Shown here in pieces: positions 1-57,096 of a stretch of DNA of 57,096 bases (its first letter is position 1; each line of letters opens with the position of its first letter). The position numbers and the translations under genes were made by a program. Origin of the DNA: Eubacteriales bacterium (GTDB lineage Bacteria; Bacillota; Clostridia; Oscillospirales; Butyricicoccaceae); NCBI GenBank assembly GCA_030524205.1, contig JAUNGZ010000018.1:1-57096 (forward strand). The letters are read 5' to 3'. Under the pieces are notes generated by a model. The model saw only the letters and a list, made by a program, of their open reading frames with translations. It was not told the DNA's origin and did no database searches.

Positions 1-935
1 CCGGTGACAAAGTCGTTGAAGCGCGTGCCCACGCCGATGATCAGGTCGCAGTCCTTGCACAGCGCGTTCGCCGCCAGACCGCCCGTGACGCCCACGCCGC
101 CGACCGAAAGCTCGAACGAGTCCGGCAGCGCCGAATGGCCCGCCTGTGTCTGCGAAACCGGGATGTTGAACGCCTTGCAGAACTCCATCACGGTCTCGCC
201 CGCCTCCGAGTAGCGCACGCCGCCGCCCGAAATCAGCATCGGCTTCTTCGCCGCCTTGATCAGCTCGACCGCCTGCTCAAGCTCATACTCGTCCGCGCAC
301 CGGCGGGAGATATGATGCACGCGCTTCTGGAAGAAGTAGTCCGGATACTCGAACGACTCGCCCTGCACATCCTGCGGCAGGGAGATGACCGCCGTGCCGC
401 AGTTGGCCGTATCGGTCAGCACGCGCATCGCGTTGACCAGCGCGCTCATCAGCTGCTCGGGCCGCGATACGCGGTCCCAGTATTTCGCAACCGGCTTGAA
501 GCAGTCCGACGCCGTGATCGACAGATCCGCCGGCGACTCGAGCTGCTGCAGCACCGGGTCCGGCTGCCGCGTTGCAAACGTGTCCGACGGGAACAGCAGC
601 AGCGGAATGTTGTTGATCGTCGCCGTCAGCGCCGCGGTCACCATGTTCGCCGCGCCCGGGCCGATCGAGGACGAGCACGCGATGATCTTCCGGCGGTTGT
701 GCTGCTTGGCGTAGCTGATCGCCGCGTGCGCCATGCCCTGCTCGTTGCGCCCCTGATAGACGCGCAGACGGCCCGGGTCCTCGTCCAGCGCCTGCCCAAG
801 GCCCACCACCATGCCGTGCCCGAAAATCGTGAACACGCCGTCCACGAACGGCTCTACCTTGCCGTCATACTCGATGTACTGCTGGTTCAGAAACTTTACC
901 ACTGCCTGCCCTACTGTCATTTTGCTCTTGCTCAT
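1..935 (-). CDS. iolD: 3D-(3,5/4)-trihydroxycyclohexane-1,2-dione hydrolase, N-terminal part (cut by window edge)
   Basis: ThDP-dependent hydrolase of the myo-inositol pathway that opens the ring of trihydroxycyclohexane-dione to give 5-deoxy-glucuronate. The 311 visible residues match the N-terminal half of IolD. The ThDP-activating glutamate is seen in [13 protein letters not shown] (Glu65), followed by [29 protein letters not shown] and SLPQDVQGE, the residues that distinguish IolD from acetolactate synthase. The ATG at 935 follows an AGGAGG at about 944-950. The gene lies 410 bases downstream of the sugar-binding protein on the same strand, so it may be the end of the same operon or have its own promoter in the gap. 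The C-terminal part and stop lie outside the window. Confidence 0.9.
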
Positions 936-1200
936 GCTTTTTGCCTCCTCATATTTGTCTGCCTTTCCTCGCTTCCGCTTCGAGGCTCCTCTGCCTTTAT
1001 GTTCTTAGTTTAACAGCCTTACGTTTATATTTCTTCTAACTTCTTGACTTTTTGAAAAGCGCAACGAATTCCTGCGTTAACCGCTACGATTTTCCCGTTT
1101 CTTTTGATTTCATTCATTTTTACTCGTTCATTCCGGCATTTTTCAACCGCCTGTTCCGCAGGCCGTCCGGTATGTTAACGCGCAGTTTTTTAATATTCCG

Positions 1201-1322
1201 CTTTTCTTTTCAAACGGCGCACGCCGCATCAGAACGGCTGGATAAGGCTGGGCACAAAAGCGCCCTATCTTATCCAGCCGTTTGTGCGATATGGCTTGGC
1301 ACTTTCGTTTTCAAACGGCGCC
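1201..1322. repeat. Inverted repeat flanked by direct repeats in the 410-bp gap before iolD
   Basis: The gap 936-1345 holds no convincing gene. It contains a perfect 14-bp inverted repeat, aacggctggataag (1233-1246) against 1269-1282, with an inner GGGC/GCCC pair in the loop. The hairpin is flanked by two copies of ttttcaaacggcgc (1207-1220 and 1308-1321); over 20 bases the copies match at 18 positions. There is no clear T-run, so it is not a typical terminator. It could be a small mobile-type repeat, an mRNA-stabilising hairpin after the binding-protein gene, or a regulatory structure upstream of iolD. Confidence 0.6.
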
Positions 1323-1345
1323 GAGCAAGCGCTTACCGTCGTATG

Positions 1346-2320
1346 TTACTGATAATCCGAAGCATTATCCTTTGTTACCCAAATGCATTCGGTGTAATTG
1401 AGCGCCTCGACGCTTTCTCCGTTCAAGAATCGGTACATCGTTTCAACCCCCAGCGCGCCCTGAAGCTTTGCGGCCTGCGAAACCGTACCGTCCATAGCGC
1501 CGGCGGCGACGGAAGCAATGCCTTCCGGTACTGCGTCAATGCCGAATACCATGATATCGTCCTGCTTGCCGGCGTCTTCTACCGCCTTCTGCGCGCCCAA
1601 CGCCATGGAGTCGTTCTGCGCAACCACCGCGTTGATTTCCGTACCGGTCTGAAGCCATGTTTCGACCTTGGTCAGCGCTTCATCGGTCGTCCAGTTGGCG
1701 GTATCTTCAAATACGATATGCACATTGGGATAATTGGCAAGCACCTTGTCGTAGCCCTCCTTGCGGATGATCTGCGCGTCGGAGCCCATGGGGCCGTACA
1801 GCACGACAATATTGCCCGCTTCACCCAGCGCCTCTACCGCTTTCTGCATTTGCAGCTCGCCGGCCTTGCTGTCATCGCCGCCGCAGTGCGACTTCGCCAG
1901 CTCCTGCTGGCTCATTTTCTGCACAACCGTCATAACCGGAACATCCGCTTCGTTTGCCGTTTTTACGGAAGGCGCGATGCCGTCAACTGAAATGGGTTCA
2001 ACCAAAATGCCGTCGTAGCCCTGCGTAATGCACTGTTCCATCTGAGACGCCTGCTTCGCTTGGTCCTGCGCACCGTCGAACACGTCTACCGTGACGCCCA
2101 ATTCTTCGCTTTTTTCCTTTGCGCCTTCGGAAACAGCCGTCGTGAACGCGTTGGTCTGATGACTCATCAGCAGCGCGATTCTATAATTCTTCGCGTCCGC
2201 GCCGCCGCTGCCCGCGCCGCTGTCACCCGTATCCGCGCCGCCGCCCGAATTATCGCTGCATGCTGCCAACGACAGGCACATTGCACCCGTCAGCAAAAGG
2301 GCCAATACTCTTTTCTTCAT
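1346..2320 (-). CDS. Sugar/cyclitol ABC transporter substrate-binding lipoprotein (RbsB-like)
   Basis: Extracytoplasmic binding protein of a CUT2 (ribose/inositol-type) importer, 324 aa. The N-terminus is a lipoprotein signal with lipobox LSLAAC, followed by a glycine-rich linker and a periplasmic-binding-protein type 1 fold (YRIALLMSH, DGILVEPIS, ALGAQKAVEDAG, VFGIDAVPEG). An in-frame ATG at 2338 overlaps the GAGGAG ribosome site, so the ATG at 2320 is preferred. It is the last gene of the importer set, 43 bases after the RbsC-like permease. It is the only binding protein for two ATPase/permease pairs in the operon. The neighbouring iolD suggests inositol or a related cyclitol as ligand; this is inferred, not read from binding residues. 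Confidence 0.88.
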   Translation of the reverse strand: MKKRVLALLLTGAMCLSLAACSDNSGGGADTGDSGAGSGGADAKNYRIALLMSHQTNAFTTAVSEGAKEKSEELGVTVDVFDGAQDQAKQASQMEQCITQGYDGILVEPISVDGIAPSVKTANEADVPVMTVVQKMSQQELAKSHCGGDDSKAGELQMQKAVEALGEAGNIVVLYGPMGSDAQIIRKEGYDKVLANYPNVHIVFEDTANWTTDEALTKVETWLQTGTEINAVVAQNDSMALGAQKAVEDAGKQDDIMVFGIDAVPEGIASVAAGAMDGTVSQAAKLQGALGVETMYRFLNGESVEALNYTECIWVTKDNASDYQ

Positions 2321-2363
2321 CTTTGTTTCTCCTCTCATAAGTAGGCATTATTTATACCAAAGC

Positions 2364-3338
2364 TCAGGCCTTTTTCCCCTTGCTTCTGATATCCATCAAC
2401 ACGGCGAAAATAATAATCAAACCCTTGATAACCGGCTGCCAGTTGGAATCGACACGCATAATGTCCAGACCGTTTGCAATTACCGCGATCATCAACGCGC
2501 CGATCACCACGCCGTGCCATTTGCCCGAACCGCCGGACATTGATACGCCGCCGATAACAGTTGCAGCGATCGCATCCATTTCATAGCTCTGCCCGGCAGT
2601 GGGCGCCCCCGTGATCGTACGTGAAGCAACCAGCAGGCCGCAGAAACCGGCAAGCAGGCCGGCGATCATATAAACTAGCACGCGCACTTTTTTCACATTG
2701 ATTCCCGATACCGAAGCCGCAACTTCATTGCCGCCGATGGCGTAAACATGGCGGCCAAATACGGTTTTTTGCAGAACAAACGCGCAGATCGCGGCGACAA
2801 TCACCAGATATACAGCCAAGATTGGTATGGAAAACGGCTTCAGCGAGGCAATCGCTTCAAAGGAACCTGTCACGCCGAACACCGGCGAACCGCCGGAAAT
2901 GATCAGGGCAAGTCCGCGGACGATCGTCATTGACCCAAGCGTTACAATAAAGGGAGGAATCGCGCCGTATGCAATACCCACGCCGTTGAGCGCGCCGATC
3001 AGCGCGCCGACTGCCAGCGCCGCGAGGATCGGAACGAGCAGCGGGAACTGCCCTGCGCCCGTCGTGCTGCCCGCTGCGGGATGAGCGAGCATGCAGGCGA
3101 TTACGCCGGTCAGGCCGACGGTCGAACCCACCGAAAGGTCAATGCCGTTTGAAATGATTACAAAGGTCATGCCCATTGCCAGAATGCCGTTGACCGCGGT
3201 CTGCTTAAGCACGCTGATCAAATTGCCGGGCTTGACGAACGCGCCGCCCGAAATAATCGCCAATATGGCGACAAGCACCAGAAAAATGATGATTAAGCCA
3301 AAATTCTTTAAAAAACTTTTCGATTTTACTGTACTCAT
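2364..3338 (-). CDS. Sugar ABC transporter permease (RbsC-like)
   Basis: Membrane subunit of the CUT2 importer, 324 aa, with about eight to ten hydrophobic segments. It carries family landmarks: GMTFVIISNGIDLSVGS near the N-terminus, the cytoplasmic coupling loop AIGGNEVAASVSGINV that contacts the ATPase, and the C-terminal GGVSMSGGSGKWHG. Its ATG overlaps the stop codon of the upstream ATPase (ATGA), which indicates translational coupling with that RbsA-like protein. This is a normal-looking subunit, unlike the second ABC pair further upstream. Confidence 0.9.
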   Translation of the reverse strand: MSTVKSKSFLKNFGLIIIFLVLVAILAIISGGAFVKPGNLISVLKQTAVNGILAMGMTFVIISNGIDLSVGSTVGLTGVIACMLAHPAAGSTTGAGQFPLLVPILAALAVGALIGALNGVGIAYGAIPPFIVTLGSMTIVRGLALIISGGSPVFGVTGSFEAIASLKPFSIPILAVYLVIVAAICAFVLQKTVFGRHVYAIGGNEVAASVSGINVKKVRVLVYMIAGLLAGFCGLLVASRTITGAPTAGQSYEMDAIAATVIGGVSMSGGSGKWHGVVIGALMIAVIANGLDIMRVDSNWQPVIKGLIIIFAVLMDIRSKGKKA

Positions 3339-4834
3339 TCTTTTCGCTCCCCAAATTGTGCCGCATATGTCATAATGCGCTCTTGTGTAAAGTCCGCGCG
3401 CTCGATTTCACCGGTCAGCCGTCCCTCGGCCAGTACTATGATCCGGTCGGACAGACCCATGACTTCCGGTATTTCGGACGAGATCACGATGACTGCTTTC
3501 CCCTGCTTGACCATTTCCCCGATCAGCAGATAGATATCCCGTTTTGCGCCAACGTCGATGCCGCGGGTCGGCTCATCGAGGATGATGATATCGGGATCGG
3601 TCAGCAGCCATTTAGCGATGACTACCTTCTGCTGGTTGCCGCCGGATAGGTTGCCGACCAGCTGCGCCGTGCCGGGCGTTTTAATAGAAAGCTCTCCGAT
3701 GTAGCGGTTGGCGATTTCGTTTTCCTTCTTCCTGTCGATCAGGCCGGAGGGAAACAGCTTTTTTAAATTGACAAGCGTTATGTTCTCCGCTACGCTGCCG
3801 ACCAAATTTAAGCCGGTGAACTTTCGATCCTCGGTAATCAGCGCGATCCTGTGCGCGATGGCGTGCCGCGGATGTGTGACGTTAACCGGTTTTCCGCCAA
3901 TCAGCACCTCGCCGCCGGATTTTTGCCGCATTCCAAAAATCGTCTCGACAAGCTCGCTCCGTCCCGCGCCGACCAAGCCGGCAATACCGAGCACCTCGCC
4001 ATGCCGCAGCGTAAAGCTGACGTTCTTGACCTGCCTTCCGTACGAAAGGTTTTTTACTTCCAGCGCAATCCCGCCGATTTCAGCTTCGGTCTTGGGGAAT
4101 ACTTCGGTGATATCGCGGCCGACCATCATGCGGATGAGCTGATCGTTGTTCATGTTGGACGCGGCGTCCGTTCCAATGAATTTGCCGTCCCGCAGCACGG
4201 TGATGGTATCGCAGATCTGAAAGATTTCGTCCATCTTGTGCGAAATGTAGATGATTGCCACGCCCTCGCTTTTCAAGCGGCGAATCTGCGTAAAAAGCGT
4301 CTCGACCTCGTGCTCGGTGATTGCGGAGGTCGGTTCATCCATCACAACGACCTTAGCGTTTACCGAAATCGCTTTAACAATCTCGATCAACTGACATTGC
4401 GCAACGCTTAAATCCCGCATATAGGCGGTCGGTGAAATGTCGATGTTCAAATTTTCCAGCAGCTCTCGCGTTTCACGAATCATCCGCTTTTTGTCGACTA
4501 AAATTCCCTGTTTTCGCTCCCGACCGACATAAATGTTCTCAAACACCTGCATGTCCAGAATAGGGTTCAGCTCCTGATGGATCATTGCCACCCCCCTGTC
4601 CATCGCCTCTCGGGGGTTCCTCGCGCGAAGCGGCTGGCCGTTCATCACGACCTCGCCCGCGTCGGCGCTGTATATTCCCATCAGTATCTTCATCAGCGTT
4701 GATTTTCCGGCTCCGTTCTCGCCCATCAATGCGTGAACTTCGCCCGCCCTAACACGAAGCGTCACATCGTCCAGTACTTTAACGCCCGGAAAACTTTTTA
4801 CAATATGGTTCATCTTCAGAATGAATTCCGACAT
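3335..4834 (-). CDS. Sugar ABC transporter ATP-binding protein (RbsA-like, tandem nucleotide-binding domains)
   Basis: Energy-coupling subunit of the importer, 499 aa, with two fused ATPase domains. The first is canonical: Walker A GENGAGKS (residues 38-45), signature LSVAQCQLIEIVKA, Walker B VVMDEPTSA and the switch histidine in YISHKMDE. The second has the usual CUT2 variant P-loop GLVGAGRSE, signature LSGGNQQKVVIAKWL and Walker B IIILDEPTRG. The ATG at 4834 has an AGGAGG eight bases upstream and is preferred over the ATG at 4852, which sits inside the ribosome-binding region. The stop overlaps the permease start. A gap of 98 bases separates it from the second permease upstream. Confidence 0.92.
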   Translation of the reverse strand: MSEFILKMNHIVKSFPGVKVLDDVTLRVRAGEVHALMGENGAGKSTLMKILMGIYSADAGEVVMNGQPLRARNPREAMDRGVAMIHQELNPILDMQVFENIYVGRERKQGILVDKKRMIRETRELLENLNIDISPTAYMRDLSVAQCQLIEIVKAISVNAKVVVMDEPTSAITEHEVETLFTQIRRLKSEGVAIIYISHKMDEIFQICDTITVLRDGKFIGTDAASNMNNDQLIRMMVGRDITEVFPKTEAEIGGIALEVKNLSYGRQVKNVSFTLRHGEVLGIAGLVGAGRSELVETIFGMRQKSGGEVLIGGKPVNVTHPRHAIAHRIALITEDRKFTGLNLVGSVAENITLVNLKKLFPSGLIDRKKENEIANRYIGELSIKTPGTAQLVGNLSGGNQQKVVIAKWLLTDPDIIILDEPTRGIDVGAKRDIYLLIGEMVKQGKAVIVISSEIPEVMGLSDRIIVLAEGRLTGEIERADFTQERIMTYAAQFGERKE

Positions 4835-4932
4835 CCTCTGCACCTCCTGCATCGGCTTGCTTTTATGGTATTGATTCTATCCTGTGAACCATTTCGCCAC
4901 AATGAGACGTTCTTAAGTTTTGGGGGACGAAA

Positions 4933-5856
4933 TTAAGATTTTGTGATTTTTGTTGATATTGCAAAGAAAAGGATGGCACCTTTTATAACATTTTGATAAT
5001 ACGGCGCGATACGGAGCACTAAAAAAGCCGCAGTCAGCAACGAAAGAAACACGGCTGAGCAGACCACCGGCAGCACGCGGCCCCGTCCGCCGGAGAAGCC
5101 GACGCCGCCAAGCGCCGCTATCGTCAGCACATCCAGAACCCAGCTGTCCCCCGCCGAAAGCGAAGCCACGCCAACCCTGCCCACGTACAAAATTGACGCT
5201 ACCGCCGTGTACATGCCGGACAAGGCGAACGCCAGACTGCACGTCTTGTGAACCGGCACGCCCGCTTTTGCCGCCGTTTCCACATCCCAGCCTCTTGCAA
5301 AGAAAAACCGTCCCCAATAGGTACCGTGCAGAATCCATGCGGTCAGCGCCGCCATCATCAGAAACAATACCGCTGGAAACGGGATATTAAACACTTTCAG
5401 CTTTGCGATCTGCTCCAAAAGCGCGGGAATGTCAAATACAGGCGTGCCGTTGGCGAGAATGCTTGCCAGTCCGCTCACGGCAACACCGACCGCAATCGTG
5501 GCAATCATCGCATTCAGCTTTTTTGCGGCGATCACATATCCGATCACCGCGCCGACAGTGGCGGCAGTCAGCAGCGTCAGCATAATTGCCGCGGGAGGCG
5601 GCAGATACAGCGACTTGGTTAAAAAAACGCATAAAACCCCATAAAGCGCGCTTTGCGCGCCGACAGCCAGATCAATATTGCCGCAAATTAAAACAAACAT
5701 CATGCCGAGCGCAAGCATTCCGGTGGTAGATGCCTGCACCAAAATGCCGGAGTACATTTCAAACCGGTCAAATCCCGGTACAAACAGCACGCCAAGCACA
5801 GCGGAAATCATAAGCAGTAGCAGCGGAATATAATTCTTCCATGCACGGTTTCTCAT
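4933..5856 (-). CDS. Second, diverged sugar ABC permease (CUT2 family)
   Basis: Membrane protein of 307 aa related to RbsC but clearly diverged from the permease at 2364-3338. The landmark GNIDLAVGAQ is present in the usual place. The coupling loop is altered (GWDVETAAKAGVPV instead of GGNEVAASVSGINV), and the C-terminal glycine motif reads GGVGFSGGRGR. The ATG at 5856 overlaps the stop of the degenerate ATPase (ATGA) and follows AAGGAGG. The pair has no binding protein of its own; it either shares the downstream one or has a non-transport role. Its partner ATPase lacks key catalytic residues. Confidence 0.85.
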   Translation of the reverse strand: MRNRAWKNYIPLLLLMISAVLGVLFVPGFDRFEMYSGILVQASTTGMLALGMMFVLICGNIDLAVGAQSALYGVLCVFLTKSLYLPPPAAIMLTLLTAATVGAVIGYVIAAKKLNAMIATIAVGVAVSGLASILANGTPVFDIPALLEQIAKLKVFNIPFPAVLFLMMAALTAWILHGTYWGRFFFARGWDVETAAKAGVPVHKTCSLAFALSGMYTAVASILYVGRVGVASLSAGDSWVLDVLTIAALGGVGFSGGRGRVLPVVCSAVFLSLLTAAFLVLRIAPYYQNVIKGAILFFAISTKITKS

Positions 5857-7175
5857 ATATCCTCCTTTAGTTCCCCATTTTTCCAAACATAAAGCCTATC
5901 GGCGCGTCCCAGCAGCTCATCCGTTGTATTCACAATATAAAACACCGTACACCCGGTTTTCAGCAAGTGGTTAGCCGCAATTTGCAGCGCAACAAAATCC
6001 GCGCGGTCGGCGCCCGGACGGTCGATCACGCAAATACGCGCACCCAGCAGCGAGAAGCGGTAGAGCAGCAAACGCAGCTGCTCCGCACGGGAAAGCTGTT
6101 TGGGACGCAACAGCAGTTGCGCGTCGGTCAGCCCGGTTTGCTCCGAGCATTCCGCACGGATCAGACGCTGCATTTTCCGGCTCAGCCGCCAGCCAAAGCC
6201 GACGCTTTTGGACGCTGCGGTCAGCAGAATATTATCGAGCACGGATATTTGATTCAGCAACGCGCCGTCAAGCGCCTCATTATCCAGCACACCCGGCGCC
6301 GGCAGGCCGGCCGCGGCGCAGCGTGAGCAAATCAAGCGCACCAGCGCATCCGCCGAGCCGTCCGCATCCCGGACGACGCACAGCTCACCCAGACAAACGG
6401 GAAGGCCCGGTAAATCAAATACTTTCTTTCCTCCGCCCGAGCGCGTGTCCCACGGGAAATTTGCGCCCGAATAGCCGTATAGATAGGTGTTCATCGCGGC
6501 TTGTTCACGTGTATTGGGGGAGAGTATTTTTACAATTCTTCCGTCCGCCATTACCACGTTTTTTTGCATCCCCTGCTGCACCGCGTCCATGCGGCGCGAA
6601 AGATACAGCACTGCGACGCCGCGGCGGCTGACCGCGCGGATCGTGTGCAGTAGTGCCGCCTGTTCCTTGACCGGCAGGCGGTCGCCCTCGCTCTCCAAAA
6701 TAACAAACTTCTTTTCGCACAACACGGCATGCACAAGCAAGATACGATGCTGAACATGAGACGGCAGCTGCGCCGGCTGCGCCTGTGCGTATCCCGTCAG
6801 ACCATACTCTTCTAAGATTTCGGCGCACAGCGCGCGCATCCGGCGTTTTTTCCATATCCAGTGCCCCTTAAGGCACACCGAAAGCAGATTTTCTGCTACC
6901 GTCAAATTGCCGATCAGCCGACTCGTGCGCGCAATGCGTCCCCCTTCGCGCCGCAGAACGCCCAGCGGCGCGCGCTTTTCCCGCAGCAGAACCATGCCCG
7001 CATCCGGCGCAATCTCTCCTGCAAGCACCTGTGCCAGCTGCGTCTTTCCGGCTCCGCTTCGGCCAATGATGCCAAGCATCTGGCCTTCGGCAAGCAGCAG
7101 GCTTACGCCGTCAAGTCTTCTGCGTCCTGCGCTCTCAGAAACCACACCTGACGCGCGAAGCAGTTCACGCTCCAT
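5853..7175 (-). CDS. Degenerate tandem ABC ATPase (RbsA-like), likely impaired in hydrolysis
   Basis: 440 aa, built like RbsA but with eroded motifs. Domain 1 keeps Walker A GRSGAGKT (residues 38-45). The signature is lost (LPSHVQHRILLVHA), the Walker B aspartate is replaced by leucine (FVILES, 157-162), and the switch histidine is arginine (YLSRRMD, 191-197). Domain 2 has no P-loop at all (the region reads DADGSADALVRL), and its Walker B glutamate is arginine (ICVIDRPG). The frame is intact and translationally coupled on both sides (11-bp overlap with the kinase, 4-bp with the permease), so it is not a decayed pseudogene. A regulatory or sensory role with the adjacent histidine kinase is inferred. 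Confidence 0.82.
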   Translation of the reverse strand: MERELLRASGVVSESAGRRRLDGVSLLLAEGQMLGIIGRSGAGKTQLAQVLAGEIAPDAGMVLLREKRAPLGVLRREGGRIARTSRLIGNLTVAENLLSVCLKGHWIWKKRRMRALCAEILEEYGLTGYAQAQPAQLPSHVQHRILLVHAVLCEKKFVILESEGDRLPVKEQAALLHTIRAVSRRGVAVLYLSRRMDAVQQGMQKNVVMADGRIVKILSPNTREQAAMNTYLYGYSGANFPWDTRSGGGKKVFDLPGLPVCLGELCVVRDADGSADALVRLICSRCAAAGLPAPGVLDNEALDGALLNQISVLDNILLTAASKSVGFGWRLSRKMQRLIRAECSEQTGLTDAQLLLRPKQLSRAEQLRLLLYRFSLLGARICVIDRPGADRADFVALQIAANHLLKTGCTVFYIVNTTDELLGRADRLYVWKNGELKEDI

Positions 7176-8172
7176 ATGTTTTCGTCTCCTCCGTCACGCG
7201 CGGAAGCGTCAGCACCACATCCGTCCCTTGCCCCAGCGTGCTGTAAACCTGCACATCATAGCAGTCGCCATACAGCAGCCGAATGCGCCGCGCCACATTG
7301 GGCAGGGCAAGCCCTCCCCGCTTGTCTGCAGGCTCCGGGATGGCTTGGCCTCTCACCCTGTTCCGCAGCATCTGCAGCGTTTCATTTTCCATGCCCGCCC
7401 CGTTATCCGAAATCGTAACGATAACCAGCTTATCCGTACCCTCTATCCGCACTGTGATTTCTCCGCCGCTGGTCTTGCCTTCCAGCCCATGCAGGATAGC
7501 ATTTTCAACGATAGGCTGCAGCGCCAGCTTTGGCAGGCGGCATTGCTCTTTATTCTCCCGCTCGGTGGGCTGGATGGATAATTGGAATCGGTTATCAAAG
7601 CGAAACTGCTGTATTTTGAAATAATCGCGTACATTCTCCAACTCCTCTGCCAGCGTCACTACATTATTGCGGTTGGATATGGAATACCGGAAAAAGGCAG
7701 AAAGAGCCTCCGTCATATCGGCGATATCCACCGCGCCCTCATGCAGCGCCTGTCCCCGGATGGAATCGAGCGTATTGTACAGAAAATGCGGGTTTATCTG
7801 ACTTTGCAGCATATCCAACTCCGCCTGCGTGCCGGCGAGCGTTTCCGTATGCCGCGCTTCCAATTCATCCGCTAGAGACAGCAGCAAGCGCGACGCCGGA
7901 TCATTCAGCTGCCGCAGCAATGCAAGCCGCGCTTTCAACGGCGCCGCATCGTCCTCCAGCGTGCGCTCCGCACGGCGGATCGGCGCAATGAAGCCCCAGA
8001 TCACCGCCGACATGCCGCCCGCCGCGCAAAGCGCAAGCAGAATTGCGGCCGATACCGGACGCAGCAATCCGAACGCGCTCAGCATGCCGACCGCGCCCAG
8101 CGCAGCGAATCCGCCCGCTGTTGACAGCATCAACTGGAAGGACCACGGACGGCTGTTGCTTTCCTGTCGCAT
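7165..8172 (-). CDS. Sensor histidine kinase of the YesM/LytS type, with almost no extracytoplasmic domain
   Basis: 335 aa. Two hydrophobic segments lie at about residues 10-37 and 40-62, separated by only a couple of residues, so there is no periplasmic sensor domain. The cytoplasmic part has a His_kinase domain with QINPHFLYN (His129 the likely phospho-acceptor) and an HATPase domain: N-box PIVENAILHG, DNGAGM and the G2-like GGLALPNV. The upstream response regulator ends 11 bases before this start. The downstream ABC ATPase start overlaps this gene by 11 bases. A kinase with two adjacent helices, coupled to an ABC gene, recalls intramembrane-sensing kinases of the BceS type, although it belongs to a different kinase family. 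Confidence 0.88.
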   Translation of the reverse strand: MRQESNSRPWSFQLMLSTAGGFAALGAVGMLSAFGLLRPVSAAILLALCAAGGMSAVIWGFIAPIRRAERTLEDDAAPLKARLALLRQLNDPASRLLLSLADELEARHTETLAGTQAELDMLQSQINPHFLYNTLDSIRGQALHEGAVDIADMTEALSAFFRYSISNRNNVVTLAEELENVRDYFKIQQFRFDNRFQLSIQPTERENKEQCRLPKLALQPIVENAILHGLEGKTSGGEITVRIEGTDKLVIVTISDNGAGMENETLQMLRNRVRGQAIPEPADKRGGLALPNVARRIRLLYGDCYDVQVYSTLGQGTDVVLTLPRVTEETKTYGA

Positions 8173-8183
8173 CGTTTTTCCTC

Positions 8184-9773
8184 TTAATTATACAGATTTT
8201 TGTATTGTGTCGGCTTAACGCCTACAATACGCGTGAACAGCTTGCTGAAATACCGCACATCCTTGTACCCCACCGCTTCCGCGATTTCGGACAGTGTTTT
8301 CCCGTCCCGCAGCAGGCTTTTTGCAGTTTCAATGCGAACCGCGGTCAAATAATCCTTAAAGTTTGTGCCCGTATCCTTTTTAAACAGCATTGACAGATAA
8401 ATCGGGTTAAGCCCGACTTCCTCGGCCACCTCGTTCAGGCTGATCTGATCCATATACCGACGCCCGACGATTTCCTTTACCATCCTCACCGGACGGTTCT
8501 CCGCGTTGCGGATTGTAGTCTTTACCAGACTTATCTGGGCGGTCAACGCTTCTTTCAGACAAAGCCCGATTTGCCCCAGCGAGGGCGAATGATACATCCG
8601 ATCCATCAGCGCTACGCGGTCCAAGTAGCGGCCGATCGCATTGTCTCCGCCGGTCTCAAAGCCGCTGAGTGCATGGTTCATTTCGCTGATCACCCATTCG
8701 GCGTAGCCAAACACCGCCTGTGCGCTCAGCTTTGGCTGCGCAGCGAAGGACGTGAAGGCCCCGTCTATCTCCTTGGACACCGCAGCGGCGTCCAATACCT
8801 GCATGGCGGACATCAGTTTTTCACAATCGTCATATGAGACCAGCCGCCGAAAATCCGTGATATCCCGCGCTGCATGCTGCCATAGATAAGTGCCGCGCCC
8901 CGGATCAAATATGTAATCATCCGCAGCGAGCGCGGCTTCCTTCAGAGGAACGTCCAGCGGCTGTTCCTCGTTCCATTGGCATACCCCCAGCGCAGCTTCC
9001 CATGCGCTGAAAATTGAAATCACCGCTTGGCAGTTTTCGCGAAGCAGGCTGTACCCGAGCATCTTTTTATCGCTGTCGACCGCGCAGATCAGGAAAAGCC
9101 GTCCCTCCACGCGCAGTACCGCAAAGGTGCGGAACCATTCCTTTCCCTGTTCGCCAAGCCACGCGACCACCTTGCCCTCCAACAGGCGCAGAGTCTCTTT
9201 GGAGTAGTCGCCGTGGCAGATAAACCGCCAGCTGAACACCGTGCAGACGCCGGAAAAATCCAGTCCATATACCTCCTGCACACATTTCATCACGGCTTGC
9301 GATACGGGCAGAACGCCGCTCTGCAAATCGGCCGCAAAGCGTTCTCTTCCCGATACCGTTTCCGCTTTTCCCGGCTTCGGCTCGTGCGCAGCGCCTTCCC
9401 GGTTGAGCTCGTCTATTGCTTTTTGAACGGCGTCGATCAGTTCCGCCCGTTTGAGCGGCTTCACGATATAATCCGTCACGCCGAATCGAATCGCCTTTTG
9501 CGCAAACGCAAACTCCCTGTATCCGCTGATGAGGATAAAACGGCAGTGCAGTCCAAGCATCCGTGTTTTCTCTAGCAACTCAACGCCGCTGCATCCGGAC
9601 ATCCGGATATCTGAAATAACGATGTCCGGCGTGCATTCCACGATCTTTTCAAACGCTTCCACACCGCTGTGCGCCATACCAATCAGTTCCAAATTTAATC
9701 CGGACCAGTCAACAAGGTACTGCACCAGCTGACAGACATGGATTTCATCATCCGCAATAAGCACTCGATACAT
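8184..9773 (-). CDS. Response regulator with AraC-type DNA-binding domain (YesN-like)
   Basis: 529 aa. N-terminal receiver domain with VLIADDE and phospho-acceptor Asp55 in VISDIRMSG, then a long middle region, then a C-terminal AraC helix-turn-helix pair (EVAEEVGLNPIYLSMLFKKDTGTNF and LSEIAEAVGYKDVRYFSKLF). The ATG at 9773 places the receiver motif at the normal distance; an upstream in-frame ATG at 9821 would add a charged, unconserved extension. A purine-rich site (GAGAAGAGGAAG) precedes it. It is the first gene of the RR-kinase-ABC-ABC-iolD run and probably activates that run or the local inositol genes. Confidence 0.9.
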   Translation of the reverse strand: MYRVLIADDEIHVCQLVQYLVDWSGLNLELIGMAHSGVEAFEKIVECTPDIVISDIRMSGCSGVELLEKTRMLGLHCRFILISGYREFAFAQKAIRFGVTDYIVKPLKRAELIDAVQKAIDELNREGAAHEPKPGKAETVSGRERFAADLQSGVLPVSQAVMKCVQEVYGLDFSGVCTVFSWRFICHGDYSKETLRLLEGKVVAWLGEQGKEWFRTFAVLRVEGRLFLICAVDSDKKMLGYSLLRENCQAVISIFSAWEAALGVCQWNEEQPLDVPLKEAALAADDYIFDPGRGTYLWQHAARDITDFRRLVSYDDCEKLMSAMQVLDAAAVSKEIDGAFTSFAAQPKLSAQAVFGYAEWVISEMNHALSGFETGGDNAIGRYLDRVALMDRMYHSPSLGQIGLCLKEALTAQISLVKTTIRNAENRPVRMVKEIVGRRYMDQISLNEVAEEVGLNPIYLSMLFKKDTGTNFKDYLTAVRIETAKSLLRDGKTLSEIAEAVGYKDVRYFSKLFTRIVGVKPTQYKNLYN

Positions 9774-10195
9774 TGTTTTCTTCCTCTTCTCCCGCAGTTT
9801 GGCATCCGTTATTTGACGCACGGCTTTTCAGCCGAAACCCTTTTTGAAAGCGCACGGTGCGGCCTTTCCCCAGCCTTACGAATGCCACATGAAATACCGC
9901 AGCCGTTTTTATAGATTCCTGCTATGCCTTTGCCGCACCACCGCGCCGGACCGTTTCACCCGGGCACACATCTGCGCCCACGGCGCAGACACATGAATCC
10001 CCTGATTCAGGCAGTACGGCGCCGAATCCCTATTTTATACAAAAATTTGTATACGCTTCTCACTTTAATATTTATTTTATATCACAGCGGGCCGAACCCT
10101 ACTTCTAACATCTTGCTTTTTAGGAACGGGCCCCCTTCTGACCGGCTCTTGCAAAAAACATCCGCAAACAGGTTGCCGCGCCGCAGCCAAACGCT
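9774..10195 (-). promoter_or_regulatory. Long non-coding upstream region of the two-component/ABC operon
   Basis: About 420 bases between the response-regulator start and the terminator at 10196. I see no supportable gene. It holds a perfect hairpin tctgcgcc-cac-ggcgcaga (9971-9989), a small palindrome cctgattcagg nearby, and the AT-rich palindrome at 10036-10053. TATAAA-like elements on the minus strand lie around that palindrome, but I cannot define a convincing -35, so the operon promoter remains unplaced. Confidence 0.4.
10036..10053. promoter_or_regulatory. AT-rich palindrome, possible operator
   Basis: TATACAAA-AA-TTTGTATA is a perfect 8+8 inverted repeat in the only AT-rich patch upstream of the response-regulator operon. 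It overlaps minus-strand TATAAA/TAAAAT sequences that could serve as a -10. A binding site for a dimeric regulator is a reasonable reading; no cognate regulator is identified. Confidence 0.4.
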
Positions 10196-10234
10196 ACAAA
10201 AGCCCCGTTCCGTTAACCGGAAAGGGGCTTTTGT
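10196..10234 (-). terminator. Second hairpin downstream of asp23
   Basis: Stem acaaaagcccc (10196-10206) with 10224-10234, plus an inner CCG/CGG pair. The A-rich and T-rich outer ends resemble a bidirectional terminator. It lies about 55 bases beyond the asp23 stop, behind the hairpin at 10250-10283, and would insulate the downstream two-component operon. Confidence 0.6.
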
Positions 10235-10249
10235 AAAAAGGACATATGA

Positions 10250-10283
10250 AAGGCGGCACGGAAAATGTTTCCCATGCCGCCTT
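10250..10283 (-). terminator. Hairpin terminator of asp23
   Basis: On the minus strand, aaggcggca pairs with tgccgcctt, extended inward by a wobble pair and GG/CC to about 15 pairs. It begins 5 bases after the asp23 stop codon. The T-run comes only after a short gap, so efficiency is uncertain. Confidence 0.65.
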
Positions 10284-10288
10284 ATGCT

Positions 10289-10693
10289 TTATTCTGCCGG
10301 GGATTGTTCTTCGGGTGCGGAGTCGGGCGCAAAGCTTACGCCGCCGACGTGGATATCCACCTCGGTCACCTTGAGCTCGGTCATCGACTCGACCGAAGCC
10401 TTGACGTTCTGCTGCACCTGCTTTGCCACCTCGCAGATGTTGTGTCCAAATAGCGCAAGAAAACCGATTTCGATTTTAACCGTTCCATCCTCGCCGATTT
10501 CAATGCGCACACCCTTCGAAAGATTTTTCTTGCTTAAAAAGCTGACGATATCGCTGGTCAAGCTCGAATACAGGCCGCTGACGCCCTCGGTTTCCGAGGC
10601 GGAAAGCGCGGCGATCGAAGCGACGACATCCTCAGAGATCCGAATGGAGCCCTGATCGCCGGTCGTCGACCAATACTCCTTGTGATCTGCCAT
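10289..10693 (-). CDS. Asp23/Gls24 family protein
   Basis: 134 aa with the Asp23 envelope-protein fold: GSIRISEDVVASIAALSA, GVRIEIGEDGTVKIEIGF and VDIHVGGVSF. In Bacillus the equivalent gene (yqhY) lies just beyond the spoIIIA cluster and acetyl-CoA carboxylase genes; here it directly follows spoIIIAH with accBC absent. The ATG at 10693 has AAGGAG about ten bases upstream; an in-frame GTG at 10702 sits too close to that site. A TATAAT on the minus strand at 10717-10722, with a weak -35, suggests a promoter separate from the sporulation operon. The biochemical role of the family is poorly defined. Confidence 0.85.
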   Translation of the reverse strand: MADHKEYWSTTGDQGSIRISEDVVASIAALSASETEGVSGLYSSLTSDIVSFLSKKNLSKGVRIEIGEDGTVKIEIGFLALFGHNICEVAKQVQQNVKASVESMTELKVTEVDIHVGGVSFAPDSAPEEQSPAE

Positions 10694-10716
10694 AGTGCTC
10701 ACTCTCCTTTACACGG

Positions 10717-10745
10717 ATTATAGCACAGTTTTGGCAAAAAGCAAA
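10717..10745 (-). promoter_or_regulatory. Possible sigma-A promoter for asp23
   Basis: Minus-strand TATAAT at 10717-10722 in the 66-base gap after spoIIIAH. The 17-bp-spaced -35 (TTTGCT, 10740-10745) is poor. Listed because asp23 homologues are expressed vegetatively while spoIIIA is sporulation-specific. Confidence 0.4.
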
Positions 10746-10759
10746 GGAAAAATGCATGT

Positions 10760-11287
10760 TTAGGCGGCTTCTACAATCTTAATTTGACCGCCCGCCATGC
10801 CGGTTTCGGAAACGGCGATATCTTTGATGACCGTCACATCGGTTGCCTGCAAGCCGCCCTCGGGCGGCGCGACAACGATGTTGACGCTGTTGTCCCCTAT
10901 CATCACCACCGCGTCCTCATAGCCTTTGGCGCGGATCATGCTTTCGATGTTCGCCTCTGTCACTGAGTTTTCGGCCAGCACGGAAATTTGCGCCACAGCG
11001 TCTTCCTTGGCCGTCTGGTCGGCCTTCTCGCTCTCGGAAACCTCCTTGAGCGTGGACACCGCTTCGTCGCGGGCCTGTTCCCTTGTCAGTCGGGAAGCCG
11101 CAAAATAATCGCTCGACGGCGGCGTTTCCGCCCCCTCCGCGCTGGTTTTTTCACCGGCCGGTTCGGTCTGTTCGGCCACCAGCAAGTCCTCCGGCGCACC
11201 GATATAGCTCCAGTTGAGATAGACTGCAACGCAAAGCAAAAGCGCAATCACGCCGTAAACCGCCCCGCGTTTTTTGATTTTTTTCAT
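10760..11287 (-). CDS. spoIIIAH: Stage III sporulation protein AH
   Basis: 175 aa. One N-terminal membrane helix (residues about 9-26) is followed by an acidic linker and a C-terminal ring-building domain (ARDEAVSTLKEVSESEKAD, YEDAVVMIGDNSVNIVV). In sporulation this mother-cell protein forms a ring that docks with forespore SpoIIQ across the two membranes. It is shorter than the Bacillus subtilis protein (about 218 aa), mostly in the linker. It is the eighth and last gene of the spoIIIA cluster, 34 bases after spoIIIAG. Confidence 0.9.
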   Translation of the reverse strand: MKKIKKRGAVYGVIALLLCVAVYLNWSYIGAPEDLLVAEQTEPAGEKTSAEGAETPPSSDYFAASRLTREQARDEAVSTLKEVSESEKADQTAKEDAVAQISVLAENSVTEANIESMIRAKGYEDAVVMIGDNSVNIVVAPPEGGLQATDVTVIKDIAVSETGMAGGQIKIVEAA

Positions 11288-11321
11288 TACTGCTCGCCCT
11301 CCTGTATTTCGTTATTACTGT

Positions 11322-11870
11322 TTATGAGTCCGCCGCCATTTTCAGAACCGTAACTTTGTCCGAGCCGATGCCGCACACCGTGCCGACCGCCCGCGTGACG
11401 GCCAGCCGCACCTCCGCATTGTCCGCGCCGTCGCACAACACCACCGCGCCGCGGAAGGTCGGCAGCAGGCTTTTGACGGTCACGGGCGCTTCCCCATAGC
11501 TGCCGTCGGAAAGCACGGTCAGGCTGCTCTCGTAGCTCTGGCCGCTGTCGCCGTTTTTTGTCTGCCGCACGTTGACCGCATAGACCGCCTCCTCCGTTTC
11601 GTCAAGCGAAAGCATGAGCGAAACGCGCCCCACGCCGTCGATCGACGCAAGCTTGCCGCTCAAATCCCGCTCGAAATCGGCAAGGCTGAAGCCCTCCGGA
11701 GCCGGCTCGGCGGACGGCGCTTTTTCTTTTTGCCTGCCGCCCGACCCGCCACTGGACGCGAGCAGCAGCACGCCCGCGAGCAGCACGATCAGCACGGCTT
11801 TGTATTTTTGCAGCAGCGGGAGCAGCTTGCCCGAAGCCGTGCCGAGCCACGCAAATGACGGTTTCTTCAT
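11322..11870 (-). CDS. spoIIIAG: Stage III sporulation protein AG
   Basis: 182 aa with a membrane helix at about residues 25-42 and a ring-building domain typical of SpoIIIAG (LSGKLASIDGVGRVSLMLSL, VKSLLPTFRGAVVLCDGADN, VRLAVTRAVGTV). In the known system it assembles into a large ring in the intermembrane space of the feeding-tube channel. The start overlaps the stop of spoIIIAF by 4 bp. Identity rests on these motifs and on the conserved gene order. Confidence 0.9.
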   Translation of the reverse strand: MKKPSFAWLGTASGKLLPLLQKYKAVLIVLLAGVLLLASSGGSGGRQKEKAPSAEPAPEGFSLADFERDLSGKLASIDGVGRVSLMLSLDETEEAVYAVNVRQTKNGDSGQSYESSLTVLSDGSYGEAPVTVKSLLPTFRGAVVLCDGADNAEVRLAVTRAVGTVCGIGSDKVTVLKMAADS

Positions 11871-12343
11871 CGCTCAATCAACTCCTGTCTGTCCTTCGGC
11901 ACGCCGCATTCGTCCATGATAAGCGTTTGCAGCTCGTCCAGCAGAGCGGCGTCCTGCTTCGCATGGTAAACCGTCACGCGGTCAATCTGTAAAACGCCCT
12001 GCCCGTCCGTTGCCATCGCAACCGTGACGGTGCAGTCGATCCCCTGCTGCGCGGCGCGTTTTTCCAGCGTGCCGGCGATGCTGTTCGCCACGGAGCTTTG
12101 TGCCGTTCGATTGTTTTGTTCCTCTATTTCCGCCGTTTGGGCGCGGGATGTATCCAGTATTCCTGTCCACGCAGGCAGCCGAAGCCGTCCGAGGGGCTGC
12201 AATAGGGCAAGCAGCATCAGCAGTCCCGCCGCCAGCTTGACGATCTCCCGCAGCGCGCCGCCGCCGACCACGCGAAGCGCCGCCGCCGACGCGATACCCG
12301 CCAGCGTGACCCGGAACAGGATCGTGCGAAACAATTCCGTCAT
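11867..12343 (-). CDS. spoIIIAF: Stage III sporulation protein AF
   Basis: 158 aa. Two N-terminal membrane segments (about 7-27 and 32-52) precede a ring-building-motif domain rich in alanine (SIAGTLEKRAAQQGIDCTV, VTVYHAKQDAALLDELQTL). The ATG at 12343 overlaps the stop of spoIIIAE (ATGA); the open frame extends further upstream but only within spoIIIAE. It is somewhat shorter than the Bacillus protein (about 206 aa). Confidence 0.88.
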   Translation of the reverse strand: MTELFRTILFRVTLAGIASAAALRVVGGGALREIVKLAAGLLMLLALLQPLGRLRLPAWTGILDTSRAQTAEIEEQNNRTAQSSVANSIAGTLEKRAAQQGIDCTVTVAMATDGQGVLQIDRVTVYHAKQDAALLDELQTLIMDECGVPKDRQELIER

Positions 12344-13440
12344 ATCGGCTTCACCATCGCTACCACATAAACCAGCTCCAAATACAAAATGACGCAGCAG
12401 GTGCTCAGCATGCCGAGCAAAAGGCCGAAGCCCGTGCCCATGCCGTTTAATAATTGACGCAGGCTGCCCGAGCAGAGCGGCGACAGCACTGCCGCGCCCG
12501 CCCGATAGCACAGGTAGCTCGCGCCAGCCCGCAAAAACGGCACAAGGCAGATCGCCGTGACGCACAGCATGCCGAATACGCCGATCGAGCTTTTAAGCAG
12601 CGCCGCGCCCGAGAGCATGGTCTCCGTCGCGTCCGAAATCACGCCGCCGACGACGGGCACCGCGCCCGAAACCGCGAATTTTGCGGTTTTCAGCGTCATG
12701 CGGTCGACATTGCCCGAAATGCCGCCCGCAATCGTTAAGTAAGCGGTAAACAGCGTCAAAATCAGCTTGAGAGCTCCCGAGGTCAGGCTTTTGATTCCGT
12801 CCGCGATGCCGTGCAGCATCTCCCCGCCGGTTGCCGCATCGACGACGATAATCGCCAAATAGGCGCATGCGGCGGGCACCAGCAGCGTATTGATCAAGCG
12901 GATGACCAGATCGAACACCACCATGGCCGCCACCTGCAAAACCGTTGCGGTCGCAGCGCTGCCGCCGACGGAAAGCACCGTAGCCAGCACCGGCTGCAGC
13001 GTCGCGGAAAACAAGCTGATCTGCTCGAGCGTGTCGCGGCACAGCGCGAGCACGCCGGTGAAGTCCCGCAGCAGAACGCCAGCGCAGCCCAGCGCACCCG
13101 CCATGTCGATCCAGATATTGCTTTCTCCTCCGGCAGCGGCGGAAAAACCGCGCGCCGCCGCCGTCAAAATGATCACTGCCGCGACGCAGACCAAGCTGTG
13201 CAAAGCGCTTTGCAGCGCCGTACGGCCGTCCGACGCGGCATTTTCCAGCAGCCGTCCCATGGACGCGGCCAAATCATCTGCCGTTTCGGGCCGTATGCCG
13301 TCCAAATAAGCGCGCTGTTCATCCGGCATGGCGTCGGTCAGCGCGTCTCCGCCCACGTTCTGGACGTCCTCCTCGGTAACAGCCGCCGCAGGTATGACGC
13401 ACAGCGCCGCCAGCAGCAGGGCGATAACCAGCCTTTTCAT
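12340..13440 (-). CDS. spoIIIAE: Stage III sporulation protein AE
   Basis: 366 aa polytopic membrane protein with a cleavable-looking signal (KRLVIALLLAALCVIPAAA) and several long hydrophobic segments. The conserved core reads LFTAYLTIAGGISGNVDRM, AKFAVSGAVPVVGG and SDATETMLSGA. I chose the ATG at 13440 because it gives a signal peptide like that of the Bacillus protein and has a GGGA-type site upstream. The ATG at 13458, which overlaps the spoIIIAD stop, is an alternative and would add six residues. It is a predicted membrane component of the SpoIIIA-SpoIIQ channel. Confidence 0.9.
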   Translation of the reverse strand: MKRLVIALLLAALCVIPAAAVTEEDVQNVGGDALTDAMPDEQRAYLDGIRPETADDLAASMGRLLENAASDGRTALQSALHSLVCVAAVIILTAAARGFSAAAGGESNIWIDMAGALGCAGVLLRDFTGVLALCRDTLEQISLFSATLQPVLATVLSVGGSAATATVLQVAAMVVFDLVIRLINTLLVPAACAYLAIIVVDAATGGEMLHGIADGIKSLTSGALKLILTLFTAYLTIAGGISGNVDRMTLKTAKFAVSGAVPVVGGVISDATETMLSGAALLKSSIGVFGMLCVTAICLVPFLRAGASYLCYRAGAAVLSPLCSGSLRQLLNGMGTGFGLLLGMLSTCCVILYLELVYVVAMVKPI

Positions 13441-13454
13441 ACTTCCGTTCCCTT

Positions 13455-13844
13455 TCATATCGTCCAGTCCGCAACCAGCCCCAGCACCTGCTCGAGCAGC
13501 GGCAGGCACATGGACAGCGCCAGCGCCGCGCCCGCAATTTCCAGCTTTGCGGCGAGCGCCGACTGGCCCGCATCCTTGCAAAGCGCGCTCATAATGCGCA
13601 CCACCACCGCCACGCCGACGGTTTTCGCAACCGGCAGGTACAGGCTGTCCGTAATGCCGCCCTGTTCCAGCATGGCGCCGATCCGCTGCGCGGTGCCGCC
13701 GAACTGTCCGAAGGCCTGCATCAGGATCAGGATTCCGGTCATCAGCGTCAGCAGGAACGCGATGACGGGAGCGTCCTTTTTAAGCGTCAGCGCGAGCACC
13801 AGCGCGAGCAGCGCAAGGCCGCAGGCCGCCGTCAGTCCGCTCAA
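13455..13844 (-). CDS. spoIIIAD: Stage III sporulation protein AD
   Basis: 129 aa, almost entirely hydrophobic with four likely membrane helices; VAKTVGVAVVVRIMSALCKDAG is partly conserved in SpoIIIAD. The only start consistent with the frame is a TTG at 13844 that overlaps the spoIIIAC stop (TTGA), implying translational coupling, since there is no good ribosome site. Identification is by position between AC and AE plus the hydrophobic pattern. Confidence 0.88.
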   Translation of the reverse strand: MSGLTAACGLALLALVLALTLKKDAPVIAFLLTLMTGILILMQAFGQFGGTAQRIGAMLEQGGITDSLYLPVAKTVGVAVVVRIMSALCKDAGQSALAAKLEIAGAALALSMCLPLLEQVLGLVADWTI

Positions 13845-14035
13845 AACCCGAACACGCTCTTCATCATCGAGAAAAGCTGGCTGATCTCCTGCACGATCAG
13901 CATCAGCACGACGACAAGACCGGCCAGCGTCGTCATCAGCGCCTGTTCCTCCCGCCCCGACCGGATCAGCAGTTGGTTGAACACCGCAACCAGAATGCCG
14001 ACGGCCGCGATCCGGAAAATCAGATCCACATCCAT
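13841..14035 (-). CDS. spoIIIAC: Stage III sporulation protein AC
   Basis: 64 aa, close to the usual 68, with two membrane helices (about 8-23 and 34-48) and the typical sequence FNQLLIRSGREEQALMTTLAG. The ATG at 14035 has a GGAGGA six bases upstream. The stop overlaps the spoIIIAD start. It is a small membrane component of the mother-cell side of the channel. Confidence 0.92.
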   Translation of the reverse strand: MDVDLIFRIAAVGILVAVFNQLLIRSGREEQALMTTLAGLVVVLMLIVQEISQLFSMMKSVFGF

Positions 14036-14048
14036 AATTTCCTCCGCT

Positions 14049-14567
14049 TCAAATCAGCACCAGAATGACCAATATCCCGAGCGCGATACCGCAGGTGCGA
14101 TATAAGTTCCCCTTATTCTGCAATTCCCCCGCCGCCGCGTCGCGAGAGGCGCTCAGGCGGCGCGCGACCTGCCGCAGCCCCGCGGTTTGCTCGGCCGCGT
14201 CATAGCGGCCCAAGTAGTTGGCGGCCTCGCACAGGATATCGCATTCCGCCGTCCCAAGGCCGATTTCCTCGCGCTTGTCCCTGAGATTTTTTCGCCACAG
14301 ATAGCCGAGCGACAGCCCCGCCGCTTCCGTCAAACGGCGCTTCAGGCTGCAAAACACCTCCCGGATCACCGCATTTTCATTCTCCGACAGCTGCTCGATC
14401 AATTCGGGCAGCGGCGCGCGGCGGCAGGAAATTTCGCTTTCCAGCAGCGACAGCGCGAGCAGCATAGCGTCCGCCGCCAGCACGCGGCGCCGCAGATTCT
14501 GCCGTGCGGACAGTCCAAGCGCCGCGCACGCGCCGAAAATCATCACCGCGCCGATCAGTTTCAGCAT
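14049..14567 (-). CDS. spoIIIAB: Stage III sporulation protein AB
   Basis: 172 aa, matching the usual 171. It has an N-terminal membrane helix, a helical middle (LLALSLLESEISCRRAPLPE, FCSLKRRLTEAAGLSLGYLW) and a C-terminal hydrophobic tail. It resembles type II secretion F-type inner-membrane proteins and is thought to partner the SpoIIIAA ATPase. The start overlaps the end of spoIIIAA by 7 bp and follows a GGAGG site. Confidence 0.9.
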   Translation of the reverse strand: MLKLIGAVMIFGACAALGLSARQNLRRRVLAADAMLLALSLLESEISCRRAPLPELIEQLSENENAVIREVFCSLKRRLTEAAGLSLGYLWRKNLRDKREEIGLGTAECDILCEAANYLGRYDAAEQTAGLRQVARRLSASRDAAAGELQNKGNLYRTCGIALGILVILVLI

Positions 14568-15466
14568 GCTCCTCCCTCCAAACGCACCATCCGGTAGCTT
14601 CGGCCTCCGTCCTTCCTGCCGATCACCACGGCCCGCTCGAACAGGTGCAGCTCGAGCAGCGCACGGTACAGCGGACGTTTCGCGAGATCTTCCACGCCCT
14701 CTGCGTGCGCGCTGGCAAGCACGGCTGTGCCGCAGTGCGCGCAGAGCGATACTGCTTCAACGTCCTCGGGCGCGGTGATCTCGTCAAACGCCAAAAGCGC
14801 GGGCGACATGGTCTTGAGCAGCATGAGCGCGGCCTGTTTTTTGCCGCAGGCCTCGAGCACGTCCGTACAGCGCCCGACCTCAAACTGCGGCACGCCGTCC
14901 GACAGTGCGGCGATTTCGCTGCGCTCGTCCGCGACGGCGACCGTATAGCCCTTGTCGGACACCAGCCGCACCCATTCGCGCAGCAGCGTAGTCTTGCCGT
15001 ACCCCGGCGGCGAGAGCAGCAGCACCGACCGCGGCGGGCCGTCGCCCACCCACGGCGCAATCTCGTCTCCAACGCCTTCGATCTGGCGCGCCACGCGCAG
15101 GTTGACCGAGGACAGGCCGCGCACGCCGATAACCTGTCCGTTTTCGGCGGCAACCGTGCCGCAAAGCCCCAGCCGGTGTCCGCCGGACAGGGGGACGAAC
15201 CCGTTTTTCAAGCTCTCCGTATAGCTATGTACCGAATAGCGCGCCGCCCGGCTGAGCGTTTCGCGCAGTTCCTGCGGCGTGACCGCCGCGAGGTCGAGCG
15301 CCCGCTCGCCCGCGGCCGTTTTGACGGCCGGCGGCCTGCCGGCGCGCAGCCGCAGCTCCTCAACGATTCCCTGTCCTTCCAGCGCGGCAAGCTGCGCCGC
15401 GCGAAGCGGCGTCAGGCAGGTCAGCGCCTGCTGGTATGCTTTGTCCTGTTTCACTTCCATTTTCAT
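14561..15466 (-). CDS. spoIIIAA: Stage III sporulation protein AA (secretion-type ATPase)
   Basis: 301 aa ATPase related to type II/IV secretion motors. Walker A is seen in LLLSPPGYGKTTLLREW and Walker B-like residues in ALLAFDEITAPEDVEA; VADERSEIAALSDG and the N-terminal NGFVPLSGGHRLGLCGT are characteristic of SpoIIIAA. It is required for channel function in Bacillus. First gene of the cluster. The start is ATG 15466, with ATG 15460 two codons later as alternative; the spacing to a possible sigma-E promoter favours the later one. Confidence 0.92.
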   Translation of the reverse strand: MKMEVKQDKAYQQALTCLTPLRAAQLAALEGQGIVEELRLRAGRPPAVKTAAGERALDLAAVTPQELRETLSRAARYSVHSYTESLKNGFVPLSGGHRLGLCGTVAAENGQVIGVRGLSSVNLRVARQIEGVGDEIAPWVGDGPPRSVLLLSPPGYGKTTLLREWVRLVSDKGYTVAVADERSEIAALSDGVPQFEVGRCTDVLEACGKKQAALMLLKTMSPALLAFDEITAPEDVEAVSLCAHCGTAVLASAHAEGVEDLAKRPLYRALLELHLFERAVVIGRKDGGRSYRMVRLEGGAC

Positions 15467-15476
15467 CACCTGTCCT

Positions 15477-15507
15477 ACTCTATGCGGCGGCCTGTCCCGG
15501 ATATGAC
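15477..15507 (-). promoter_or_regulatory. Candidate sigma-E promoter for spoIIIA
   Basis: Minus-strand GTCATATC (15500-15507), a 15-base spacer and CATAGAGT (15477-15484) resemble sigma-E -35 and -10 elements. This fits mother-cell expression of spoIIIA. The predicted transcription start would be only about 4-10 bases from the start codon, so either the leader is extremely short or the match is coincidental. Confidence 0.4.
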
Positions 15508-15534
15508 TGAAACAGAAACGTAACAAAAGAAGCA

Positions 15535-15563
15535 TTGACAAATCCGTCAAACGCTCTTATAAT
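15535..15563 (+). promoter_or_regulatory. Sigma-A promoter of the aromatic amino acid operon
   Basis: Consensus TTGACA at 15535-15540 and TATAAT at 15558-15563 with a 17-bp spacer. Transcription would start near 15570, immediately before the T-box leader. Confidence 0.92.
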
Positions 15564-15569
15564 AATCAC

Positions 15570-15853
15570 ATATATTGCACAAAGCGATGACAGAGGAAAG
15601 TAATTGTCCCAAGCGCGGCTTTCAGGGAGTGTCCGGCATGACTGGAAACGGACGCAGACGCCGGTACGATGAAGTTCCCTCTTGAGCTGCGGCGCTGAAA
15701 CCAGTTTTGCAGTAGGCGCCGACGGGTCTCCTCCGTTACAGGGATAGGATATGCTTTGTATCCGAAAAAGTGCGGCGCAATTTGTGCCGAATGTGGGTGG
15801 TACCGCGGAACCGTTTGTCTTTCGTCCCTCTTTGTGGATGAAGGGCTTTTTTT
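15570..15853 (+). promoter_or_regulatory. T-box riboswitch leader (probably tRNA-Phe specific)
   Basis: The antiterminator T-box TGGGTGGTACCGCG is at 15794-15807. It is followed by a terminator: stem 15817-15827 with 15836-15846 (about 11 pairs including wobbles) and seven T at 15847-15853. Upstream, GAGGAAAGTA (about 15593-15602) and the 3' strand ending CCTCTTGAG (about 15678-15686) form the base of Stem I. Counting back four bases from TTGAG gives specifier TTC (15675-15677, Phe). GTT, one base earlier in frame after GAA, is an alternative, and the expected purine after TTC is a C, so the specificity is tentative. Uncharged tRNA would permit read-through into the operon. Confidence 0.92.
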
Positions 15854-15918
15854 ATGCTTTTTTCTCCGCCGGACAAACGCAAACATCCACATTTTCATCA
15901 TCAAAGGAGAGAAACACA

Positions 15919-16935
15919 ATGATCATCATCATGAAGCCCACCGCGACCCGCGAGCACGTCGAACAGCTCACCGCGCATATCGAGCGCTGGAACGTCAAGG
16001 CCAATCCCATTTTTGGCAAGGACCAGATCGTCATCGGTCTGGTGGGCGATACGACCGCGGTCGACAAGGACGCGCTGCTGCGCGACCCCGAGGTTGACAA
16101 TATTATTAAGGTGCAGGAGCCGTTCAAGCTGGCCAACCGCAAGTTCCATCCGGACGACACGGCCGTCACGATCGGAAAGGACGTTGTTGTCGGCGGCAAG
16201 AAGATCGTCGTCATGGCGGGTCCTTGTTCGGTCGAAGGGCATGACCAGATCATCGACGTGGCCCGCCATGTGCAGGCGGACGGCGCGGCGGTGCTGCGCG
16301 GCGGCGCGTGGAAGCCCCGCTCCTCCCCGTACTCGTTCCAAGGCATGAAGGCCGAGGGGCTTGAACTGCTGCACGAGGCCAGCCTCGACACCGGCCTGCC
16401 GGTCGTGACCGAAATCACCAACCCCGCGCACATCGACCTGTTCATGGAGAAATGCGACTGCTTTCAGGTCGGCGCGCGCAACATGCAGAACTTCGAGCTG
16501 CTCAAGGAGCTGGGACAGACAAACAAGCCTGTTCTTTTAAAGCGCGGCTTCGCCAACACGATGGAGGAGTTCCTCATGTCCGCCGAATACCTGATGGCGG
16601 GCGGCAACGAAAACGTCATCCTGTGCGAGCGCGGCATCCGCACCTATGAAACCTACACCCGCAACACGCTGGACATTTCCGCCGTGCCGGTTTTAAAGCG
16701 CATGAGCCATCTGCCCGTTATTGTCGACCCGTCCCACGCGGGCGGCATTTACTGGATGGTCGAGCCGCTGGCCAAGGCCGCGGTCGCCGCGGGCGCGGAC
16801 GGCCTGATGATCGAGGTGCATAACGACCCGGCGCGCGCGCTGTCGGACGGCGCGCAGAGCCTGACCTACGATTCGTTCCACGAAACCATGAACAGCCTGC
16901 GCGCGGTGGCCGCCGCCGTCGGCCGCGAATTATAA
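15919..16935 (+). CDS. aroF: 3-deoxy-7-phosphoheptulonate (DAHP) synthase
   Basis: First enzyme of the shikimate pathway: phosphoenolpyruvate plus erythrose 4-phosphate to DAHP. 338 aa with an N-terminal ferredoxin-like regulatory domain (about 1-65, as in Thermotoga-type enzymes) and a TIM-barrel catalytic domain. Motifs seen are VMAGPCSVEG, LRGGAWKPRSSPYSF, GARNMQNFELL, LLKRG and VDPSHAGG. The ATG at 15919 follows AAAGGAGA. It is the first gene after the T-box and so the main point of control. The aromatic product that inhibits it cannot be told from the sequence. Confidence 0.94.
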   Translation: MIIIMKPTATREHVEQLTAHIERWNVKANPIFGKDQIVIGLVGDTTAVDKDALLRDPEVDNIIKVQEPFKLANRKFHPDDTAVTIGKDVVVGGKKIVVMAGPCSVEGHDQIIDVARHVQADGAAVLRGGAWKPRSSPYSFQGMKAEGLELLHEASLDTGLPVVTEITNPAHIDLFMEKCDCFQVGARNMQNFELLKELGQTNKPVLLKRGFANTMEEFLMSAEYLMAGGNENVILCERGIRTYETYTRNTLDISAVPVLKRMSHLPVIVDPSHAGGIYWMVEPLAKAAVAAGADGLMIEVHNDPARALSDGAQSLTYDSFHETMNSLRAVAAAVGREL

Positions 16936-17000
16936 GTTCGATTGCAATACGCGCTGTCGCGCGAAAAAACCGGATATACACAGCAAAAGGAGTGTTGTCA

Positions 17001-18044
17001 GTGGCGCAGACCCTGTCCCTTTCGGGCGCGAACGGCGTGTCCGACATTCAGATCGAAACCGGGCTGCTGTCCCGCGCGGGCGCGGCCATCGGGGCGGTTT
17101 TCTCCCCCAGCCGCATCCATATTGTGACCGACTCAACCGTCGCGCCGCTGTATTTGGAGACGCTGGAGACGCAGCTTGCCCTGCCCGTCTCGCACACAGT
17201 CATTCCGGCGGGCGAGGAGCATAAGCGGCTTAAAACCGTCGAGACCATCTATCACGACCTGCTGGCAAACAGCATGACGCGCAAGGATCTGATCGTCGCG
17301 CTCGGCGGCGGCGTGGTGGGCGATATCACCGGCTTTGCCGCCGCGACCTTTCTGCGCGGCGTGTCCCTCTGCCATATCCCGACGACGCTTTTAGCGCAGG
17401 TCGATTCCTCGGTCGGCGGCAAGACGGGCGTGGACCTTGCCGAGGGCAAGAACCTCGTCGGCGCGTTTTACCAGCCCCGTCTGGTGCTGATCGACCCCGC
17501 CGTGCTCTCCTCCCTGCCCGATGGAACCTTTGCCGACGGCATGGCCGAGGTGGTCAAGTACGGCTATATTGCAAATCCCGCGATTCTCGACATGATCGCG
17601 CGTCCCGACTACAAGTCGAACATCGAAAGCATCATCTACGAATGCGTCAAGATCAAGCGCGACGTAGTCGCGATCGACGAGCACGACACCGGCCTGCGCA
17701 TGATCCTGAATTTCGGTCACACGGTCGGCCACGCGGCGGAAAAACTAGGGGGTTACACCGAGCTGACGCATGGGCAGGCTGTCGCCGTCGGCATGGTGGC
17801 GGCGATGCGGCTCTCCGCCCTGCGGGGGGACGCTGACCTGACCGCGCCGCTCGTTTCGCTGCTGCAAAAGCTCGGCCTGCCGACCGCGCTGACCTACGAC
17901 CGCGAGGCAGTATTCGACGCCCTGCTTTCCGATAAGAAGAAGTTCGGCGGCACGGTCAATTTCATCCTCGTGCGCGAGCCGGGACGGGCGGAAATCACGC
18001 CTATCGAGGCCGAAACGCTGCACAACTACATCAAACAACTGTAA
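17001..18044 (+). CDS. aroB: 3-dehydroquinate synthase
   Basis: Converts DAHP to 3-dehydroquinate using NAD+ and a metal. 347 aa with GGGVVGDITGFAAATFLRGV, PTTLLAQVDSSVGGKTGVDL and the metal-ligand region LNFGHTVGHAAE. I chose the GTG at 17001, which lies eight bases after AAGGAG. A GTG at 16992 and a TTG at 16995 are in frame but sit on the ribosome site. It follows DAHP synthase by 65 bases. Confidence 0.94.
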   Translation: MAQTLSLSGANGVSDIQIETGLLSRAGAAIGAVFSPSRIHIVTDSTVAPLYLETLETQLALPVSHTVIPAGEEHKRLKTVETIYHDLLANSMTRKDLIVALGGGVVGDITGFAAATFLRGVSLCHIPTTLLAQVDSSVGGKTGVDLAEGKNLVGAFYQPRLVLIDPAVLSSLPDGTFADGMAEVVKYGYIANPAILDMIARPDYKSNIESIIYECVKIKRDVVAIDEHDTGLRMILNFGHTVGHAAEKLGGYTELTHGQAVAVGMVAAMRLSALRGDADLTAPLVSLLQKLGLPTALTYDREAVFDALLSDKKKFGGTVNFILVREPGRAEITPIEAETLHNYIKQL

Positions 18045-18056
18045 GGAGGGGCGTTC

Positions 18057-19148
18057 ATGGGCTCCACTTGGGGAAACAGCATCAAGCTCTCCATCTTCGG
18101 CGAATCGCACGGCGCGGGCATCGGCGTCGTGCTGGACGGCTTCCCGTCCGGCGTGCCTTACGACGAGGCGTTTATCCTGCGTGAAATGGAACGCCGCGCG
18201 CCCGGCCGCAACAAGCAGTCGACTGCGCGGAAAGAGGCCGATCTGCCCAAAGTCCAGTCGGGCGTTTATAACGGCAAGACCACGGGCACGCCGATCTGCG
18301 CCGTGATCGAGAACACGAACCAGCACTCGGGCGATTACACGGCGCTCGCCCCCCAGCCGCGCCCCGGCCACGCCGACTATACGGGCGCGGTGCGCTATCA
18401 GGGCTGTAACGACCCGCGCGGCGGCGGGCATTTTTCCGGACGGCTGACCGCGCCGCTCGTGTTCGCGGGCGCCCTGTGCAAAACGTGGCTCAAGACGCAG
18501 GGCGTGACCGTCGGCTCGCACATCCAGTCGATCGCGCAGATTCAGGACATGCCGTTCGACGACGTAAACGTGCCGGTCTCCCAGCTCGAAACGCTGCGCG
18601 CGGCCGATTATCCGGTCAACAACCCGCGCGCGCTGGAGGCCATGCTGGCCGCCATCGAGGACGCGCGGGGCGAGCAGGACTCGGTCGGCGGCGTGATCGA
18701 ATGCGCGGCCGTCGGCCTGCCCGCGGGGCTTGGCAGCCCAATGATGGACACGGTCGAGAGCCGTCTGTCCTCCATTTTGTTCGCCGTGCCCGCCGTCAAG
18801 GGCGTGGAGTTTGGCGCGGGCTTCGCCTTCGCCGCGCTGCGCGGCTCGCACGCGAACGATACCTTTTATCTGGACGGCGATACCGTCAAGACCGAGACCA
18901 ACAATAACGGCGGCATGCTCGGCGGCATCACCAGCGGCATGCCGCTGATCGTGCGGGCGTGCGTCAAGCCCACGCCGTCCATCGCGGCGGCGCAGAACAC
19001 CTTAAACGTACAGACCGGCAGGGTCGAGCCGCTGTCCATTCACGGGCGGCACGACCCCTGCATCGTCACCCGCGCCGCGCCGGTCGTCGAAGCGGCCTGC
19101 GCCGTCGCGCTGGCCGATCTGCTGAGGGAGGCGAAGGGCTATGCGTGA
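18057..19148 (+). CDS. aroC: Chorismate synthase
   Basis: Last step to chorismate, an FMN-dependent elimination of phosphate from EPSP. 363 aa, normal length, with GESHGAGIGVVLDGFP, RRAPGRN, RPGHADYTGAVRYQG, the FMN-site GGGHFSGRLTAPL, and GGMLGGITSGMPL near the C-terminus. AAGGAGG precedes the ATG at 18057. The last bases overlap the pheA start by 8 bp. Confidence 0.95.
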   Translation: MGSTWGNSIKLSIFGESHGAGIGVVLDGFPSGVPYDEAFILREMERRAPGRNKQSTARKEADLPKVQSGVYNGKTTGTPICAVIENTNQHSGDYTALAPQPRPGHADYTGAVRYQGCNDPRGGGHFSGRLTAPLVFAGALCKTWLKTQGVTVGSHIQSIAQIQDMPFDDVNVPVSQLETLRAADYPVNNPRALEAMLAAIEDARGEQDSVGGVIECAAVGLPAGLGSPMMDTVESRLSSILFAVPAVKGVEFGAGFAFAALRGSHANDTFYLDGDTVKTETNNNGGMLGGITSGMPLIVRACVKPTPSIAAAQNTLNVQTGRVEPLSIHGRHDPCIVTRAAPVVEAACAVALADLLREAKGYA

Positions 19149-20280
19149 GCTTCCCGCCATCCGGCAGGACATCAACGAGGTAGACGAGCAGATCCGCGAA
19201 TTGTTTTTAAAGCGCATGTCGCTTGCGCTCGAAGTAGCGCAGACCAAGGCCGAAACCGACGACAAAATCTATAAGCCCGAACGCGAGGCCGAGATCATCA
19301 AAAAGCGCGCAACCGGCATGAGCGAGGAGCTGCGGCTCAAATACGTCGCCCTGCTGCAAAGCATGATCCGCGCCAGCCGTGAATACCAATATGGCGAGAC
19401 CCTGCGCCGAAATCCGGCTAAGTTCCCCTTCCACCCCGACCGCGCCCCGCTCGAGCCGCAAACCGTGCTGTATCAGGGCGTGCCGGGCGCGTATCAGGAG
19501 CTCGCCGCGCGGGCGCTCTTCCCCGCCTGTGAGCCGCAGTGCGTGCCGACGTGGGAGCAGGTGTTCCAGTCCGTGCGCGACGGCAAGGCCGATGTGGGCG
19601 TCGTGCCGGTCGAAAACACGACGGCGGGCACGGTCAGCGAGGTGTACGACCTTCTGCTCGATTACGACCTGTCGATCGGCCGCTCCTATGTCAAAAAAAT
19701 CTCGCACTGTCTGGCCGCCGTGCCGGGCGCGGCGCTTTCCGACATCGAGCGCGTCTGCTCGCATCCGCACGCGCTGCCCCAGTGCCGCGCCTTTATCAGC
19801 GAGCACGGCTTGGAGGCCATCGAGGTCGCCAACACCGCCATCGCGGCGCAGAACGTGCGGCAGCGCGGCGACAAAAGCCTAGCCGCCATCTGCTCGCGCG
19901 AAGCGGCCGAGCGGTACGGTCTTTCCGTCCTTGCCGAGGGGGTCAACGATCTAAAGCACAACGAAACGCGCTTTATCGCGGTCAGCCGGCGTCTGACCTG
20001 CCGGCCGGAGGATAACCGCATCGAGATCGCATTCCACATCCCCAATGTGCCCGGCTCGCTGCGCGGTGTGCTCGACCTCTTTGCCGACTACGGCATAGAC
20101 ATGACCGAAATCCACTCGCGCCCCTTAAAGGGCAGCCCGTGGTGCTATGTTTTCTACATTGACTTCACCGGCAATATGGACGAACACGCCGTGCGGTCGC
20201 TGCTGTACCAGCTCCACGAGGAGCTTCCCTACATCAAAGTCATCGGCAGCTATCATGCCGCCGATGCGACGGAGGAGTAA
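19141..20280 (+). CDS. pheA: Bifunctional chorismate mutase / prephenate dehydratase with ACT domain
   Basis: Converts chorismate to prephenate and then phenylpyruvate, the committed branch to phenylalanine. 379 aa: an AroQ-type chorismate mutase (about 1-85), prephenate dehydratase (about 105-285; GVPGAYQELAA, VPVENTTAGTVSEVYDLL, and TRF in NETRFIAVSR), and a C-terminal ACT domain (about 297-375; NVPGSLRGVLDLFADYGIDM, IHSRPLKG). The ESRP motif that binds phenylalanine in other P-proteins reads HSRP here. Its presence in this operon supports a Phe-specific T-box. The start overlaps aroC by 8 bp. Confidence 0.93.
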   Translation: MRELPAIRQDINEVDEQIRELFLKRMSLALEVAQTKAETDDKIYKPEREAEIIKKRATGMSEELRLKYVALLQSMIRASREYQYGETLRRNPAKFPFHPDRAPLEPQTVLYQGVPGAYQELAARALFPACEPQCVPTWEQVFQSVRDGKADVGVVPVENTTAGTVSEVYDLLLDYDLSIGRSYVKKISHCLAAVPGAALSDIERVCSHPHALPQCRAFISEHGLEAIEVANTAIAAQNVRQRGDKSLAAICSREAAERYGLSVLAEGVNDLKHNETRFIAVSRRLTCRPEDNRIEIAFHIPNVPGSLRGVLDLFADYGIDMTEIHSRPLKGSPWCYVFYIDFTGNMDEHAVRSLLYQLHEELPYIKVIGSYHAADATEE

Positions 20281-20286
20281 AACCAA

Positions 20287-21558
20287 ATGCAAGTACATCC
20301 CTGCGGCCCGCTGCGCGGCGTGATCACCGTGCCGGGCGACAAATCCATTTCCCACCGCGCGGTCATGCTGGGCGCGCTGGCAAACGGGACGACCCACATC
20401 ACCGGCTTTCTGATGGGCGAGGACTGCCTTTCCACCATCGACTGCTTCCGCAAAATGGGTGTGGAGATCGAGATCGGCGAGGACGAGGTCGTCGTCGAGG
20501 GCGTCGGCCTGCACGGCCTTTCCGCGCCCGAGGAGACGCTTTACACCGGCAACAGCGGCACGACCACGCGCCTGCTGTGCGGTATTTTGGCCGGACAGTC
20601 GTTTTCCTCCACGCTGAGCGGGGACGCTTCCATCCAGAAGCGCCCGATGGGCCGCGTGATCAAGCCGCTGCGCGAGATGGGCGCGTCGATCGAGGGCAAA
20701 AGCGATAACTACTGTCCGTTGCACCTGTACCCGAGCGAGCTGTGCGGCATCGAATACCGCCTGCCGGTCGCGTCCGCGCAGCTCAAGAGCGCCATTCTGC
20801 TCGCCGGCCTGTACGCCGAGGGACAGACCACGGTCATCGAGCCCGCCCCCTCGCGCGACCACACCGAGCGGATGTTCCGCGCGCTGGGCGTTGAGGTAGA
20901 GACGCACGGGAATACGATTGTCCTCGAGCCGCCCGAGGACCTGCACGCGGTTGATATCGCGGTGCCGGGCGATATTTCGTCCGCCGCCTTCTTTCTGGTC
21001 GCGGGCGCAGTTATTCCGGGCAGCGAGCTGACCATTCAAAACGTCGGCGTCAACCCAACGCGCTCAGGCATTCTGGACGTACTGCGCGACATGGGCGCGG
21101 ACATTGTGGAGGGTAATTTCCGCGACGGCGCGGAACCTGTCTGCGATCTGACCGTCAAACACAGTGGGCTGCACGGCGTAGAGATCGGCGGGGCGATCAT
21201 TCCCCGCCTGATCGACGAGCTGCCCGTGATCGCGGTCGCCGCCGCCTTTGCGGAGGGCGAGACTGTCATCCGCGACGCAGCTGAGCTCAAGGTCAAGGAG
21301 TCCAACCGCATCGCCGCGATGGTGACTGAGCTGAAAAAGGCGGGCGTTGACGTGGAGGAGACCGACGACGGCATGATCATCCGCGGCGGCAGACAACCGC
21401 ACGGCGCGTCGTTCGAAACATACAAGGATCACCGCATCGCGATGAGCCTTGCCGTGCTGGCGCTCGCCGCCGAGGGCGGCAGCCGCATTGACGAGCCTGA
21501 GGTCGTCTCCATCTCCTACCCCGGTTTCTTCGACACCTTAAATCGGTTGGGAGGCTGA
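20287..21558 (+). CDS. aroA: 3-phosphoshikimate 1-carboxyvinyltransferase (EPSP synthase)
   Basis: Transfers enolpyruvyl from PEP to shikimate 3-phosphate. 423 aa, normal length, with GDKSISHRAVMLGALA, GNSGTTTRLLCGILAGQ, ASAQLKSAILLAGL, RDHTERMF and the C-terminal KESNRIAAM and YKDHRIAMSLAV. It is close after pheA, with a GGAGGAG ribosome site overlapping the pheA stop region. Confidence 0.95.
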   Translation: MQVHPCGPLRGVITVPGDKSISHRAVMLGALANGTTHITGFLMGEDCLSTIDCFRKMGVEIEIGEDEVVVEGVGLHGLSAPEETLYTGNSGTTTRLLCGILAGQSFSSTLSGDASIQKRPMGRVIKPLREMGASIEGKSDNYCPLHLYPSELCGIEYRLPVASAQLKSAILLAGLYAEGQTTVIEPAPSRDHTERMFRALGVEVETHGNTIVLEPPEDLHAVDIAVPGDISSAAFFLVAGAVIPGSELTIQNVGVNPTRSGILDVLRDMGADIVEGNFRDGAEPVCDLTVKHSGLHGVEIGGAIIPRLIDELPVIAVAAAFAEGETVIRDAAELKVKESNRIAAMVTELKKAGVDVEETDDGMIIRGGRQPHGASFETYKDHRIAMSLAVLALAAEGGSRIDEPEVVSISYPGFFDTLNRLGG

Positions 21559-21562
21559 GCCC

Positions 21563-22948
21563 ATGCTGCTTTCGATGGATGAATTCCGCGCCTTCCGGCC
21601 TTCAAAACCGACCTACGCACTGTTCGGCTGGCCGCTTGGCCACACGATGAGCCCCGAGCTGCACGCCGCTCTTTTCGCCGCGTCCGGACAGGACGCGGAC
21701 TACATCGGCGTGGCCGTGCCGCCCGAGGACTTGCCCGAGGCCTTTGCGCTCGCAAAGGAGAAGCTGCGCGGAGTCAACTGCACCATTCCGTACAAAAAAG
21801 CGGTGATCGAGCTGCTTGACGAGGTAGACGCCGCCGCGCGCGACCTGCACTCGGTCAACACCGTCGCCTTCCGGGACGGCAGAGCCGTCGGCTACAACAC
21901 CGACATACTGGGCTTTTCCGCGTCCCTCGCGCGGGACGGCGTGACGCTCGCTGGCAAAAAGGTGCTGCTGCTTGGCTACGGCGGCGCGGCCTCGGTGATG
22001 GCTTACCACTGCGTGCGCGAGGGCGCGGCCCTGACCATTACCGGACGCAATCTGGAAAAGGCCGCGGCGCTGCAAAAGCAGCTCTGCGGCGCAGTACCCG
22101 GCGCGCGCGTGTCGGTGTTCAGCCGCAAGCATATCCCGCGCGACGTACAGATCGTTTTAAACTCCACGCCGGTCGGCATGTATCCGAAGGAAAATACCGC
22201 GCCCCTGCACTTTCTGCCGCACAAGACCGAATACGTGTTCGACGCGATCTACAACCCACCGGTCACGGCGACGATGAAGCTCGCCAATCCCAAGAAAGCC
22301 AAAACGCGGGACGGTCTGTTCATGCTCGTCATGCAGGCCGCGCACGCGCAGACCATTTGGTCGGGCGTGCGGTTCGAACCCGCCGCGTGCGAGACCATCC
22401 TGCGCCGCCTGTACGGCAAAATGGCAGTCAAGCGCCTGCATGAAAAGCACGGCAAGCAGAATATCGTGCTGTGCGGCTTTATGGGCAGCGGCAAAACGAC
22501 CATCGGCCGCAAGCTCGCCCGCCTGACCGGGTTGGAATTCATCGACGCCGACCAATATCTGGAGACGCAGGAGGGCAAAAAAATCTCCGATATCTTCGCC
22601 GAGCAGGGCGAGCCCTATTTCCGCGATTTGGAGACGAAGTACCTGCGCGGGCTTGCGCAGCGGGACGGTATCGTGCTTTCACTCGGCGGCGGCGCGGTGC
22701 TGCGGCAGCAGAACGTGGACGCGGTTAAGCAAACCGGCCTGCTCATTCACCTTGACACGCCCTATTACCGCATTTTGAAAAACCTTTCCTATTCCAACAC
22801 GCGGCCGCTGCTCGACAAACCCGACCGGCAGGCCGAGACGCGCCGCCTGTACAACGCACGCAAGGCGGTCTACCACCGCGTGTCCGACGTTTCGGTGCGC
22901 AGCCCCAAGATCTCCGAGGTGCTCGAAAAAGTCGTGAAAAGCATATAA
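21563..22948 (+). CDS. aroE-aroK: Fused shikimate dehydrogenase - shikimate kinase
   Basis: 461 aa in one uninterrupted frame. Residues about 1-286 are shikimate dehydrogenase: GHTMSPELHAALF, catalytic Lys78 in CTIPYKK, Asp114 in YNTDILGF, the nucleotide-binding LLGYGGAASVMA, NSTPVGMYP and the C-terminal MQAAHAQ. Residues about 299-461 are shikimate kinase: Walker A GFMGSGKTT (305-313), FIDADQYLE, the LGGGAV Walker-B region and lid TRPLL. The fusion joins two steps that are consecutive around shikimate. The shikimate-binding HS is HT, a conservative change. The start ATG 21563 follows GGGAGG at the aroA stop. Confidence 0.93.
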   Translation: MLLSMDEFRAFRPSKPTYALFGWPLGHTMSPELHAALFAASGQDADYIGVAVPPEDLPEAFALAKEKLRGVNCTIPYKKAVIELLDEVDAAARDLHSVNTVAFRDGRAVGYNTDILGFSASLARDGVTLAGKKVLLLGYGGAASVMAYHCVREGAALTITGRNLEKAAALQKQLCGAVPGARVSVFSRKHIPRDVQIVLNSTPVGMYPKENTAPLHFLPHKTEYVFDAIYNPPVTATMKLANPKKAKTRDGLFMLVMQAAHAQTIWSGVRFEPAACETILRRLYGKMAVKRLHEKHGKQNIVLCGFMGSGKTTIGRKLARLTGLEFIDADQYLETQEGKKISDIFAEQGEPYFRDLETKYLRGLAQRDGIVLSLGGGAVLRQQNVDAVKQTGLLIHLDTPYYRILKNLSYSNTRPLLDKPDRQAETRRLYNARKAVYHRVSDVSVRSPKISEVLEKVVKSI

Positions 22949-22980
22949 ACCATCCGTTTGCAAAGAAAACGAGGAGAACC

Positions 22981-25977
22981 ATGAAACATATCGCAAAACC
23001 TTCCTTCCGCCTGCTGGCGGCGGCGCTGGTCGCTGTCCAGCTGTTCGCCGCAGCAGCCGGCGCCGCGTTTGACAGCGGCTTCGCCTACTCCTATCCGGTC
23101 GGCGCGGGGCTGAGCTACACCCGCTCGGAGGGCCGCAACAGCGCGGGCCTGCAAAAGGCCAACATTTTGACTTACACGCCCAATACCGGCGTATCCCCGG
23201 TTATGGTATATGCCGACGAGAAGCTGTACGGCAGCAAGGCCACGATCACAAACGCGGTCAAATATCTGGAGAATCAGGGAAAATCGGTTATCGGCGGCGT
23301 AAACGCCGACTTTTTCGTTATGTCGAGCGGCATCCCGATCGGGCTGGTGATCGACGAGGGCGAGCTGATCTCATCTGACGCTTGGCAGTACGCGGTCGGC
23401 TTCAAAAAGGACGGCACCGCCGTTATGGGCCAGCCGACCATGGGCATGCGCGTTACCGGCGCGAGCGGCACGGTTTCGGTCTCCTATTTCAATAAAACCC
23501 GCACAACGGCGGGCGCTTATCTTCTCGATCACAATTACGACGACTCCACGCACTTTTCCGCCAACGGCACCAACATTATTTTGGAGCGCGTGGACGGTAC
23601 GCCCGTGACCGTAAACGGCACGGTTAAGATGAAGGTTATCAACAAGGGCACTGGAAACAGCCCGCTGACGATCACGGAAAATCAGATGGTGCTGACCAAA
23701 TCGGACGGCGCGGACGTTCCATCCTGGGTTGATTTTCCGATCGGCGAGGAAGTGACGCTGTCCATTGCCGCCAACGACAGCAACTGGAGCGAGGTCGAGT
23801 ACGCCGTTGGCGGCAAGCTGCTGATGAACGACGGCACGGTTACAACCGCCGGCATCGACGCCGCCTCCTCCCGCCGCGCGCGCAGCGCGGTGGGCGTTAA
23901 GGCGGACGGCTCGGTCGTGCTGTATGAGGTCGACGGCGACCAGTCCTCCCACAGCGTGGGGCTGACGGCGGCCGAGCTGGGCGAGCAGCTGAAGTCGCTC
24001 GGCTGCGTGCGCGCGGTCTGTCTCGACGGCGGCGGCTCGTCCGCCATGGCGCTGCGCCAGCCCGGCGAGGGCGGCGCGGCATTGATTTCCAAACCGTCGG
24101 ACGGCTCGCAGCGCGCCTGCGCCAACTACATCTTTTTCGTCAACAATGTTTCACCCGACGGTGTGGCGGCGCATGCCGTGCTGACGCCGAGCTACCGCTA
24201 TATCATGCCGGGGGCCTCCACGTGGTTCTCCGTCAAGGGCGCGGATTCCTCCTATGGGCCGGCCGCCGCGCCGGACGGCCTGTCCTATACCGTGTCGGGC
24301 GAGCTGGGCACGGTCGACGGGCAGACCTTTACCGCCGGCAGCAAGACCGGGAACGCGTTCGTTACCGCCTCGAACGGTTCGGTGGAAGGCTCGATGACGC
24401 TCTGCGTCACGGGCGACGTAAACTCCATCACGCTGCAAAGCGGGGACAAGGATATCAGCTCGATCTCGGTTAAGCCGGGCCAGAGCATCGACGTAAACGC
24501 CACCGGCTATCATCAGGGACTGAAAATGGCGTCCGCCGACGCCTCTTTCACATGGAGCGTATCGGGCAGAATCGGCACGGTCGATGAAAAGGGCGTGTTC
24601 ACCGCGGGCCAGTCCATGGCGAGCGGCACGCTCACCTGCGCCTACGGCGCGACCAAAAAAACCATTGACGTCAGCGTCGGCATGGGCGACGCGCAAGACG
24701 CCGCGACGGTCGCCGATTTTGAATCCACCCAGCCCTGCACCGCGACAAGCGGCATGACCTTGTCCCGCGTGACTGATTACACCGCAGTCGCGCGCGGCGA
24801 AGGCTCGCTGAAGGCTGCCTACGACGGCTCCAAGGTCGCCGCAGCGACGATATCCCTGCCTGAAACCGACGTGTCGGGCATGAAATATCTGACGCTGTGG
24901 GCGCGCGGCGAGCGCACGCAGGGCAGTTTGACCGCTGTGTTCACCGACGCGGCGGGCGGCGAGCTGACCGCTTCCCTGTCGGCCGCGACAACAGACTCGT
25001 GGAAGCAGCTCACCGCCGCCGTGCCCGCGGGCGCTGCCAAGCTGACCGGCATCCGTTTTGACCGCAGCGGCGCGGGCGCTGCAAACAGCGCGCTGTATCT
25101 CGACCAGATCGTGGTCTCGGCCGACCATGCGGTGACGAACGCCGACGCGCCCAAGGTTTCACTGAACCAGACCGCGCTCACCATTAACGCGAACGCCGCC
25201 GCTTCGATCACCGGCACGGCGACGATGGAAAACGGCAAGTACCCGGCACGGGCCTCGAACATCTCGGTCAAGGTGGACGGCAAGGCCGTTTCCGGCGCGG
25301 TAAAAATGAGCGGCTCCGCGCTGACCGTCACAACCGGCGCGCTGGCCGCCGGCACGCACTGCGTGACCATCGACGTGTCGGACGACGCGGGCAACCGCAC
25401 GCGCGTCGCGGCGACCGTGACCGCTGGCAGCGCGTCGAGCGTATTTGCCGACACCGCGACCCATTGGGCGCGCGGCTACGCTTCCCTGCTGAACGCGGGC
25501 GGCATTATGCAGGGCGAAACGCAGGACGGGAAAACCTATTTCCGCCCCGACCGCAACCTGCGCCGCATGGAGTTCGCCGTCACGATGGCGCGCATTCTCG
25601 GACTTGATACCTCGTACACCGGCAAGCTGGATTTCGCGGACGACGCCGAAATCCCGGGCTGGGCGCGCGGCGCGGTCTATGCCGTGTCGAAGGCGGGCAT
25701 TATGAACGGTCAGACCTCGGGCGGCAAGCTGTACTTCTCCCCGAACGCGGACATGACGCGCGCCGAGGTGATGACCGTCATCGGCCGCAGCCTGCCGCGC
25801 GGCTATGCCGCCGCTTCGCTCGGCTATAAGGACGCGGCTTCCATTCCCTCATGGGCGGTCGAACAGGTCAAAACCTGCGTCTCCGCCGGCATCATCGGCG
25901 GCTACAAGGACAATACGCTGCAGCCGCTCGGCAAGATTACCCGCGGCGAGATCGCCAAGGTGCTCGCGTTGTTTTAA
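22981..25977 (+). CDS. Secreted phosphodiester-glycosidase (NAGPA-type) protein with three SLH domains
   Basis: 998 aa. Signal peptide (about 1-28), then a NAGPA/phosphodiester-glycosidase domain (about 90-395) with INAD-like VNADFF, RSAVGVKADG and the catalytic-region motif CLDGGGSSAMAL. Several immunoglobulin-like and carbohydrate-binding-like segments follow (about 400-815). Three S-layer homology domains (about 821-880, 883-942, 945-998) end the protein (VFADTATHWA, PDRNLRRMEFAVTMARIL, DMTRAEVMTVIGR, GKITRGEIAKVLALF). It is expected to be anchored to secondary cell wall polymer. It starts 32 bases after the aroE-aroK stop with no terminator between, so it appears to be the last gene of the T-box operon. 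Its substrate is unknown. Confidence 0.87.
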   Translation: MKHIAKPSFRLLAAALVAVQLFAAAAGAAFDSGFAYSYPVGAGLSYTRSEGRNSAGLQKANILTYTPNTGVSPVMVYADEKLYGSKATITNAVKYLENQGKSVIGGVNADFFVMSSGIPIGLVIDEGELISSDAWQYAVGFKKDGTAVMGQPTMGMRVTGASGTVSVSYFNKTRTTAGAYLLDHNYDDSTHFSANGTNIILERVDGTPVTVNGTVKMKVINKGTGNSPLTITENQMVLTKSDGADVPSWVDFPIGEEVTLSIAANDSNWSEVEYAVGGKLLMNDGTVTTAGIDAASSRRARSAVGVKADGSVVLYEVDGDQSSHSVGLTAAELGEQLKSLGCVRAVCLDGGGSSAMALRQPGEGGAALISKPSDGSQRACANYIFFVNNVSPDGVAAHAVLTPSYRYIMPGASTWFSVKGADSSYGPAAAPDGLSYTVSGELGTVDGQTFTAGSKTGNAFVTASNGSVEGSMTLCVTGDVNSITLQSGDKDISSISVKPGQSIDVNATGYHQGLKMASADASFTWSVSGRIGTVDEKGVFTAGQSMASGTLTCAYGATKKTIDVSVGMGDAQDAATVADFESTQPCTATSGMTLSRVTDYTAVARGEGSLKAAYDGSKVAAATISLPETDVSGMKYLTLWARGERTQGSLTAVFTDAAGGELTASLSAATTDSWKQLTAAVPAGAAKLTGIRFDRSGAGAANSALYLDQIVVSADHAVTNADAPKVSLNQTALTINANAAASITGTATMENGKYPARASNISVKVDGKAVSGAVKMSGSALTVTTGALAAGTHCVTIDVSDDAGNRTRVAATVTAGSASSVFADTATHWARGYASLLNAGGIMQGETQDGKTYFRPDRNLRRMEFAVTMARILGLDTSYTGKLDFADDAEIPGWARGAVYAVSKAGIMNGQTSGGKLYFSPNADMTRAEVMTVIGRSLPRGYAAASLGYKDAASIPSWAVEQVKTCVSAGIIGGYKDNTLQPLGKITRGEIAKVLALF

Positions 25978-25985
25978 ACGCTGAA

Positions 25986-26035
25986 GCAAACGGAAAGGCT
26001 CTCGGAAGAATGCTTCCGAGAGCCTTTCCGTTTGC
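25986..26035. terminator. Perfect 23-bp hairpin, bidirectional terminator candidate
   Basis: Arms 25986-26008 and 26013-26035 are perfectly complementary around the loop aatg. The hairpin lies 9 bases after the SLH-protein stop. The outer ends are only short A/T stretches, but the stem is extremely strong. Confidence 0.85.
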
Positions 26036-26074
26036 CGTTAAAGCGCCCGCGCCGCCGCGCGTATATCATAGAAA

Positions 26075-26112
26075 AAGAACCCGCTGAAAATCGAAATTTT
26101 CAGTGGGTTCTT
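26075..26112 (-). terminator. Terminator of the murB-to-SDR operon
   Basis: Arms 26075-26090 and 26097-26112 form a 16-bp stem with one G-T pair. On the minus strand it is followed by TTTTT. It lies about 120 bases beyond the SDR stop. Confidence 0.85.
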
Positions 26113-26230
26113 CAATAGGCGTCTCCGGTCCAAGACCGGAACGCTGTCTCTCGATTGGAGGCCGTAGCCCGCCATTCCACATTCCGCCGCCGTGCGGCGA
26201 AAAGACGGGTGCGCGTGCTTCCAATCGAAC
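26113..26230. repeat. Structured intergenic block between SDR gene and terminator
   Basis: Bounded by an inverted repeat tcgattgga (26151-26159) / tccaatcga (26220-26228), with a CGCCG/CGGCG hairpin inside. A perfect TCCGGTC-caa-GACCGGA hairpin (26124-26140) lies beside it. There is no supportable gene. It may be an interspersed repeat element or the 3' UTR of the operon; only one copy is present in this window. Confidence 0.45.
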
Positions 26231-26235
26231 TGTTC

Positions 26236-26949
26236 TTAAAACCCGCCCGTTGCGCCAAGCACCTGACCGGTGACAAAGGACGCTTTGTCCGAGCAGAGGT
26301 AAACGATGCTGTCCGCGACCTCCTCCGCCGTGCCGAGCCGGCCAAGCGGCGTTTGCTCCGCCAGCTCGCGCAGCGTGTCGATGCTGTGCGCCGCGTTCAT
26401 TTCGGTGTCGATCACGCCGGGCGCAACGCAGTTGACCCGGATGCCGGACGGTCCCAGCTCGAGCGCCAGCGATTTGGTCAGCCCGATCAGCGCCGCCTTG
26501 CTCGCCGCATAATGGCTTTCGCAGGAGGCGCCCGACTGTCCCCAAATCGAGGACACGGTCACGATGCTGCCGCGCTTACGGTGCAGCATACCGGGCAGCG
26601 AGGCACGGATCGCGCGCACCGCACCCAGCAGATTAACGTCCAGCAGACGGAGCCAGTCCGCGTCCGTGATATCCTGAAACAGCTTTTGCTCCGCGATTCC
26701 CGCGTTGCAGACGAGCGTGTCCGGCGCGCCGAGACGCGATTCGATTTCCGCATACGCCGCCCGTGTCGCCGCCTCGTCCACGCAGTCCGCACGAACCGCC
26801 AGCGCGCCGGTTTCCGCGGCCAGCGCCGCCGCACGGTCCGCGCTGCGCCGGTAGGTGAACGCGACGCGATCACCCGCCGCTGCAAACGCGCGGACGCAGG
26901 CCGCGCCGATCCCGCGCGAGCCGCCTGTGACCCAAACCGTGCGCGCCAT
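26236..26949 (-). CDS. Short-chain dehydrogenase/reductase (FabG-like)
   Basis: 237 aa classical SDR. Nucleotide site TGGSRGIGAACV near the N-terminus, NAG in LVCNAGIAE, catalytic Ser in IVTVSSIWG, YxxxK in YAASKAALIG, and PGVIDTEM. It most resembles 3-oxoacyl-ACP reductases, but it is not next to other fatty-acid genes, so the substrate is open. Its ATG overlaps the pfkA stop by one base, which makes it the last gene of the murB-rapZ-whiA-dnaE-pfkA run. Confidence 0.85.
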   Translation of the reverse strand: MARTVWVTGGSRGIGAACVRAFAAAGDRVAFTYRRSADRAAALAAETGALAVRADCVDEAATRAAYAEIESRLGAPDTLVCNAGIAEQKLFQDITDADWLRLLDVNLLGAVRAIRASLPGMLHRKRGSIVTVSSIWGQSGASCESHYAASKAALIGLTKSLALELGPSGIRVNCVAPGVIDTEMNAAHSIDTLRELAEQTPLGRLGTAEEVADSIVYLCSDKASFVTGQVLGATGGF

Positions 26950-27923
26950 CAGATTGCGACCGTCTGCTGCGCTTCAAACAGGCACTGGTTTAAATCCTTT
27001 TTACGGGAAAGGCCTTCCTCGATATCCAAGTCGGTCACTTGATTGTCGTCGAACACGATCACGCGGTTGGTTTTCCCTTCCATCAGCGCGCATACCGCCG
27101 CATAGCCCATGCGGGTCGCCATGACGCGGTCCTGCGCGGTGGGCGAACCGCCGCGCTGAATATGGCCGAGGATGGTCACGCGCGTGTCAATCCCGGTCGC
27201 CTCATGGATATGATCGGCAACCTCCTGCGCCGAACCGTACCCCTCCGCCACAATGATGATGTGGTGGTTGCGGCCCTTGATGCGGCCGACGCGCATTTTT
27301 TCCACGATATCAACGTCAAAATTCAGCTCGCGCTCGGGCAGGCAGATCGCCGTCGCACCGACCGCGCAGCCGACCTGCAGCGCCAGATGGCCCGCACGGC
27401 GGCCCATGACCTCGACCACCGAGCAGCGCTCGTGCGACTGCATGGTATCGCGCAGCTTGTCGATGCACTCGATCGCCGTATTGCAGGCGGTGTCAAAGCC
27501 GATCGTGTAGTCGGTGCAGACGATGTCGTTGTCGATCGTGCCGGGCACGCCGATGCAGGGAACGCCCATGCGGGACAGCGCCTGCGCGCCGCGGAACGTG
27601 CCGTCGCCGCCGCAGCAGATCAGGCCGTCGATGCCCAAATATTTGCAGGTGTCCGCCGCCTTTTGCAGGCCTTCGTCGGTCATCATTTCCTTGCAGCGGG
27701 CCGTATAGAGCATCGTGCCGCCCTTGCGGATGATGCCGTCGACGCTGCGCGCCGCCATTTCGATAATATCGCCGTTAATCAGGCCGCTGTACCCGCGCCG
27801 GATACCCAGAACGGAAATGTCGTTCGCCGACGCCGTGCGCACCACCGCCCGGATCACCGCGTTCATGCCCGGCGCGTCTCCGCCGCTGGTGAGTACGCCA
27901 ATTCTGCGAATCTGTTTGTCCAT
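26949..27923 (-). CDS. pfkA: ATP-dependent 6-phosphofructokinase
   Basis: Phosphorylates fructose 6-phosphate in glycolysis. 324 aa, typical of bacterial PfkA, with GVLTSGGDAPGMNAVIRAVV, CGGDGTFRGAQ, the catalytic PGTIDNDIVCTDYTIGFDTA, VVEVMGRRAGHLAL and LGHIQRGGSPTAQDR. The glycine-rich GGDGT matches ATP-dependent rather than PPi-dependent enzymes. The ATG at 27923 follows GGGAGG; the open frame runs farther upstream but only into non-conserved sequence. It begins 56 bases after dnaE. Confidence 0.95.
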   Translation of the reverse strand: MDKQIRRIGVLTSGGDAPGMNAVIRAVVRTASANDISVLGIRRGYSGLINGDIIEMAARSVDGIIRKGGTMLYTARCKEMMTDEGLQKAADTCKYLGIDGLICCGGDGTFRGAQALSRMGVPCIGVPGTIDNDIVCTDYTIGFDTACNTAIECIDKLRDTMQSHERCSVVEVMGRRAGHLALQVGCAVGATAICLPERELNFDVDIVEKMRVGRIKGRNHHIIIVAEGYGSAQEVADHIHEATGIDTRVTILGHIQRGGSPTAQDRVMATRMGYAAVCALMEGKTNRVIVFDDNQVTDLDIEEGLSRKKDLNQCLFEAQQTVAI

Positions 27924-27979
27924 TATGAACCTCCCTGTATCGGTTGCATATCCAATTTTATGGAAAACGCATTGCTCTA

Positions 27980-30900
27980 CTATTGCATTATAACATCTTC
28001 CTCGCCCAAGAGAAAGCGTAATTTTTCCAAAAGCGGCACATCCGGCTGGCACCAGTATTGCCGCGCGACCAGCTTGCGCTTTTTCAGATCGAGCGGATAC
28101 AGGTAAACCGGCGTATCGCCCGGCTGCGTCAGCAAAATGGATTTGATCTGCGGCCACTCGTCGCTCTGCATGCTCTCGATGCGCAGAAACAGCTTTTGCG
28201 GGGCAAGGCTTGCCGCCTGCTGATCGGTGAACACCGATTTTTGCGGGTGCTCGCGCGCCATCATGCTGTTTACTGCGCTTTCCGTCAGCGGCTGCGCCTC
28301 GTTCAGCAGCATTTTAGGAGCTTCGTCCTCGCGCGCGTCAATCTTGCCGGTGAGCAGCACCGCGCTGTCCTCGGTCAGGTACGCGCCGCACTGCTGCAAG
28401 GAGCGCGGAAACACGACCAGCTCGATCGCCGCCGTCTCGTCCTCCGCGGTGACATAGGCCATCATCGAGCCGTTCTTGGTCGATTTGAGCCGCACCGCCG
28501 TGATAACGCAGGCGAGCCGAACGGTCATCCCGTCCTTGTAAACGGGCGATCCACTCTCCCCCGAGAGGTCGTCGATGATCTGACGGATGGAGGCCGTCTC
28601 CGCTTTTTTTGCCAGCTCACGGTATTCGTCCATCGGATGACCGGACAGGTACAGTCCGGTCGTCTCCTTTTCCATCGAGAGCAGCTCCCGCTTGGTGACC
28701 TCCGGTATATTGGGCAGCGCGATCTGCGTGTCCCGCACGTCGTCGTTGCCCATGCCGAACAGGTCGATCTGTCCCTCGATGTTCTTTTTGCGGCTCTGTG
28801 CGATTGCGTCGACCACGGCGTTTGCGATTTGCAGCAGCTGGCTGCGGCGGTAGCCCATCGAGTCGAACGAGCCCGCTTTGATCAGGCTTTCCAGCGCGCG
28901 GCGGTTGAGCTCCTTGTCGTACATGCGCTCGCAAAAATCCTGAAAAGAAGCGAAGGCGCCCTGTTTCTCACGTTCCTCGACGAGCTGCTTCATAAACGAG
29001 CGGCCGACGCCCTTGACGGCGGCCAAACCAAAGCGCACGTCCCGTCCGGACACGGAAAAACCGTCGAACGACTCGTTTACGTCGGGCGGCAGGACGGAAA
29101 GCCCCATCTCCCGCGCGGCCTGTATATACTCAGACACCTTTTCCGACCAATCGAGCACGCTGGTGAGCAGCGCCGCCATATATTCGCGCGGATAGTGGCA
29201 TTTGAGGTAAGCCGTGCGGTATGTGACGATGGCGTAGCTCACCGCGTGCGCCTTATTGAAGGCGTAATTGGCGAAATCCATGATCTCGTCGAAAATCCCG
29301 GCGGCAACGCTTTCGGGCACGCCTCGTTTGACCGCGCCGTCAATCCCCTGCTCCGCGTCGCCTTGGATAAAGGTGATGCGCTCCTTGGCAAGTTCCTTCA
29401 TCTTCTTTTTGCTCATCGCGCGGCGCACCATGTCGGCCTTGCCGAGCGAGTAGCCGGCGAGCGACTGGAACACCTGCATGACCTGCTCCTGATAGATCAT
29501 GCAGCCGTAGGTGATCCGCAGGATCGGCTCGAGCAGCGGATGCTTATAGGTCACCTTTTCCGGATGGTGGCGGCACTCGATATAGCGCGGGATGGACTGC
29601 ATCGGCCCCGGGCGGTACAAAGCCACAACGGCGGTGATATCCTCGATCGACTCGGGGCGCAGGCCGGTAACGACGTTGGTGATACCCGCCGATTCGAGCT
29701 GGAACACGCCCATCGTCGAGCCGCGGCCGAGCATTTCGTAGGTCGCCTTATCCTCCAGCGACACGGCTTCGATATTGAAATCCGGCGTGTGGCGGCGGAT
29801 CATCTTTTCCGCGTCCGCGATAACGGTCAGATTGCGCAGGCCGAGGAAATCCATTTTCAGCAGGCCGAGCTCCTCGAGCGTGACCATGGTGAACTGGGTC
29901 ACCATCTGGTCGTCGTTGCGGGAGAGCGGCACGTAGGTGTCAACCGGATCCTTGGTAATAACGACGCCCGCCGCGTGCGTCGACGCGTGGCGCGGCATCC
30001 CCTCGAGCGCGCGCGCCGTGTCGATCAGCTCGCGCACCTGCGGCTTTTCGTCATACATTTTTTTCAGCTCTTTGTTGACCGCAAGCGCCTTGTTGATCGT
30101 GATGTGCAGCTCATTAGGCACCTGCTTGGCGACCACGTCGACCTCGTTATACGGGATGTTGAGCGCGCGGCCGACGTCGCGGATCGCGCCGCGCGCGGCC
30201 ATCGTGCCAAAGGTGACGATCTGCGCCACGCGATCCTTGCCGTATTTATTGGTGACGTACTCGATAACCTCCTGCCGGCGCACATAGCAGAAATCGACGT
30301 CGATATCGGGCATGGATACGCGCTCGGGGTTCAAAAACCGTTCAAAGTAAAGCGAATAGTGGATGGGGTCGAGATCAGTGATGCCGAGGCAGTAGGAGAC
30401 GATCGAGCCCGCCGCCGAGCCGCGTCCGGGGCCGACCGGAATCCCCTGCTTCTTCGCGTAGCCGATGAAGTCGGATACGATCAGGAAATAGTCGACAAAG
30501 CCCATTTTCGCAATCATGTCGATCTCGTACTGCAAGCGCTCGCGCATTTCGCCGGTATCGCCGGGATAGCGCGCGGCAAAGCCCTCGTCGCACAGCTTTT
30601 GCAGGTATTCGAGCGCGGTATAGCCCTCCGGCACGTCGAACTCCGGCAGATGGTACTTGCCGAATTCAAAATCGACCTGACAGCGCTCCGCGATCTTGAC
30701 CGTGTTTTCGAGCGCCTCGGGGTGTTCCGGGAACAGCGCGGCCATTTCGTCCGCGTCCTTGATATAGAACTCCTCTGTTTCGAACTTCATACGCGTCGGG
30801 TCGTCGACCGTCTTGCCCATTTGGATGGACATAAGCACGTCCTGCAGCTTCGCGTCCTTTTTTGTCAGGTAGTGCGCGTCATTGGTGGCGACCAGACCGA

Positions 30901-31495
30901 GGTTCAGCTCCTCGGCCAGCCGGTACAGGCCGTCGTTTACCCGCCGCTGCGCTTCGATGCCGTGGTCCTGAATCTCCAGATAGAAATGATCGCGGTCAAA
31001 GATATCAAGGAACTGCTCGCACAGCTCGTAGGCGCCGTCGATATCGCCGTCCGCAAGCGCGCGCGGGATCGCGCCGGCCAAACAGGCTGACAGGCAGATC
31101 AGCCCCTCGCTGTGCTCCTTCAAAAGCGCCATATCGATGCGCGGCTTCATATAAAAGCCCTCGGCAAAGCCGAGCGACACCATGTGGATCAGGTTGCGGT
31201 AGCCGGTCATATTTTCGCACAGCAGAATCAGGTGCGTGTGCCACTCGCCGTTTAGATAGCTCCGGTCGAAGCGCGAATGCGGCGCGACATATACCTCGCA
31301 CCCGATGACCGGATGAATGCCCTTGGCCTTGCAGGCGCGGTAAAAGTCCACAACGCCGTACATGACGCCGTGATCGGTCAGCGCGACCGAGGTCTGCCCG
31401 AGCTCGGAGACGCGGTCGACCAGACCTTCAATGCGGCACGCGCCATCCAGCAGACTGTATTCGCTATGCACATGGAGATGAGAAAAGGGTGTCAT
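27980..31495 (-). CDS. dnaE: DNA polymerase III alpha subunit (DnaE)
   Basis: Replicative polymerase of 1171 aa. N-terminal PHP domain (HLHVHSEYSLLDGACRI), polymerase core with the catalytic aspartates in MPDIDVDF (about residue 395), GPGRGSAAGSIVSYCLGI, HASTHAAGVVI, and a C-terminal OB-fold region (ACVITAVRLKSTKNGSMMAYV). It is the DnaE type; low-GC Gram-positives usually also have PolC, which would be elsewhere. The ATG directly follows the whiA stop with no gap. The opposite strand has a very long open frame, which I regard as a codon-bias shadow. Confidence 0.96.
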   Translation of the reverse strand: MTPFSHLHVHSEYSLLDGACRIEGLVDRVSELGQTSVALTDHGVMYGVVDFYRACKAKGIHPVIGCEVYVAPHSRFDRSYLNGEWHTHLILLCENMTGYRNLIHMVSLGFAEGFYMKPRIDMALLKEHSEGLICLSACLAGAIPRALADGDIDGAYELCEQFLDIFDRDHFYLEIQDHGIEAQRRVNDGLYRLAEELNLGLVATNDAHYLTKKDAKLQDVLMSIQMGKTVDDPTRMKFETEEFYIKDADEMAALFPEHPEALENTVKIAERCQVDFEFGKYHLPEFDVPEGYTALEYLQKLCDEGFAARYPGDTGEMRERLQYEIDMIAKMGFVDYFLIVSDFIGYAKKQGIPVGPGRGSAAGSIVSYCLGITDLDPIHYSLYFERFLNPERVSMPDIDVDFCYVRRQEVIEYVTNKYGKDRVAQIVTFGTMAARGAIRDVGRALNIPYNEVDVVAKQVPNELHITINKALAVNKELKKMYDEKPQVRELIDTARALEGMPRHASTHAAGVVITKDPVDTYVPLSRNDDQMVTQFTMVTLEELGLLKMDFLGLRNLTVIADAEKMIRRHTPDFNIEAVSLEDKATYEMLGRGSTMGVFQLESAGITNVVTGLRPESIEDITAVVALYRPGPMQSIPRYIECRHHPEKVTYKHPLLEPILRITYGCMIYQEQVMQVFQSLAGYSLGKADMVRRAMSKKKMKELAKERITFIQGDAEQGIDGAVKRGVPESVAAGIFDEIMDFANYAFNKAHAVSYAIVTYRTAYLKCHYPREYMAALLTSVLDWSEKVSEYIQAAREMGLSVLPPDVNESFDGFSVSGRDVRFGLAAVKGVGRSFMKQLVEEREKQGAFASFQDFCERMYDKELNRRALESLIKAGSFDSMGYRRSQLLQIANAVVDAIAQSRKKNIEGQIDLFGMGNDDVRDTQIALPNIPEVTKRELLSMEKETTGLYLSGHPMDEYRELAKKAETASIRQIIDDLSGESGSPVYKDGMTVRLACVITAVRLKSTKNGSMMAYVTAEDETAAIELVVFPRSLQQCGAYLTEDSAVLLTGKIDAREDEAPKMLLNEAQPLTESAVNSMMAREHPQKSVFTDQQAASLAPQKLFLRIESMQSDEWPQIKSILLTQPGDTPVYLYPLDLKKRKLVARQYWCQPDVPLLEKLRFLLGEEDVIMQ

Positions 31496-32392
31496 TTATG
31501 ATTCCTCCGCTGCGGCAAATTGGATGATTTTTTTCAGCCGGTGGCTGAGGCCCGGCTTAGAAAGCGGCGGATCGAAGCGCGCGGCCAGCTCGGCCAGACT
31601 GTCGGTCGGATAGGCCAGCCGCAGTTGCACGGTTTCCCGCAGGTTTTCCGGGAACGCGTTCTCTCCCCGCCCGTCCAGCGCCGCCCGTATCGCCGCAACC
31701 TGACGCGCGGATGCGTCGGCGGCCTTGACCAGATTCGCGGTTTCGCAGTTGACCTGCCGGTTGATGGTGTTGCGGATGTTTTTCTCCACCTTGGCTTCCA
31801 TCAGTTCCATGGCCGCGTGCGGTGCCCCGATGCGCGTCAGCAGATCCTCAATACCGGCGCTGTCCTTGAAATACAGCACGTGGGCGCTGCCGCGGCGCAT
31901 GGTCTTGGGAGACAGGCCCAGATCGAGCAGCAGGCTGGTTTCCTCCCCCGTTAGACTCTGATGCGACGTTTTGATTTCCAGATGGCTTTTTTTATCCGGC
32001 CCCGCCACCGTGCCCGCCATCAGGAACACGCCGCGCAGAAAGGCGGCGATGCAGCAGTCCTCCTCCAGCACATTGCGGTTTAAGTGGTATGTCACATGGC
32101 TTTTCCGGTCGTAGCCAAGCGCGTCGAACACGCGGCCGATCTGCTCGCCGTCGGAGAGCGCGAGCTGTGTCTTGCGGCCGGTGCGGTACGGCTCACAGCT
32201 GATAAAAAACGCGCGCTGCAGCAGCGCCTGCAAGCGGCGCGCGATGGCGGCGTTTTCCGTTGACAGCCGGATTTCCCGATGGGAGAACACCGAGGCATGC
32301 AGCAGGGCGCCGTAAGCCTCCGCCCGCGTACAGCAGACGCGCTGCATGGAAACGCGGCAAAGCTCATTTTTCACTTCTGTTGAGAAGGACAT
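31496..32392 (-). CDS. whiA: WhiA, DNA-binding cell division/sporulation regulator
   Basis: 298 aa. N-terminal domain related to LAGLIDADG homing endonucleases (CCIAAFLRGVFLMAGTVAGPDKK) and a C-terminal helix-turn-helix (AELAARFDPPLSKPGLSHRL). In Bacillus it influences cell division and chromosome segregation; in actinobacteria it controls sporulation. It is preceded by rapZ (23 bases). The usual middle gene yvcK is not present between them. Confidence 0.94.
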   Translation of the reverse strand: MSFSTEVKNELCRVSMQRVCCTRAEAYGALLHASVFSHREIRLSTENAAIARRLQALLQRAFFISCEPYRTGRKTQLALSDGEQIGRVFDALGYDRKSHVTYHLNRNVLEEDCCIAAFLRGVFLMAGTVAGPDKKSHLEIKTSHQSLTGEETSLLLDLGLSPKTMRRGSAHVLYFKDSAGIEDLLTRIGAPHAAMELMEAKVEKNIRNTINRQVNCETANLVKAADASARQVAAIRAALDGRGENAFPENLRETVQLRLAYPTDSLAELAARFDPPLSKPGLSHRLKKIIQFAAAEES

Positions 32393-32415
32393 CGTCCGCT
32401 CCTTTTACTCATTCT

Positions 32416-33273
32416 TCAGCGCTGATAATCCCGGTGCATCGTAACCACGCCGTATTCGCGGCCGCGAACGTGGGCGGAAAGCGCCTCCGCAATCGCAACC
32501 GAGCGGTGCTTGCCGCCCGTGCAGCCAATGCCAATGATAACGTTGGCCTTGCCCTCGGATACATAACGCGGCAGCAGAAAGTCGATCATCGAGGTCAGGT
32601 GCCGCATCAAAGCGTCCGCCGTGCCGCCCTGAAACACGTAATCGCGCACCTCGGGGTCGGTGCCGTTTTTCTCACGCAGCTCCATTTCGTAATAGGGATT
32701 GGGCAGAAAGCGCACGTCGAACACCAGATCGGATTCGGGCGGGATGCCGTATTTAAAGCCGAACGACTGCACGATCACCTCGAACGCGCCGCCGTTGTCC
32801 GTGCCCGCAAACAGGGCGAGCAGGCGCTCGCGCAGGCCGGCGGCGGACAGGCCGGTCGTATTGACGACAAAATCAGCGCGCCCGCGCAGCGCGGAAAGCA
32901 TATCCCGCTCCCGCTCGATCGCGGCCGTCATGCTGACGCCCTTTTCCATCAGCGGATGCTTGCGGCGCGTTTCCTTAAACCGCCGGATGAGCGTCGGCGT
33001 ATCCGTGTCCAAAAACAGGATGCGGTAATCGCAGCCCATATCCCGAATGGAATCCAGCGAATCAAACAGCTGCTGAAAATCCCCGCCCGCCCTCACATCG
33101 GTGACGAGCGCGACCCGCTCGTACCGCTCGGTCGCGGCGAGGCAGATCTCAGCAAAGCGCGGAATCAGCGCAATGGGCAGGTTATCCACGCAGTAATATC
33201 CCAAATCCTCAAACGTGGCGACAGCACGGCTCTTGCCCGCGCCTGACATGCCCGAAACAATCAAAAAGTACAT
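32416..33273 (-). CDS. rapZ: RapZ/YvcJ nucleotide-binding protein
   Basis: 285 aa P-loop protein: Walker A GMSGAGKS near residue 8, then FEDLGYYCVDNLPIALIPRF, DTRFL-like VFDVRFLPNPYY and IGIGCTGGKHRSVAIAE, all hallmarks of the RapZ (YvcJ) family. In enterobacteria it is an RNA adaptor that controls GlmZ; in Firmicutes it hydrolyses nucleotides and affects competence. It follows murB by 28 bases. Confidence 0.95.
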   Translation of the reverse strand: MYFLIVSGMSGAGKSRAVATFEDLGYYCVDNLPIALIPRFAEICLAATERYERVALVTDVRAGGDFQQLFDSLDSIRDMGCDYRILFLDTDTPTLIRRFKETRRKHPLMEKGVSMTAAIERERDMLSALRGRADFVVNTTGLSAAGLRERLLALFAGTDNGGAFEVIVQSFGFKYGIPPESDLVFDVRFLPNPYYEMELREKNGTDPEVRDYVFQGGTADALMRHLTSMIDFLLPRYVSEGKANVIIGIGCTGGKHRSVAIAEALSAHVRGREYGVVTMHRDYQR

Positions 33274-33301
33274 ATAGCCTTCCCCTTGCCGGTTACTATC
33301 T

Positions 33302-34216
33302 CTATCGGACGATCCTTACCTCGCATTCCAGCTCGACGCCGAACTGCGCGCGCACGCGCTGCTGCACCAATTCGATCAGCCGGAGCATGTCGCCGCAGGT
33401 TGCGCCGCCGCGGTTGATCAAAAATCCGGCGTGCTTTTCCGAAACCTGCGCCGCGCCGACCGACGTTCCCTTGAGACCCGCTTTTTCGATGAGCTGCCCC
33501 GCGAAATGCCCCGCCGGACGCTTAAAGGTGGAACCGGCGGACGGGAAATTCAGCGGCTGCTTATCGCGCCGCCGCTGCGCAAAATCATTCATTTTATCCA
33601 AAATCACAGCCGGTTCGCCCGGCTGGAGACGGAGCACGGACCGCACCACCGTCCAATCCGGATGGTCGCGGAACACGCTGCGGCGGTAATCGAAGCCATG
33701 CGCCGCGCCTTTCAGCGTACGCAGTTCTCCTTCGCCGTCCAAATAATCGGTTTGTTCCACAATGCCCGCCATCTGGCCGTCATACGCGCCGGCATTCATA
33801 AATACCGCGCCGCCCAAGCTGCCGGGAATGCCCCCGGCGAATTCCGCGCCGGTCAGCCCCGCGCGCTGCGCGCGCCGCGCAATGCGGGATAAAAGCGCGC
33901 CCGCTTCGGCGGTTACCGTGCCGCCGTCCTCGGCGCGCACGTCGTCCAGCTCGGTCATGCAGACGACCGCGCCGCGCACGCCCTCGTCCGACACCAGCAT
34001 ATTCGACCCGTTTCCGAGCAGCAGCAGCGGAATCTGCCGCTGCCGCAGCACCGCCAAAACCGCCGCAAGCTCCTCCGCCGTTTTGGGCGACAGGAACAGA
34101 TCGGCCGGTCCGCCGATCGCAAAGGTGGTGTGGCGCCTCATCGGCTCGTTTTCCTTGATTTCTATGTCAGGGGCGGCGACTCGAAGCGCCGCAGCCAATT
34201 CACTGATATGCTCCAT
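33302..34216 (-). CDS. murB: UDP-N-acetylenolpyruvoylglucosamine reductase
   Basis: Reduces UDP-GlcNAc-enolpyruvate to UDP-MurNAc using FAD and NADPH, an early peptidoglycan step in the cytoplasm. 304 aa, type II form, with TTFAIGGPADLF, LGNGSNMLVSDEGVRG, GIPGSLGGAVFMNAGAYDG, the catalytic serine in SAGSTFKRP, and KHAGFLINRGGAT. First gene of the operon; ATG 34216 follows GGAGGA and a good sigma-A promoter. Confidence 0.95.
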   Translation of the reverse strand: MEHISELAAALRVAAPDIEIKENEPMRRHTTFAIGGPADLFLSPKTAEELAAVLAVLRQRQIPLLLLGNGSNMLVSDEGVRGAVVCMTELDDVRAEDGGTVTAEAGALLSRIARRAQRAGLTGAEFAGGIPGSLGGAVFMNAGAYDGQMAGIVEQTDYLDGEGELRTLKGAAHGFDYRRSVFRDHPDWTVVRSVLRLQPGEPAVILDKMNDFAQRRRDKQPLNFPSAGSTFKRPAGHFAGQLIEKAGLKGTSVGAAQVSEKHAGFLINRGGATCGDMLRLIELVQQRVRAQFGVELECEVRIVR

Positions 34217-34251
34217 ATTTTCCTCCGCGTAATGAATGCGATATATAATGT

Positions 34252-34281
34252 ATTATACCAAATCGGGCGGTAAAGTGCAAA
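34252..34281 (-). promoter_or_regulatory. Sigma-A promoter of the murB operon
   Basis: Minus-strand TTGCAC (34276-34281), an 18-bp spacer, and TATAAT (34252-34257). It lies directly beside the terminator of the upstream lipoprotein gene. Confidence 0.8.
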
Positions 34282-34284
34282 CGA

Positions 34285-34308
34285 AAGGCACCCCGAAGGG
34301 TGCCTTTT
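34285..34308. terminator. Terminator downstream of the lipoprotein gene
   Basis: Perfect stem aaaggcaccc (34285-34294) with 34299-34308 around cgaa, 26 bases past the lipoprotein stop. T-runs are present on both sides (five on plus, three on minus). Confidence 0.85.
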
Positions 34309-34334
34309 TCTGAATGTTTTATTCTACTTTCCTC

Positions 34335-34832
34335 TTACTGCGCCGCATCCTGCATCAGCGTGGCGCCTTCCGTCAGATCCTGCATAGCGGTCTGAATGCT
34401 TTCCGTGGCCTTAGCCGTCGCATCAGCGATCTTCTGCTGATCGGTTTCACCGATGATCGCGCTGATCGTGTCGATGTAGTCAACCATCGCTGCACAGCCC
34501 GATTTCATTTTGTCGTGCGCTTCCGCATAAGCTTCCGGCGCATTGATGGCGATAAAATCGTTCAACGGCTGCTTTAAGTCCTCTAAAATCTGCTTAGACG
34601 CATCAGGATCCGTCATATCAACATTCGCCGCGTCGGTCTGCACCTTGGTCATTGACTCGCTGAGATCCTGCACCGCCTGCATGTATTCCTCTTCGGTCAG
34701 TGCGGCCGGAGCGTTCTGACCTGCGTCGTCCATCGGCGCGCCCTCGTCCTTTTTGCCGCAGGCGCCCAACGAAAGCACCATGACTCCAGCCAGCAGCGCG
34801 GCCACCAGCCGCTTTGTTACGTTCTTGCTCAT
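34335..34832 (-). CDS. Small helical lipoprotein of unknown function
   Basis: 165 aa. Lipoprotein signal with lipobox LSLGAC (cysteine near residue 25), a charged linker, and a mostly helical body with repeated acidic stretches (LTEEEYMQAVQDLSESMTKV, KATESIQTAMQDLTEG). No catalytic motif is visible. It has its own strong promoter (34891-34919) and its own terminator, so it is a single-gene unit. A cell-surface or extracytoplasmic role is all that the sequence supports. Confidence 0.82.
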   Translation of the reverse strand: MSKNVTKRLVAALLAGVMVLSLGACGKKDEGAPMDDAGQNAPAALTEEEYMQAVQDLSESMTKVQTDAANVDMTDPDASKQILEDLKQPLNDFIAINAPEAYAEAHDKMKSGCAAMVDYIDTISAIIGETDQQKIADATAKATESIQTAMQDLTEGATLMQDAAQ

Positions 34833-34890
34833 GTTTCTCTCCTCCTAGCAGTTACTGGTTATTTTTGGAATCTCCAAAACACCTGTTCCA

Positions 34891-34919
34891 AGTATAGTCA
34901 ATTTCCCAGCAACTGTAAA
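34891..34919 (-). promoter_or_regulatory. Sigma-A promoter of the lipoprotein gene
   Basis: Minus-strand TTTACA (34914-34919), 17-bp spacer, TATACT (34891-34896). The gene starts about 50 bases downstream. Confidence 0.82.
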
Positions 34920-34982
34920 GGCACAATCTGCTGAAATATCTTCCTCGCCCTGCCGGGGAATTAGAGGAATTCCCAAACTTTC

Positions 34983-35996
34983 TCAGCGTACCCAGACCTC
35001 TTCATGCTCGCCGCGGCGCGGACGGCCGAGCAGCATGCGGATAGCGTCCTTCGCCGGCAGGCCCTGATACAGCACCTCGTACATCGCCTCCGTGATCGGC
35101 ATGGAAACCCCCTGCTGCTTGGCGAGCTGATAACCCGCTTCGGTGGCATAGTAGCCCTCGACGGTCGCTCCAACCTCAGCCATCGCCTGCTCGGCGGTCT
35201 TGCCCTGCCCTATCAAAATACCCGCTCGGCGGTTGCGCGAATGCATCGAGCAGCAGGTTACGATCAAATCGCCCACGCCGGAAAGCCCCGCGAACGTCTC
35301 CTGCTTCGCGCCAAGCTGAACGCCGAGACGCGCAATCTCCGACAGGCCGCGGGTCATAAACGCGGCCTTGGAGTTGTCGCCCAGCCCCAGACCGTCCGAT
35401 ATGCCCGCGCCGAGCGCGATAATATTCTTAAACGCGCCGCCCAGTTCGGCGCCTACGACGTCGGACGAGGTATAAACGCGGAAATAAATATCATTCATAA
35501 ACGCGGCCTGCGTCAGTTCGGCCGCTGCGCGGCTTTCAGAGGCCGCCACGATTGCCGTGGGCACGCCGCGCGCCACCTCTTCCGCATGGGTCGGACCGGT
35601 CAGCGCGACAACCGGATTGTTCCCGCCCATCGCACGGTCGATCGTCTCGGAAAACCGGCAGTAACCGTTTTTGCCGTCCAAGCCCTTGCCGACATTGACG
35701 ATCACCGTTCCGGCGGGCACGATAGCGGCAAGCTGCGCCGCGGTCGACGCAACCGCGAAGGAAGGCACGGCCATTACGATCAGGTCGGCCTTGGCCGCGC
35801 CGGACATATCGGTCGTGATCTCGATGCCCGCCGGAATTTTAACGCCCGGCAGCAGCTTTTCATTGGCGCGCTCGCGGCACAGCAGGTCGCACTCCTCCTG
35901 CAAATACGTCCACGAGGCCACCTCGTGCCCGTTGCCGTGCAGCAGCATGGCCAGTGCAATGCCCCAGCCGCCGGTACCCAATACGAAAACCTTCAT
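34983..35996 (-). CDS. gpsA: Glycerol-3-phosphate dehydrogenase [NAD(P)+]
   Basis: Makes sn-glycerol 3-phosphate from dihydroxyacetone phosphate for phospholipid synthesis. 337 aa with the nucleotide motif VLGTGGWGIALAMLL, VMAVPSFA, GLDGKNG, LTGPTHAEEVARGVPTA and the catalytic-lysine region GAELGGAFKNIIALGAGISDGLG. The ATG overlaps the plsY stop by 4 bp, coupling synthesis of the substrate to its acyltransferase. Confidence 0.95.
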   Translation of the reverse strand: MKVFVLGTGGWGIALAMLLHGNGHEVASWTYLQEECDLLCRERANEKLLPGVKIPAGIEITTDMSGAAKADLIVMAVPSFAVASTAAQLAAIVPAGTVIVNVGKGLDGKNGYCRFSETIDRAMGGNNPVVALTGPTHAEEVARGVPTAIVAASESRAAAELTQAAFMNDIYFRVYTSSDVVGAELGGAFKNIIALGAGISDGLGLGDNSKAAFMTRGLSEIARLGVQLGAKQETFAGLSGVGDLIVTCCSMHSRNRRAGILIGQGKTAEQAMAEVGATVEGYYATEAGYQLAKQQGVSMPITEAMYEVLYQGLPAKDAIRMLLGRPRRGEHEEVWVR

Positions 35997-36676
35997 TTTG
36001 CGCTCCCTTCTCCGTCTGACGCGCCGTCCGTGCTTGCCGCCGTCCCCTCTGCGCCGGAGGGTGCGGTCTCAATAGATTTTTTGCTTTTAAACGAAAATTT
36101 GTTTTCCTGACCGCGCAGCATGCGCATAATATTGGCGCGGTGCATAAAAATGACCGCGGCAGCCATGCCGAACGCCATTGCCGTCAGGACCGGGTCGCGG
36201 TAAAACGCAAAGGTCGTGATCGGGAAGCTGACCGCTCCAAGGATCGAGCCGAGCGAAATCCAGCGCGTGACAATCACGGCAATCAAGAACAATGCAAACG
36301 CGACCAAAAAAACACGCCAGTCAAACAGGGCGAGCATCACTGCGCCGACCAGAACTCCTTTGCCGCCGCGGAAACCAAAATAAACCGGAAACATATGCCC
36401 CAGAATGACAAAGATGCCGGCAACCAGCTTGCCGATCGGTCCGCACAGCAGCGCGCCGATGGCGACCGCCGCCGCGCCCTTTGCGATATCCCCGAGCAGC
36501 ACAAACAGCGTTTTCCCCGCGCCCATGGTGCGGTACGCGTTTGTCAGCCCGGCGTTGCCCGAGCCGTAGTTCCGGATATCCTTGCCCAGCGTCGCCTTGC
36601 TCACAATAATGGCAAAGCTGAGCGAGCCCAGCAGGTAAGCGCTGACCGCAATGACCGCAAAATGCGTGATCGTCAT
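35993..36676 (-). CDS. plsY: Glycerol-3-phosphate acyltransferase PlsY
   Basis: Membrane acyltransferase that transfers acyl groups from acyl-phosphate to glycerol 3-phosphate. 227 aa with conserved loops GSLSFAIIVSK, GSGNAGLTNAYRTMG, HMFPVYFGFRGGKGV and a later basic loop with HRANIMRMLRG. The core matches the usual length (about 200 aa); the extra 25-30 residues are a hydrophilic Ser/Ala/Gly tail. Between der (24 bases upstream) and gpsA (4-bp overlap). Confidence 0.94.
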   Translation of the reverse strand: MTITHFAVIAVSAYLLGSLSFAIIVSKATLGKDIRNYGSGNAGLTNAYRTMGAGKTLFVLLGDIAKGAAAVAIGALLCGPIGKLVAGIFVILGHMFPVYFGFRGGKGVLVGAVMLALFDWRVFLVAFALFLIAVIVTRWISLGSILGAVSFPITTFAFYRDPVLTAMAFGMAAAVIFMHRANIMRMLRGQENKFSFKSKKSIETAPSGAEGTAASTDGASDGEGSAK

Positions 36677-36700
36677 GTCTTTTTCCCCCAGATGTGAATT

Positions 36701-38026
36701 TTACTCCTTGTCTCCGCGCTGCCGCACAACCATGCGCACAGGCGTGCCTGTCAACCCGAACACCTCGCGTATCTGGTTTTCCAGATAGCGCTGATAGGAA
36801 AAGTGGAACAGCCGCGCGTCGTTGCAGAAGCAGACGAACGTCGGCGGGCAGGCGGACGCCTGCGTCATATAGAAAATCTTCAGGCGGCGGCCCTTGTCGG
36901 TCGGCGGCTGTACGCGCGCGGTCGCCTCGGCCAAAATGGAGTTGAGCTGACCGGTCGGAATGCGCATGTGATTCTGCTCATACACCTCGCGGATCAGTGC
37001 AAACAGCTTATCGACGCGCTGTCCGGTCTGCGCGGAAATGAACAGCACCGGCGCATATGGCATATATGCCAAGCCTTCGCGCACACGGAGCGTGTACTCC
37101 TTCATTGTGCCGCCGTCCTTTTCGACCAAATCCCACTTATTCACAACGATAATGCAGGCCTTGCCCGCATTGTGCGCTTCACCGGCGACCTTGGTGTCCT
37201 GCTCGGTCACGCCCTCGGTCGCGTCAATCATGATGACGCAGACGTCGGCGCGCTCAACCGCGAGCAGCGACCGCATGACCGAGTATTTTTCGATTTTCTC
37301 GTCGACCTTGCTCTTTTTGCGGATGCCCGCCGTGTCGACAAAGGTGAATTTGCCGTGCGCGTTGTCGAGATCGGCGTCGACGCTGTCTCGCGTCGTGCCC
37401 GCGATATCGGACACGATCACGCGCTCCTCTCCCAGCACACGGTTGAGAAGGCTCGATTTGCCGACGTTCGGCTTGCCGATCAGCGCGACGCGGATGCGCT
37501 CCTCGTCGTTTTCCTGCTCGTCCGCAGGAGGGAAATACTCGTATGCTGCGTCGAGCATTTCGCCGATCCCGTAGCCGTGCAGCGCGGAAATGCCGAACGG
37601 CTCTCCCAGACCGAGATTGTAGAATTCATAAAACTCGGCTTCGGGCTGTCCGGGCTTGTCGCACTTATTGACTGCCAGCACGACCGGCTTGCCCGAGCGC
37701 TGGAGCATGGACGCAACGTCCTGATCGGCCGCCGTAATGCCGGTGCGCAGGTCGGTGATCAAAATGATCACGTCGGCCGCGGAAATCGCGGTTTCCGCCT
37801 GAAAGCGCATAAACTGCAAAATTTCGTTATCGTTCGACGGCTCGATGCCGCCCGTGTCCACAATGGTAAAATCGCGGCCGCGCCAGTCGCTCTCGGCGTA
37901 CAGGCGGTCGCGGGTCACGCCGGGCGTGTCCTCGACAATCGACAGGCGTTTGCCCGCCAGACGGTTAAACAGCTGGCTTTTTCCTACATTAGGCCGCCCT
38001 ACAATGGCGACAATCGGTTTTGGCAT
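36701..38026 (-). CDS. der: Ribosome biogenesis GTPase Der (EngA)
   Basis: 441 aa with two consecutive GTPase domains and a C-terminal KH-like domain. First G domain: GRPNVGKSQLFNRL, DTGG, NKCD. Second: GKPNVGKSSLLNRVL, DTAGI, NKWD. The order of motifs and length are typical. It acts in 50S subunit maturation. In an operon with DUF512, plsY and gpsA, as in many Clostridia. Confidence 0.96.
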   Translation of the reverse strand: MPKPIVAIVGRPNVGKSQLFNRLAGKRLSIVEDTPGVTRDRLYAESDWRGRDFTIVDTGGIEPSNDNEILQFMRFQAETAISAADVIILITDLRTGITAADQDVASMLQRSGKPVVLAVNKCDKPGQPEAEFYEFYNLGLGEPFGISALHGYGIGEMLDAAYEYFPPADEQENDEERIRVALIGKPNVGKSSLLNRVLGEERVIVSDIAGTTRDSVDADLDNAHGKFTFVDTAGIRKKSKVDEKIEKYSVMRSLLAVERADVCVIMIDATEGVTEQDTKVAGEAHNAGKACIIVVNKWDLVEKDGGTMKEYTLRVREGLAYMPYAPVLFISAQTGQRVDKLFALIREVYEQNHMRIPTGQLNSILAEATARVQPPTDKGRRLKIFYMTQASACPPTFVCFCNDARLFHFSYQRYLENQIREVFGLTGTPVRMVVRQRGDKE

Positions 38027-38051
38027 AGGGTATTCCCTCCTTCATCGGGGG

Positions 38052-39356
38052 TCAATCTTCAAAAATTTTGGCAAGCAGGTCGGCCCCGTCGATCTCTACG
38101 GGCACAAGCGGCACGCCGAGCGCGTCCGACACCTGCCGCGGGGTATAGTCGTCCAGAAAAACGTCGCCGCCGTCGCGCAGCATATTGGCAGATATGAGCA
38201 CGCGCTCGCCAAGCTCCCGCCCCGCGAGCTGCGCGATCAGGTCCTGTCCGGTGATCAATCCCGCGACCGAAACCCGATGGCCGAAAAAATCGTTTCGAAT
38301 TTCCACGACCTGTCCTCTTAAATTATCGCATTTTGCGGCGGCTTCGTCAAGAAGAAGCGCAAGCGAGGGCGCGGCGGCCGCGCCGGTCGCAATCGTAAAC
38401 GGACGCGCCGTTCTGCCCTCGTAATCGGGCAGCGCCAGCCGGAATTCCTCCATAAACAGCGGCATCATGCCAATGCCGTTCTCAAATTGGGTGAAATCCT
38501 CGTAATACTCCGTATCCGGCAACGGGCGGCCCGCCTTGAGGTACAGCTCGTCCCCGCACCAGACGAGACGCGTACCGATTTCCCGCAGACACTGTGCGGC
38601 AAACGGCTCGACGATGTCGAGCACGGCGGCGGCGCTCTCCGCCGTCGTCGGCTCCAAGGGATACAGGCCCTCGCGGTGGTCGGTCATGCCGAACGGCACG
38701 ACCGAAATCGTGTTTACCGCCGGGTAGAGCGCCCGCAGGTCGCGCAGCGAGCGCAAAAGCTCCTCCCCGTCGTTCAGGCCCTTGCACACGACTAGCTGGC
38801 AGTTCATCGTGATGCCGCCCTCGGCAAAGCGGTCCATGATTTTGAGCGCCTCGCCCGCGCGCTTGTTTTGCAGCATCTTGACGCGCAGCTCCGGATTTGT
38901 CGTCTGCACCGACACATTGACCGGCGAAATGTGCATCCGCAGAATGCGGTCGACGTCGGCTTCCGACAGATTGGTCAGTGAAATATAGTTGCCCATCAAA
39001 AACGACATGCGCGCGTCGTCGTCCTTGACATACAGCGTTTCCCGCATGCCTTTTGGGAGCTGGTCGATAAAGCAGAACACGCATTTGTTCGAGCAGCGCT
39101 TCATGCCGTCCATCAAATAGTGCTCAAAATTCAGACCGAGCGGCTCGCCCTCGCGTTTGCGCACCGGCACCTCCCGGAGGGTTTTGCCGTCGGCGGCAAG
39201 CAGCTGCAAGGTTAATTTTGCGTCGTAACTGTAAAATTTATAATCCAAAACATCGCGGATCGCAATATCGTCGATCTTGAGCAGGGTTTCCCCTGCCTGA
39301 GCGCCCGCGAGGCAGGCCGGGCTGCCCGCGTCGACGCTGACAATTTTAGACGCCAT
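38052..39356 (-). CDS. DUF512 family radical-SAM-like Fe-S protein with PDZ domain
   Basis: 434 aa. N-terminal PDZ-like domain (VSVDAGSPACLAGAQAGETLL), then a cysteine cluster CSNKCVFC (Cys88, Cys92, Cys95) within the typical KRCSNKCVFCFIDQLP, and the C-terminal DUF512 region (NDFFGHRVSVAGLITGQDL). The cysteine spacing CX3CX2C matches radical SAM enzymes. The function of the family is not established to my knowledge. The start is ATG 39356, nine bases after AAAGGAG; an ATG at 39365 lies inside the ribosome site. Confidence 0.88.
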   Translation of the reverse strand: MASKIVSVDAGSPACLAGAQAGETLLKIDDIAIRDVLDYKFYSYDAKLTLQLLAADGKTLREVPVRKREGEPLGLNFEHYLMDGMKRCSNKCVFCFIDQLPKGMRETLYVKDDDARMSFLMGNYISLTNLSEADVDRILRMHISPVNVSVQTTNPELRVKMLQNKRAGEALKIMDRFAEGGITMNCQLVVCKGLNDGEELLRSLRDLRALYPAVNTISVVPFGMTDHREGLYPLEPTTAESAAAVLDIVEPFAAQCLREIGTRLVWCGDELYLKAGRPLPDTEYYEDFTQFENGIGMMPLFMEEFRLALPDYEGRTARPFTIATGAAAAPSLALLLDEAAAKCDNLRGQVVEIRNDFFGHRVSVAGLITGQDLIAQLAGRELGERVLISANMLRDGGDVFLDDYTPRQVSDALGVPLVPVEIDGADLLAKIFED

Positions 39357-39381
39357 GGCGGGCATCTCCTTTCATAAAAAA

Positions 39382-39412
39382 ATGGAGAAAGGGCTTCAGC
39401 CGCCTTCTCCAT
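39382..39412 (-). terminator. Terminator of yceD-rpmF
   Basis: On the minus strand, ATGGAGAAGG pairs with a CCTTTCTCCAT-type arm (39403-39412 with 39382-39391), followed by seven T (plus-strand A at 39375-39381). It lies just before the DUF512 ribosome-binding site, so the DUF512 operon relies on read-through or an overlapping promoter. Confidence 0.85.
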
Positions 39413-39431
39413 CTTTTGTTCTTTTTTAGCC

Positions 39432-39617
39432 TTACGCTTCCTTGACGGCGACAACCTCGCGGCCATTGTAATAACCGCAGGCCTTGCACATTCTGTGCGC
39501 CAGCTTCATCTCGCCGCACTTCGGGCACTTGCTCATGCCGGGCAAAGAGAGCTTCCAGTGGGAGTTGCGGCGCTTGTCGCGGCGGGCTTTCGAAATCTTT
39601 CTCTTCGGTACTGCCAT
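39432..39617 (-). CDS. rpmF: 50S ribosomal protein L32
   Basis: 61 aa: [17 protein letters not shown] at the N-terminus and a zinc ribbon with two CxxC pairs (CPKC and CKAC). The C+ form has four cysteines and is zinc-binding. A GGAGG site precedes the ATG at 39617. It follows the DUF177 gene, the common bacterial arrangement. Confidence 0.96.
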
Positions 39618-39661
39618 GGTGGATACACCTCCTACTCTATCTTCTGTGTTTTTTGACTGTT

Positions 39662-40177
39662 TTAGTTGCCCTTGTCTGGATCAGAGTCGAGCAGGGCGCG
39701 CAGCGCGGCTAAACGCGGATCGATCTGCTTTTTCTCGCAGTCGCAGTCGACTTCGTTGCGGTCGGCGCCGCAGTGCGGACAAATGCCTTTACAGTCCTCC
39801 CTGCACAGATATGTCATCTGTACCCGCAGGATCAATGCCGGCACTAGGATGTCCGCCGGATCCACGCTGTCACCGGTCAGCACGAAAAGATCGTCTTCTT
39901 CCTCAGCGTCCGGATCGTCCGACAAAAGCGTGTCGACCTCGGCCGTCAGCAGAATGTTCAGCGGCTTCAGGCAGCGCGCGCACGCCGTCGAGTAGATCGT
40001 TTTGATCGTTCCCTTCATGCGCGGTACGCCGGAATCGTTTGAAACCTCGCCGCTGATCTGAACCGGGCTTTGAAACGGATACGCGCCGTACAGCCGTTCA
40101 CCGCTCAAATCGAGCGTGTCCGAAAACGGGATGCGTAAAACATTCGCGCCGGTCAGTTTTTTTAAATCAATCTTCAT
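39662..40177 (-). CDS. yceD: YceD/DUF177 family protein
   Basis: 171 aa. The DUF177 motif CARCLKPL is present, and the C-terminal region carries a cysteine cluster ([13 protein letters not shown], later CDC) that is often seen in Gram-positive members and may bind zinc. In other bacteria and plants the family affects 23S rRNA levels. It is linked to rpmF by a 44-base gap and transcribed from a sigma-A promoter at 40203-40232. Confidence 0.92.
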
Positions 40178-40202
40178 GTCAACCTCACATGGTACATGGA
40201 AT

Positions 40203-40232
40203 AGTATACTATACCTTCTCCCCCTTTGTCAA
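40203..40232 (-). promoter_or_regulatory. Sigma-A promoter of yceD-rpmF
   Basis: Minus-strand TTGACA (40227-40232), 18-bp spacer, TATACT (40203-40208); an overlapping TAGTAT gives a 16-bp alternative. Confidence 0.82.
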
Positions 40233-40278
40233 CCAAAAAATGCGTCAAAAACCGCATTTCCCGCCGTTTATGAAACGG

Positions 40279-40316
40279 AGAAAAGGTTCCGCCCCAAATG
40301 GAACGGAACCTTTTCT
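40279..40316 (-). terminator. Terminator of the TRAP operon
   Basis: Stem agaaaaggttccg (40279-40291) with 40304-40316, 21 bases past the dctM-type stop codon. The A/T-rich outer ends suit both strands. Confidence 0.8.
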
Positions 40317-40337
40317 GTTTTCTCCGGTTTTATGCCG

Positions 40338-41630
40338 TCACATGAGGAGGTTCGGCACGAACAGGATAATACCCGGCACGTACGTAAATAGGAACAGTAC
40401 ACCGAACAGAAGTATAATCCATGGCCAGACTTCCCTGCAGTAATCACTAAAGCTACATTTGGTAATGGACGTCGAAACGAACATCATAGCGCCGAACGGA
40501 GGCGTTACGCCAGCCAGAGTCAGGTTGATGGCCATTACGATGCCGAAGTGGATCAGATTGACGCCCAGCGTCTGCGCCGCAGGCACGAGCAGCGGAGCAA
40601 GCAGAATCATTGCGGCGCCGCCTTCGAAGAACATGCCGACGATGATCAGCAGGACGTTGACAAGCAGCAGGAACTGCCACTGCGTATGGCAGATCGACAG
40701 GATCGCTTCCGAAATGATCATCGGGATGCGTTCCCACGTCAGGAACTTACCAAACGCGATGGACGCGCAGATGATCAGCATGATGCCCGCGGTCGCTTCA
40801 ACGGACTCGCGCAGGATCGGGATCAGGGTCTTGGGCTTAATGGTGCGGTAAATCAGCGCGCCGACGAGCAGCGCGTAAACGATGCAGCACGCACCGGCTT
40901 CGGTGGGAGTGAACACGCCGAAACGCAGGCCCATGATCAGGCCGAACGGCAGGAACAGCGCCCAAATGGACTGCTTGAGGTTCTGCGCGAATTCCTTGGC
41001 GGTGCCGAGGCGCTCACGGGTGGGCTTGTAGCCGCGCTTGCGGGACATATAGCCGCCCATGATCATTTCAGCCGCCATGATGATAAAGCCGGGCAGATAG
41101 CCTGCATAGAACATTTCCTGAATGGAAACGCCCGACGCGGTAGCGTACAGGATCAGCACGATTCCGGGAGGGATGATCGGGGTGATACAGGACGAAACAA
41201 CGGTTACGACCGTCGAGAACGCGTTCGAATAACCCAAACGATTCATCTGCGGAACCAGCATTTTAGACTGCATCGCGGCGTCCGCGTTTGCGGAGCCGGA
41301 CAGGCCGCCCATCAAAGCGGACAGCACGATGTTAACCTGCGCAAGGCCGCCGGCAAACTTACCGACAAGCAGCTCGCAAAGGTTCATCAAACGTTCCGTA
41401 ATACCCGAATAGTTAAAGATAACGCCGGCCGCCGTAAAGAACGGGATGGCCAGATAAGTAAACGACGTCGTACCGGACATCATGTTTTGAACGATGATGT
41501 CAGTCGGCTGCGACTGGGAATTGAACATAAAGTAAACCAGCGTCGAAAACGCGAGCGAGAACGCCACCGGTATTTTCAAAAAGAGAAAGATAAACAGCAG
41601 GAGTAGCGGAAACCATACTGTAAATGCCAT
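40338..41630 (-). CDS. TRAP transporter large permease (DctM family)
   Basis: 430 aa with about twelve hydrophobic segments. Family landmarks: AIPFFTAAGVIF, GGLSGSANADAAMQSKML, a proline-rich ITPIIPPGIVLILYA, and a symmetric second half with LAPLLVPAAQTLGVNLIHFG and LTLAGVTPPFGAMMFVSTS. Works with the small permease and the binding protein to import an organic acid using a sodium or proton gradient. AGGAGG precedes the ATG. The substrate is likely a hexuronate or other carboxylate given the flanking uxuAB; this is inferred. Confidence 0.94.
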   Translation of the reverse strand: MAFTVWFPLLLLFIFLFLKIPVAFSLAFSTLVYFMFNSQSQPTDIIVQNMMSGTTSFTYLAIPFFTAAGVIFNYSGITERLMNLCELLVGKFAGGLAQVNIVLSALMGGLSGSANADAAMQSKMLVPQMNRLGYSNAFSTVVTVVSSCITPIIPPGIVLILYATASGVSIQEMFYAGYLPGFIIMAAEMIMGGYMSRKRGYKPTRERLGTAKEFAQNLKQSIWALFLPFGLIMGLRFGVFTPTEAGACCIVYALLVGALIYRTIKPKTLIPILRESVEATAGIMLIICASIAFGKFLTWERIPMIISEAILSICHTQWQFLLLVNVLLIIVGMFFEGGAAMILLAPLLVPAAQTLGVNLIHFGIVMAINLTLAGVTPPFGAMMFVSTSITKCSFSDYCREVWPWIILLFGVLFLFTYVPGIILFVPNLLM

Positions 41631-41671
41631 TTCTCATGCCTCCTTACATTATTTTGATTTTCTGTTACAGA

Positions 41672-42199
41672 TTACGCGCGTTCTTCCAGCGAAGCCTCGT
41701 TGATCTCCTTGCCCTTCAGCGACCAGTACAGGAAACGAATCGAGTACAGGGTCATCGTAAAGAAGCTGATCAGCGCAGCAACGTCCATGAAGGAATACGG
41801 GATACGGAGCGCCGCAGTAGGACGAACCCATGCGCCGATCGTAAGCACGTAGCTGTAATAGGTAAAGAAGGCATTGCCAACGGTAAGAACCGTAAAGTTG
41901 AAAATATGGACAATCCGGCGAACGCCCTTGGGAAGACGGTCAACGATAACGTCGATCGCGATCATCGCCTGATTCTTATACAGGGTACAAACGCCGAAGA
42001 ACACCGCATAGACAAAGCCGAAATAAGAAATTTCTTCCGCCCATGCGAAGGACTTCGACAGAATAAAACGTGAGAATACATTAACAATAATCGCCAGACA
42101 CATGACTACGAAGCCGACGCTTGCAATGTACATCTCCCAATCGCCGATAAATTTTTTGAAGAAACTTTGATCTTCTTTCTTATTCACGAATTGTTTCAC
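41672..42199 (-). CDS. TRAP transporter small permease (DctQ family)
   Basis: 175 aa with four membrane helices (about 25-50, 60-80, 100-120, 140-160) and typical sequence SRFILSKSFAWAEEISYFGFVYAVFFG. The first codon is GTG at 42199, which lies almost on its AAAGG site; a second GTG five codons in (42187) is a possible alternative. Located between the binding-protein gene (155-base gap with a strong hairpin) and the large permease (41-base gap). Confidence 0.92.
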   Translation of the reverse strand: MKQFVNKKEDQSFFKKFIGDWEMYIASVGFVVMCLAIIVNVFSRFILSKSFAWAEEISYFGFVYAVFFGVCTLYKNQAMIAIDVIVDRLPKGVRRIVHIFNFTVLTVGNAFFTYYSYVLTIGAWVRPTAALRIPYSFMDVAALISFFTMTLYSIRFLYWSLKGKEINEASLEERA

Positions 42200-42258
42200 G
42201 CCTTTCTTTCTAAAAAAGCATTACAGATGGGGATATGGAAAATAGGATAGAAAGCCAT

Positions 42259-42302
42259 ATCCGCGCCGCCAAACCAGTTCCCCCCGTTTCAGCGGCGCGG
42301 AT
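42259..42302 (-). other. Intercistronic hairpin between dctP and dctQ genes
   Basis: Perfect 11-bp GC-rich arms 42259-42269 and 42292-42302. There is no T-run on the minus strand, so it is unlikely to terminate fully. It could protect the 3' end of the binding-protein message and raise its level over the permeases. A small ctacag/ctgtag hairpin sits at 42313-42329. Confidence 0.6.
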
Positions 42303-42353
42303 TACGACTTCCCTACAGCAATACTGTAGATAATGAATGCTTAAATCGAAAAC

Positions 42354-43406
42354 TTAAGCGATGGCTTCCTGAATCCGCTCTACCAGATTGTCGCTCCACT
42401 CGGGGAAGTTCTTCGGAACGTTCTCCATGGAGTAGTTGCGCCACTCTTCGATAGCAGCGTCGTCCGGGAATACTTCCTCAACGCCGTCCTTCTTCATCTC
42501 TTCGAGCATCGGGCCGACAACGGACTCAACTTCTTCGATGGCCAGAGCCGGGTAAGCTTCGCCTACGGAAGTGATAGCGTCCTGCGCTTCCTTGGGCAGG
42601 GACTGGTAAACCTCTTCAGACATTACCATGATGGTCGGAGCGTACAGGTGACGGGTGTAAACCAGATACTTGGCAACTTCGTGGATCTTGGCGGAGTACA
42701 GGATATGAACCGGGGACTCACAGCCGTCGGCTACGCCCTGGCTGATCGCCTGATAGGTTTCAGACCAGGTGCAGGTGGTCGCATTGCCGCCGATGACGTC
42801 AACCATGTTGGTCCACATCTTGGTCGGCGCGCAGCGCAGCTTCATGCCAGAAGCTTCAGCGCGGTTGGTGAAGGGCTTCTTAACCAGCCAGTTGCGCTCG
42901 CCGAAGTAAACGGCGGTAACGATGCGCAGGCCCTTGGACTCTACTTCGCGGCAGAGTTCCTGACCAACGTCAGACAGCCACAGGTTGCCGACGTCTTCCG
43001 GCTTCTTGAGCAGGTAAGGCATCATGAACGCGGAGAAGTCCGGTACATAGTCAGCCAGATGCGAGAAGTCGCAGTCCTGAATCGCAGCGGTGCCCTTGGA
43101 GATCGACTCAATAACGTCGGTCGTAGCGCCGAGGGACTCAGAAGGATAAATCTGAACGTCCAGCGTGCCGTTGGAAGCCTCGGTGATGCGGTCGCAGAAC
43201 GCGGACCACTTTTCGTACATCGGGTCGGAAGTGGTCTTAATGGAGTTCATCTTCAGCACGAACGGCTCACCGGACTTGCCGGAATCACCGGTCTTGTCGC
43301 CAGCATCGCTGGGAGCATCGGTGCCACCGTTGCCAGAGCCGCCGCAAGCCGCCAGAGACAGCGCCATGCTGGATGCCAAAAGCATCGCAAGTAATCTTTT
43401 CTTCAT
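42354..43406 (-). CDS. TRAP transporter solute-binding lipoprotein (DctP family)
   Basis: 350 aa. Lipoprotein signal with lipobox LSLAAC, glycine-rich linker, then a DctP fold: MNSIKTTSDPMYEKWSAFCD, YPSESLGATTDVIESISKGT, and the conserved arginine region AEASGMKLRCAPTKMW, which in characterised members contacts the carboxylate. The ATG at 43406 follows AGAGG. The sequence 5' of it in the same frame is not conserved. Exported and lipid-anchored in a Gram-positive cell. Confidence 0.94.
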   Translation of the reverse strand: MKKRLLAMLLASSMALSLAACGGSGNGGTDAPSDAGDKTGDSGKSGEPFVLKMNSIKTTSDPMYEKWSAFCDRITEASNGTLDVQIYPSESLGATTDVIESISKGTAAIQDCDFSHLADYVPDFSAFMMPYLLKKPEDVGNLWLSDVGQELCREVESKGLRIVTAVYFGERNWLVKKPFTNRAEASGMKLRCAPTKMWTNMVDVIGGNATTCTWSETYQAISQGVADGCESPVHILYSAKIHEVAKYLVYTRHLYAPTIMVMSEEVYQSLPKEAQDAITSVGEAYPALAIEEVESVVGPMLEEMKKDGVEEVFPDDAAIEEWRNYSMENVPKNFPEWSDNLVERIQEAIA

Positions 43407-43488
43407 GTTACAACCTCTTTTCTTCGCTTTCTTAATGGAATTCTTTATTATATACAAGCTGGGGGGGTGCCAGCTCGAATATACGGGA

Positions 43489-44295
43489 TTATTCACCGGT
43501 GTAATGCGGCTCGCGTTTTTCAAGAAAGGCGGTCACGCCTTCGCTGAAATCCTTGTGCCGCGCCATGTAGCGGGTATAGGTGACCTCCAGATCGTTCTTG
43601 CGCTTCATCTGGAAATCCTCCTGCGCGTTCATGCAGGCCTTGAGGTACCGCAGCACCAACGGGCCGCGCTTGCAGATTTCACGCGCCTTATCCATTGCAG
43701 CGGGCATCAGCTCGTCGAGCGTGTCGACCACCTGCGTCACGCCGCCGTACTGGATCAGCTCCTCAGCAGTCTTAAACGTGCCGCAGTAGCACATATCCCG
43801 CTGAACCTGAGGCGGCAGGATGCGGGCCAGATGGCCCGAACCGCCGACGACCGAAAGCTTTGCCTCCGGCGCGCCGAACACGGTGCCCTTCACCGCGATG
43901 GTGATATCTGCTCCTGCGGGATAGCACAGGCCGCCGCCGAGGCAATGGCCGTGCACCGCGCAGATCAGCGGCACGCGCAGCTCGTACAAGGCGAGCGCGC
44001 CGTCGTAATATATCTCTTGGGTATTGGTAACGTCCTTATCGTCAATGCTCTTCTTAAAACGCTTGATATCCACACCGACGCAGAAGGTCTTGAGATCGGA
44101 ATGCATGACGCATACCCAGATGTCGTCGTCATGATTGATATAGTCGCACAGCAGAATGATTTCTTCCTGCACGGTGCCGCTGGCCGCGTTGACCGGCGGA
44201 TTATGCAGCGTCAAAATGCCGATATGCTCCTCAACCGTCAGGAACACCTGCTCGAGCTTGTGCCCGCCGACGCTTTCAACAATTCTTCCAGCCAT
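43489..44295 (-). CDS. Enoyl-CoA hydratase/isomerase family protein (crotonase)
   Basis: 268 aa crotonase fold: LTLHNPPVNAAS, oxyanion-hole regions TFCVGVDIKRF and VHGHCLGGGLCYPAGAD, and FGAPEAKLSVVGGSGHLARILP, in which the PE of hydratases is kept. Many crotonase reactions are possible (hydration, isomerisation, hydrolysis), so the exact reaction is open. It starts 3 bases after the CoA-transferase stop, which implies a CoA-ester pathway encoded together with the TRAP transporter. Confidence 0.87.
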   Translation of the reverse strand: MAGRIVESVGGHKLEQVFLTVEEHIGILTLHNPPVNAASGTVQEEIILLCDYINHDDDIWVCVMHSDLKTFCVGVDIKRFKKSIDDKDVTNTQEIYYDGALALYELRVPLICAVHGHCLGGGLCYPAGADITIAVKGTVFGAPEAKLSVVGGSGHLARILPPQVQRDMCYCGTFKTAEELIQYGGVTQVVDTLDELMPAAMDKAREICKRGPLVLRYLKACMNAQEDFQMKRKNDLEVTYTRYMARHKDFSEGVTAFLEKREPHYTGE

Positions 44296-44298
44296 GAA

Positions 44299-45603
44299 TC
44301 AGCCCTCCTCGCCGTAACGCTCGCGATATGCAGCCCACAGTTCCTCTCGGAAATCCGGGTGCGCAATACCAATCAGCAGCCGTGCGCGCTCGCGCAGGCT
44401 TTTGCCGCGCAGGTTCACCGCGCCGTATTCTGTTACGATATAGTGAACGTCCGTACGGGTTGTCGTCACCGTGGTGCCGGGCTCAAACACCGGAACAATA
44501 CGGGAAATCGTCCCCTTCTTCGCCGTCGAAGGCATGGCCAAAATCGACTTGCCGTTCGGGCACATCGACGCGCCCCGGACATAGTCCAGCTGCCCGCCGA
44601 TACCGGAAAACTGCTTGGCGCCCATAGATTCGGAGTTGACCTGACCGTTGAAGTCGACCTGCAGGCACGAATTGATGGAAACCATCTTGTTCTGCTGTGC
44701 AATGACGACCGGATTATTTACATAATCAACCGGCAGCATCATGACGTCGGGATTGTTGTCGACAAAGTCGTACAGCTTTTTGCTGCCCATCAGGAACGCG
44801 GCAACCATTTTGCCCTTATCGAGCGTTTTTTCAGCGCCGGTGATCACGCCCTGCTCATACAGGTCGACGACGCCGTCCGAGAACATCTCGGAATGTATGC
44901 CGAGATCCTTCTTGCCGCCCAAAAATTTCAGCACGGCGTCCGGAATAGTGCCGATCCCCAGCTGCAGAGTCGAACCGTCCTCAACCAGCTCGGCGATGTT
45001 TCGGCCGATCTGCTCTTCCACCGGACCGATCGTGCCGCCGCCCAATTCAGGCAGCGGACGCGAGGCCTCGACCGCATAGGTTATTTTAGAAACATGGATA
45101 AACGAATCGCCCATCGTGCGCGGCATTTGGTCGTTGATTTGCGCAATGACCATTTTGGCCGACAGCGTGGCGGGCTTTGTACCGCCCACCGACACGCCGA
45201 ACGAGCAGAAACCATGCTCATCCGGAGGCGTCAGCGTGATCAGCACAACATCAATCGGAAACGTGCCGTCGTTAAAGAAGCGCGTTGACTGATGGAAGTA
45301 AAACGGCGTATAGTCCGCGCGGCCTTCCTGCACCGAAGCGCGGGTGACCGGACCGAGAAACAAACCGTTATAGTTCAAATGACCTTTCATTTTGGGAAGG
45401 GTGTACTCCCCTTTTCCCATCGGCACCCAATGGCAGATTTCCACGTCCTTGTACTGCTCATAATTGGCTACCAGCGCGTCGGTCAGCACCATCGGCTCGT
45501 TCGCGCCGTGTCCGAAAAAGACACGCGATCCGTCCGGAATATGTGCAACCGCTTCTTCCGCAGTCGTAAGCTTCGACTGATAGAGTTCTCTCCAGTCCTG
45601 CAT
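44299..45603 (-). CDS. Acyl-CoA:acetate CoA-transferase family (4-hydroxybutyrate/butyryl-CoA transferase type)
   Basis: 434 aa of the acetyl-CoA hydrolase/transferase family. The catalytic glutamate is in GIHSEMFSDGVVDL (Glu239), and GIGGQLDYVRGA and TTTRTDVHYIVTEYGAVNLRG match 4-hydroxybutyrate and butyryl/propionyl-CoA transferases. It would transfer CoA from acetyl-CoA (or another donor) to a carboxylic acid. The ATG at 45603 is used; an ATG just before it is immediately followed by a stop. Between the alcohol dehydrogenase (74-base gap) and crotonase (3-base gap). Confidence 0.9.
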   Translation of the reverse strand: MQDWRELYQSKLTTAEEAVAHIPDGSRVFFGHGANEPMVLTDALVANYEQYKDVEICHWVPMGKGEYTLPKMKGHLNYNGLFLGPVTRASVQEGRADYTPFYFHQSTRFFNDGTFPIDVVLITLTPPDEHGFCSFGVSVGGTKPATLSAKMVIAQINDQMPRTMGDSFIHVSKITYAVEASRPLPELGGGTIGPVEEQIGRNIAELVEDGSTLQLGIGTIPDAVLKFLGGKKDLGIHSEMFSDGVVDLYEQGVITGAEKTLDKGKMVAAFLMGSKKLYDFVDNNPDVMMLPVDYVNNPVVIAQQNKMVSINSCLQVDFNGQVNSESMGAKQFSGIGGQLDYVRGASMCPNGKSILAMPSTAKKGTISRIVPVFEPGTTVTTTRTDVHYIVTEYGAVNLRGKSLRERARLLIGIAHPDFREELWAAYRERYGEEG

Positions 45604-45677
45604 GTTACATGTACCCTCCCAATGCGCCACGCAAACCCTCAAGCCCTCTCTCAATAGGCCTCACTTTTACGCGGGGA

Positions 45678-46703
45678 TCAGGTAAAGTCAATCAGCACCT
45701 TGAGCATCGTCTTATCCTTGCCGGCCTTCTCGAAGGCTTCCATGCTCTGATCGAGCGGATAGACAGCGGAAACGATTTTGGCAAGCTGCTCGTTCATCAA
45801 ACCGGAGTTGATAATCTTTGCCGCGCCCTCCATGCTGGTCATGGTGTGATGGCGCACGCCGAGCAGTTCGGCCTCATTAAAGATGATGGCGTTGATGTCG
45901 GTATTGAAAATCGTGCCCTTGGGAGGCATGCCGACCTGAACCAACGTACTTCCCTGCTTGAGCAGGTTTGTGCAGGCGTCATAGCCGCCTTGGAAACCGG
46001 TCACTTCAAACAGCTTATCGTACTTGCCGCCGACTACCGCCATGCACTGGTCGAGGAAGTCGGGAGCCGAAATGTCAATAACATCAAAGCCCAGATCCTT
46101 AGCGATCTGAATACGGGCGGGATTGATTTCCGCAAGGACAACGTGGCTCGCGCCGGCAAATTTGCACATCATGCCGATCAGGATGCCGATGGTGCCCGCG
46201 CCGGCAATGAACACATCGTCGCCCGGACGGATTGCCGCGCGGCGGGTATCGTGCACGGCAACGGTCAGCGGCTCGACAAGCGCGGCGATCTTCATATCGA
46301 CGTCATCGCGGAACTTGATCAGGCGATCGGCGTTGACCAGCAGATACTGCGTGAACACGCCGTCCATGGAAGTACCCATGATTTTGACGTTGGTGCAGAG
46401 GTTCTCGCGGCCTACATGGCAGCCTTCGCAGGCGTTGCACGGCTCGATGGTGTGCGCGCAAACCTTGTCGCCCACCTTAATGTCGGTTCGATCCGCGTTA
46501 ATTGCGTATAATTCGCCGCACGCCTCATGGCCCATAACCAGAGGAGGCTTGGCCGTCGGGTGCTGGCCCGCAAAAATATGTAGGTCGGAACCGCAGATAC
46601 CCGCATACTTGATGCGGACGACCGCTTGACCGGGACCGGGCTCCGGAATCGGCGCTTCAACGGTTTCGACCTTGTTAAAGTCGGTTAACAACAGTTTTTT
46701 CAT
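45678..46703 (-). CDS. Zinc-dependent medium-chain alcohol dehydrogenase
   Basis: 341 aa MDR enzyme. Catalytic zinc ligands Cys37 (GICGSD), His59-Glu60 (MGHEACG), and structural zinc cysteines 89, 92, 95 and 103 (CNACEGC...C). The Rossmann motif GAGTIGILIG is followed by an acidic residue in LAEINPARI, which favours NAD+. It most resembles sorbitol/threonine/hexonate dehydrogenases. The ATG at 46703 follows AGGAGG. It is the first gene of the TRAP operon. Confidence 0.9.
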   Translation of the reverse strand: MKKLLLTDFNKVETVEAPIPEPGPGQAVVRIKYAGICGSDLHIFAGQHPTAKPPLVMGHEACGELYAINADRTDIKVGDKVCAHTIEPCNACEGCHVGRENLCTNVKIMGTSMDGVFTQYLLVNADRLIKFRDDVDMKIAALVEPLTVAVHDTRRAAIRPGDDVFIAGAGTIGILIGMMCKFAGASHVVLAEINPARIQIAKDLGFDVIDISAPDFLDQCMAVVGGKYDKLFEVTGFQGGYDACTNLLKQGSTLVQVGMPPKGTIFNTDINAIIFNEAELLGVRHHTMTSMEGAAKIINSGLMNEQLAKIVSAVYPLDQSMEAFEKAGKDKTMLKVLIDFT

Positions 46704-46791
46704 AACCTGACGTCCTCCTAAACTTGACTTCTGTTCCCTTGCCGCTGCGCTGTGTCCGCCGTGCGTTTTTGCGATCTGTCGCATGCTTGGG

Positions 46792-46819
46792 ATAATATGT
46801 TGCGGGAACGGTTTCGCAA
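46792..46819 (-). promoter_or_regulatory. Possible proximal promoter of the TRAP operon overlapping an operator
   Basis: Minus-strand TTGCGA (46814-46819), 16-bp spacer, TATTAT (46792-46797). The spacer is filled by the operator-like sequence at 46801-46818. Confidence 0.45.
46801..46818. promoter_or_regulatory. LacI-type operator candidate, TRAP operon side
   Basis: TGCGGGAACGGTTTCGCA is an imperfect palindrome around a central CG-rich core. It shares GCGGGAACG and TTTC with the site at 47413-47428 before uxuA. LacI-family operators are typically CG-centred palindromes of this length, and a LacI-family gene lies about 4 kb away. Confidence 0.6.
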
Positions 46820-47021
46820 AGTCGCAAACAAAATAGACAACAGACGCACGTTATGTTTTATTCTTTTCCATATCGTACAGCCATAATTGTCCATCGGCTC
46901 CAGCTGTTCGTCTGTGTCTCCCAGCCGGCAGCTTCGCATTTAAAAGAGAAAAAAGTACGTTTTTTCTCATCCGGCGTTTTGAACGGCATCGTGATACAGC
47001 AGCTTTCTGAAGTACAGTAAT

Positions 47022-47050
47022 ACTATAATTGCCTTGTCCATGATTGTCAA
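47022..47050 (-). promoter_or_regulatory. Sigma-A promoter for the TRAP operon
   Basis: Minus-strand TTGACA (47045-47050), 17-bp spacer, TATAGT (47022-47027). It would give a leader of about 310 bases before the dehydrogenase start, with the operator about 200 bases downstream of the start point. I see no supportable gene in the leader. Confidence 0.75.
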
Positions 47051-47291
47051 TACCCCACAAAAGAAATCACGACCCTTTTCTGGTTTTTGTATATCCTGCA
47101 AAATGTATCATGAATTTTTTGTTAACATTTTCAGAGAATAAAAATTTCAATGTATTTTCTTACAATTTTTATTATTCTTCATTGTGCTATTTCCACAACT
47201 TCATCCTCGTTGTTTCCACTTTTACCCAGATCCTTTGCGATGCAAAAAAATGTTTTGTAACCGAATTTTAATTTTCTCAAACGCCGTCTGC
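47051..47291. other. AT-rich non-coding spacer between divergent promoters
   Basis: About 240 bases with markedly lower GC than the flanking genes and poly-T/poly-A tracts. No gene, RNA motif or repeat that I can support. Confidence 0.5.
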
Positions 47292-47319
47292 TTGACAACT
47301 TTTCCGTATGTATTATAAT
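47292..47319 (+). promoter_or_regulatory. Sigma-A promoter for uxuAB
   Basis: TTGACA (47292-47297), 16-bp spacer, TATAAT (47314-47319). Start predicted near 47326, leaving a leader of about 185 bases before uxuA. Confidence 0.82.
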
Positions 47320-47373
47320 GACAGTGAATGGTGGTTTTGTTCCACGTACTGTTCCGGCAAGCTACCGGAGAAG

Positions 47374-47405
47374 CCCTCCATGTGTCCGTGTGGAGGGTAT
47401 TTTTG
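47374..47405 (+). terminator. Hairpin in the uxuA leader, possible attenuator
   Basis: CCCTCCA (47374-47380) pairs with TGGAGGG (47391-47397), followed by TATTTTT. A TCCGG/CCGGA hairpin lies just upstream (47353-47369). The position between promoter and uxuA suggests premature termination or attenuation. Confidence 0.55.
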
Positions 47406-47412
47406 AAAGTAC

Positions 47413-47428
47413 GCGGGAACGTTTCCGC
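47413..47428. promoter_or_regulatory. LacI-type operator candidate, uxuA side
   Basis: GCGGGAACGTTTCCGC is palindromic at seven of eight half-site positions around a central CG. It is about 90 bases downstream of the predicted uxuA transcription start, so a bound repressor would act as a roadblock, unless a second promoter is used. Confidence 0.65.
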
Positions 47429-47511
47429 CAAATTCCGATGCCGCTGGCTGCTATTTGAAGCGATCCCCCGCCCGCTGCCTTGGAAATCCAAATATATTAG
47501 GAGGTTTTGCT

Positions 47512-48582
47512 ATGCAAATGACATTCCGCTGGTACGGTGAGGGCAACGACAGTGTGTCTCTTTCCGATATCAAGCAGATTCCCGGCGTGACCGGCATCGT
47601 CTGGGCGCTGCACCACAAGCAGGCCGGCGAGATCTGGACGGTCGACGAAATCATGGCCGAAAAGAAGAAAATCGAGGACGCCGGCTTTAACATCGACGTT
47701 GTCGAGTCGGTCAACGTGCACGACGACATCAAGATCGGTCTCCCCTCCCGCGATCAGTATATCGAAAACTATAAAACCACGCTCCGCAATCTGGCGCAGT
47801 GCGGCGTTAAGGTTGTCACCTACAACTTTATGCCCGTATTTGACTGGACGCGCACCGACCTGTTCCATCCGTTGCCCGACGGTTCGACCGCACTCTTTTA
47901 TGAGAAGGCCGTCATCCGCGAGGACGCAAAGGAAATGGCCGATTACATTCTGGAAGGCTGCAAGGGCTATACGATGCCCGGCTGGGAGCCCGAGCGCATG
48001 GCGCAGCTCGACGAGCTGTTTGCCAAATACGCGCCGGTAACCAAGGAAAAGCTGTGGGAGAACCTGAAGTACTTCCTCGAGGCCATCATGCCCACCTGTG
48101 AGGAGACCGGCATCAAAATGGCGATTCATCAGGACGATCCCCCCTGGGATATTTTCGGCCTGCCCCGCCTGCTGGTCGACAAGGAAGCGATCGGCAAGTT
48201 CCTTAAGCTGGTCGATCATCCGAATAACTGCCTGTGCCTGTGCTCCGGCTCGCTCGGCGCCAACCCGAATAACGACGTTGCCGATATTGTCCGCACCTAC
48301 TGCGACCGCATCGCGTTTGCACATGTGCGCAATGTCAAGCACTACGACAACGGCGATTTCTCCGAGGTTTCCCACCGCGACTGCGACGGCGACGTCGGCA
48401 TCTACAACATCATGAAGGCCTATCATGACTGCGGCTACGACGGCTATATGCGTCCCGATCACGGCCGCCATATCTGGAGCGAAAAGTGCCGTCCCGGCTA
48501 CGGTCTGTATGACCGCGCACTTGGTATTATGTACCTTTGGGGTGTCTGGGATACGCTGGAAAAGCTGGAAGGAGCACATTAA
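47512..48582 (+). CDS. uxuA: Mannonate dehydratase
   Basis: Dehydrates D-mannonate to 2-keto-3-deoxy-D-gluconate in hexuronate catabolism. 356 aa with the N-terminal MTFRWYGEGNDSVSL, GIVWALHH, YNFMPVFDWTRTDL, the metal-site region MAIHQDDPPWDIFGLPR (about residue 204), FAHVRNVKH and the C-terminal MRPDHGRHIW. These match the UxuA family. AGGAGG precedes the ATG at 47512. Its stop is 3 bases before uxuB. Confidence 0.95.
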   Translation: MQMTFRWYGEGNDSVSLSDIKQIPGVTGIVWALHHKQAGEIWTVDEIMAEKKKIEDAGFNIDVVESVNVHDDIKIGLPSRDQYIENYKTTLRNLAQCGVKVVTYNFMPVFDWTRTDLFHPLPDGSTALFYEKAVIREDAKEMADYILEGCKGYTMPGWEPERMAQLDELFAKYAPVTKEKLWENLKYFLEAIMPTCEETGIKMAIHQDDPPWDIFGLPRLLVDKEAIGKFLKLVDHPNNCLCLCSGSLGANPNNDVADIVRTYCDRIAFAHVRNVKHYDNGDFSEVSHRDCDGDVGIYNIMKAYHDCGYDGYMRPDHGRHIWSEKCRPGYGLYDRALGIMYLWGVWDTLEKLEGAH

Positions 48583-48585
48583 ACA

Positions 48586-50178
48586 ATGAAACTCTCTCTC
48601 TCTTCTTTAAAGGATACGGCCGCTTGGAAGGGCTATAAGCTGCCGTCGTTCGATATCGAGGCTGTCGCCGCAAAGACGAAGGCCGCCCCCACATGGCTGC
48701 ATTTCGGCGCTGGCAACCTGTTCCGCGCTTTTCAGGCTTCCGTCGCACAGCACCTGATTGAAAGCGGCGATATGGACAAGGGCATCATCACCTGCGAGAG
48801 CTACGACGACGAAATCGTCACCAAGTGCTTTCACAAGGTGAACAACCTGACGGTTGCCGTCACGCTCGAAGCCGACGGCCGCATTGAAAAGGAAGTCATC
48901 GGTTCGGTCGCGGAAACCACCACCCTGCTGCACGATCTTGACCGTGTGCGCGAGATTTTTGCCGCCCCTTCGCTGCAGATGGTCTCCTTTACCATTACGG
49001 AAAAGGGGTATTCCCTGCGCAACGCCAAGCAGGAGCTTGTCCCGGCGGCCGCCGAGGACATGAAGAACGGCCCCGCCGCCGCGAAATCCTTTATGGCGCA
49101 GCTTGCCGCGCTGCTGCTGCACCGCATGCACACCTGCGGCGCGCCGCTCGCCATGGTTTCGATGGACAACTGCTCCCACAACGGCGCCAAGCTGCAAGGC
49201 GCGATTATGACCTTTGTCGACGCATGGAAGCAGAACGGACAGATCTCTGACGACGAATACGCTTATTTGACTGAAAAGGTCTCCTTCCCGTGGTCGATGA
49301 TCGACAAGATCACCCCCCGTCCGGCTCCCGAAATCGCAGAGAAGCTGGAAGCGGACGGACTGGAGGACATGCATCCTTTCGTCACCAGCAAGAACACTTA
49401 TATCGCGCCGTTTGTTAACGCCGAGCGTCCGCAGTATCTGGTAATCGAAAACGATTTCCCGAACGGCCGTCCGGCGCTTGATAAGGCCGGCGTCATCTTC
49501 ACAGACCGCGATACGGTTAACAACGTGGAAATGATGAAGGTGTGCACCTGCCTGAACCCGCCCCAGACCGCGCTGGCTGTTTACGGCTGCCTGCTCGGCT
49601 ACACCTCTATTGCGAAGGAAGTGCAGGACCACGAGCTGTATACGCTGATCGACCGTATGTGCCACATCGAAGGTATGCCGGTCGTCGTCGATCCGGGCGT
49701 TCTGAGCCCCAAGGCCTTCCTTGACGAAGTGTTTGAAACGCGCCTGCCCAATCCGTTCATTCCGGATACGCCGCAGCGCATTGCAACCGACACCTCACAG
49801 AAGGTTTCGATCCGTTTCGGCAACGCGATCAAGAACTACGACGCCATGGGTCCCGGCAAGGCTGCCGAGCTGACCTATATCCCGCTGGTTCTGGCGGGCT
49901 GGCTGCGTTACCTGCTCGCGGTTGACGACGAGGGCAACCCGTTCCAGTGCAGCGCCGATCCGCTGCTGTCCTCTCTGCAGGAAAAGCTGGCTGGCATCAC
50001 GCTGGGTCAGGCGGACGACGACGCGGTTGCCAAGCTGCAGCCCATCCTGTCCGACGCGGCGATTTTTGGCGTTGACCTGTATGCCTGCGGCCTTGCGGAT
50101 AAGGTCATTGGCTATTGGAAGGAAATGATGGCCGGCCCCGGCGCCATCCGTGCCACGCTCAAGAAATACACTGCGTAA
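48586..50178 (+). CDS. uxuB: Fructuronate reductase (mannitol dehydrogenase family)
   Basis: Reduces D-fructuronate to D-mannonate with NADH, the substrate of UxuA. 530 aa long-chain polyol dehydrogenase: LHFGAGNLFRAFQAS for the nucleotide site, VSMDNCSHNGAKL, and the catalytic-lysine region FPWSMIDKITPRP (about residue 240). It could in principle act on a related polyol, but the pairing with uxuA makes fructuronate reductase the best call. An AAGGAG site overlaps the end of uxuA. Confidence 0.93.
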   Translation: MKLSLSSLKDTAAWKGYKLPSFDIEAVAAKTKAAPTWLHFGAGNLFRAFQASVAQHLIESGDMDKGIITCESYDDEIVTKCFHKVNNLTVAVTLEADGRIEKEVIGSVAETTTLLHDLDRVREIFAAPSLQMVSFTITEKGYSLRNAKQELVPAAAEDMKNGPAAAKSFMAQLAALLLHRMHTCGAPLAMVSMDNCSHNGAKLQGAIMTFVDAWKQNGQISDDEYAYLTEKVSFPWSMIDKITPRPAPEIAEKLEADGLEDMHPFVTSKNTYIAPFVNAERPQYLVIENDFPNGRPALDKAGVIFTDRDTVNNVEMMKVCTCLNPPQTALAVYGCLLGYTSIAKEVQDHELYTLIDRMCHIEGMPVVVDPGVLSPKAFLDEVFETRLPNPFIPDTPQRIATDTSQKVSIRFGNAIKNYDAMGPGKAAELTYIPLVLAGWLRYLLAVDDEGNPFQCSADPLLSSLQEKLAGITLGQADDDAVAKLQPILSDAAIFGVDLYACGLADKVIGYWKEMMAGPGAIRATLKKYTA

Positions 50179-50186
50179 GTTCAAGC

Positions 50187-50224
50187 AAAAAGCCCTTGCA
50201 CGATTCGTGCAAGGGCTTTTTTTA
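50187..50224 (+). terminator. Terminator of uxuAB
   Basis: 16-bp stem (50187-50202 with 50206-50221, loop att) ending in a T-run, 8 bases after the uxuB stop. Confidence 0.93.
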
Positions 50225-50248
50225 CCGTTATACAATACCGCAGCAGTT

Positions 50249-51034
50249 TTACTTCTGCATTGTTTCCAGCATCTGCCGCGCCTTTTGCGTCGGCCAGAGC
50301 CAGTCCCTTCCCTTCTCAACCGTCTCTTCCAGATACGATCGCGCCATTTCCGTTTCCCCCTGCGACAGGTACACGCGCGCCAGCAGCAGGCTTGCATTGA
50401 CGCGGAACAGCGCGGCCGTGCTGTCCCGCACGATCGTGCGAAGATACGCATCATCATGGCACACGCTGGTCAGCGCGTCGTAATGACATTGCAGCATGCG
50501 TTCGCTCTCCGCATACTGTGCGCGCGCTTGGTCGCCGCCTTCGGCAATCAGCACCCGCATTTGGTCGAGGCATTCTTTTCCCTTGTCCGCCTGCTCCGTC
50601 TGAAAATAAATCTGCGCGCGGTTGTTGAGCAGCAGGATCTTGAGCGCTTGGTCGTCCACCTTGGGCGCGTTATCCAAAAGCTCGAGCGCCTTGTCAAATT
50701 CGCCGAGCGCGGCATGCCCGTTGGCCAAATGGGCGCGAACGGTCACCTCCTGCTCGGGATACTTCTGCGCGCGCGGCAGCAGTTTGCTGTACTTTTCCAA
50801 AAAGCGCTCCGGCTCCAGATCCCGATACAGCCATGCGATTCGATCCTGATGCGCGCCGACGGCGGAGGACAGCGCGATGATATACAGAATCACGCATCCG
50901 ATAATCAGCAGCAGCGCCGCCCAAAGGAAGGAAACGCCGTTCAGCACCATGTAAATCCCCACGCCGAGCAGCGCAAGCCCGCCGATCACCGGCAGCAGCA
51001 TGTACTGCGGGAACAGTTTCACCAGCTTTAACAT
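50249..51034 (-). CDS. Membrane protein with TPR-like cytoplasmic domain, unknown function
   Basis: 261 aa. Two adjacent membrane helices (about 12-32 and 36-55), then a helical, TPR-like C-terminal domain (EVTVRAHLANGHAALGEFDK, LLLNNRAQIYFQTEQADKG, NASLLLARVYLSQGETEMA). TPR domains mediate protein contacts; no enzyme motif is visible. It has its own promoter (51065-51093) and lies between uxuB and the lacI-type gene without obvious link to hexuronate metabolism. Confidence 0.83.
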   Translation of the reverse strand: MLKLVKLFPQYMLLPVIGGLALLGVGIYMVLNGVSFLWAALLLIIGCVILYIIALSSAVGAHQDRIAWLYRDLEPERFLEKYSKLLPRAQKYPEQEVTVRAHLANGHAALGEFDKALELLDNAPKVDDQALKILLLNNRAQIYFQTEQADKGKECLDQMRVLIAEGGDQARAQYAESERMLQCHYDALTSVCHDDAYLRTIVRDSTAALFRVNASLLLARVYLSQGETEMARSYLEETVEKGRDWLWPTQKARQMLETMQK

Positions 51035-51064
51035 AGTTCAATCACTCCTAAAATCAACATTTTA

Positions 51065-51093
51065 ATTATACAAAGCATTTCGGCAAACCGCAA
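51065..51093 (-). promoter_or_regulatory. Sigma-A promoter of the TPR protein gene
   Basis: Minus-strand TTGCGG (51088-51093), 17-bp spacer, TATAAT (51065-51070). Confidence 0.7.
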
Positions 51094-51125
51094 GCCCTTT
51101 CGACAGATTTCTCCCATATCTAAAA

Positions 51126-51159
51126 AAAGAGCAGTCGCCCACAGCGGCGCCTGCTCTTT
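51126..51159 (-). terminator. Terminator of the lacI-type gene
   Basis: Arms aaagagcag (51126-51134) and 51151-51159 with an inner CGCC/GGCG pairing. On the minus strand a run of seven T follows. It lies 12 bases after the repressor stop codon. Confidence 0.92.
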
Positions 51160-51171
51160 CATGCAGTGATT

Positions 51172-52236
51172 TTATAGCGGAATATGCCGTGTCACCCACG
51201 GGGAAGGCTGCTTCCGGCTGGGGACCGTTCCCGAGCTGTCGCGTGCAATCAGCTTCGCTTCCACCTCGATCACCGTTTCCTCCGGAATCTCCGCGCCCTC
51301 AATCAGGTCCATCAGCAGATTGACGCTGATACGGCCTTTTTCCTCGATCTGCTGGCTGACAGTGGTCAAGCTGGGCATTACCTGCGCGGACATCTGGATA
51401 TTATCGAATCCCACAACCGAAATATCCCGCGGAATGCGCATCCCGCGGTCGTGGATCGCATCCAGCACGCCGATCGCCATATAGTCCGACGCGACAAACA
51501 GCGCCGTTACCTCGGGAAACTCGTTTAATATCTGCGTCGCAACCTGATAGCCGGAGTCAATGGAATTATATCCCTCCCGCACCATGCCGGGCATTACCGG
51601 ATGCCCCTGCCGCGCCATACCGTCCAAATACGCGCGGCGGCGCTCCTCACTTGACGGCAGGAAATGCGGACCGTTGATAAAAGCAATCTGCTCATGCCCC
51701 AGATCAAACAAATGATTCATGGCGAGCGTTGCGCCGACATAGTTGTCGATACACACCTGATAGACCGGCTGCGACGAAGGCGCTTTTCCGATCAGCACCA
51801 GCGGCACACGGTTTTCCAGCAGCTCATTGATGTACGGCGTATGCTCATACAGCGGACTGATCAGCAGCAGGCCGTCGACCCGCTTTTGCAGCACGGCGTC
51901 AAACGCTTCTTTCATGTCGCGGCAGCAAAGGATCAGCGCATAGTAGCCCCGTTTGGTCAGCGCCTTTAATACGCCCCGCTGGATTTCCATATAATACTGG
52001 TTTTGGAATACATAGTCAATATCGTGGGGCACTACCACGCCGATTGTTCTGCTTCGCCGCTGCGACATGCTGCGCGCGTAGGCGTTCGGCTGAAACTGGT
52101 GCTCTCTAATCACACGGAGTACGCGCTCCTTGGTTCCCGGCAGCACATCCGATTTGTTATTCAGCACACGGGAAACTGTCGATTTGGAAACGCCCGCCTC
52201 CTTGGCAATTTCTGTAATCGTCATACTCTTTTTCAA
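51172..52236 (-). CDS. LacI-family transcriptional regulator
   Basis: 354 aa. N-terminal LacI helix-turn-helix (TITEIAKEAGVSKSTVSRVL) with hinge residues NAYARSMSQRRSRTIGVVVP, then a sugar-binding PBP1-like domain (DGLLLISPL, GHEQIAFINGP, TALFVASDYMAIGVLDAI, SVVGFDNIQMS). I place the start at the TTG at 52236, because AAGGAGG lies ten bases upstream; the ATG at 52224 is too far from it. Likely controls the divergent uxuAB and TRAP operons through the two CG-centred operators. Confidence 0.92.
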   Translation of the reverse strand: MKKSMTITEIAKEAGVSKSTVSRVLNNKSDVLPGTKERVLRVIREHQFQPNAYARSMSQRRSRTIGVVVPHDIDYVFQNQYYMEIQRGVLKALTKRGYYALILCCRDMKEAFDAVLQKRVDGLLLISPLYEHTPYINELLENRVPLVLIGKAPSSQPVYQVCIDNYVGATLAMNHLFDLGHEQIAFINGPHFLPSSEERRRAYLDGMARQGHPVMPGMVREGYNSIDSGYQVATQILNEFPEVTALFVASDYMAIGVLDAIHDRGMRIPRDISVVGFDNIQMSAQVMPSLTTVSQQIEEKGRISVNLLMDLIEGAEIPEETVIEVEAKLIARDSSGTVPSRKQPSPWVTRHIPL

Positions 52237-52276
52237 AGCCCAGTTCCCTCCTTCCCCTCGTTTTCTCTCCTGTATT

Positions 52277-52305
52277 ATTATACAAGCATACGATCGTGCT
52301 ATCAA
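52277..52305 (-). promoter_or_regulatory. Sigma-A promoter of the lacI-type gene
   Basis: Minus-strand TTGATA (52300-52305), 17-bp spacer, TATAAT (52277-52282). The spacer contains the palindrome acgatcgt. The rest of 52306-52480 is AT-rich and non-coding; it should hold the promoter of the next plus-strand gene, perhaps TATACT at about 52433. Confidence 0.82.
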
Positions 52306-52480
52306 TCACAATTCAGATCTCGCTTCGATTTTCGTCAAAGTACACTTTTGCACAATTGTATTTTTGTAAATATTTCACAATTCAAATTACACTATGCAAA
52401 ATTCGAACCCTTCCCTTTTTCTCAAAAGTGCGGTATACTGAACGCATAGACTTTACATGCAAGCAGAAAGGTATGCCGAT

Positions 52481-53449
52481 TTGAAAGAATTTCGTATTAC
52501 CGCAAACGACAGCGGCCAGCGGCTGAACAAATTTCTCGAAAAAGCCGTTCCGCTGCTCTCCGGCGGGCAGATGCACAAATATCTCCGTTTAAAGCGCATC
52601 AAGGTCAACGGCAAGCGCACGGACGCCGCTTATAAGCTGACGGAAGGAGACGCCGTGCAGCTTTACCTGAACGATGAATATTTCGACGCCCCGCGGGAGG
52701 AACAGGCGTTCCGCCGGATTGCGCGCCCGCAGCTCAAGATCGTATATGAGGACGAAAACATCCTGCTTGCCGACAAGGCCCCCGGCATGGTTGTGCATGC
52801 GGATGAAAGAGGCAGTGCCGACACGCTGATCGCGCATATACAGGCATATTTATACCAATCCGGCGCATGGAACCCGGAGGACGCCGCTTCGTTCGCCCCT
52901 GCCCTCTGCAACCGGATCGACCGAAACACGGGCGGCATCGTGATCGCCGCTAAAACAGCCGAAGCGCTGCGCGTCCTGAACGATAAGATCAAATCCCGCG
53001 AATTGGAAAAACGCTATTTATGCATCGTTCACGGCCGCCCCAAGCCGCCAGAGGGCATGGTCGAAAACTTTTTGCGGCGGGACGAGACGCGCAAGCAGGT
53101 CACGCTCCACCGGACGCGTGTTCCCGGCTCGAAAACCGCCCGGACGCGTTATCGCACGCTGGCCTGCTCCGGCAGGCTGTCTTTGATCGAATGCGAGCTG
53201 CTCACCGGCCGCACGCACCAAATACGGGCGCACATGGCCTCTATCGGCTGTCCTCTGCTGGGCGATGGGAAATACGGCACAAACGAGCTGAACCGCCCCT
53301 ATGGCGAAAGCGGGCAGGCTCTTTACGCCTATTCTCTTTCGTTCCGCTTCGTTTCCGGCGCGGGCGCGCTCTCCTATTTAAACGGAAAAACATTTTCCGT
53401 GCGCGATATCCCGTTCGTACGCAAATATTTTCCAAATTATCCGCTGTAA
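52481..53449 (+). CDS. RluA-family ribosomal pseudouridine synthase
   Basis: 322 aa from the TTG at 52481. N-terminal S4 domain (about 1-65, GQRLNKFLEKAVPLLSGGQM, IKVNGKR), then pseudouridine synthase domain with the catalytic aspartate in NRIDRNTGGIVIAAKT (Asp147), EKRYLCIVHG and LLTGRTHQIRAHMASIG. This architecture matches RluC/RluD-type enzymes that modify 23S rRNA. The TTG has AGAAAGG nine bases upstream; the ATG at 52457 lacks a site. The gene is monocistronic. Confidence 0.92.
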   Translation: MKEFRITANDSGQRLNKFLEKAVPLLSGGQMHKYLRLKRIKVNGKRTDAAYKLTEGDAVQLYLNDEYFDAPREEQAFRRIARPQLKIVYEDENILLADKAPGMVVHADERGSADTLIAHIQAYLYQSGAWNPEDAASFAPALCNRIDRNTGGIVIAAKTAEALRVLNDKIKSRELEKRYLCIVHGRPKPPEGMVENFLRRDETRKQVTLHRTRVPGSKTARTRYRTLACSGRLSLIECELLTGRTHQIRAHMASIGCPLLGDGKYGTNELNRPYGESGQALYAYSLSFRFVSGAGALSYLNGKTFSVRDIPFVRKYFPNYPL

Positions 53450-53450
53450 A

Positions 53451-53482
53451 AAACGCGCAGACGCTTTGACGTCTGCGCGTTT
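53451..53482. terminator. Bidirectional terminator between the convergent rluA-type and deacetylase genes
   Basis: Perfect 13-bp stem 53451-53463 with 53470-53482. T-runs occur on both strands (CGTTTTT on plus, six T on minus). Confidence 0.93.
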
Positions 53483-53487
53483 CGTTT

Positions 53488-55305
53488 TTACAGGAATGTT
53501 ACGGGGTCATAAGTGCCGTCGTTGATTTGCTGAACCGTCGCATCCGACAGGTTGTTGTAAACAACGCCCGGCTCCAGCGTAACGCCCTTGATGGCCGCTA
53601 ATTCCGACACGGTCACGAAGGCGTAGGTCTTGCCGGTCTGGCTTTGCAGGTCGTCGATCGCAGCCAGCGCTCCTTCAACCGAAGTGGGGTACAAATCATG
53701 CATCAGCACAATATCCCCGTCTCCCGCATGGTTAACAATCGCGCTGCGCACGCTTTCCTTATCGCGCACCTTCCAATCCTGCGTGTCAACGCTCCAGTTG
53801 ATGATCGGCATACCGAGCGCTTTCATCTGCTCCTTAACCGTATCGTTCACGCCGCCGCCAACCGGACGCATGACCGTAGACGTATATCCGGACACCTGCT
53901 TGATTACGTCATTATTGGAAGCGACCTGATCCCGCACGCTTTCCGCATCCAAGCCGGTCAAATGCTCCATTGGATGCGTCATCGTATGGTTTCCCAGTTC
54001 ATGGCCGCCCTCCGCCATAAGCGGCAGTACGCTCTCAAACATTTTGATGCGGTTGCCAACCATAAAGAATGTGGCGTGGGCGTTCCGCTTGGCCAATTCC
54101 TCCATCAGGTAATTGGTCAGCCCATTCGGATAAGATTCATACACGCCAGCGCCGGTCGGTCCGTCGTCAAATGTCAGCGCGATATAGACGTCGGCGTCGG
54201 GAATATTGCCGCCAACCGAAGCCGTTAACTCGTTCTGCAAGGAATCAAGGTAGGCTTTCTGGCTGTCGAATCCGTCAAGCGGCATTTTGGTAAACGCGAA
54301 GGTTCCGTTTTCATCGGCCAGATCGGTGTACTGCGCTCCGATCACAGCCGCGAACAGCTCTGCGGAGACGTAGAAGCGGCCGCTCTGCTCATCCGAGAAA
54401 ACCGTGACGTTTTCGCCCTTGACCGACTTACCGTTTACCTTCGGCTTGCCGTCGGTTGGGATCTTGGACTCGATCTCCTGATAGGTGACTGTCCAATCCG
54501 ATTTGCCGTCAAATTCAGCGGTTCCGCCCAGCGCTTCAACCGCCGCTTTCAGCGGCACAAACTTGATTGCGTCCACGACGGTGGCGGCCGCGCCGGCCTT
54601 CTTGCCTTCTTCCTTCATCTGCTTGGTTTCGCCGCCGGCAATCAGCTTGTCGGACTCAACGCGCATCAGCACGCTTCCGGCCAGCACCTGCTGGCGGGAC
54701 GGCCCCAGCAATTTAAGCGCGTCGTCCGCTATTTTACCCAGCTTATCGTCGCCGAGCTCCTTTTTCGACCGGGATATGACGATCAGATTGCCCTGATCGT
54801 CGCCCAGCTCGCTCACCTTGCATGACAGCGCCTGACAAAAATCCCGCACAGGCACAAAAGTAGCTCCATTGACAATGCTGGTCTTGGCCGCCATCGTGCT
54901 TGTTTGATCATTGTGGCGCAGCGTTTGGCTGCCCGCCTGCACATACAAAGTGTCCTTCTTATGGGTGACGGTCGCTGTTTTGCTCGCAGACTCCCAAGAG
55001 AGCGTCAAATCCAGCTTATCGCACAGCGATTTGAGCGGAACCAGAGCGTTCCCGCTCTCATCTTGATATGGCGCGGCGCCCAGATCAATTAACTCTCCGC
55101 CCGCGTAAGCCTTGGAATTGTCCAGCTGATAGACGAGCTCCTTGCTGCTTGCGCCAAAAACAGCGCCGGAAAGCCCTTTCACCAAGTGAATCGCAACCGG
55201 TACGGCAATAATGATCACCAAAATCAAGGCGATCAGCACGCCATAATGGCTGTTGCGGCGACGGCGGCGTTTATATCTCGACCGATACGTCGGTTGGTAT
55301 GTCAT
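53488..55305 (-). CDS. Membrane-anchored polysaccharide deacetylase (CE4) with N-terminal stalk domains
   Basis: 605 aa. A basic N-terminus, one membrane helix (about 22-43), then two or more copper-amine-oxidase-N-like domains (about 65-180 and 205-340; NALVPLKSLCDKLDLTLSW, GATFVPVRDFCQAL, IKFVPLKAAVEALGG). The CE4 domain (about 372-560) has Asp380-Asp381 in TFDDGP, metal ligands His440 and His444 in HTMTH, Arg480 in RPVGG, and His536 in LMHDLYP. It would remove acetyl groups from peptidoglycan or another surface glycan outside the cell. Three WalR-like half-sites precede it. It converges with the rluA-type gene. Confidence 0.92.
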   Translation of the reverse strand: MTYQPTYRSRYKRRRRRNSHYGVLIALILVIIIAVPVAIHLVKGLSGAVFGASSKELVYQLDNSKAYAGGELIDLGAAPYQDESGNALVPLKSLCDKLDLTLSWESASKTATVTHKKDTLYVQAGSQTLRHNDQTSTMAAKTSIVNGATFVPVRDFCQALSCKVSELGDDQGNLIVISRSKKELGDDKLGKIADDALKLLGPSRQQVLAGSVLMRVESDKLIAGGETKQMKEEGKKAGAAATVVDAIKFVPLKAAVEALGGTAEFDGKSDWTVTYQEIESKIPTDGKPKVNGKSVKGENVTVFSDEQSGRFYVSAELFAAVIGAQYTDLADENGTFAFTKMPLDGFDSQKAYLDSLQNELTASVGGNIPDADVYIALTFDDGPTGAGVYESYPNGLTNYLMEELAKRNAHATFFMVGNRIKMFESVLPLMAEGGHELGNHTMTHPMEHLTGLDAESVRDQVASNNDVIKQVSGYTSTVMRPVGGGVNDTVKEQMKALGMPIINWSVDTQDWKVRDKESVRSAIVNHAGDGDIVLMHDLYPTSVEGALAAIDDLQSQTGKTYAFVTVSELAAIKGVTLEPGVVYNNLSDATVQQINDGTYDPVTFL

Positions 55306-55352
55306 TGTCCGTTCATTCCTTCCCTATCCGGTTCTACCTATTCTATTGATAT

Positions 55353-55358
55353 ATTATA
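55353..55358 (-). promoter_or_regulatory. Likely -10 of the deacetylase promoter
   Basis: Minus-strand TATAAT about 50 bases before the start. No good -35 at 17 bp, which fits an activator-dependent promoter with the WalR-like sites covering the -35 region. Confidence 0.55.
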
Positions 55359-55379
55359 CCATATGCTACCTGAAAACGG

Positions 55380-55407
55380 ATTACATTACCATTACATTCC
55401 TGTTACA
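55380..55407 (-). promoter_or_regulatory. Three tandem WalR (YycF) half-sites upstream of the deacetylase gene
   Basis: On the minus strand: TGTAAC, 5 bases, TGTAAT, 5 bases, TGTAAT, an exact 11-bp period. Each pair fits the WalR consensus TGTWAH-N5-TGTWAH. The first half-site overlaps the degV stop codon. A related OmpR-type regulator such as PhoP cannot be excluded, but the match to WalR is exact and the target is a wall-modifying enzyme. Confidence 0.75.
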
Positions 55408-56290
55408 AAATAGACTTATTTTGTGAAAAAACATTGGTCAGCATTTGCACGCCTATCCCAAGCAGATGCGGCCCCACATACGCACCTAAGGTACAGTCAA
55501 TTTCCCCTTCAGAGAAATTCTCAAAATCGGGCAGGGATTGCTGCGCCATCGCACGGATCTCCTTAAATTCCGCAGGCGAATCCCCATGCGCAACCGCCAG
55601 ATTGAAGCGGGCGCCGCGCGGCACAAGAGCTGCGGCCATTTGCACCATTCGTTCCATCGCAGCCTTACGCCCGCGAACCTTCGCCACATTGACCAGCTCG
55701 CCGTCCGGAGCAAAGGATATAATAGGCTTAATCTGCAGCAGCGTGCCCGCAACCGCCGAAATCTTTCCGATCCGCCCGCCCTTTTGCAGATACTCCAGCG
55801 TATCAACGCAGAAAAAGACATGAGTGTCGCCAATAAGCAGCGGCAGCGCCCGCAGCAGCGCGGTCCAAGACCAGCCCTCCTCAATCCAGCGGGCAGCTTG
55901 CAGCATAGTCATACCAGTGCCCAGCGAACCGCTCAGCGTATCAAAGGCCGCAACCTCCAGCCCGACCGCCTGCTCTCCGATCACTCGCACCAAATTATGC
56001 GTACCGCTCAAACCGCTGGAAAAGTTGATGGCCAACACCTTGGTGTACCCCGCCTGCCGGATACGGGCAAACGCATCCTCGACCGCGTCCCCGCCCGGCA
56101 GCGTCGTTTTGGGAATTTCGGACCGAAGCCGCCGGTAGACTTCCGACGCTGTGATATCGACGCCGTCCGCATATTCCCCATCTGAAAAAATCAGCCGCAG
56201 CGGCACAACATAGATATCATACTTGTGCAGCAGCGCAGGCGGAATATCCGCGCAGGAATCGGTCAACAACGCGATTTTTTGCCTGTTCAT
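55403..56290 (-). CDS. DegV family fatty-acid-binding protein
   Basis: 295 aa: N-terminal ALLTDSCADIPPALLHKYDI, the SSGLSGTHN motif (INFSSGLSGT) and D-LSGSLGTG that line the lipid pocket, and C-terminal HGDSPAEF and GAYVGPHLLGIG. In characterised members DegV proteins bind a fatty acid and can serve fatty-acid kinase as FakB; the kinase gene is not in this window. The ATG at 56290 follows GGAGAAA. It is 16 bases after the zinc-ribbon gene and likely cotranscribed with it. Confidence 0.94.
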   Translation of the reverse strand: MNRQKIALLTDSCADIPPALLHKYDIYVVPLRLIFSDGEYADGVDITASEVYRRLRSEIPKTTLPGGDAVEDAFARIRQAGYTKVLAINFSSGLSGTHNLVRVIGEQAVGLEVAAFDTLSGSLGTGMTMLQAARWIEEGWSWTALLRALPLLIGDTHVFFCVDTLEYLQKGGRIGKISAVAGTLLQIKPIISFAPDGELVNVAKVRGRKAAMERMVQMAAALVPRGARFNLAVAHGDSPAEFKEIRAMAQQSLPDFENFSEGEIDCTLGAYVGPHLLGIGVQMLTNVFSQNKSIL

Positions 56291-56306
56291 ATTATTTCTC
56301 CAGTCC

Positions 56307-56495
56307 TTACAGTTCTTCTCCGGCACTCCAGTTGATCAAATGCGGCGACATCTTGGGCGCACGCTCCTCCGGAGGCCTCACCTTAACGCCAAAGAAGTCA
56401 TACCACTGGCCGCAGCGATCACATTTCCATGCAGACGCTTCCGTTTCATCCATAATATATATCTCATTGCCGCATTCGCAGGTGAGAATCGTCAT
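56307..56495 (-). CDS. Small zinc-ribbon protein
   Basis: 62 aa with cysteines in CECG near the N-terminus and CDRCGQWYDF further on, which form a likely four-cysteine zinc site, followed by a conserved-looking polar tail. No enzymatic motif. The ATG at 56495 follows an AGAGGG site. Probably the first gene of an operon with degV. The function is not known to me. Confidence 0.8.
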   Translation of the reverse strand: MTILTCECGNEIYIMDETEASAWKCDRCGQWYDFFGVKVRPPEERAPKMSPHLINWSAGEEL

Positions 56496-56544
56496 AATTT
56501 TGCCCTCTTTCCAAGGTTTCTACACCGTATAACAGGTTAAATAT

Positions 56545-56573
56545 AGTATAGCATACATTATAAAATAAGTCGA
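56545..56573 (-). promoter_or_regulatory. Sigma-A promoter of the zinc-ribbon/degV operon
   Basis: Minus-strand TCGACT (56568-56573), 17-bp spacer, TATACT (56545-56550). The -35 matches at four of six positions. Confidence 0.6.
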
Positions 56574-56594
56574 CAGCATCACCCACAGGACGAC

Positions 56595-56620
56595 AAAAAA
56601 CCGCCAGCATAAGCTGACGG
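56595..56620 (-). terminator. Terminator of the tRNA array
   Basis: On the minus strand CCGTCAGC pairs with GCTGGCGG (one U-G), loop TTAT, followed by six T. It lies about 10 bases beyond the tRNA-Thr CCA end. Confidence 0.88.
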
Positions 56621-56632
56621 CCTTTTGTTTGG

Positions 56633-56705
56633 AGCTGCTGACCAGAGTCGAACTGGTGACCTCATCCTTACCAAGGATGCACTCTACCTACTGAGCTACA
56701 GCAGC
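56633..56705 (-). tRNA. tRNA-Thr (GGT)
   Basis: Full cloverleaf on the minus strand: acceptor GCTGCTG/CAGCAGC, anticodon loop TTGGTAA (anticodon GGT), T-stem ACCAG/CTGGT. The CCA end is encoded (56630-56632). Last tRNA of the array. Confidence 0.96.
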
Positions 56706-56710
56706 GTTGG

Positions 56711-56784
56711 CGACCCGGATGGGACTTGAACCCACGGCCTCCAGCGTGACAGGCTGGCGCTCTAACCAACTGAGCTACCGGGCC
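56711..56784 (-). tRNA. tRNA-Asp (GTC)
   Basis: Cloverleaf with acceptor GGCCCGG/CCGGGTC, anticodon loop CTGTCAC (GTC), discriminator G and encoded CCA (56708-56710). Confidence 0.96.
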
Positions 56785-56796
56785 AGATTAAATTGG

Positions 56797-56870
56797 TGGG
56801 CCTTCGGGGACTCGAACCCGGGACCGACCGGTTATGAGCCGGTTGCTCTAACCAACTGAGCTAAAGGCCC
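56797..56870 (-). tRNA. tRNA with CAT anticodon (elongator Met, or Ile2)
   Basis: Cloverleaf with acceptor GGGCCTT/AAGGCCC, anticodon stem ACCGG/CCGGT, loop CTCATAA (CAT), discriminator A, encoded CCA (56794-56796). The CAT anticodon could be elongator methionine or isoleucine after lysidine modification; the bases visible do not settle it. The T-stem CCGGG/CCCCG has a C50-C64 mismatch. Confidence 0.93.
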
Positions 56871-56893
56871 ATGTAAAATGGATTTGATAGCAC

Positions 56894-56922
56894 TTTGCCG
56901 CCACGGTTAAGGTGGCGGCAAA
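56894..56922. other. Spacer hairpin between tRNA-Asn and tRNA-CAT
   Basis: Perfect 11-bp stem tttgccgccac (56894-56904) with 56912-56922. No T-run follows, so a processing or protective hairpin in the precursor RNA is more likely than a terminator. Confidence 0.6.
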
Positions 56923-56937
56923 GCCTGATCAATGTGG

Positions 56938-57010
56938 CTCCTCAAGTTGGACTCGAACCAACGACCCTGCGGTTAACAGCCGCATGCTCTACCAACTGAG
57001 CTATTGAGGA
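56938..57010 (-). tRNA. tRNA-Asn (GTT)
   Basis: Cloverleaf with acceptor TCCTCAA/TTGAGGA, anticodon loop CTGTTAA (GTT), T-stem GTTGG/CCAAC, discriminator G and encoded CCA (56935-56937). First tRNA after the 5S gene. Confidence 0.96.
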
Positions 57011-57018
57011 ATATAGGG

Positions 57019-57042
57019 GGCGGACCAGTAAACTGATCCGCC
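57019..57042. other. Spacer hairpin between 5S rRNA and tRNA-Asn
   Basis: ggcggaccagt (57019-57029) pairs with 57032-57042 except for one position that becomes U-G in the minus-strand transcript. Probably part of rRNA precursor processing. Confidence 0.5.
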
Positions 57043-57047
57043 TATGT

Positions 57048-57096
57048 GCGCGTCGAGTTATCTTTCCGGGCCGTCGCCAGCCAAGTATTGTCACCG
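57048..57096 (-). rRNA. 5S rRNA, 3' end (cut by window edge)
   Basis: On the minus strand the last 49 bases read as the 3' part of a 5S rRNA: GGTGACAATACTTGGCTGG, then CGACGGCCCGGAAAGATA and a GACGC end. The internal GGCTGG/CGGCC hairpin with its GGAAAGATA flank is the helix IV-V region. Followed by four tRNA genes, as expected at the end of an rRNA operon. The exact 3' end is uncertain by a few bases. Confidence 0.82.

Follow-up and report, generated by a model that had tools for sequence, protein, structure and literature searches.

A dead RbsA paralogue as the probable sensory partner of a group of sensor-less LytS/YesM-class kinases

We analyzed a 57,096-nucleotide stretch of bacterial DNA (the window) in which a histidine kinase that lacks a sensor domain is followed by a paralogue of the sugar-transporter ATPase RbsA that has lost most of its catalytic motifs (pseudo-RbsA). 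This kinase group comprises 32 loci from 28 genomes and six families, and at 31 of them pseudo-RbsA directly follows the kinase. We think it probable that the window's unit belongs to a three-part signalling family, made up of an AraC-type regulator, a PF06580 kinase without an input domain, and a dead RbsA paralogue, in which pseudo-RbsA senses through a permease and switches the kinase. This suggests that several bacterial families have recycled a part of a transporter into a sugar sensor, and it assigns a defined partner to one group of LytS/YesM-class kinases that lack a sensor. If this is true, a dead transporter motor is a new type of receptor in two-component signalling. In a literature search, we found no description of a unit that combines a sensor-less kinase with pseudo-RbsA.

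The kinase and its operon

The features of the window are listed below. The complete seven-gene order, from the regulator to RbsB, was found again in another genus (genome G051, locus L019), so the arrangement is more than chance; similarities to that locus are included.

8184..9773, minus strand: response regulator (RR), 529 aa (Pfam: Response_reg, 3e-19; HTH_18, 2.9e-21)
7165..8172, minus strand: histidine kinase, 335 aa (Pfam: PF06580, 2.1e-28; HATPase_c)
5853..7175, minus strand: pseudo-RbsA, 440 aa, a fused double ATPase that is RbsA-like, with catalytic motifs lost and the NBD1 P-loop kept
4933..5856 (or to 5886), minus strand: extra RbsC-like permease (BPD_transp_2, 4.3e-29)
4921..4942, minus strand: candidate 22-base site, spanning the permease stop codon, upstream of rbsA
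3335..4834, minus strand: RbsA, canonical CUT2 ATPase with motifs intact (82% to L019)
2364..3338, minus strand: RbsC, canonical permease (76% to L019)
1346..2338, minus strand: RbsB (Peripla_BP_4, 8.3e-63; 68% to L019)
3..935, minus strand: iolD, 5' part (best match TIGR04377, 8.5e-156, model positions 1-307 of 616)

The regulator has a receiver and an AraC-type HTH (YesN class), is 53% identical to its L019 ortholog, and likely starts at the ATG at 9773. RbsB is a sugar or cyclitol binding protein with a lipoprotein-like start. iolD is interrupted by the contig end, and the partial gene scores under the full-length cut-off of TIGR04377. The frames of the kinase and pseudo-RbsA overlap by 11 bases; those of pseudo-RbsA and the permease overlap by 4 bases if the permease starts at the ATG at 5856, the more probable start, or by 34 bases if it starts at the TTG at 5886. 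The original prediction for this DNA had the gene coordinates and frame overlaps right, as well as the regulator before the kinase, the canonical importer after, and a kinase with two membrane helices and almost no loop between them.

Specifically, Pfam finds His_kinase (PF06580) and HATPase_c in the kinase and no sensor domain. A hydropathy scan places its helices at residues 19-37 and 40-58, which leaves a loop of 2 residues, and the phospho-acceptor box about 60 residues past the second helix. In a tree built from the catalytic half alone, the sensor-less kinases, including the window's, form one group (SH-aLRT 99). All 14 of the group's kinases that we scanned with Pfam contain kinase domains only, and the loops are at most 11 residues wherever two helices were called (setting aside L083, which has an N gap in its frame). 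For the kinases of four loci, the hydropathy scan called no membrane helix at all, so a partner must supply their signal. L083 might seem to be an exception with a long kinase, but its 682-aa frame joins the regulator to the kinase across the N gap in the assembly, so we counted it as sensor-less; the gap hides the true N-terminus of the kinase.

Linkage between the kinase and pseudo-RbsA

Among 51 His_kinase (PF06580) kinases in eight genomes, 11 are sensor-less, and pseudo-RbsA adjoins every one of them. It was absent from the fetched flanks of the other 40 kinases, which have loops of at least 136 aa or several helices. When 398 genomes from the phylum were searched with a profile of the kinase only, five new loci scored highest, at 365-396 bits against 272 for the next kinase, and all five read regulator, kinase, pseudo-RbsA, RbsA, RbsC, RbsB. 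Conversely, the ten highest matches to a pseudo-RbsA profile in the same eight genomes (453-581 bits; next match, 293) were all neighbours of the kinases, and the partner of the eleventh kinase is a decayed copy (148 bits).

The kinase and pseudo-RbsA also share a history. Across 11 loci (omitting L073, L158, L084, and L085, which are near copies or from one clade, and loci that are missing a gene), the distances between pseudo-RbsA proteins correlate with those between kinases (r = 0.92); they also track canonical RbsA (r = 0.865) because the genes travel together. Pseudo-RbsA forms one side of a branch in its tree (SH-aLRT 100); L073 and L158 were excluded from both the kinase and the pseudo-RbsA trees. 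The link between the two genes is thus supported, and the linkage lends strong support to the original idea that a degenerate ABC part is the sensory partner of a kinase without an input domain.

The lack of a sensor does not by itself demand pseudo-RbsA, because at least two lower-scoring short kinases outside the group have none: L161 (329 aa, one helix called) and L163 (314 aa, none called). These rule out the idea that every short kinase has such a partner. Also outside the group, L162 is likely a split frame and L164 is interrupted by a contig start. At L077, an RbsA-like gene with intact NBD1 motifs is located before the regulator.

The family surfaced only with the kinase as the query, as the window's pseudo-RbsA is too diverged to find its own family. 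Used as a query, it matched 2 of 87 genomes from the family and 2 of 394 from the order, its own genome included, and a two-row profile matched 1 of 391 genomes from the class (its own). A scan of the genome's contigs with the window's pseudo-RbsA returned nine ordinary ABC paralogues (23-29%), which we set aside. Such a receptor is easily overlooked: the Pfam ABC model missed 2 of the 10 pseudo-RbsA proteins scanned (E = 0.001), and annotation would probably label the remaining 8 as ATPases of sugar transporters.

What pseudo-RbsA has lost and kept

The window's pseudo-RbsA is 26% identical to the window's own RbsA and 41% identical to the L019 copy. Of Walker A, the signature, the Walker B glutamate, and the H-switch, only the P-loop of NBD1 is kept, whereas the RbsA of the same operon keeps them all. 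Walker B of NBD1 is FVILESEG in pseudo-RbsA versus VVVMDEPT in RbsA, the H-switch is YLSRR versus YISHK, and NBD2 has no P-loop and a Walker B of ICVIDRP versus IIILDEPT. The original description of an ATPase with broken catalytic motifs therefore holds for most motifs but not for the P-loop of NBD1 (GRSGAGKT), which is intact, so ATP binding at NBD1 stays possible. A structure model of pseudo-RbsA (AlphaFold, with RbsA as the sole second row) was poor (pLDDT 42.9) and was not used for a fold search.

Motif loss was read in all 31 copies that lie downstream of the group's kinases. We aligned 16 copies, leaving out L077 (the least degenerate), L076 and L078 (truncated), and near copies. The H-switch histidine and the NBD2 Walker B glutamate are kept in none of these 16, the NBD1 Walker B glutamate in 2, and the P-loop lysine in 7, including the window's. 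In the type found at L072 and L156-L160, Walker B is lost, and the loss of the H-switch is less certain because a histidine lies one position later (YICNH). The truncated copy at L078 adjoins a broken piece of RbsA.

The best-kept 10-residue stretch of pseudo-RbsA is the segment directly after the Q-loop of NBD1 (0.78 similar versus 0.42 overall). Its counterpart in NBD2 is not unusually conserved (0.43), and the asparagine there is kept in 16 of 16. In MalK, the permeases contact the ATPase near this post-Q-loop segment. A relay between the Q-loop and the coupling helix is named in the available text of PMC8134467. We infer that pseudo-RbsA most likely docks on an RbsC-type permease; support for this is indirect because a dedicated permease occurs in three loci only.

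That permease is about 32% identical to the RbsC of the same operon (that is, diverged, as originally described) and 50% identical to the L019 copy. BPD_transp_2 covers residues 45-309 of its 317 aa, and it aligns to RbsC without a large insert. An RbsC-like gene follows pseudo-RbsA in 3 of the 21 loci that were read at length (the window, L019, and L079), where the 21 include L076, which its contig end cuts at this very point. We thus rejected the permease as a constant part of the unit: the conserved partner of the kinase is the pseudo-ATPase alone, sometimes with its own permease. The original prediction had taken the degenerate ABC pair as the sensory partner, which requires the pair to be conserved with the kinase in relatives. 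The ATPase is so linked (31 of 32 loci, versus 0 of 40 other kinases), and the permease lies outside the conserved unit.

Since 18 of these 21 loci lack the extra permease (L076 stops at its contig end), pseudo-RbsA could instead be soluble in the cytoplasm, sensing a metabolite or nucleotide and binding directly to the kinase, with no sensing role for the permease. The four kinases without a called helix and the P-loop lysine of seven copies, the window's among them, would also fit. Nevertheless, we consider this unlikely: the best-kept segment is the one that faces the permease in importers, the extra gene is an RbsC-like permease wherever there is one, and RbsABC, whole or in pieces, adjoins the unit in 19 of the 21 loci. 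(L079 has no RbsA within 20 kb, and L076 is the contig-end locus.)

The association with RbsABC is looser than that with the kinase. RbsABC points the opposite way at L075, L080, and L083, and L079 has the order regulator, binding protein, kinase, pseudo-RbsA, permease. In G050, the 20 kb fetched around the orthologous RbsABC contain no kinase, pseudo-RbsA, or extra permease, and GntR and AraC regulators are present instead; the importer can therefore do without the extra genes, which behave as regulators would. There are many pseudo-enzyme subunits whose role is to damp an active partner, and a diverged copy of a transporter's motor that adjoins the transporter might regulate transport, perhaps in competition with RbsA for RbsC, while only sharing an operon with the two-component genes. 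We find this more doubtful still, because pseudo-RbsA stays with the kinase and not with the importer, of which G050 has a close ortholog without it; because it directly follows the kinase throughout the group with a single exception, even at L075, L080, L083, and L079; and because the sensor-less kinase would be left without a source of signal.

Pseudo-RbsA is under purifying selection (dN/dS of 0.04-0.17 for the 4 of 6 pairs that were computable), and its frames are open across six families; these values, the open frames, and this breadth rule out a pseudogene. All 16 aligned copies share an N-terminal signature, Glu4, which belongs to a kept Glu4/Arg7 segment that may touch the kinase stalk. 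That the kinase senses alone within the membrane, with the ABC genes as decaying leftovers of a duplicated transporter, is thus very improbable: short-loop kinases are known, L161 and L163 manage without a partner, and the lost motifs and the L078 remnant look like decay, but selection, the open frames, the single group with its Glu4 signature, and the kinases without a called helix all speak against it.

Proposed mechanism and known systems

If pseudo-RbsA senses through a permease, as we prefer, then it would dock on its own permease in the window, and on the importer's RbsC in most relatives, and would not pump. Either ligand-loaded RbsB on the permease or a change in the state of the transporter would alter the shape of pseudo-RbsA, which would switch the kinase by contact with the membrane hairpin or the cytoplasmic stalk. 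The kinase would then phosphorylate the regulator, and RbsABC, and in the window probably iolD as well, would go up. The dead motor would stand in for the sensor domain that ordinary LytS/YesM kinases have outside the cell. We are evenly divided on the broader proposal of a receptor class in which a dead RbsA homologue takes the place of the kinase's sensor domain and, seated either on its own permease or on that of the importer, reports engagement of the binding protein or transport state; L079 would then be a complete pseudo-importer with no function other than as a receptor.

The orthologous importers of G000, G050, and G055 have iol genes nearby, but that of G051 does not; two further copies, at L043 and L044, are on contigs too short to tell. 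Inositol is a plausible substrate, and iolD is the likely catabolic target in the window. The unit would also offer a means of controlling how these bacteria use inositol and sugars. The 22-base sequence upstream of rbsA is a candidate site for the regulator: 21 of its 22 bases are the same in L019, and it occurs once in the window. Across four genomes, its 17-base core was found without mismatch only at the window's site and its G051 ortholog; G050 has one match with two mismatches, elsewhere. Promoter-like sites were not commoner than in shuffles, and terminator-like sites were fewer.

Modules of an intramembrane-sensing kinase and an ABC transporter (BceRS-BceAB type) are defined in the available portions of PMC3023708 and PMC6978683, and the window's unit is similar in having a two-helix kinase with a very short loop (2 residues, where Bce-type kinases have under about 20 aa) and ABC parts encoded beside it. 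The prediction that the kinase is "BceS-type" hence captured its shape but not its class. The kinase is of the PF06580 (LytS/YesM) class, and some relatives have no called helix; the regulator is AraC-type; and the ABC component is a dead ATPase of the sugar-importer kind rather than an active transporter. The Bce permease has ten helices and an extracytoplasmic loop of about 200 residues, whereas the permease here is RbsC-like and has no large loop.

In XylFII-LytS-YesN and CuaDSR, too, a LytS/YesM-class kinase and an AraC-type regulator control a sugar ABC importer encoded nearby, and the ligand signal reaches them through a third protein. In the available descriptions of these systems, this third component is a binding protein, which attaches to the extracellular domain of the kinase; CuaS has 627 aa and a large extracytosolic section (PMC10384115, in part). 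Here, that domain is missing and the third part is a pseudo-ATPase that is predicted to be cytoplasmic.

In PstSCAB-PhoU-PhoR, as outlined in part of PMC6978683, the kinase lacks a canonical periplasmic sensor domain and responds to the state of an ABC importer, as we propose here. PhoR is read through PhoU and the PstB of a working transporter, whereas the ATPase partner here is an extra, dead copy, and none of the seven operon genes scanned with Pfam is PhoU-like. UhpC, a homologue of MFS transporters, is the receptor for the kinase UhpB. As with UhpC, the proposed receptor is derived from a transporter and is not a pump, but it is an ATPase of the ABC type, which has a permease of its own in some loci only. 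Finally, pseudo-RbsA and the extra permease are homologues of the RbsA and RbsC of RbsABC (CUT2) importers, from which they differ in that the catalytic motifs are lost and that an extra binding protein is absent from the window's type, while L079 has one.

The window locus

On the minus strand of the window, from position 9773 downwards, sensory genes precede an importer and an iolD. The upstream genes are also listed.

8184..9773 (-), AraC-type response regulator
7165..8172 (-), sensor-less kinase (PF06580)
5853..7175 (-), RbsA-like fused double ATPase with catalytic motifs lost (pseudo-RbsA)
4933..5856 (-), RbsC-like extra permease
1346..4834 (-), importer: RbsA, RbsC, RbsB
3..935 (-), iolD, first half only, truncated at the contig end
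10289-20280, ordinary upstream neighbours: one Asp23-family gene with the sporulation genes spoIIIA AH, AE, AB, AA (-), then DAHP synthase, 3-dehydroquinate synthase, chorismate synthase, chorismate mutase-prephenate dehydratase (+)

As originally noted, the kinase has two hydrophobic helices with almost no loop between them: they lie about 2 residues apart, the phospho-acceptor box follows about 60 residues further on, and Pfam matches the kinase domains alone. This leaves scant space for a sensor domain. Aligned from end to end, the pseudo-RbsA is 26% identical to the canonical RbsA of its operon. Its catalytic motifs were noted as broken, and this is true of Walker B, the catalytic Glu and the H-switch in the first nucleotide-binding half (NBD1) and of the P-loop and Walker B in the second (NBD2), but the P-loop of NBD1 is intact.

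A group of sensor-less kinases is linked to a degenerate RbsA

Relatives of the kinase were found in 20 of 87 genomes of the family (E up to 1e-50) and in 16 of 394 genomes of the order (E up to 1e-60). In all 14 neighbourhoods fetched, the kinase is accompanied by an RbsA-like gene that has diverged strongly, directly downstream in 13 of them. To lessen the bias of similarity searching, we read the surroundings of every PF06580 match in eight genomes (n = 51). Eleven of these kinases are sensor-less, and a pseudo-RbsA adjoins each of them (one, L083, judged through an N gap). The other 40 have loops of at least 136 residues or several helices, and no pseudo-RbsA lies in their flanks as fetched (a few of these flanks stop at a contig end); ABC pieces in nine of these stretches have intact motifs in the parts covered. 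The chance of this split under free shuffling is 2e-11; as the sensor-less kinases are related, this figure should not be read as if the events were independent.

We also searched these eight genomes with a pseudo-RbsA profile. The top ten matches, 7 of which were profile members, are kinase neighbours (453-581 bits; next match, 293), and the eleventh kinase partner is a decayed copy in G027 (148 bits). Loci were available for 30 of the 82 matches listed; among these 30, the matches that are not kinase partners keep the NBD1 P-loop, and NBD1 also retains DEPT in those read from end to end.

As a prospective test, 398 phylum genomes were searched with a profile of 14 sensor-less kinases, free of ATPase sequence. 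Five loci not seen before, from three further families, stood apart (365-396 bits; next kinase, 272), and all five have the order regulator, kinase, pseudo-RbsA, RbsA, RbsC, RbsB. Among the matches listed, none of the 23 lower-scoring kinases with flanks (L133-L155) has an RbsA-like gene within about 1.5 kb on each side. Across the high-scoring group (32 loci in 28 genomes and six families), a pseudo-RbsA lies directly downstream in 31 loci, and all 31 copies have lost catalytic motifs. At the exception, L077, the copy is less degenerate and precedes the regulator. The predicted conservation of a degenerate ABC pair with the kinase is thus borne out for the ATPase but not for the extra permease, which is missing in, for example, L072 and L156-L160. 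Two short PF06580-type kinases are counter-examples, with no adjacent pseudo-RbsA. (Of the other short frames among the matches listed, L162 probably reflects a split frame, and the contig start truncates L164.)

L161 (G1133:C271), 2546-3535, kinase of 329 aa, one helix called
L163 (G1083:C12), 5183-6127, kinase of 314 aa, no helix called

Arrangements of the regulator, kinase and pseudo-RbsA (the unit) relative to the importer
Unit followed by RbsABC, without the extra permease: L072, L073, L156-L160; also L074, whose contig begins with the kinase
Unit divergent from RbsABC: L075, L080
Unit convergent with RbsABC: L083
RbsABC, then regulator, kinase of about 272 aa (no membrane helix called) and pseudo-RbsA: L081, L082, L084, L085
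One run of regulator, binding protein (412 aa), sensor-less kinase, pseudo-RbsA and permease: L079 (G051:C1:243001-263000), 7426-13745

At L079, no working RbsA was found in 20 kb, and an entire importer has possibly been rebuilt as a receptor. L081 (G000:C40:60001-79000, 5588-13062; RbsA-RbsC-RbsB-regulator-kinase-pseudoRbsA) is a second unit in the window's own genome, and its kinase (272 aa) has no membrane helix called. Kinases that lack a helix can receive their signal only through a partner.

Descent, selection and retained residues

Canonical and pseudo-RbsA are split by one branch (SH-aLRT 100), and the sensor-less kinases form a single group by their catalytic half alone (SH-aLRT 99). 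L077 is nearest to canonical RbsA in the ATPase tree, whose long branches make inner placements unsure. At L077 (G030:C34), 520-4739, the RbsA-like gene stands ahead of the regulator and sensor-less kinase; its NBD1 motifs are intact and its NBD2 is altered, and it may represent a stage on the way from motor to pseudo-motor. At L078 (G027:C21), 6208-10699, the pseudo-RbsA is truncated and the adjacent RbsA is a fragment with stops; this unit seems to be decaying.

The pseudo-RbsA is under selection, with dN/dS of 0.04-0.17 in the four computable pairs; the values are near the regulator's in the two divergent pairs and exceed RbsA's in three of the four. Across 11 loci, its distances correlate with those of the kinase at 0.92 and of canonical RbsA at 0.865 (partial correlations: 0.73 for the kinase given RbsA, 0.47 for RbsA given the kinase).

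Among 16 pseudo-RbsA, none keeps the H-switch His or the NBD2 Walker B Glu, two keep the NBD1 Walker B Glu, and seven keep the P-loop Lys; the L072/L156-L160 type has a His one position after the H-switch site. At columns that are near-invariant in canonical RbsA, retention is 0.22 for catalytic and 0.34 for other positions. The best-kept ten-residue stretch of the whole protein lies directly after the NBD1 Q-loop. In importer structures, this segment adjoins the permease coupling helix; conservation of the NBD2 counterpart is not unusual. Near the N-terminus, Glu4 (16/16) and Arg7 (14/16) are conserved where canonical RbsA has mostly other residues, which makes this segment a candidate contact for the kinase.

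Among the 87 family genomes, the window's included, a close copy of the window's pseudo-RbsA was found only in G051, from another genus, where all seven genes are in the window order (L019). Identities are 82%, 76% and 68% for the importer's RbsA, RbsC and RbsB, versus 53% for the regulator, 55% for the kinase, 41% for the pseudo-RbsA and 50% for the extra permease. The two halves of the operon have evolved at unequal rates, with the sensory genes behaving as a unit and the importer as a separate one. Orthologous RbsABC were found without the sensory unit in other genomes. In G050 (20 kb read), RbsABC has no adjacent kinase, pseudo-RbsA or extra permease, and its neighbours are GntR and AraC regulators, iolD and a Gfo/Idh-type dehydrogenase. 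In G055, one importer copy lies near iolB and iolD, and the contig end truncates the stretch before its RbsA.

The stop codon of the extra permease lies within a 22-base sequence (window 4921-4942) of which 21 bases are shared with G051, although the downstream sequence differs; in four genomes, its core recurs without mismatch at these two sites alone. Between the extra permease and rbsA of G051 (L019, ~7890-7925) there is a GC-rich hairpin with a T run, terminator-like by eye; none was seen in the window. The sensory and transport genes of G051 may therefore be separate units.

A possible signalling route and its ligand

We propose that the pseudo-RbsA would dock on an RbsC-type permease, its own in the window and that of the importer at other loci. 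The pseudo-RbsA would change shape when loaded RbsB engages or transport takes place, which would set kinase activity, and the regulator would drive expression of RbsABC and perhaps also iolD. In MalFGK2, the signal passes from the helical domain through the Q-loop to the coupling helices (PMC8134467). Alternatively, the pseudo-RbsA could sense a cytoplasmic metabolite, with the permease not involved, or could regulate transport itself.

The window system can be compared with known ones. Bce modules also have a short-loop kinase, but their transporter loop of 197-213 residues (PMC3023708) has no equivalent in the window system. CuaDSR and XylFII-LytS share its kinase and regulator classes, but there the binding protein acts on an extracellular kinase domain (PMC10384115; related loci in PMC3656788, section 9), which the window system lacks. 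PhoR reads PstSCAB via PhoU (PMC6978683). Among the titles and abstract starts listed by searches of open-licence PubMed Central papers, none describes the pairing of a kinase with a dead RbsA, so the pairing is likely, but not proven, to be novel.

Inositol is a plausible ligand because iol genes neighbour the importers. Sugar-binding proteins are the best solved relatives of the window's RbsB, and two carry the CUT2 family in their names; the structure 4yo7 was reportedly solved with myo-inositol. Besides the cut-off copy in the window (3-935), the genome has two complete iolD (C4:626-2566 and C9:50466-52304), so the window iolD may serve another cyclitol than they do.
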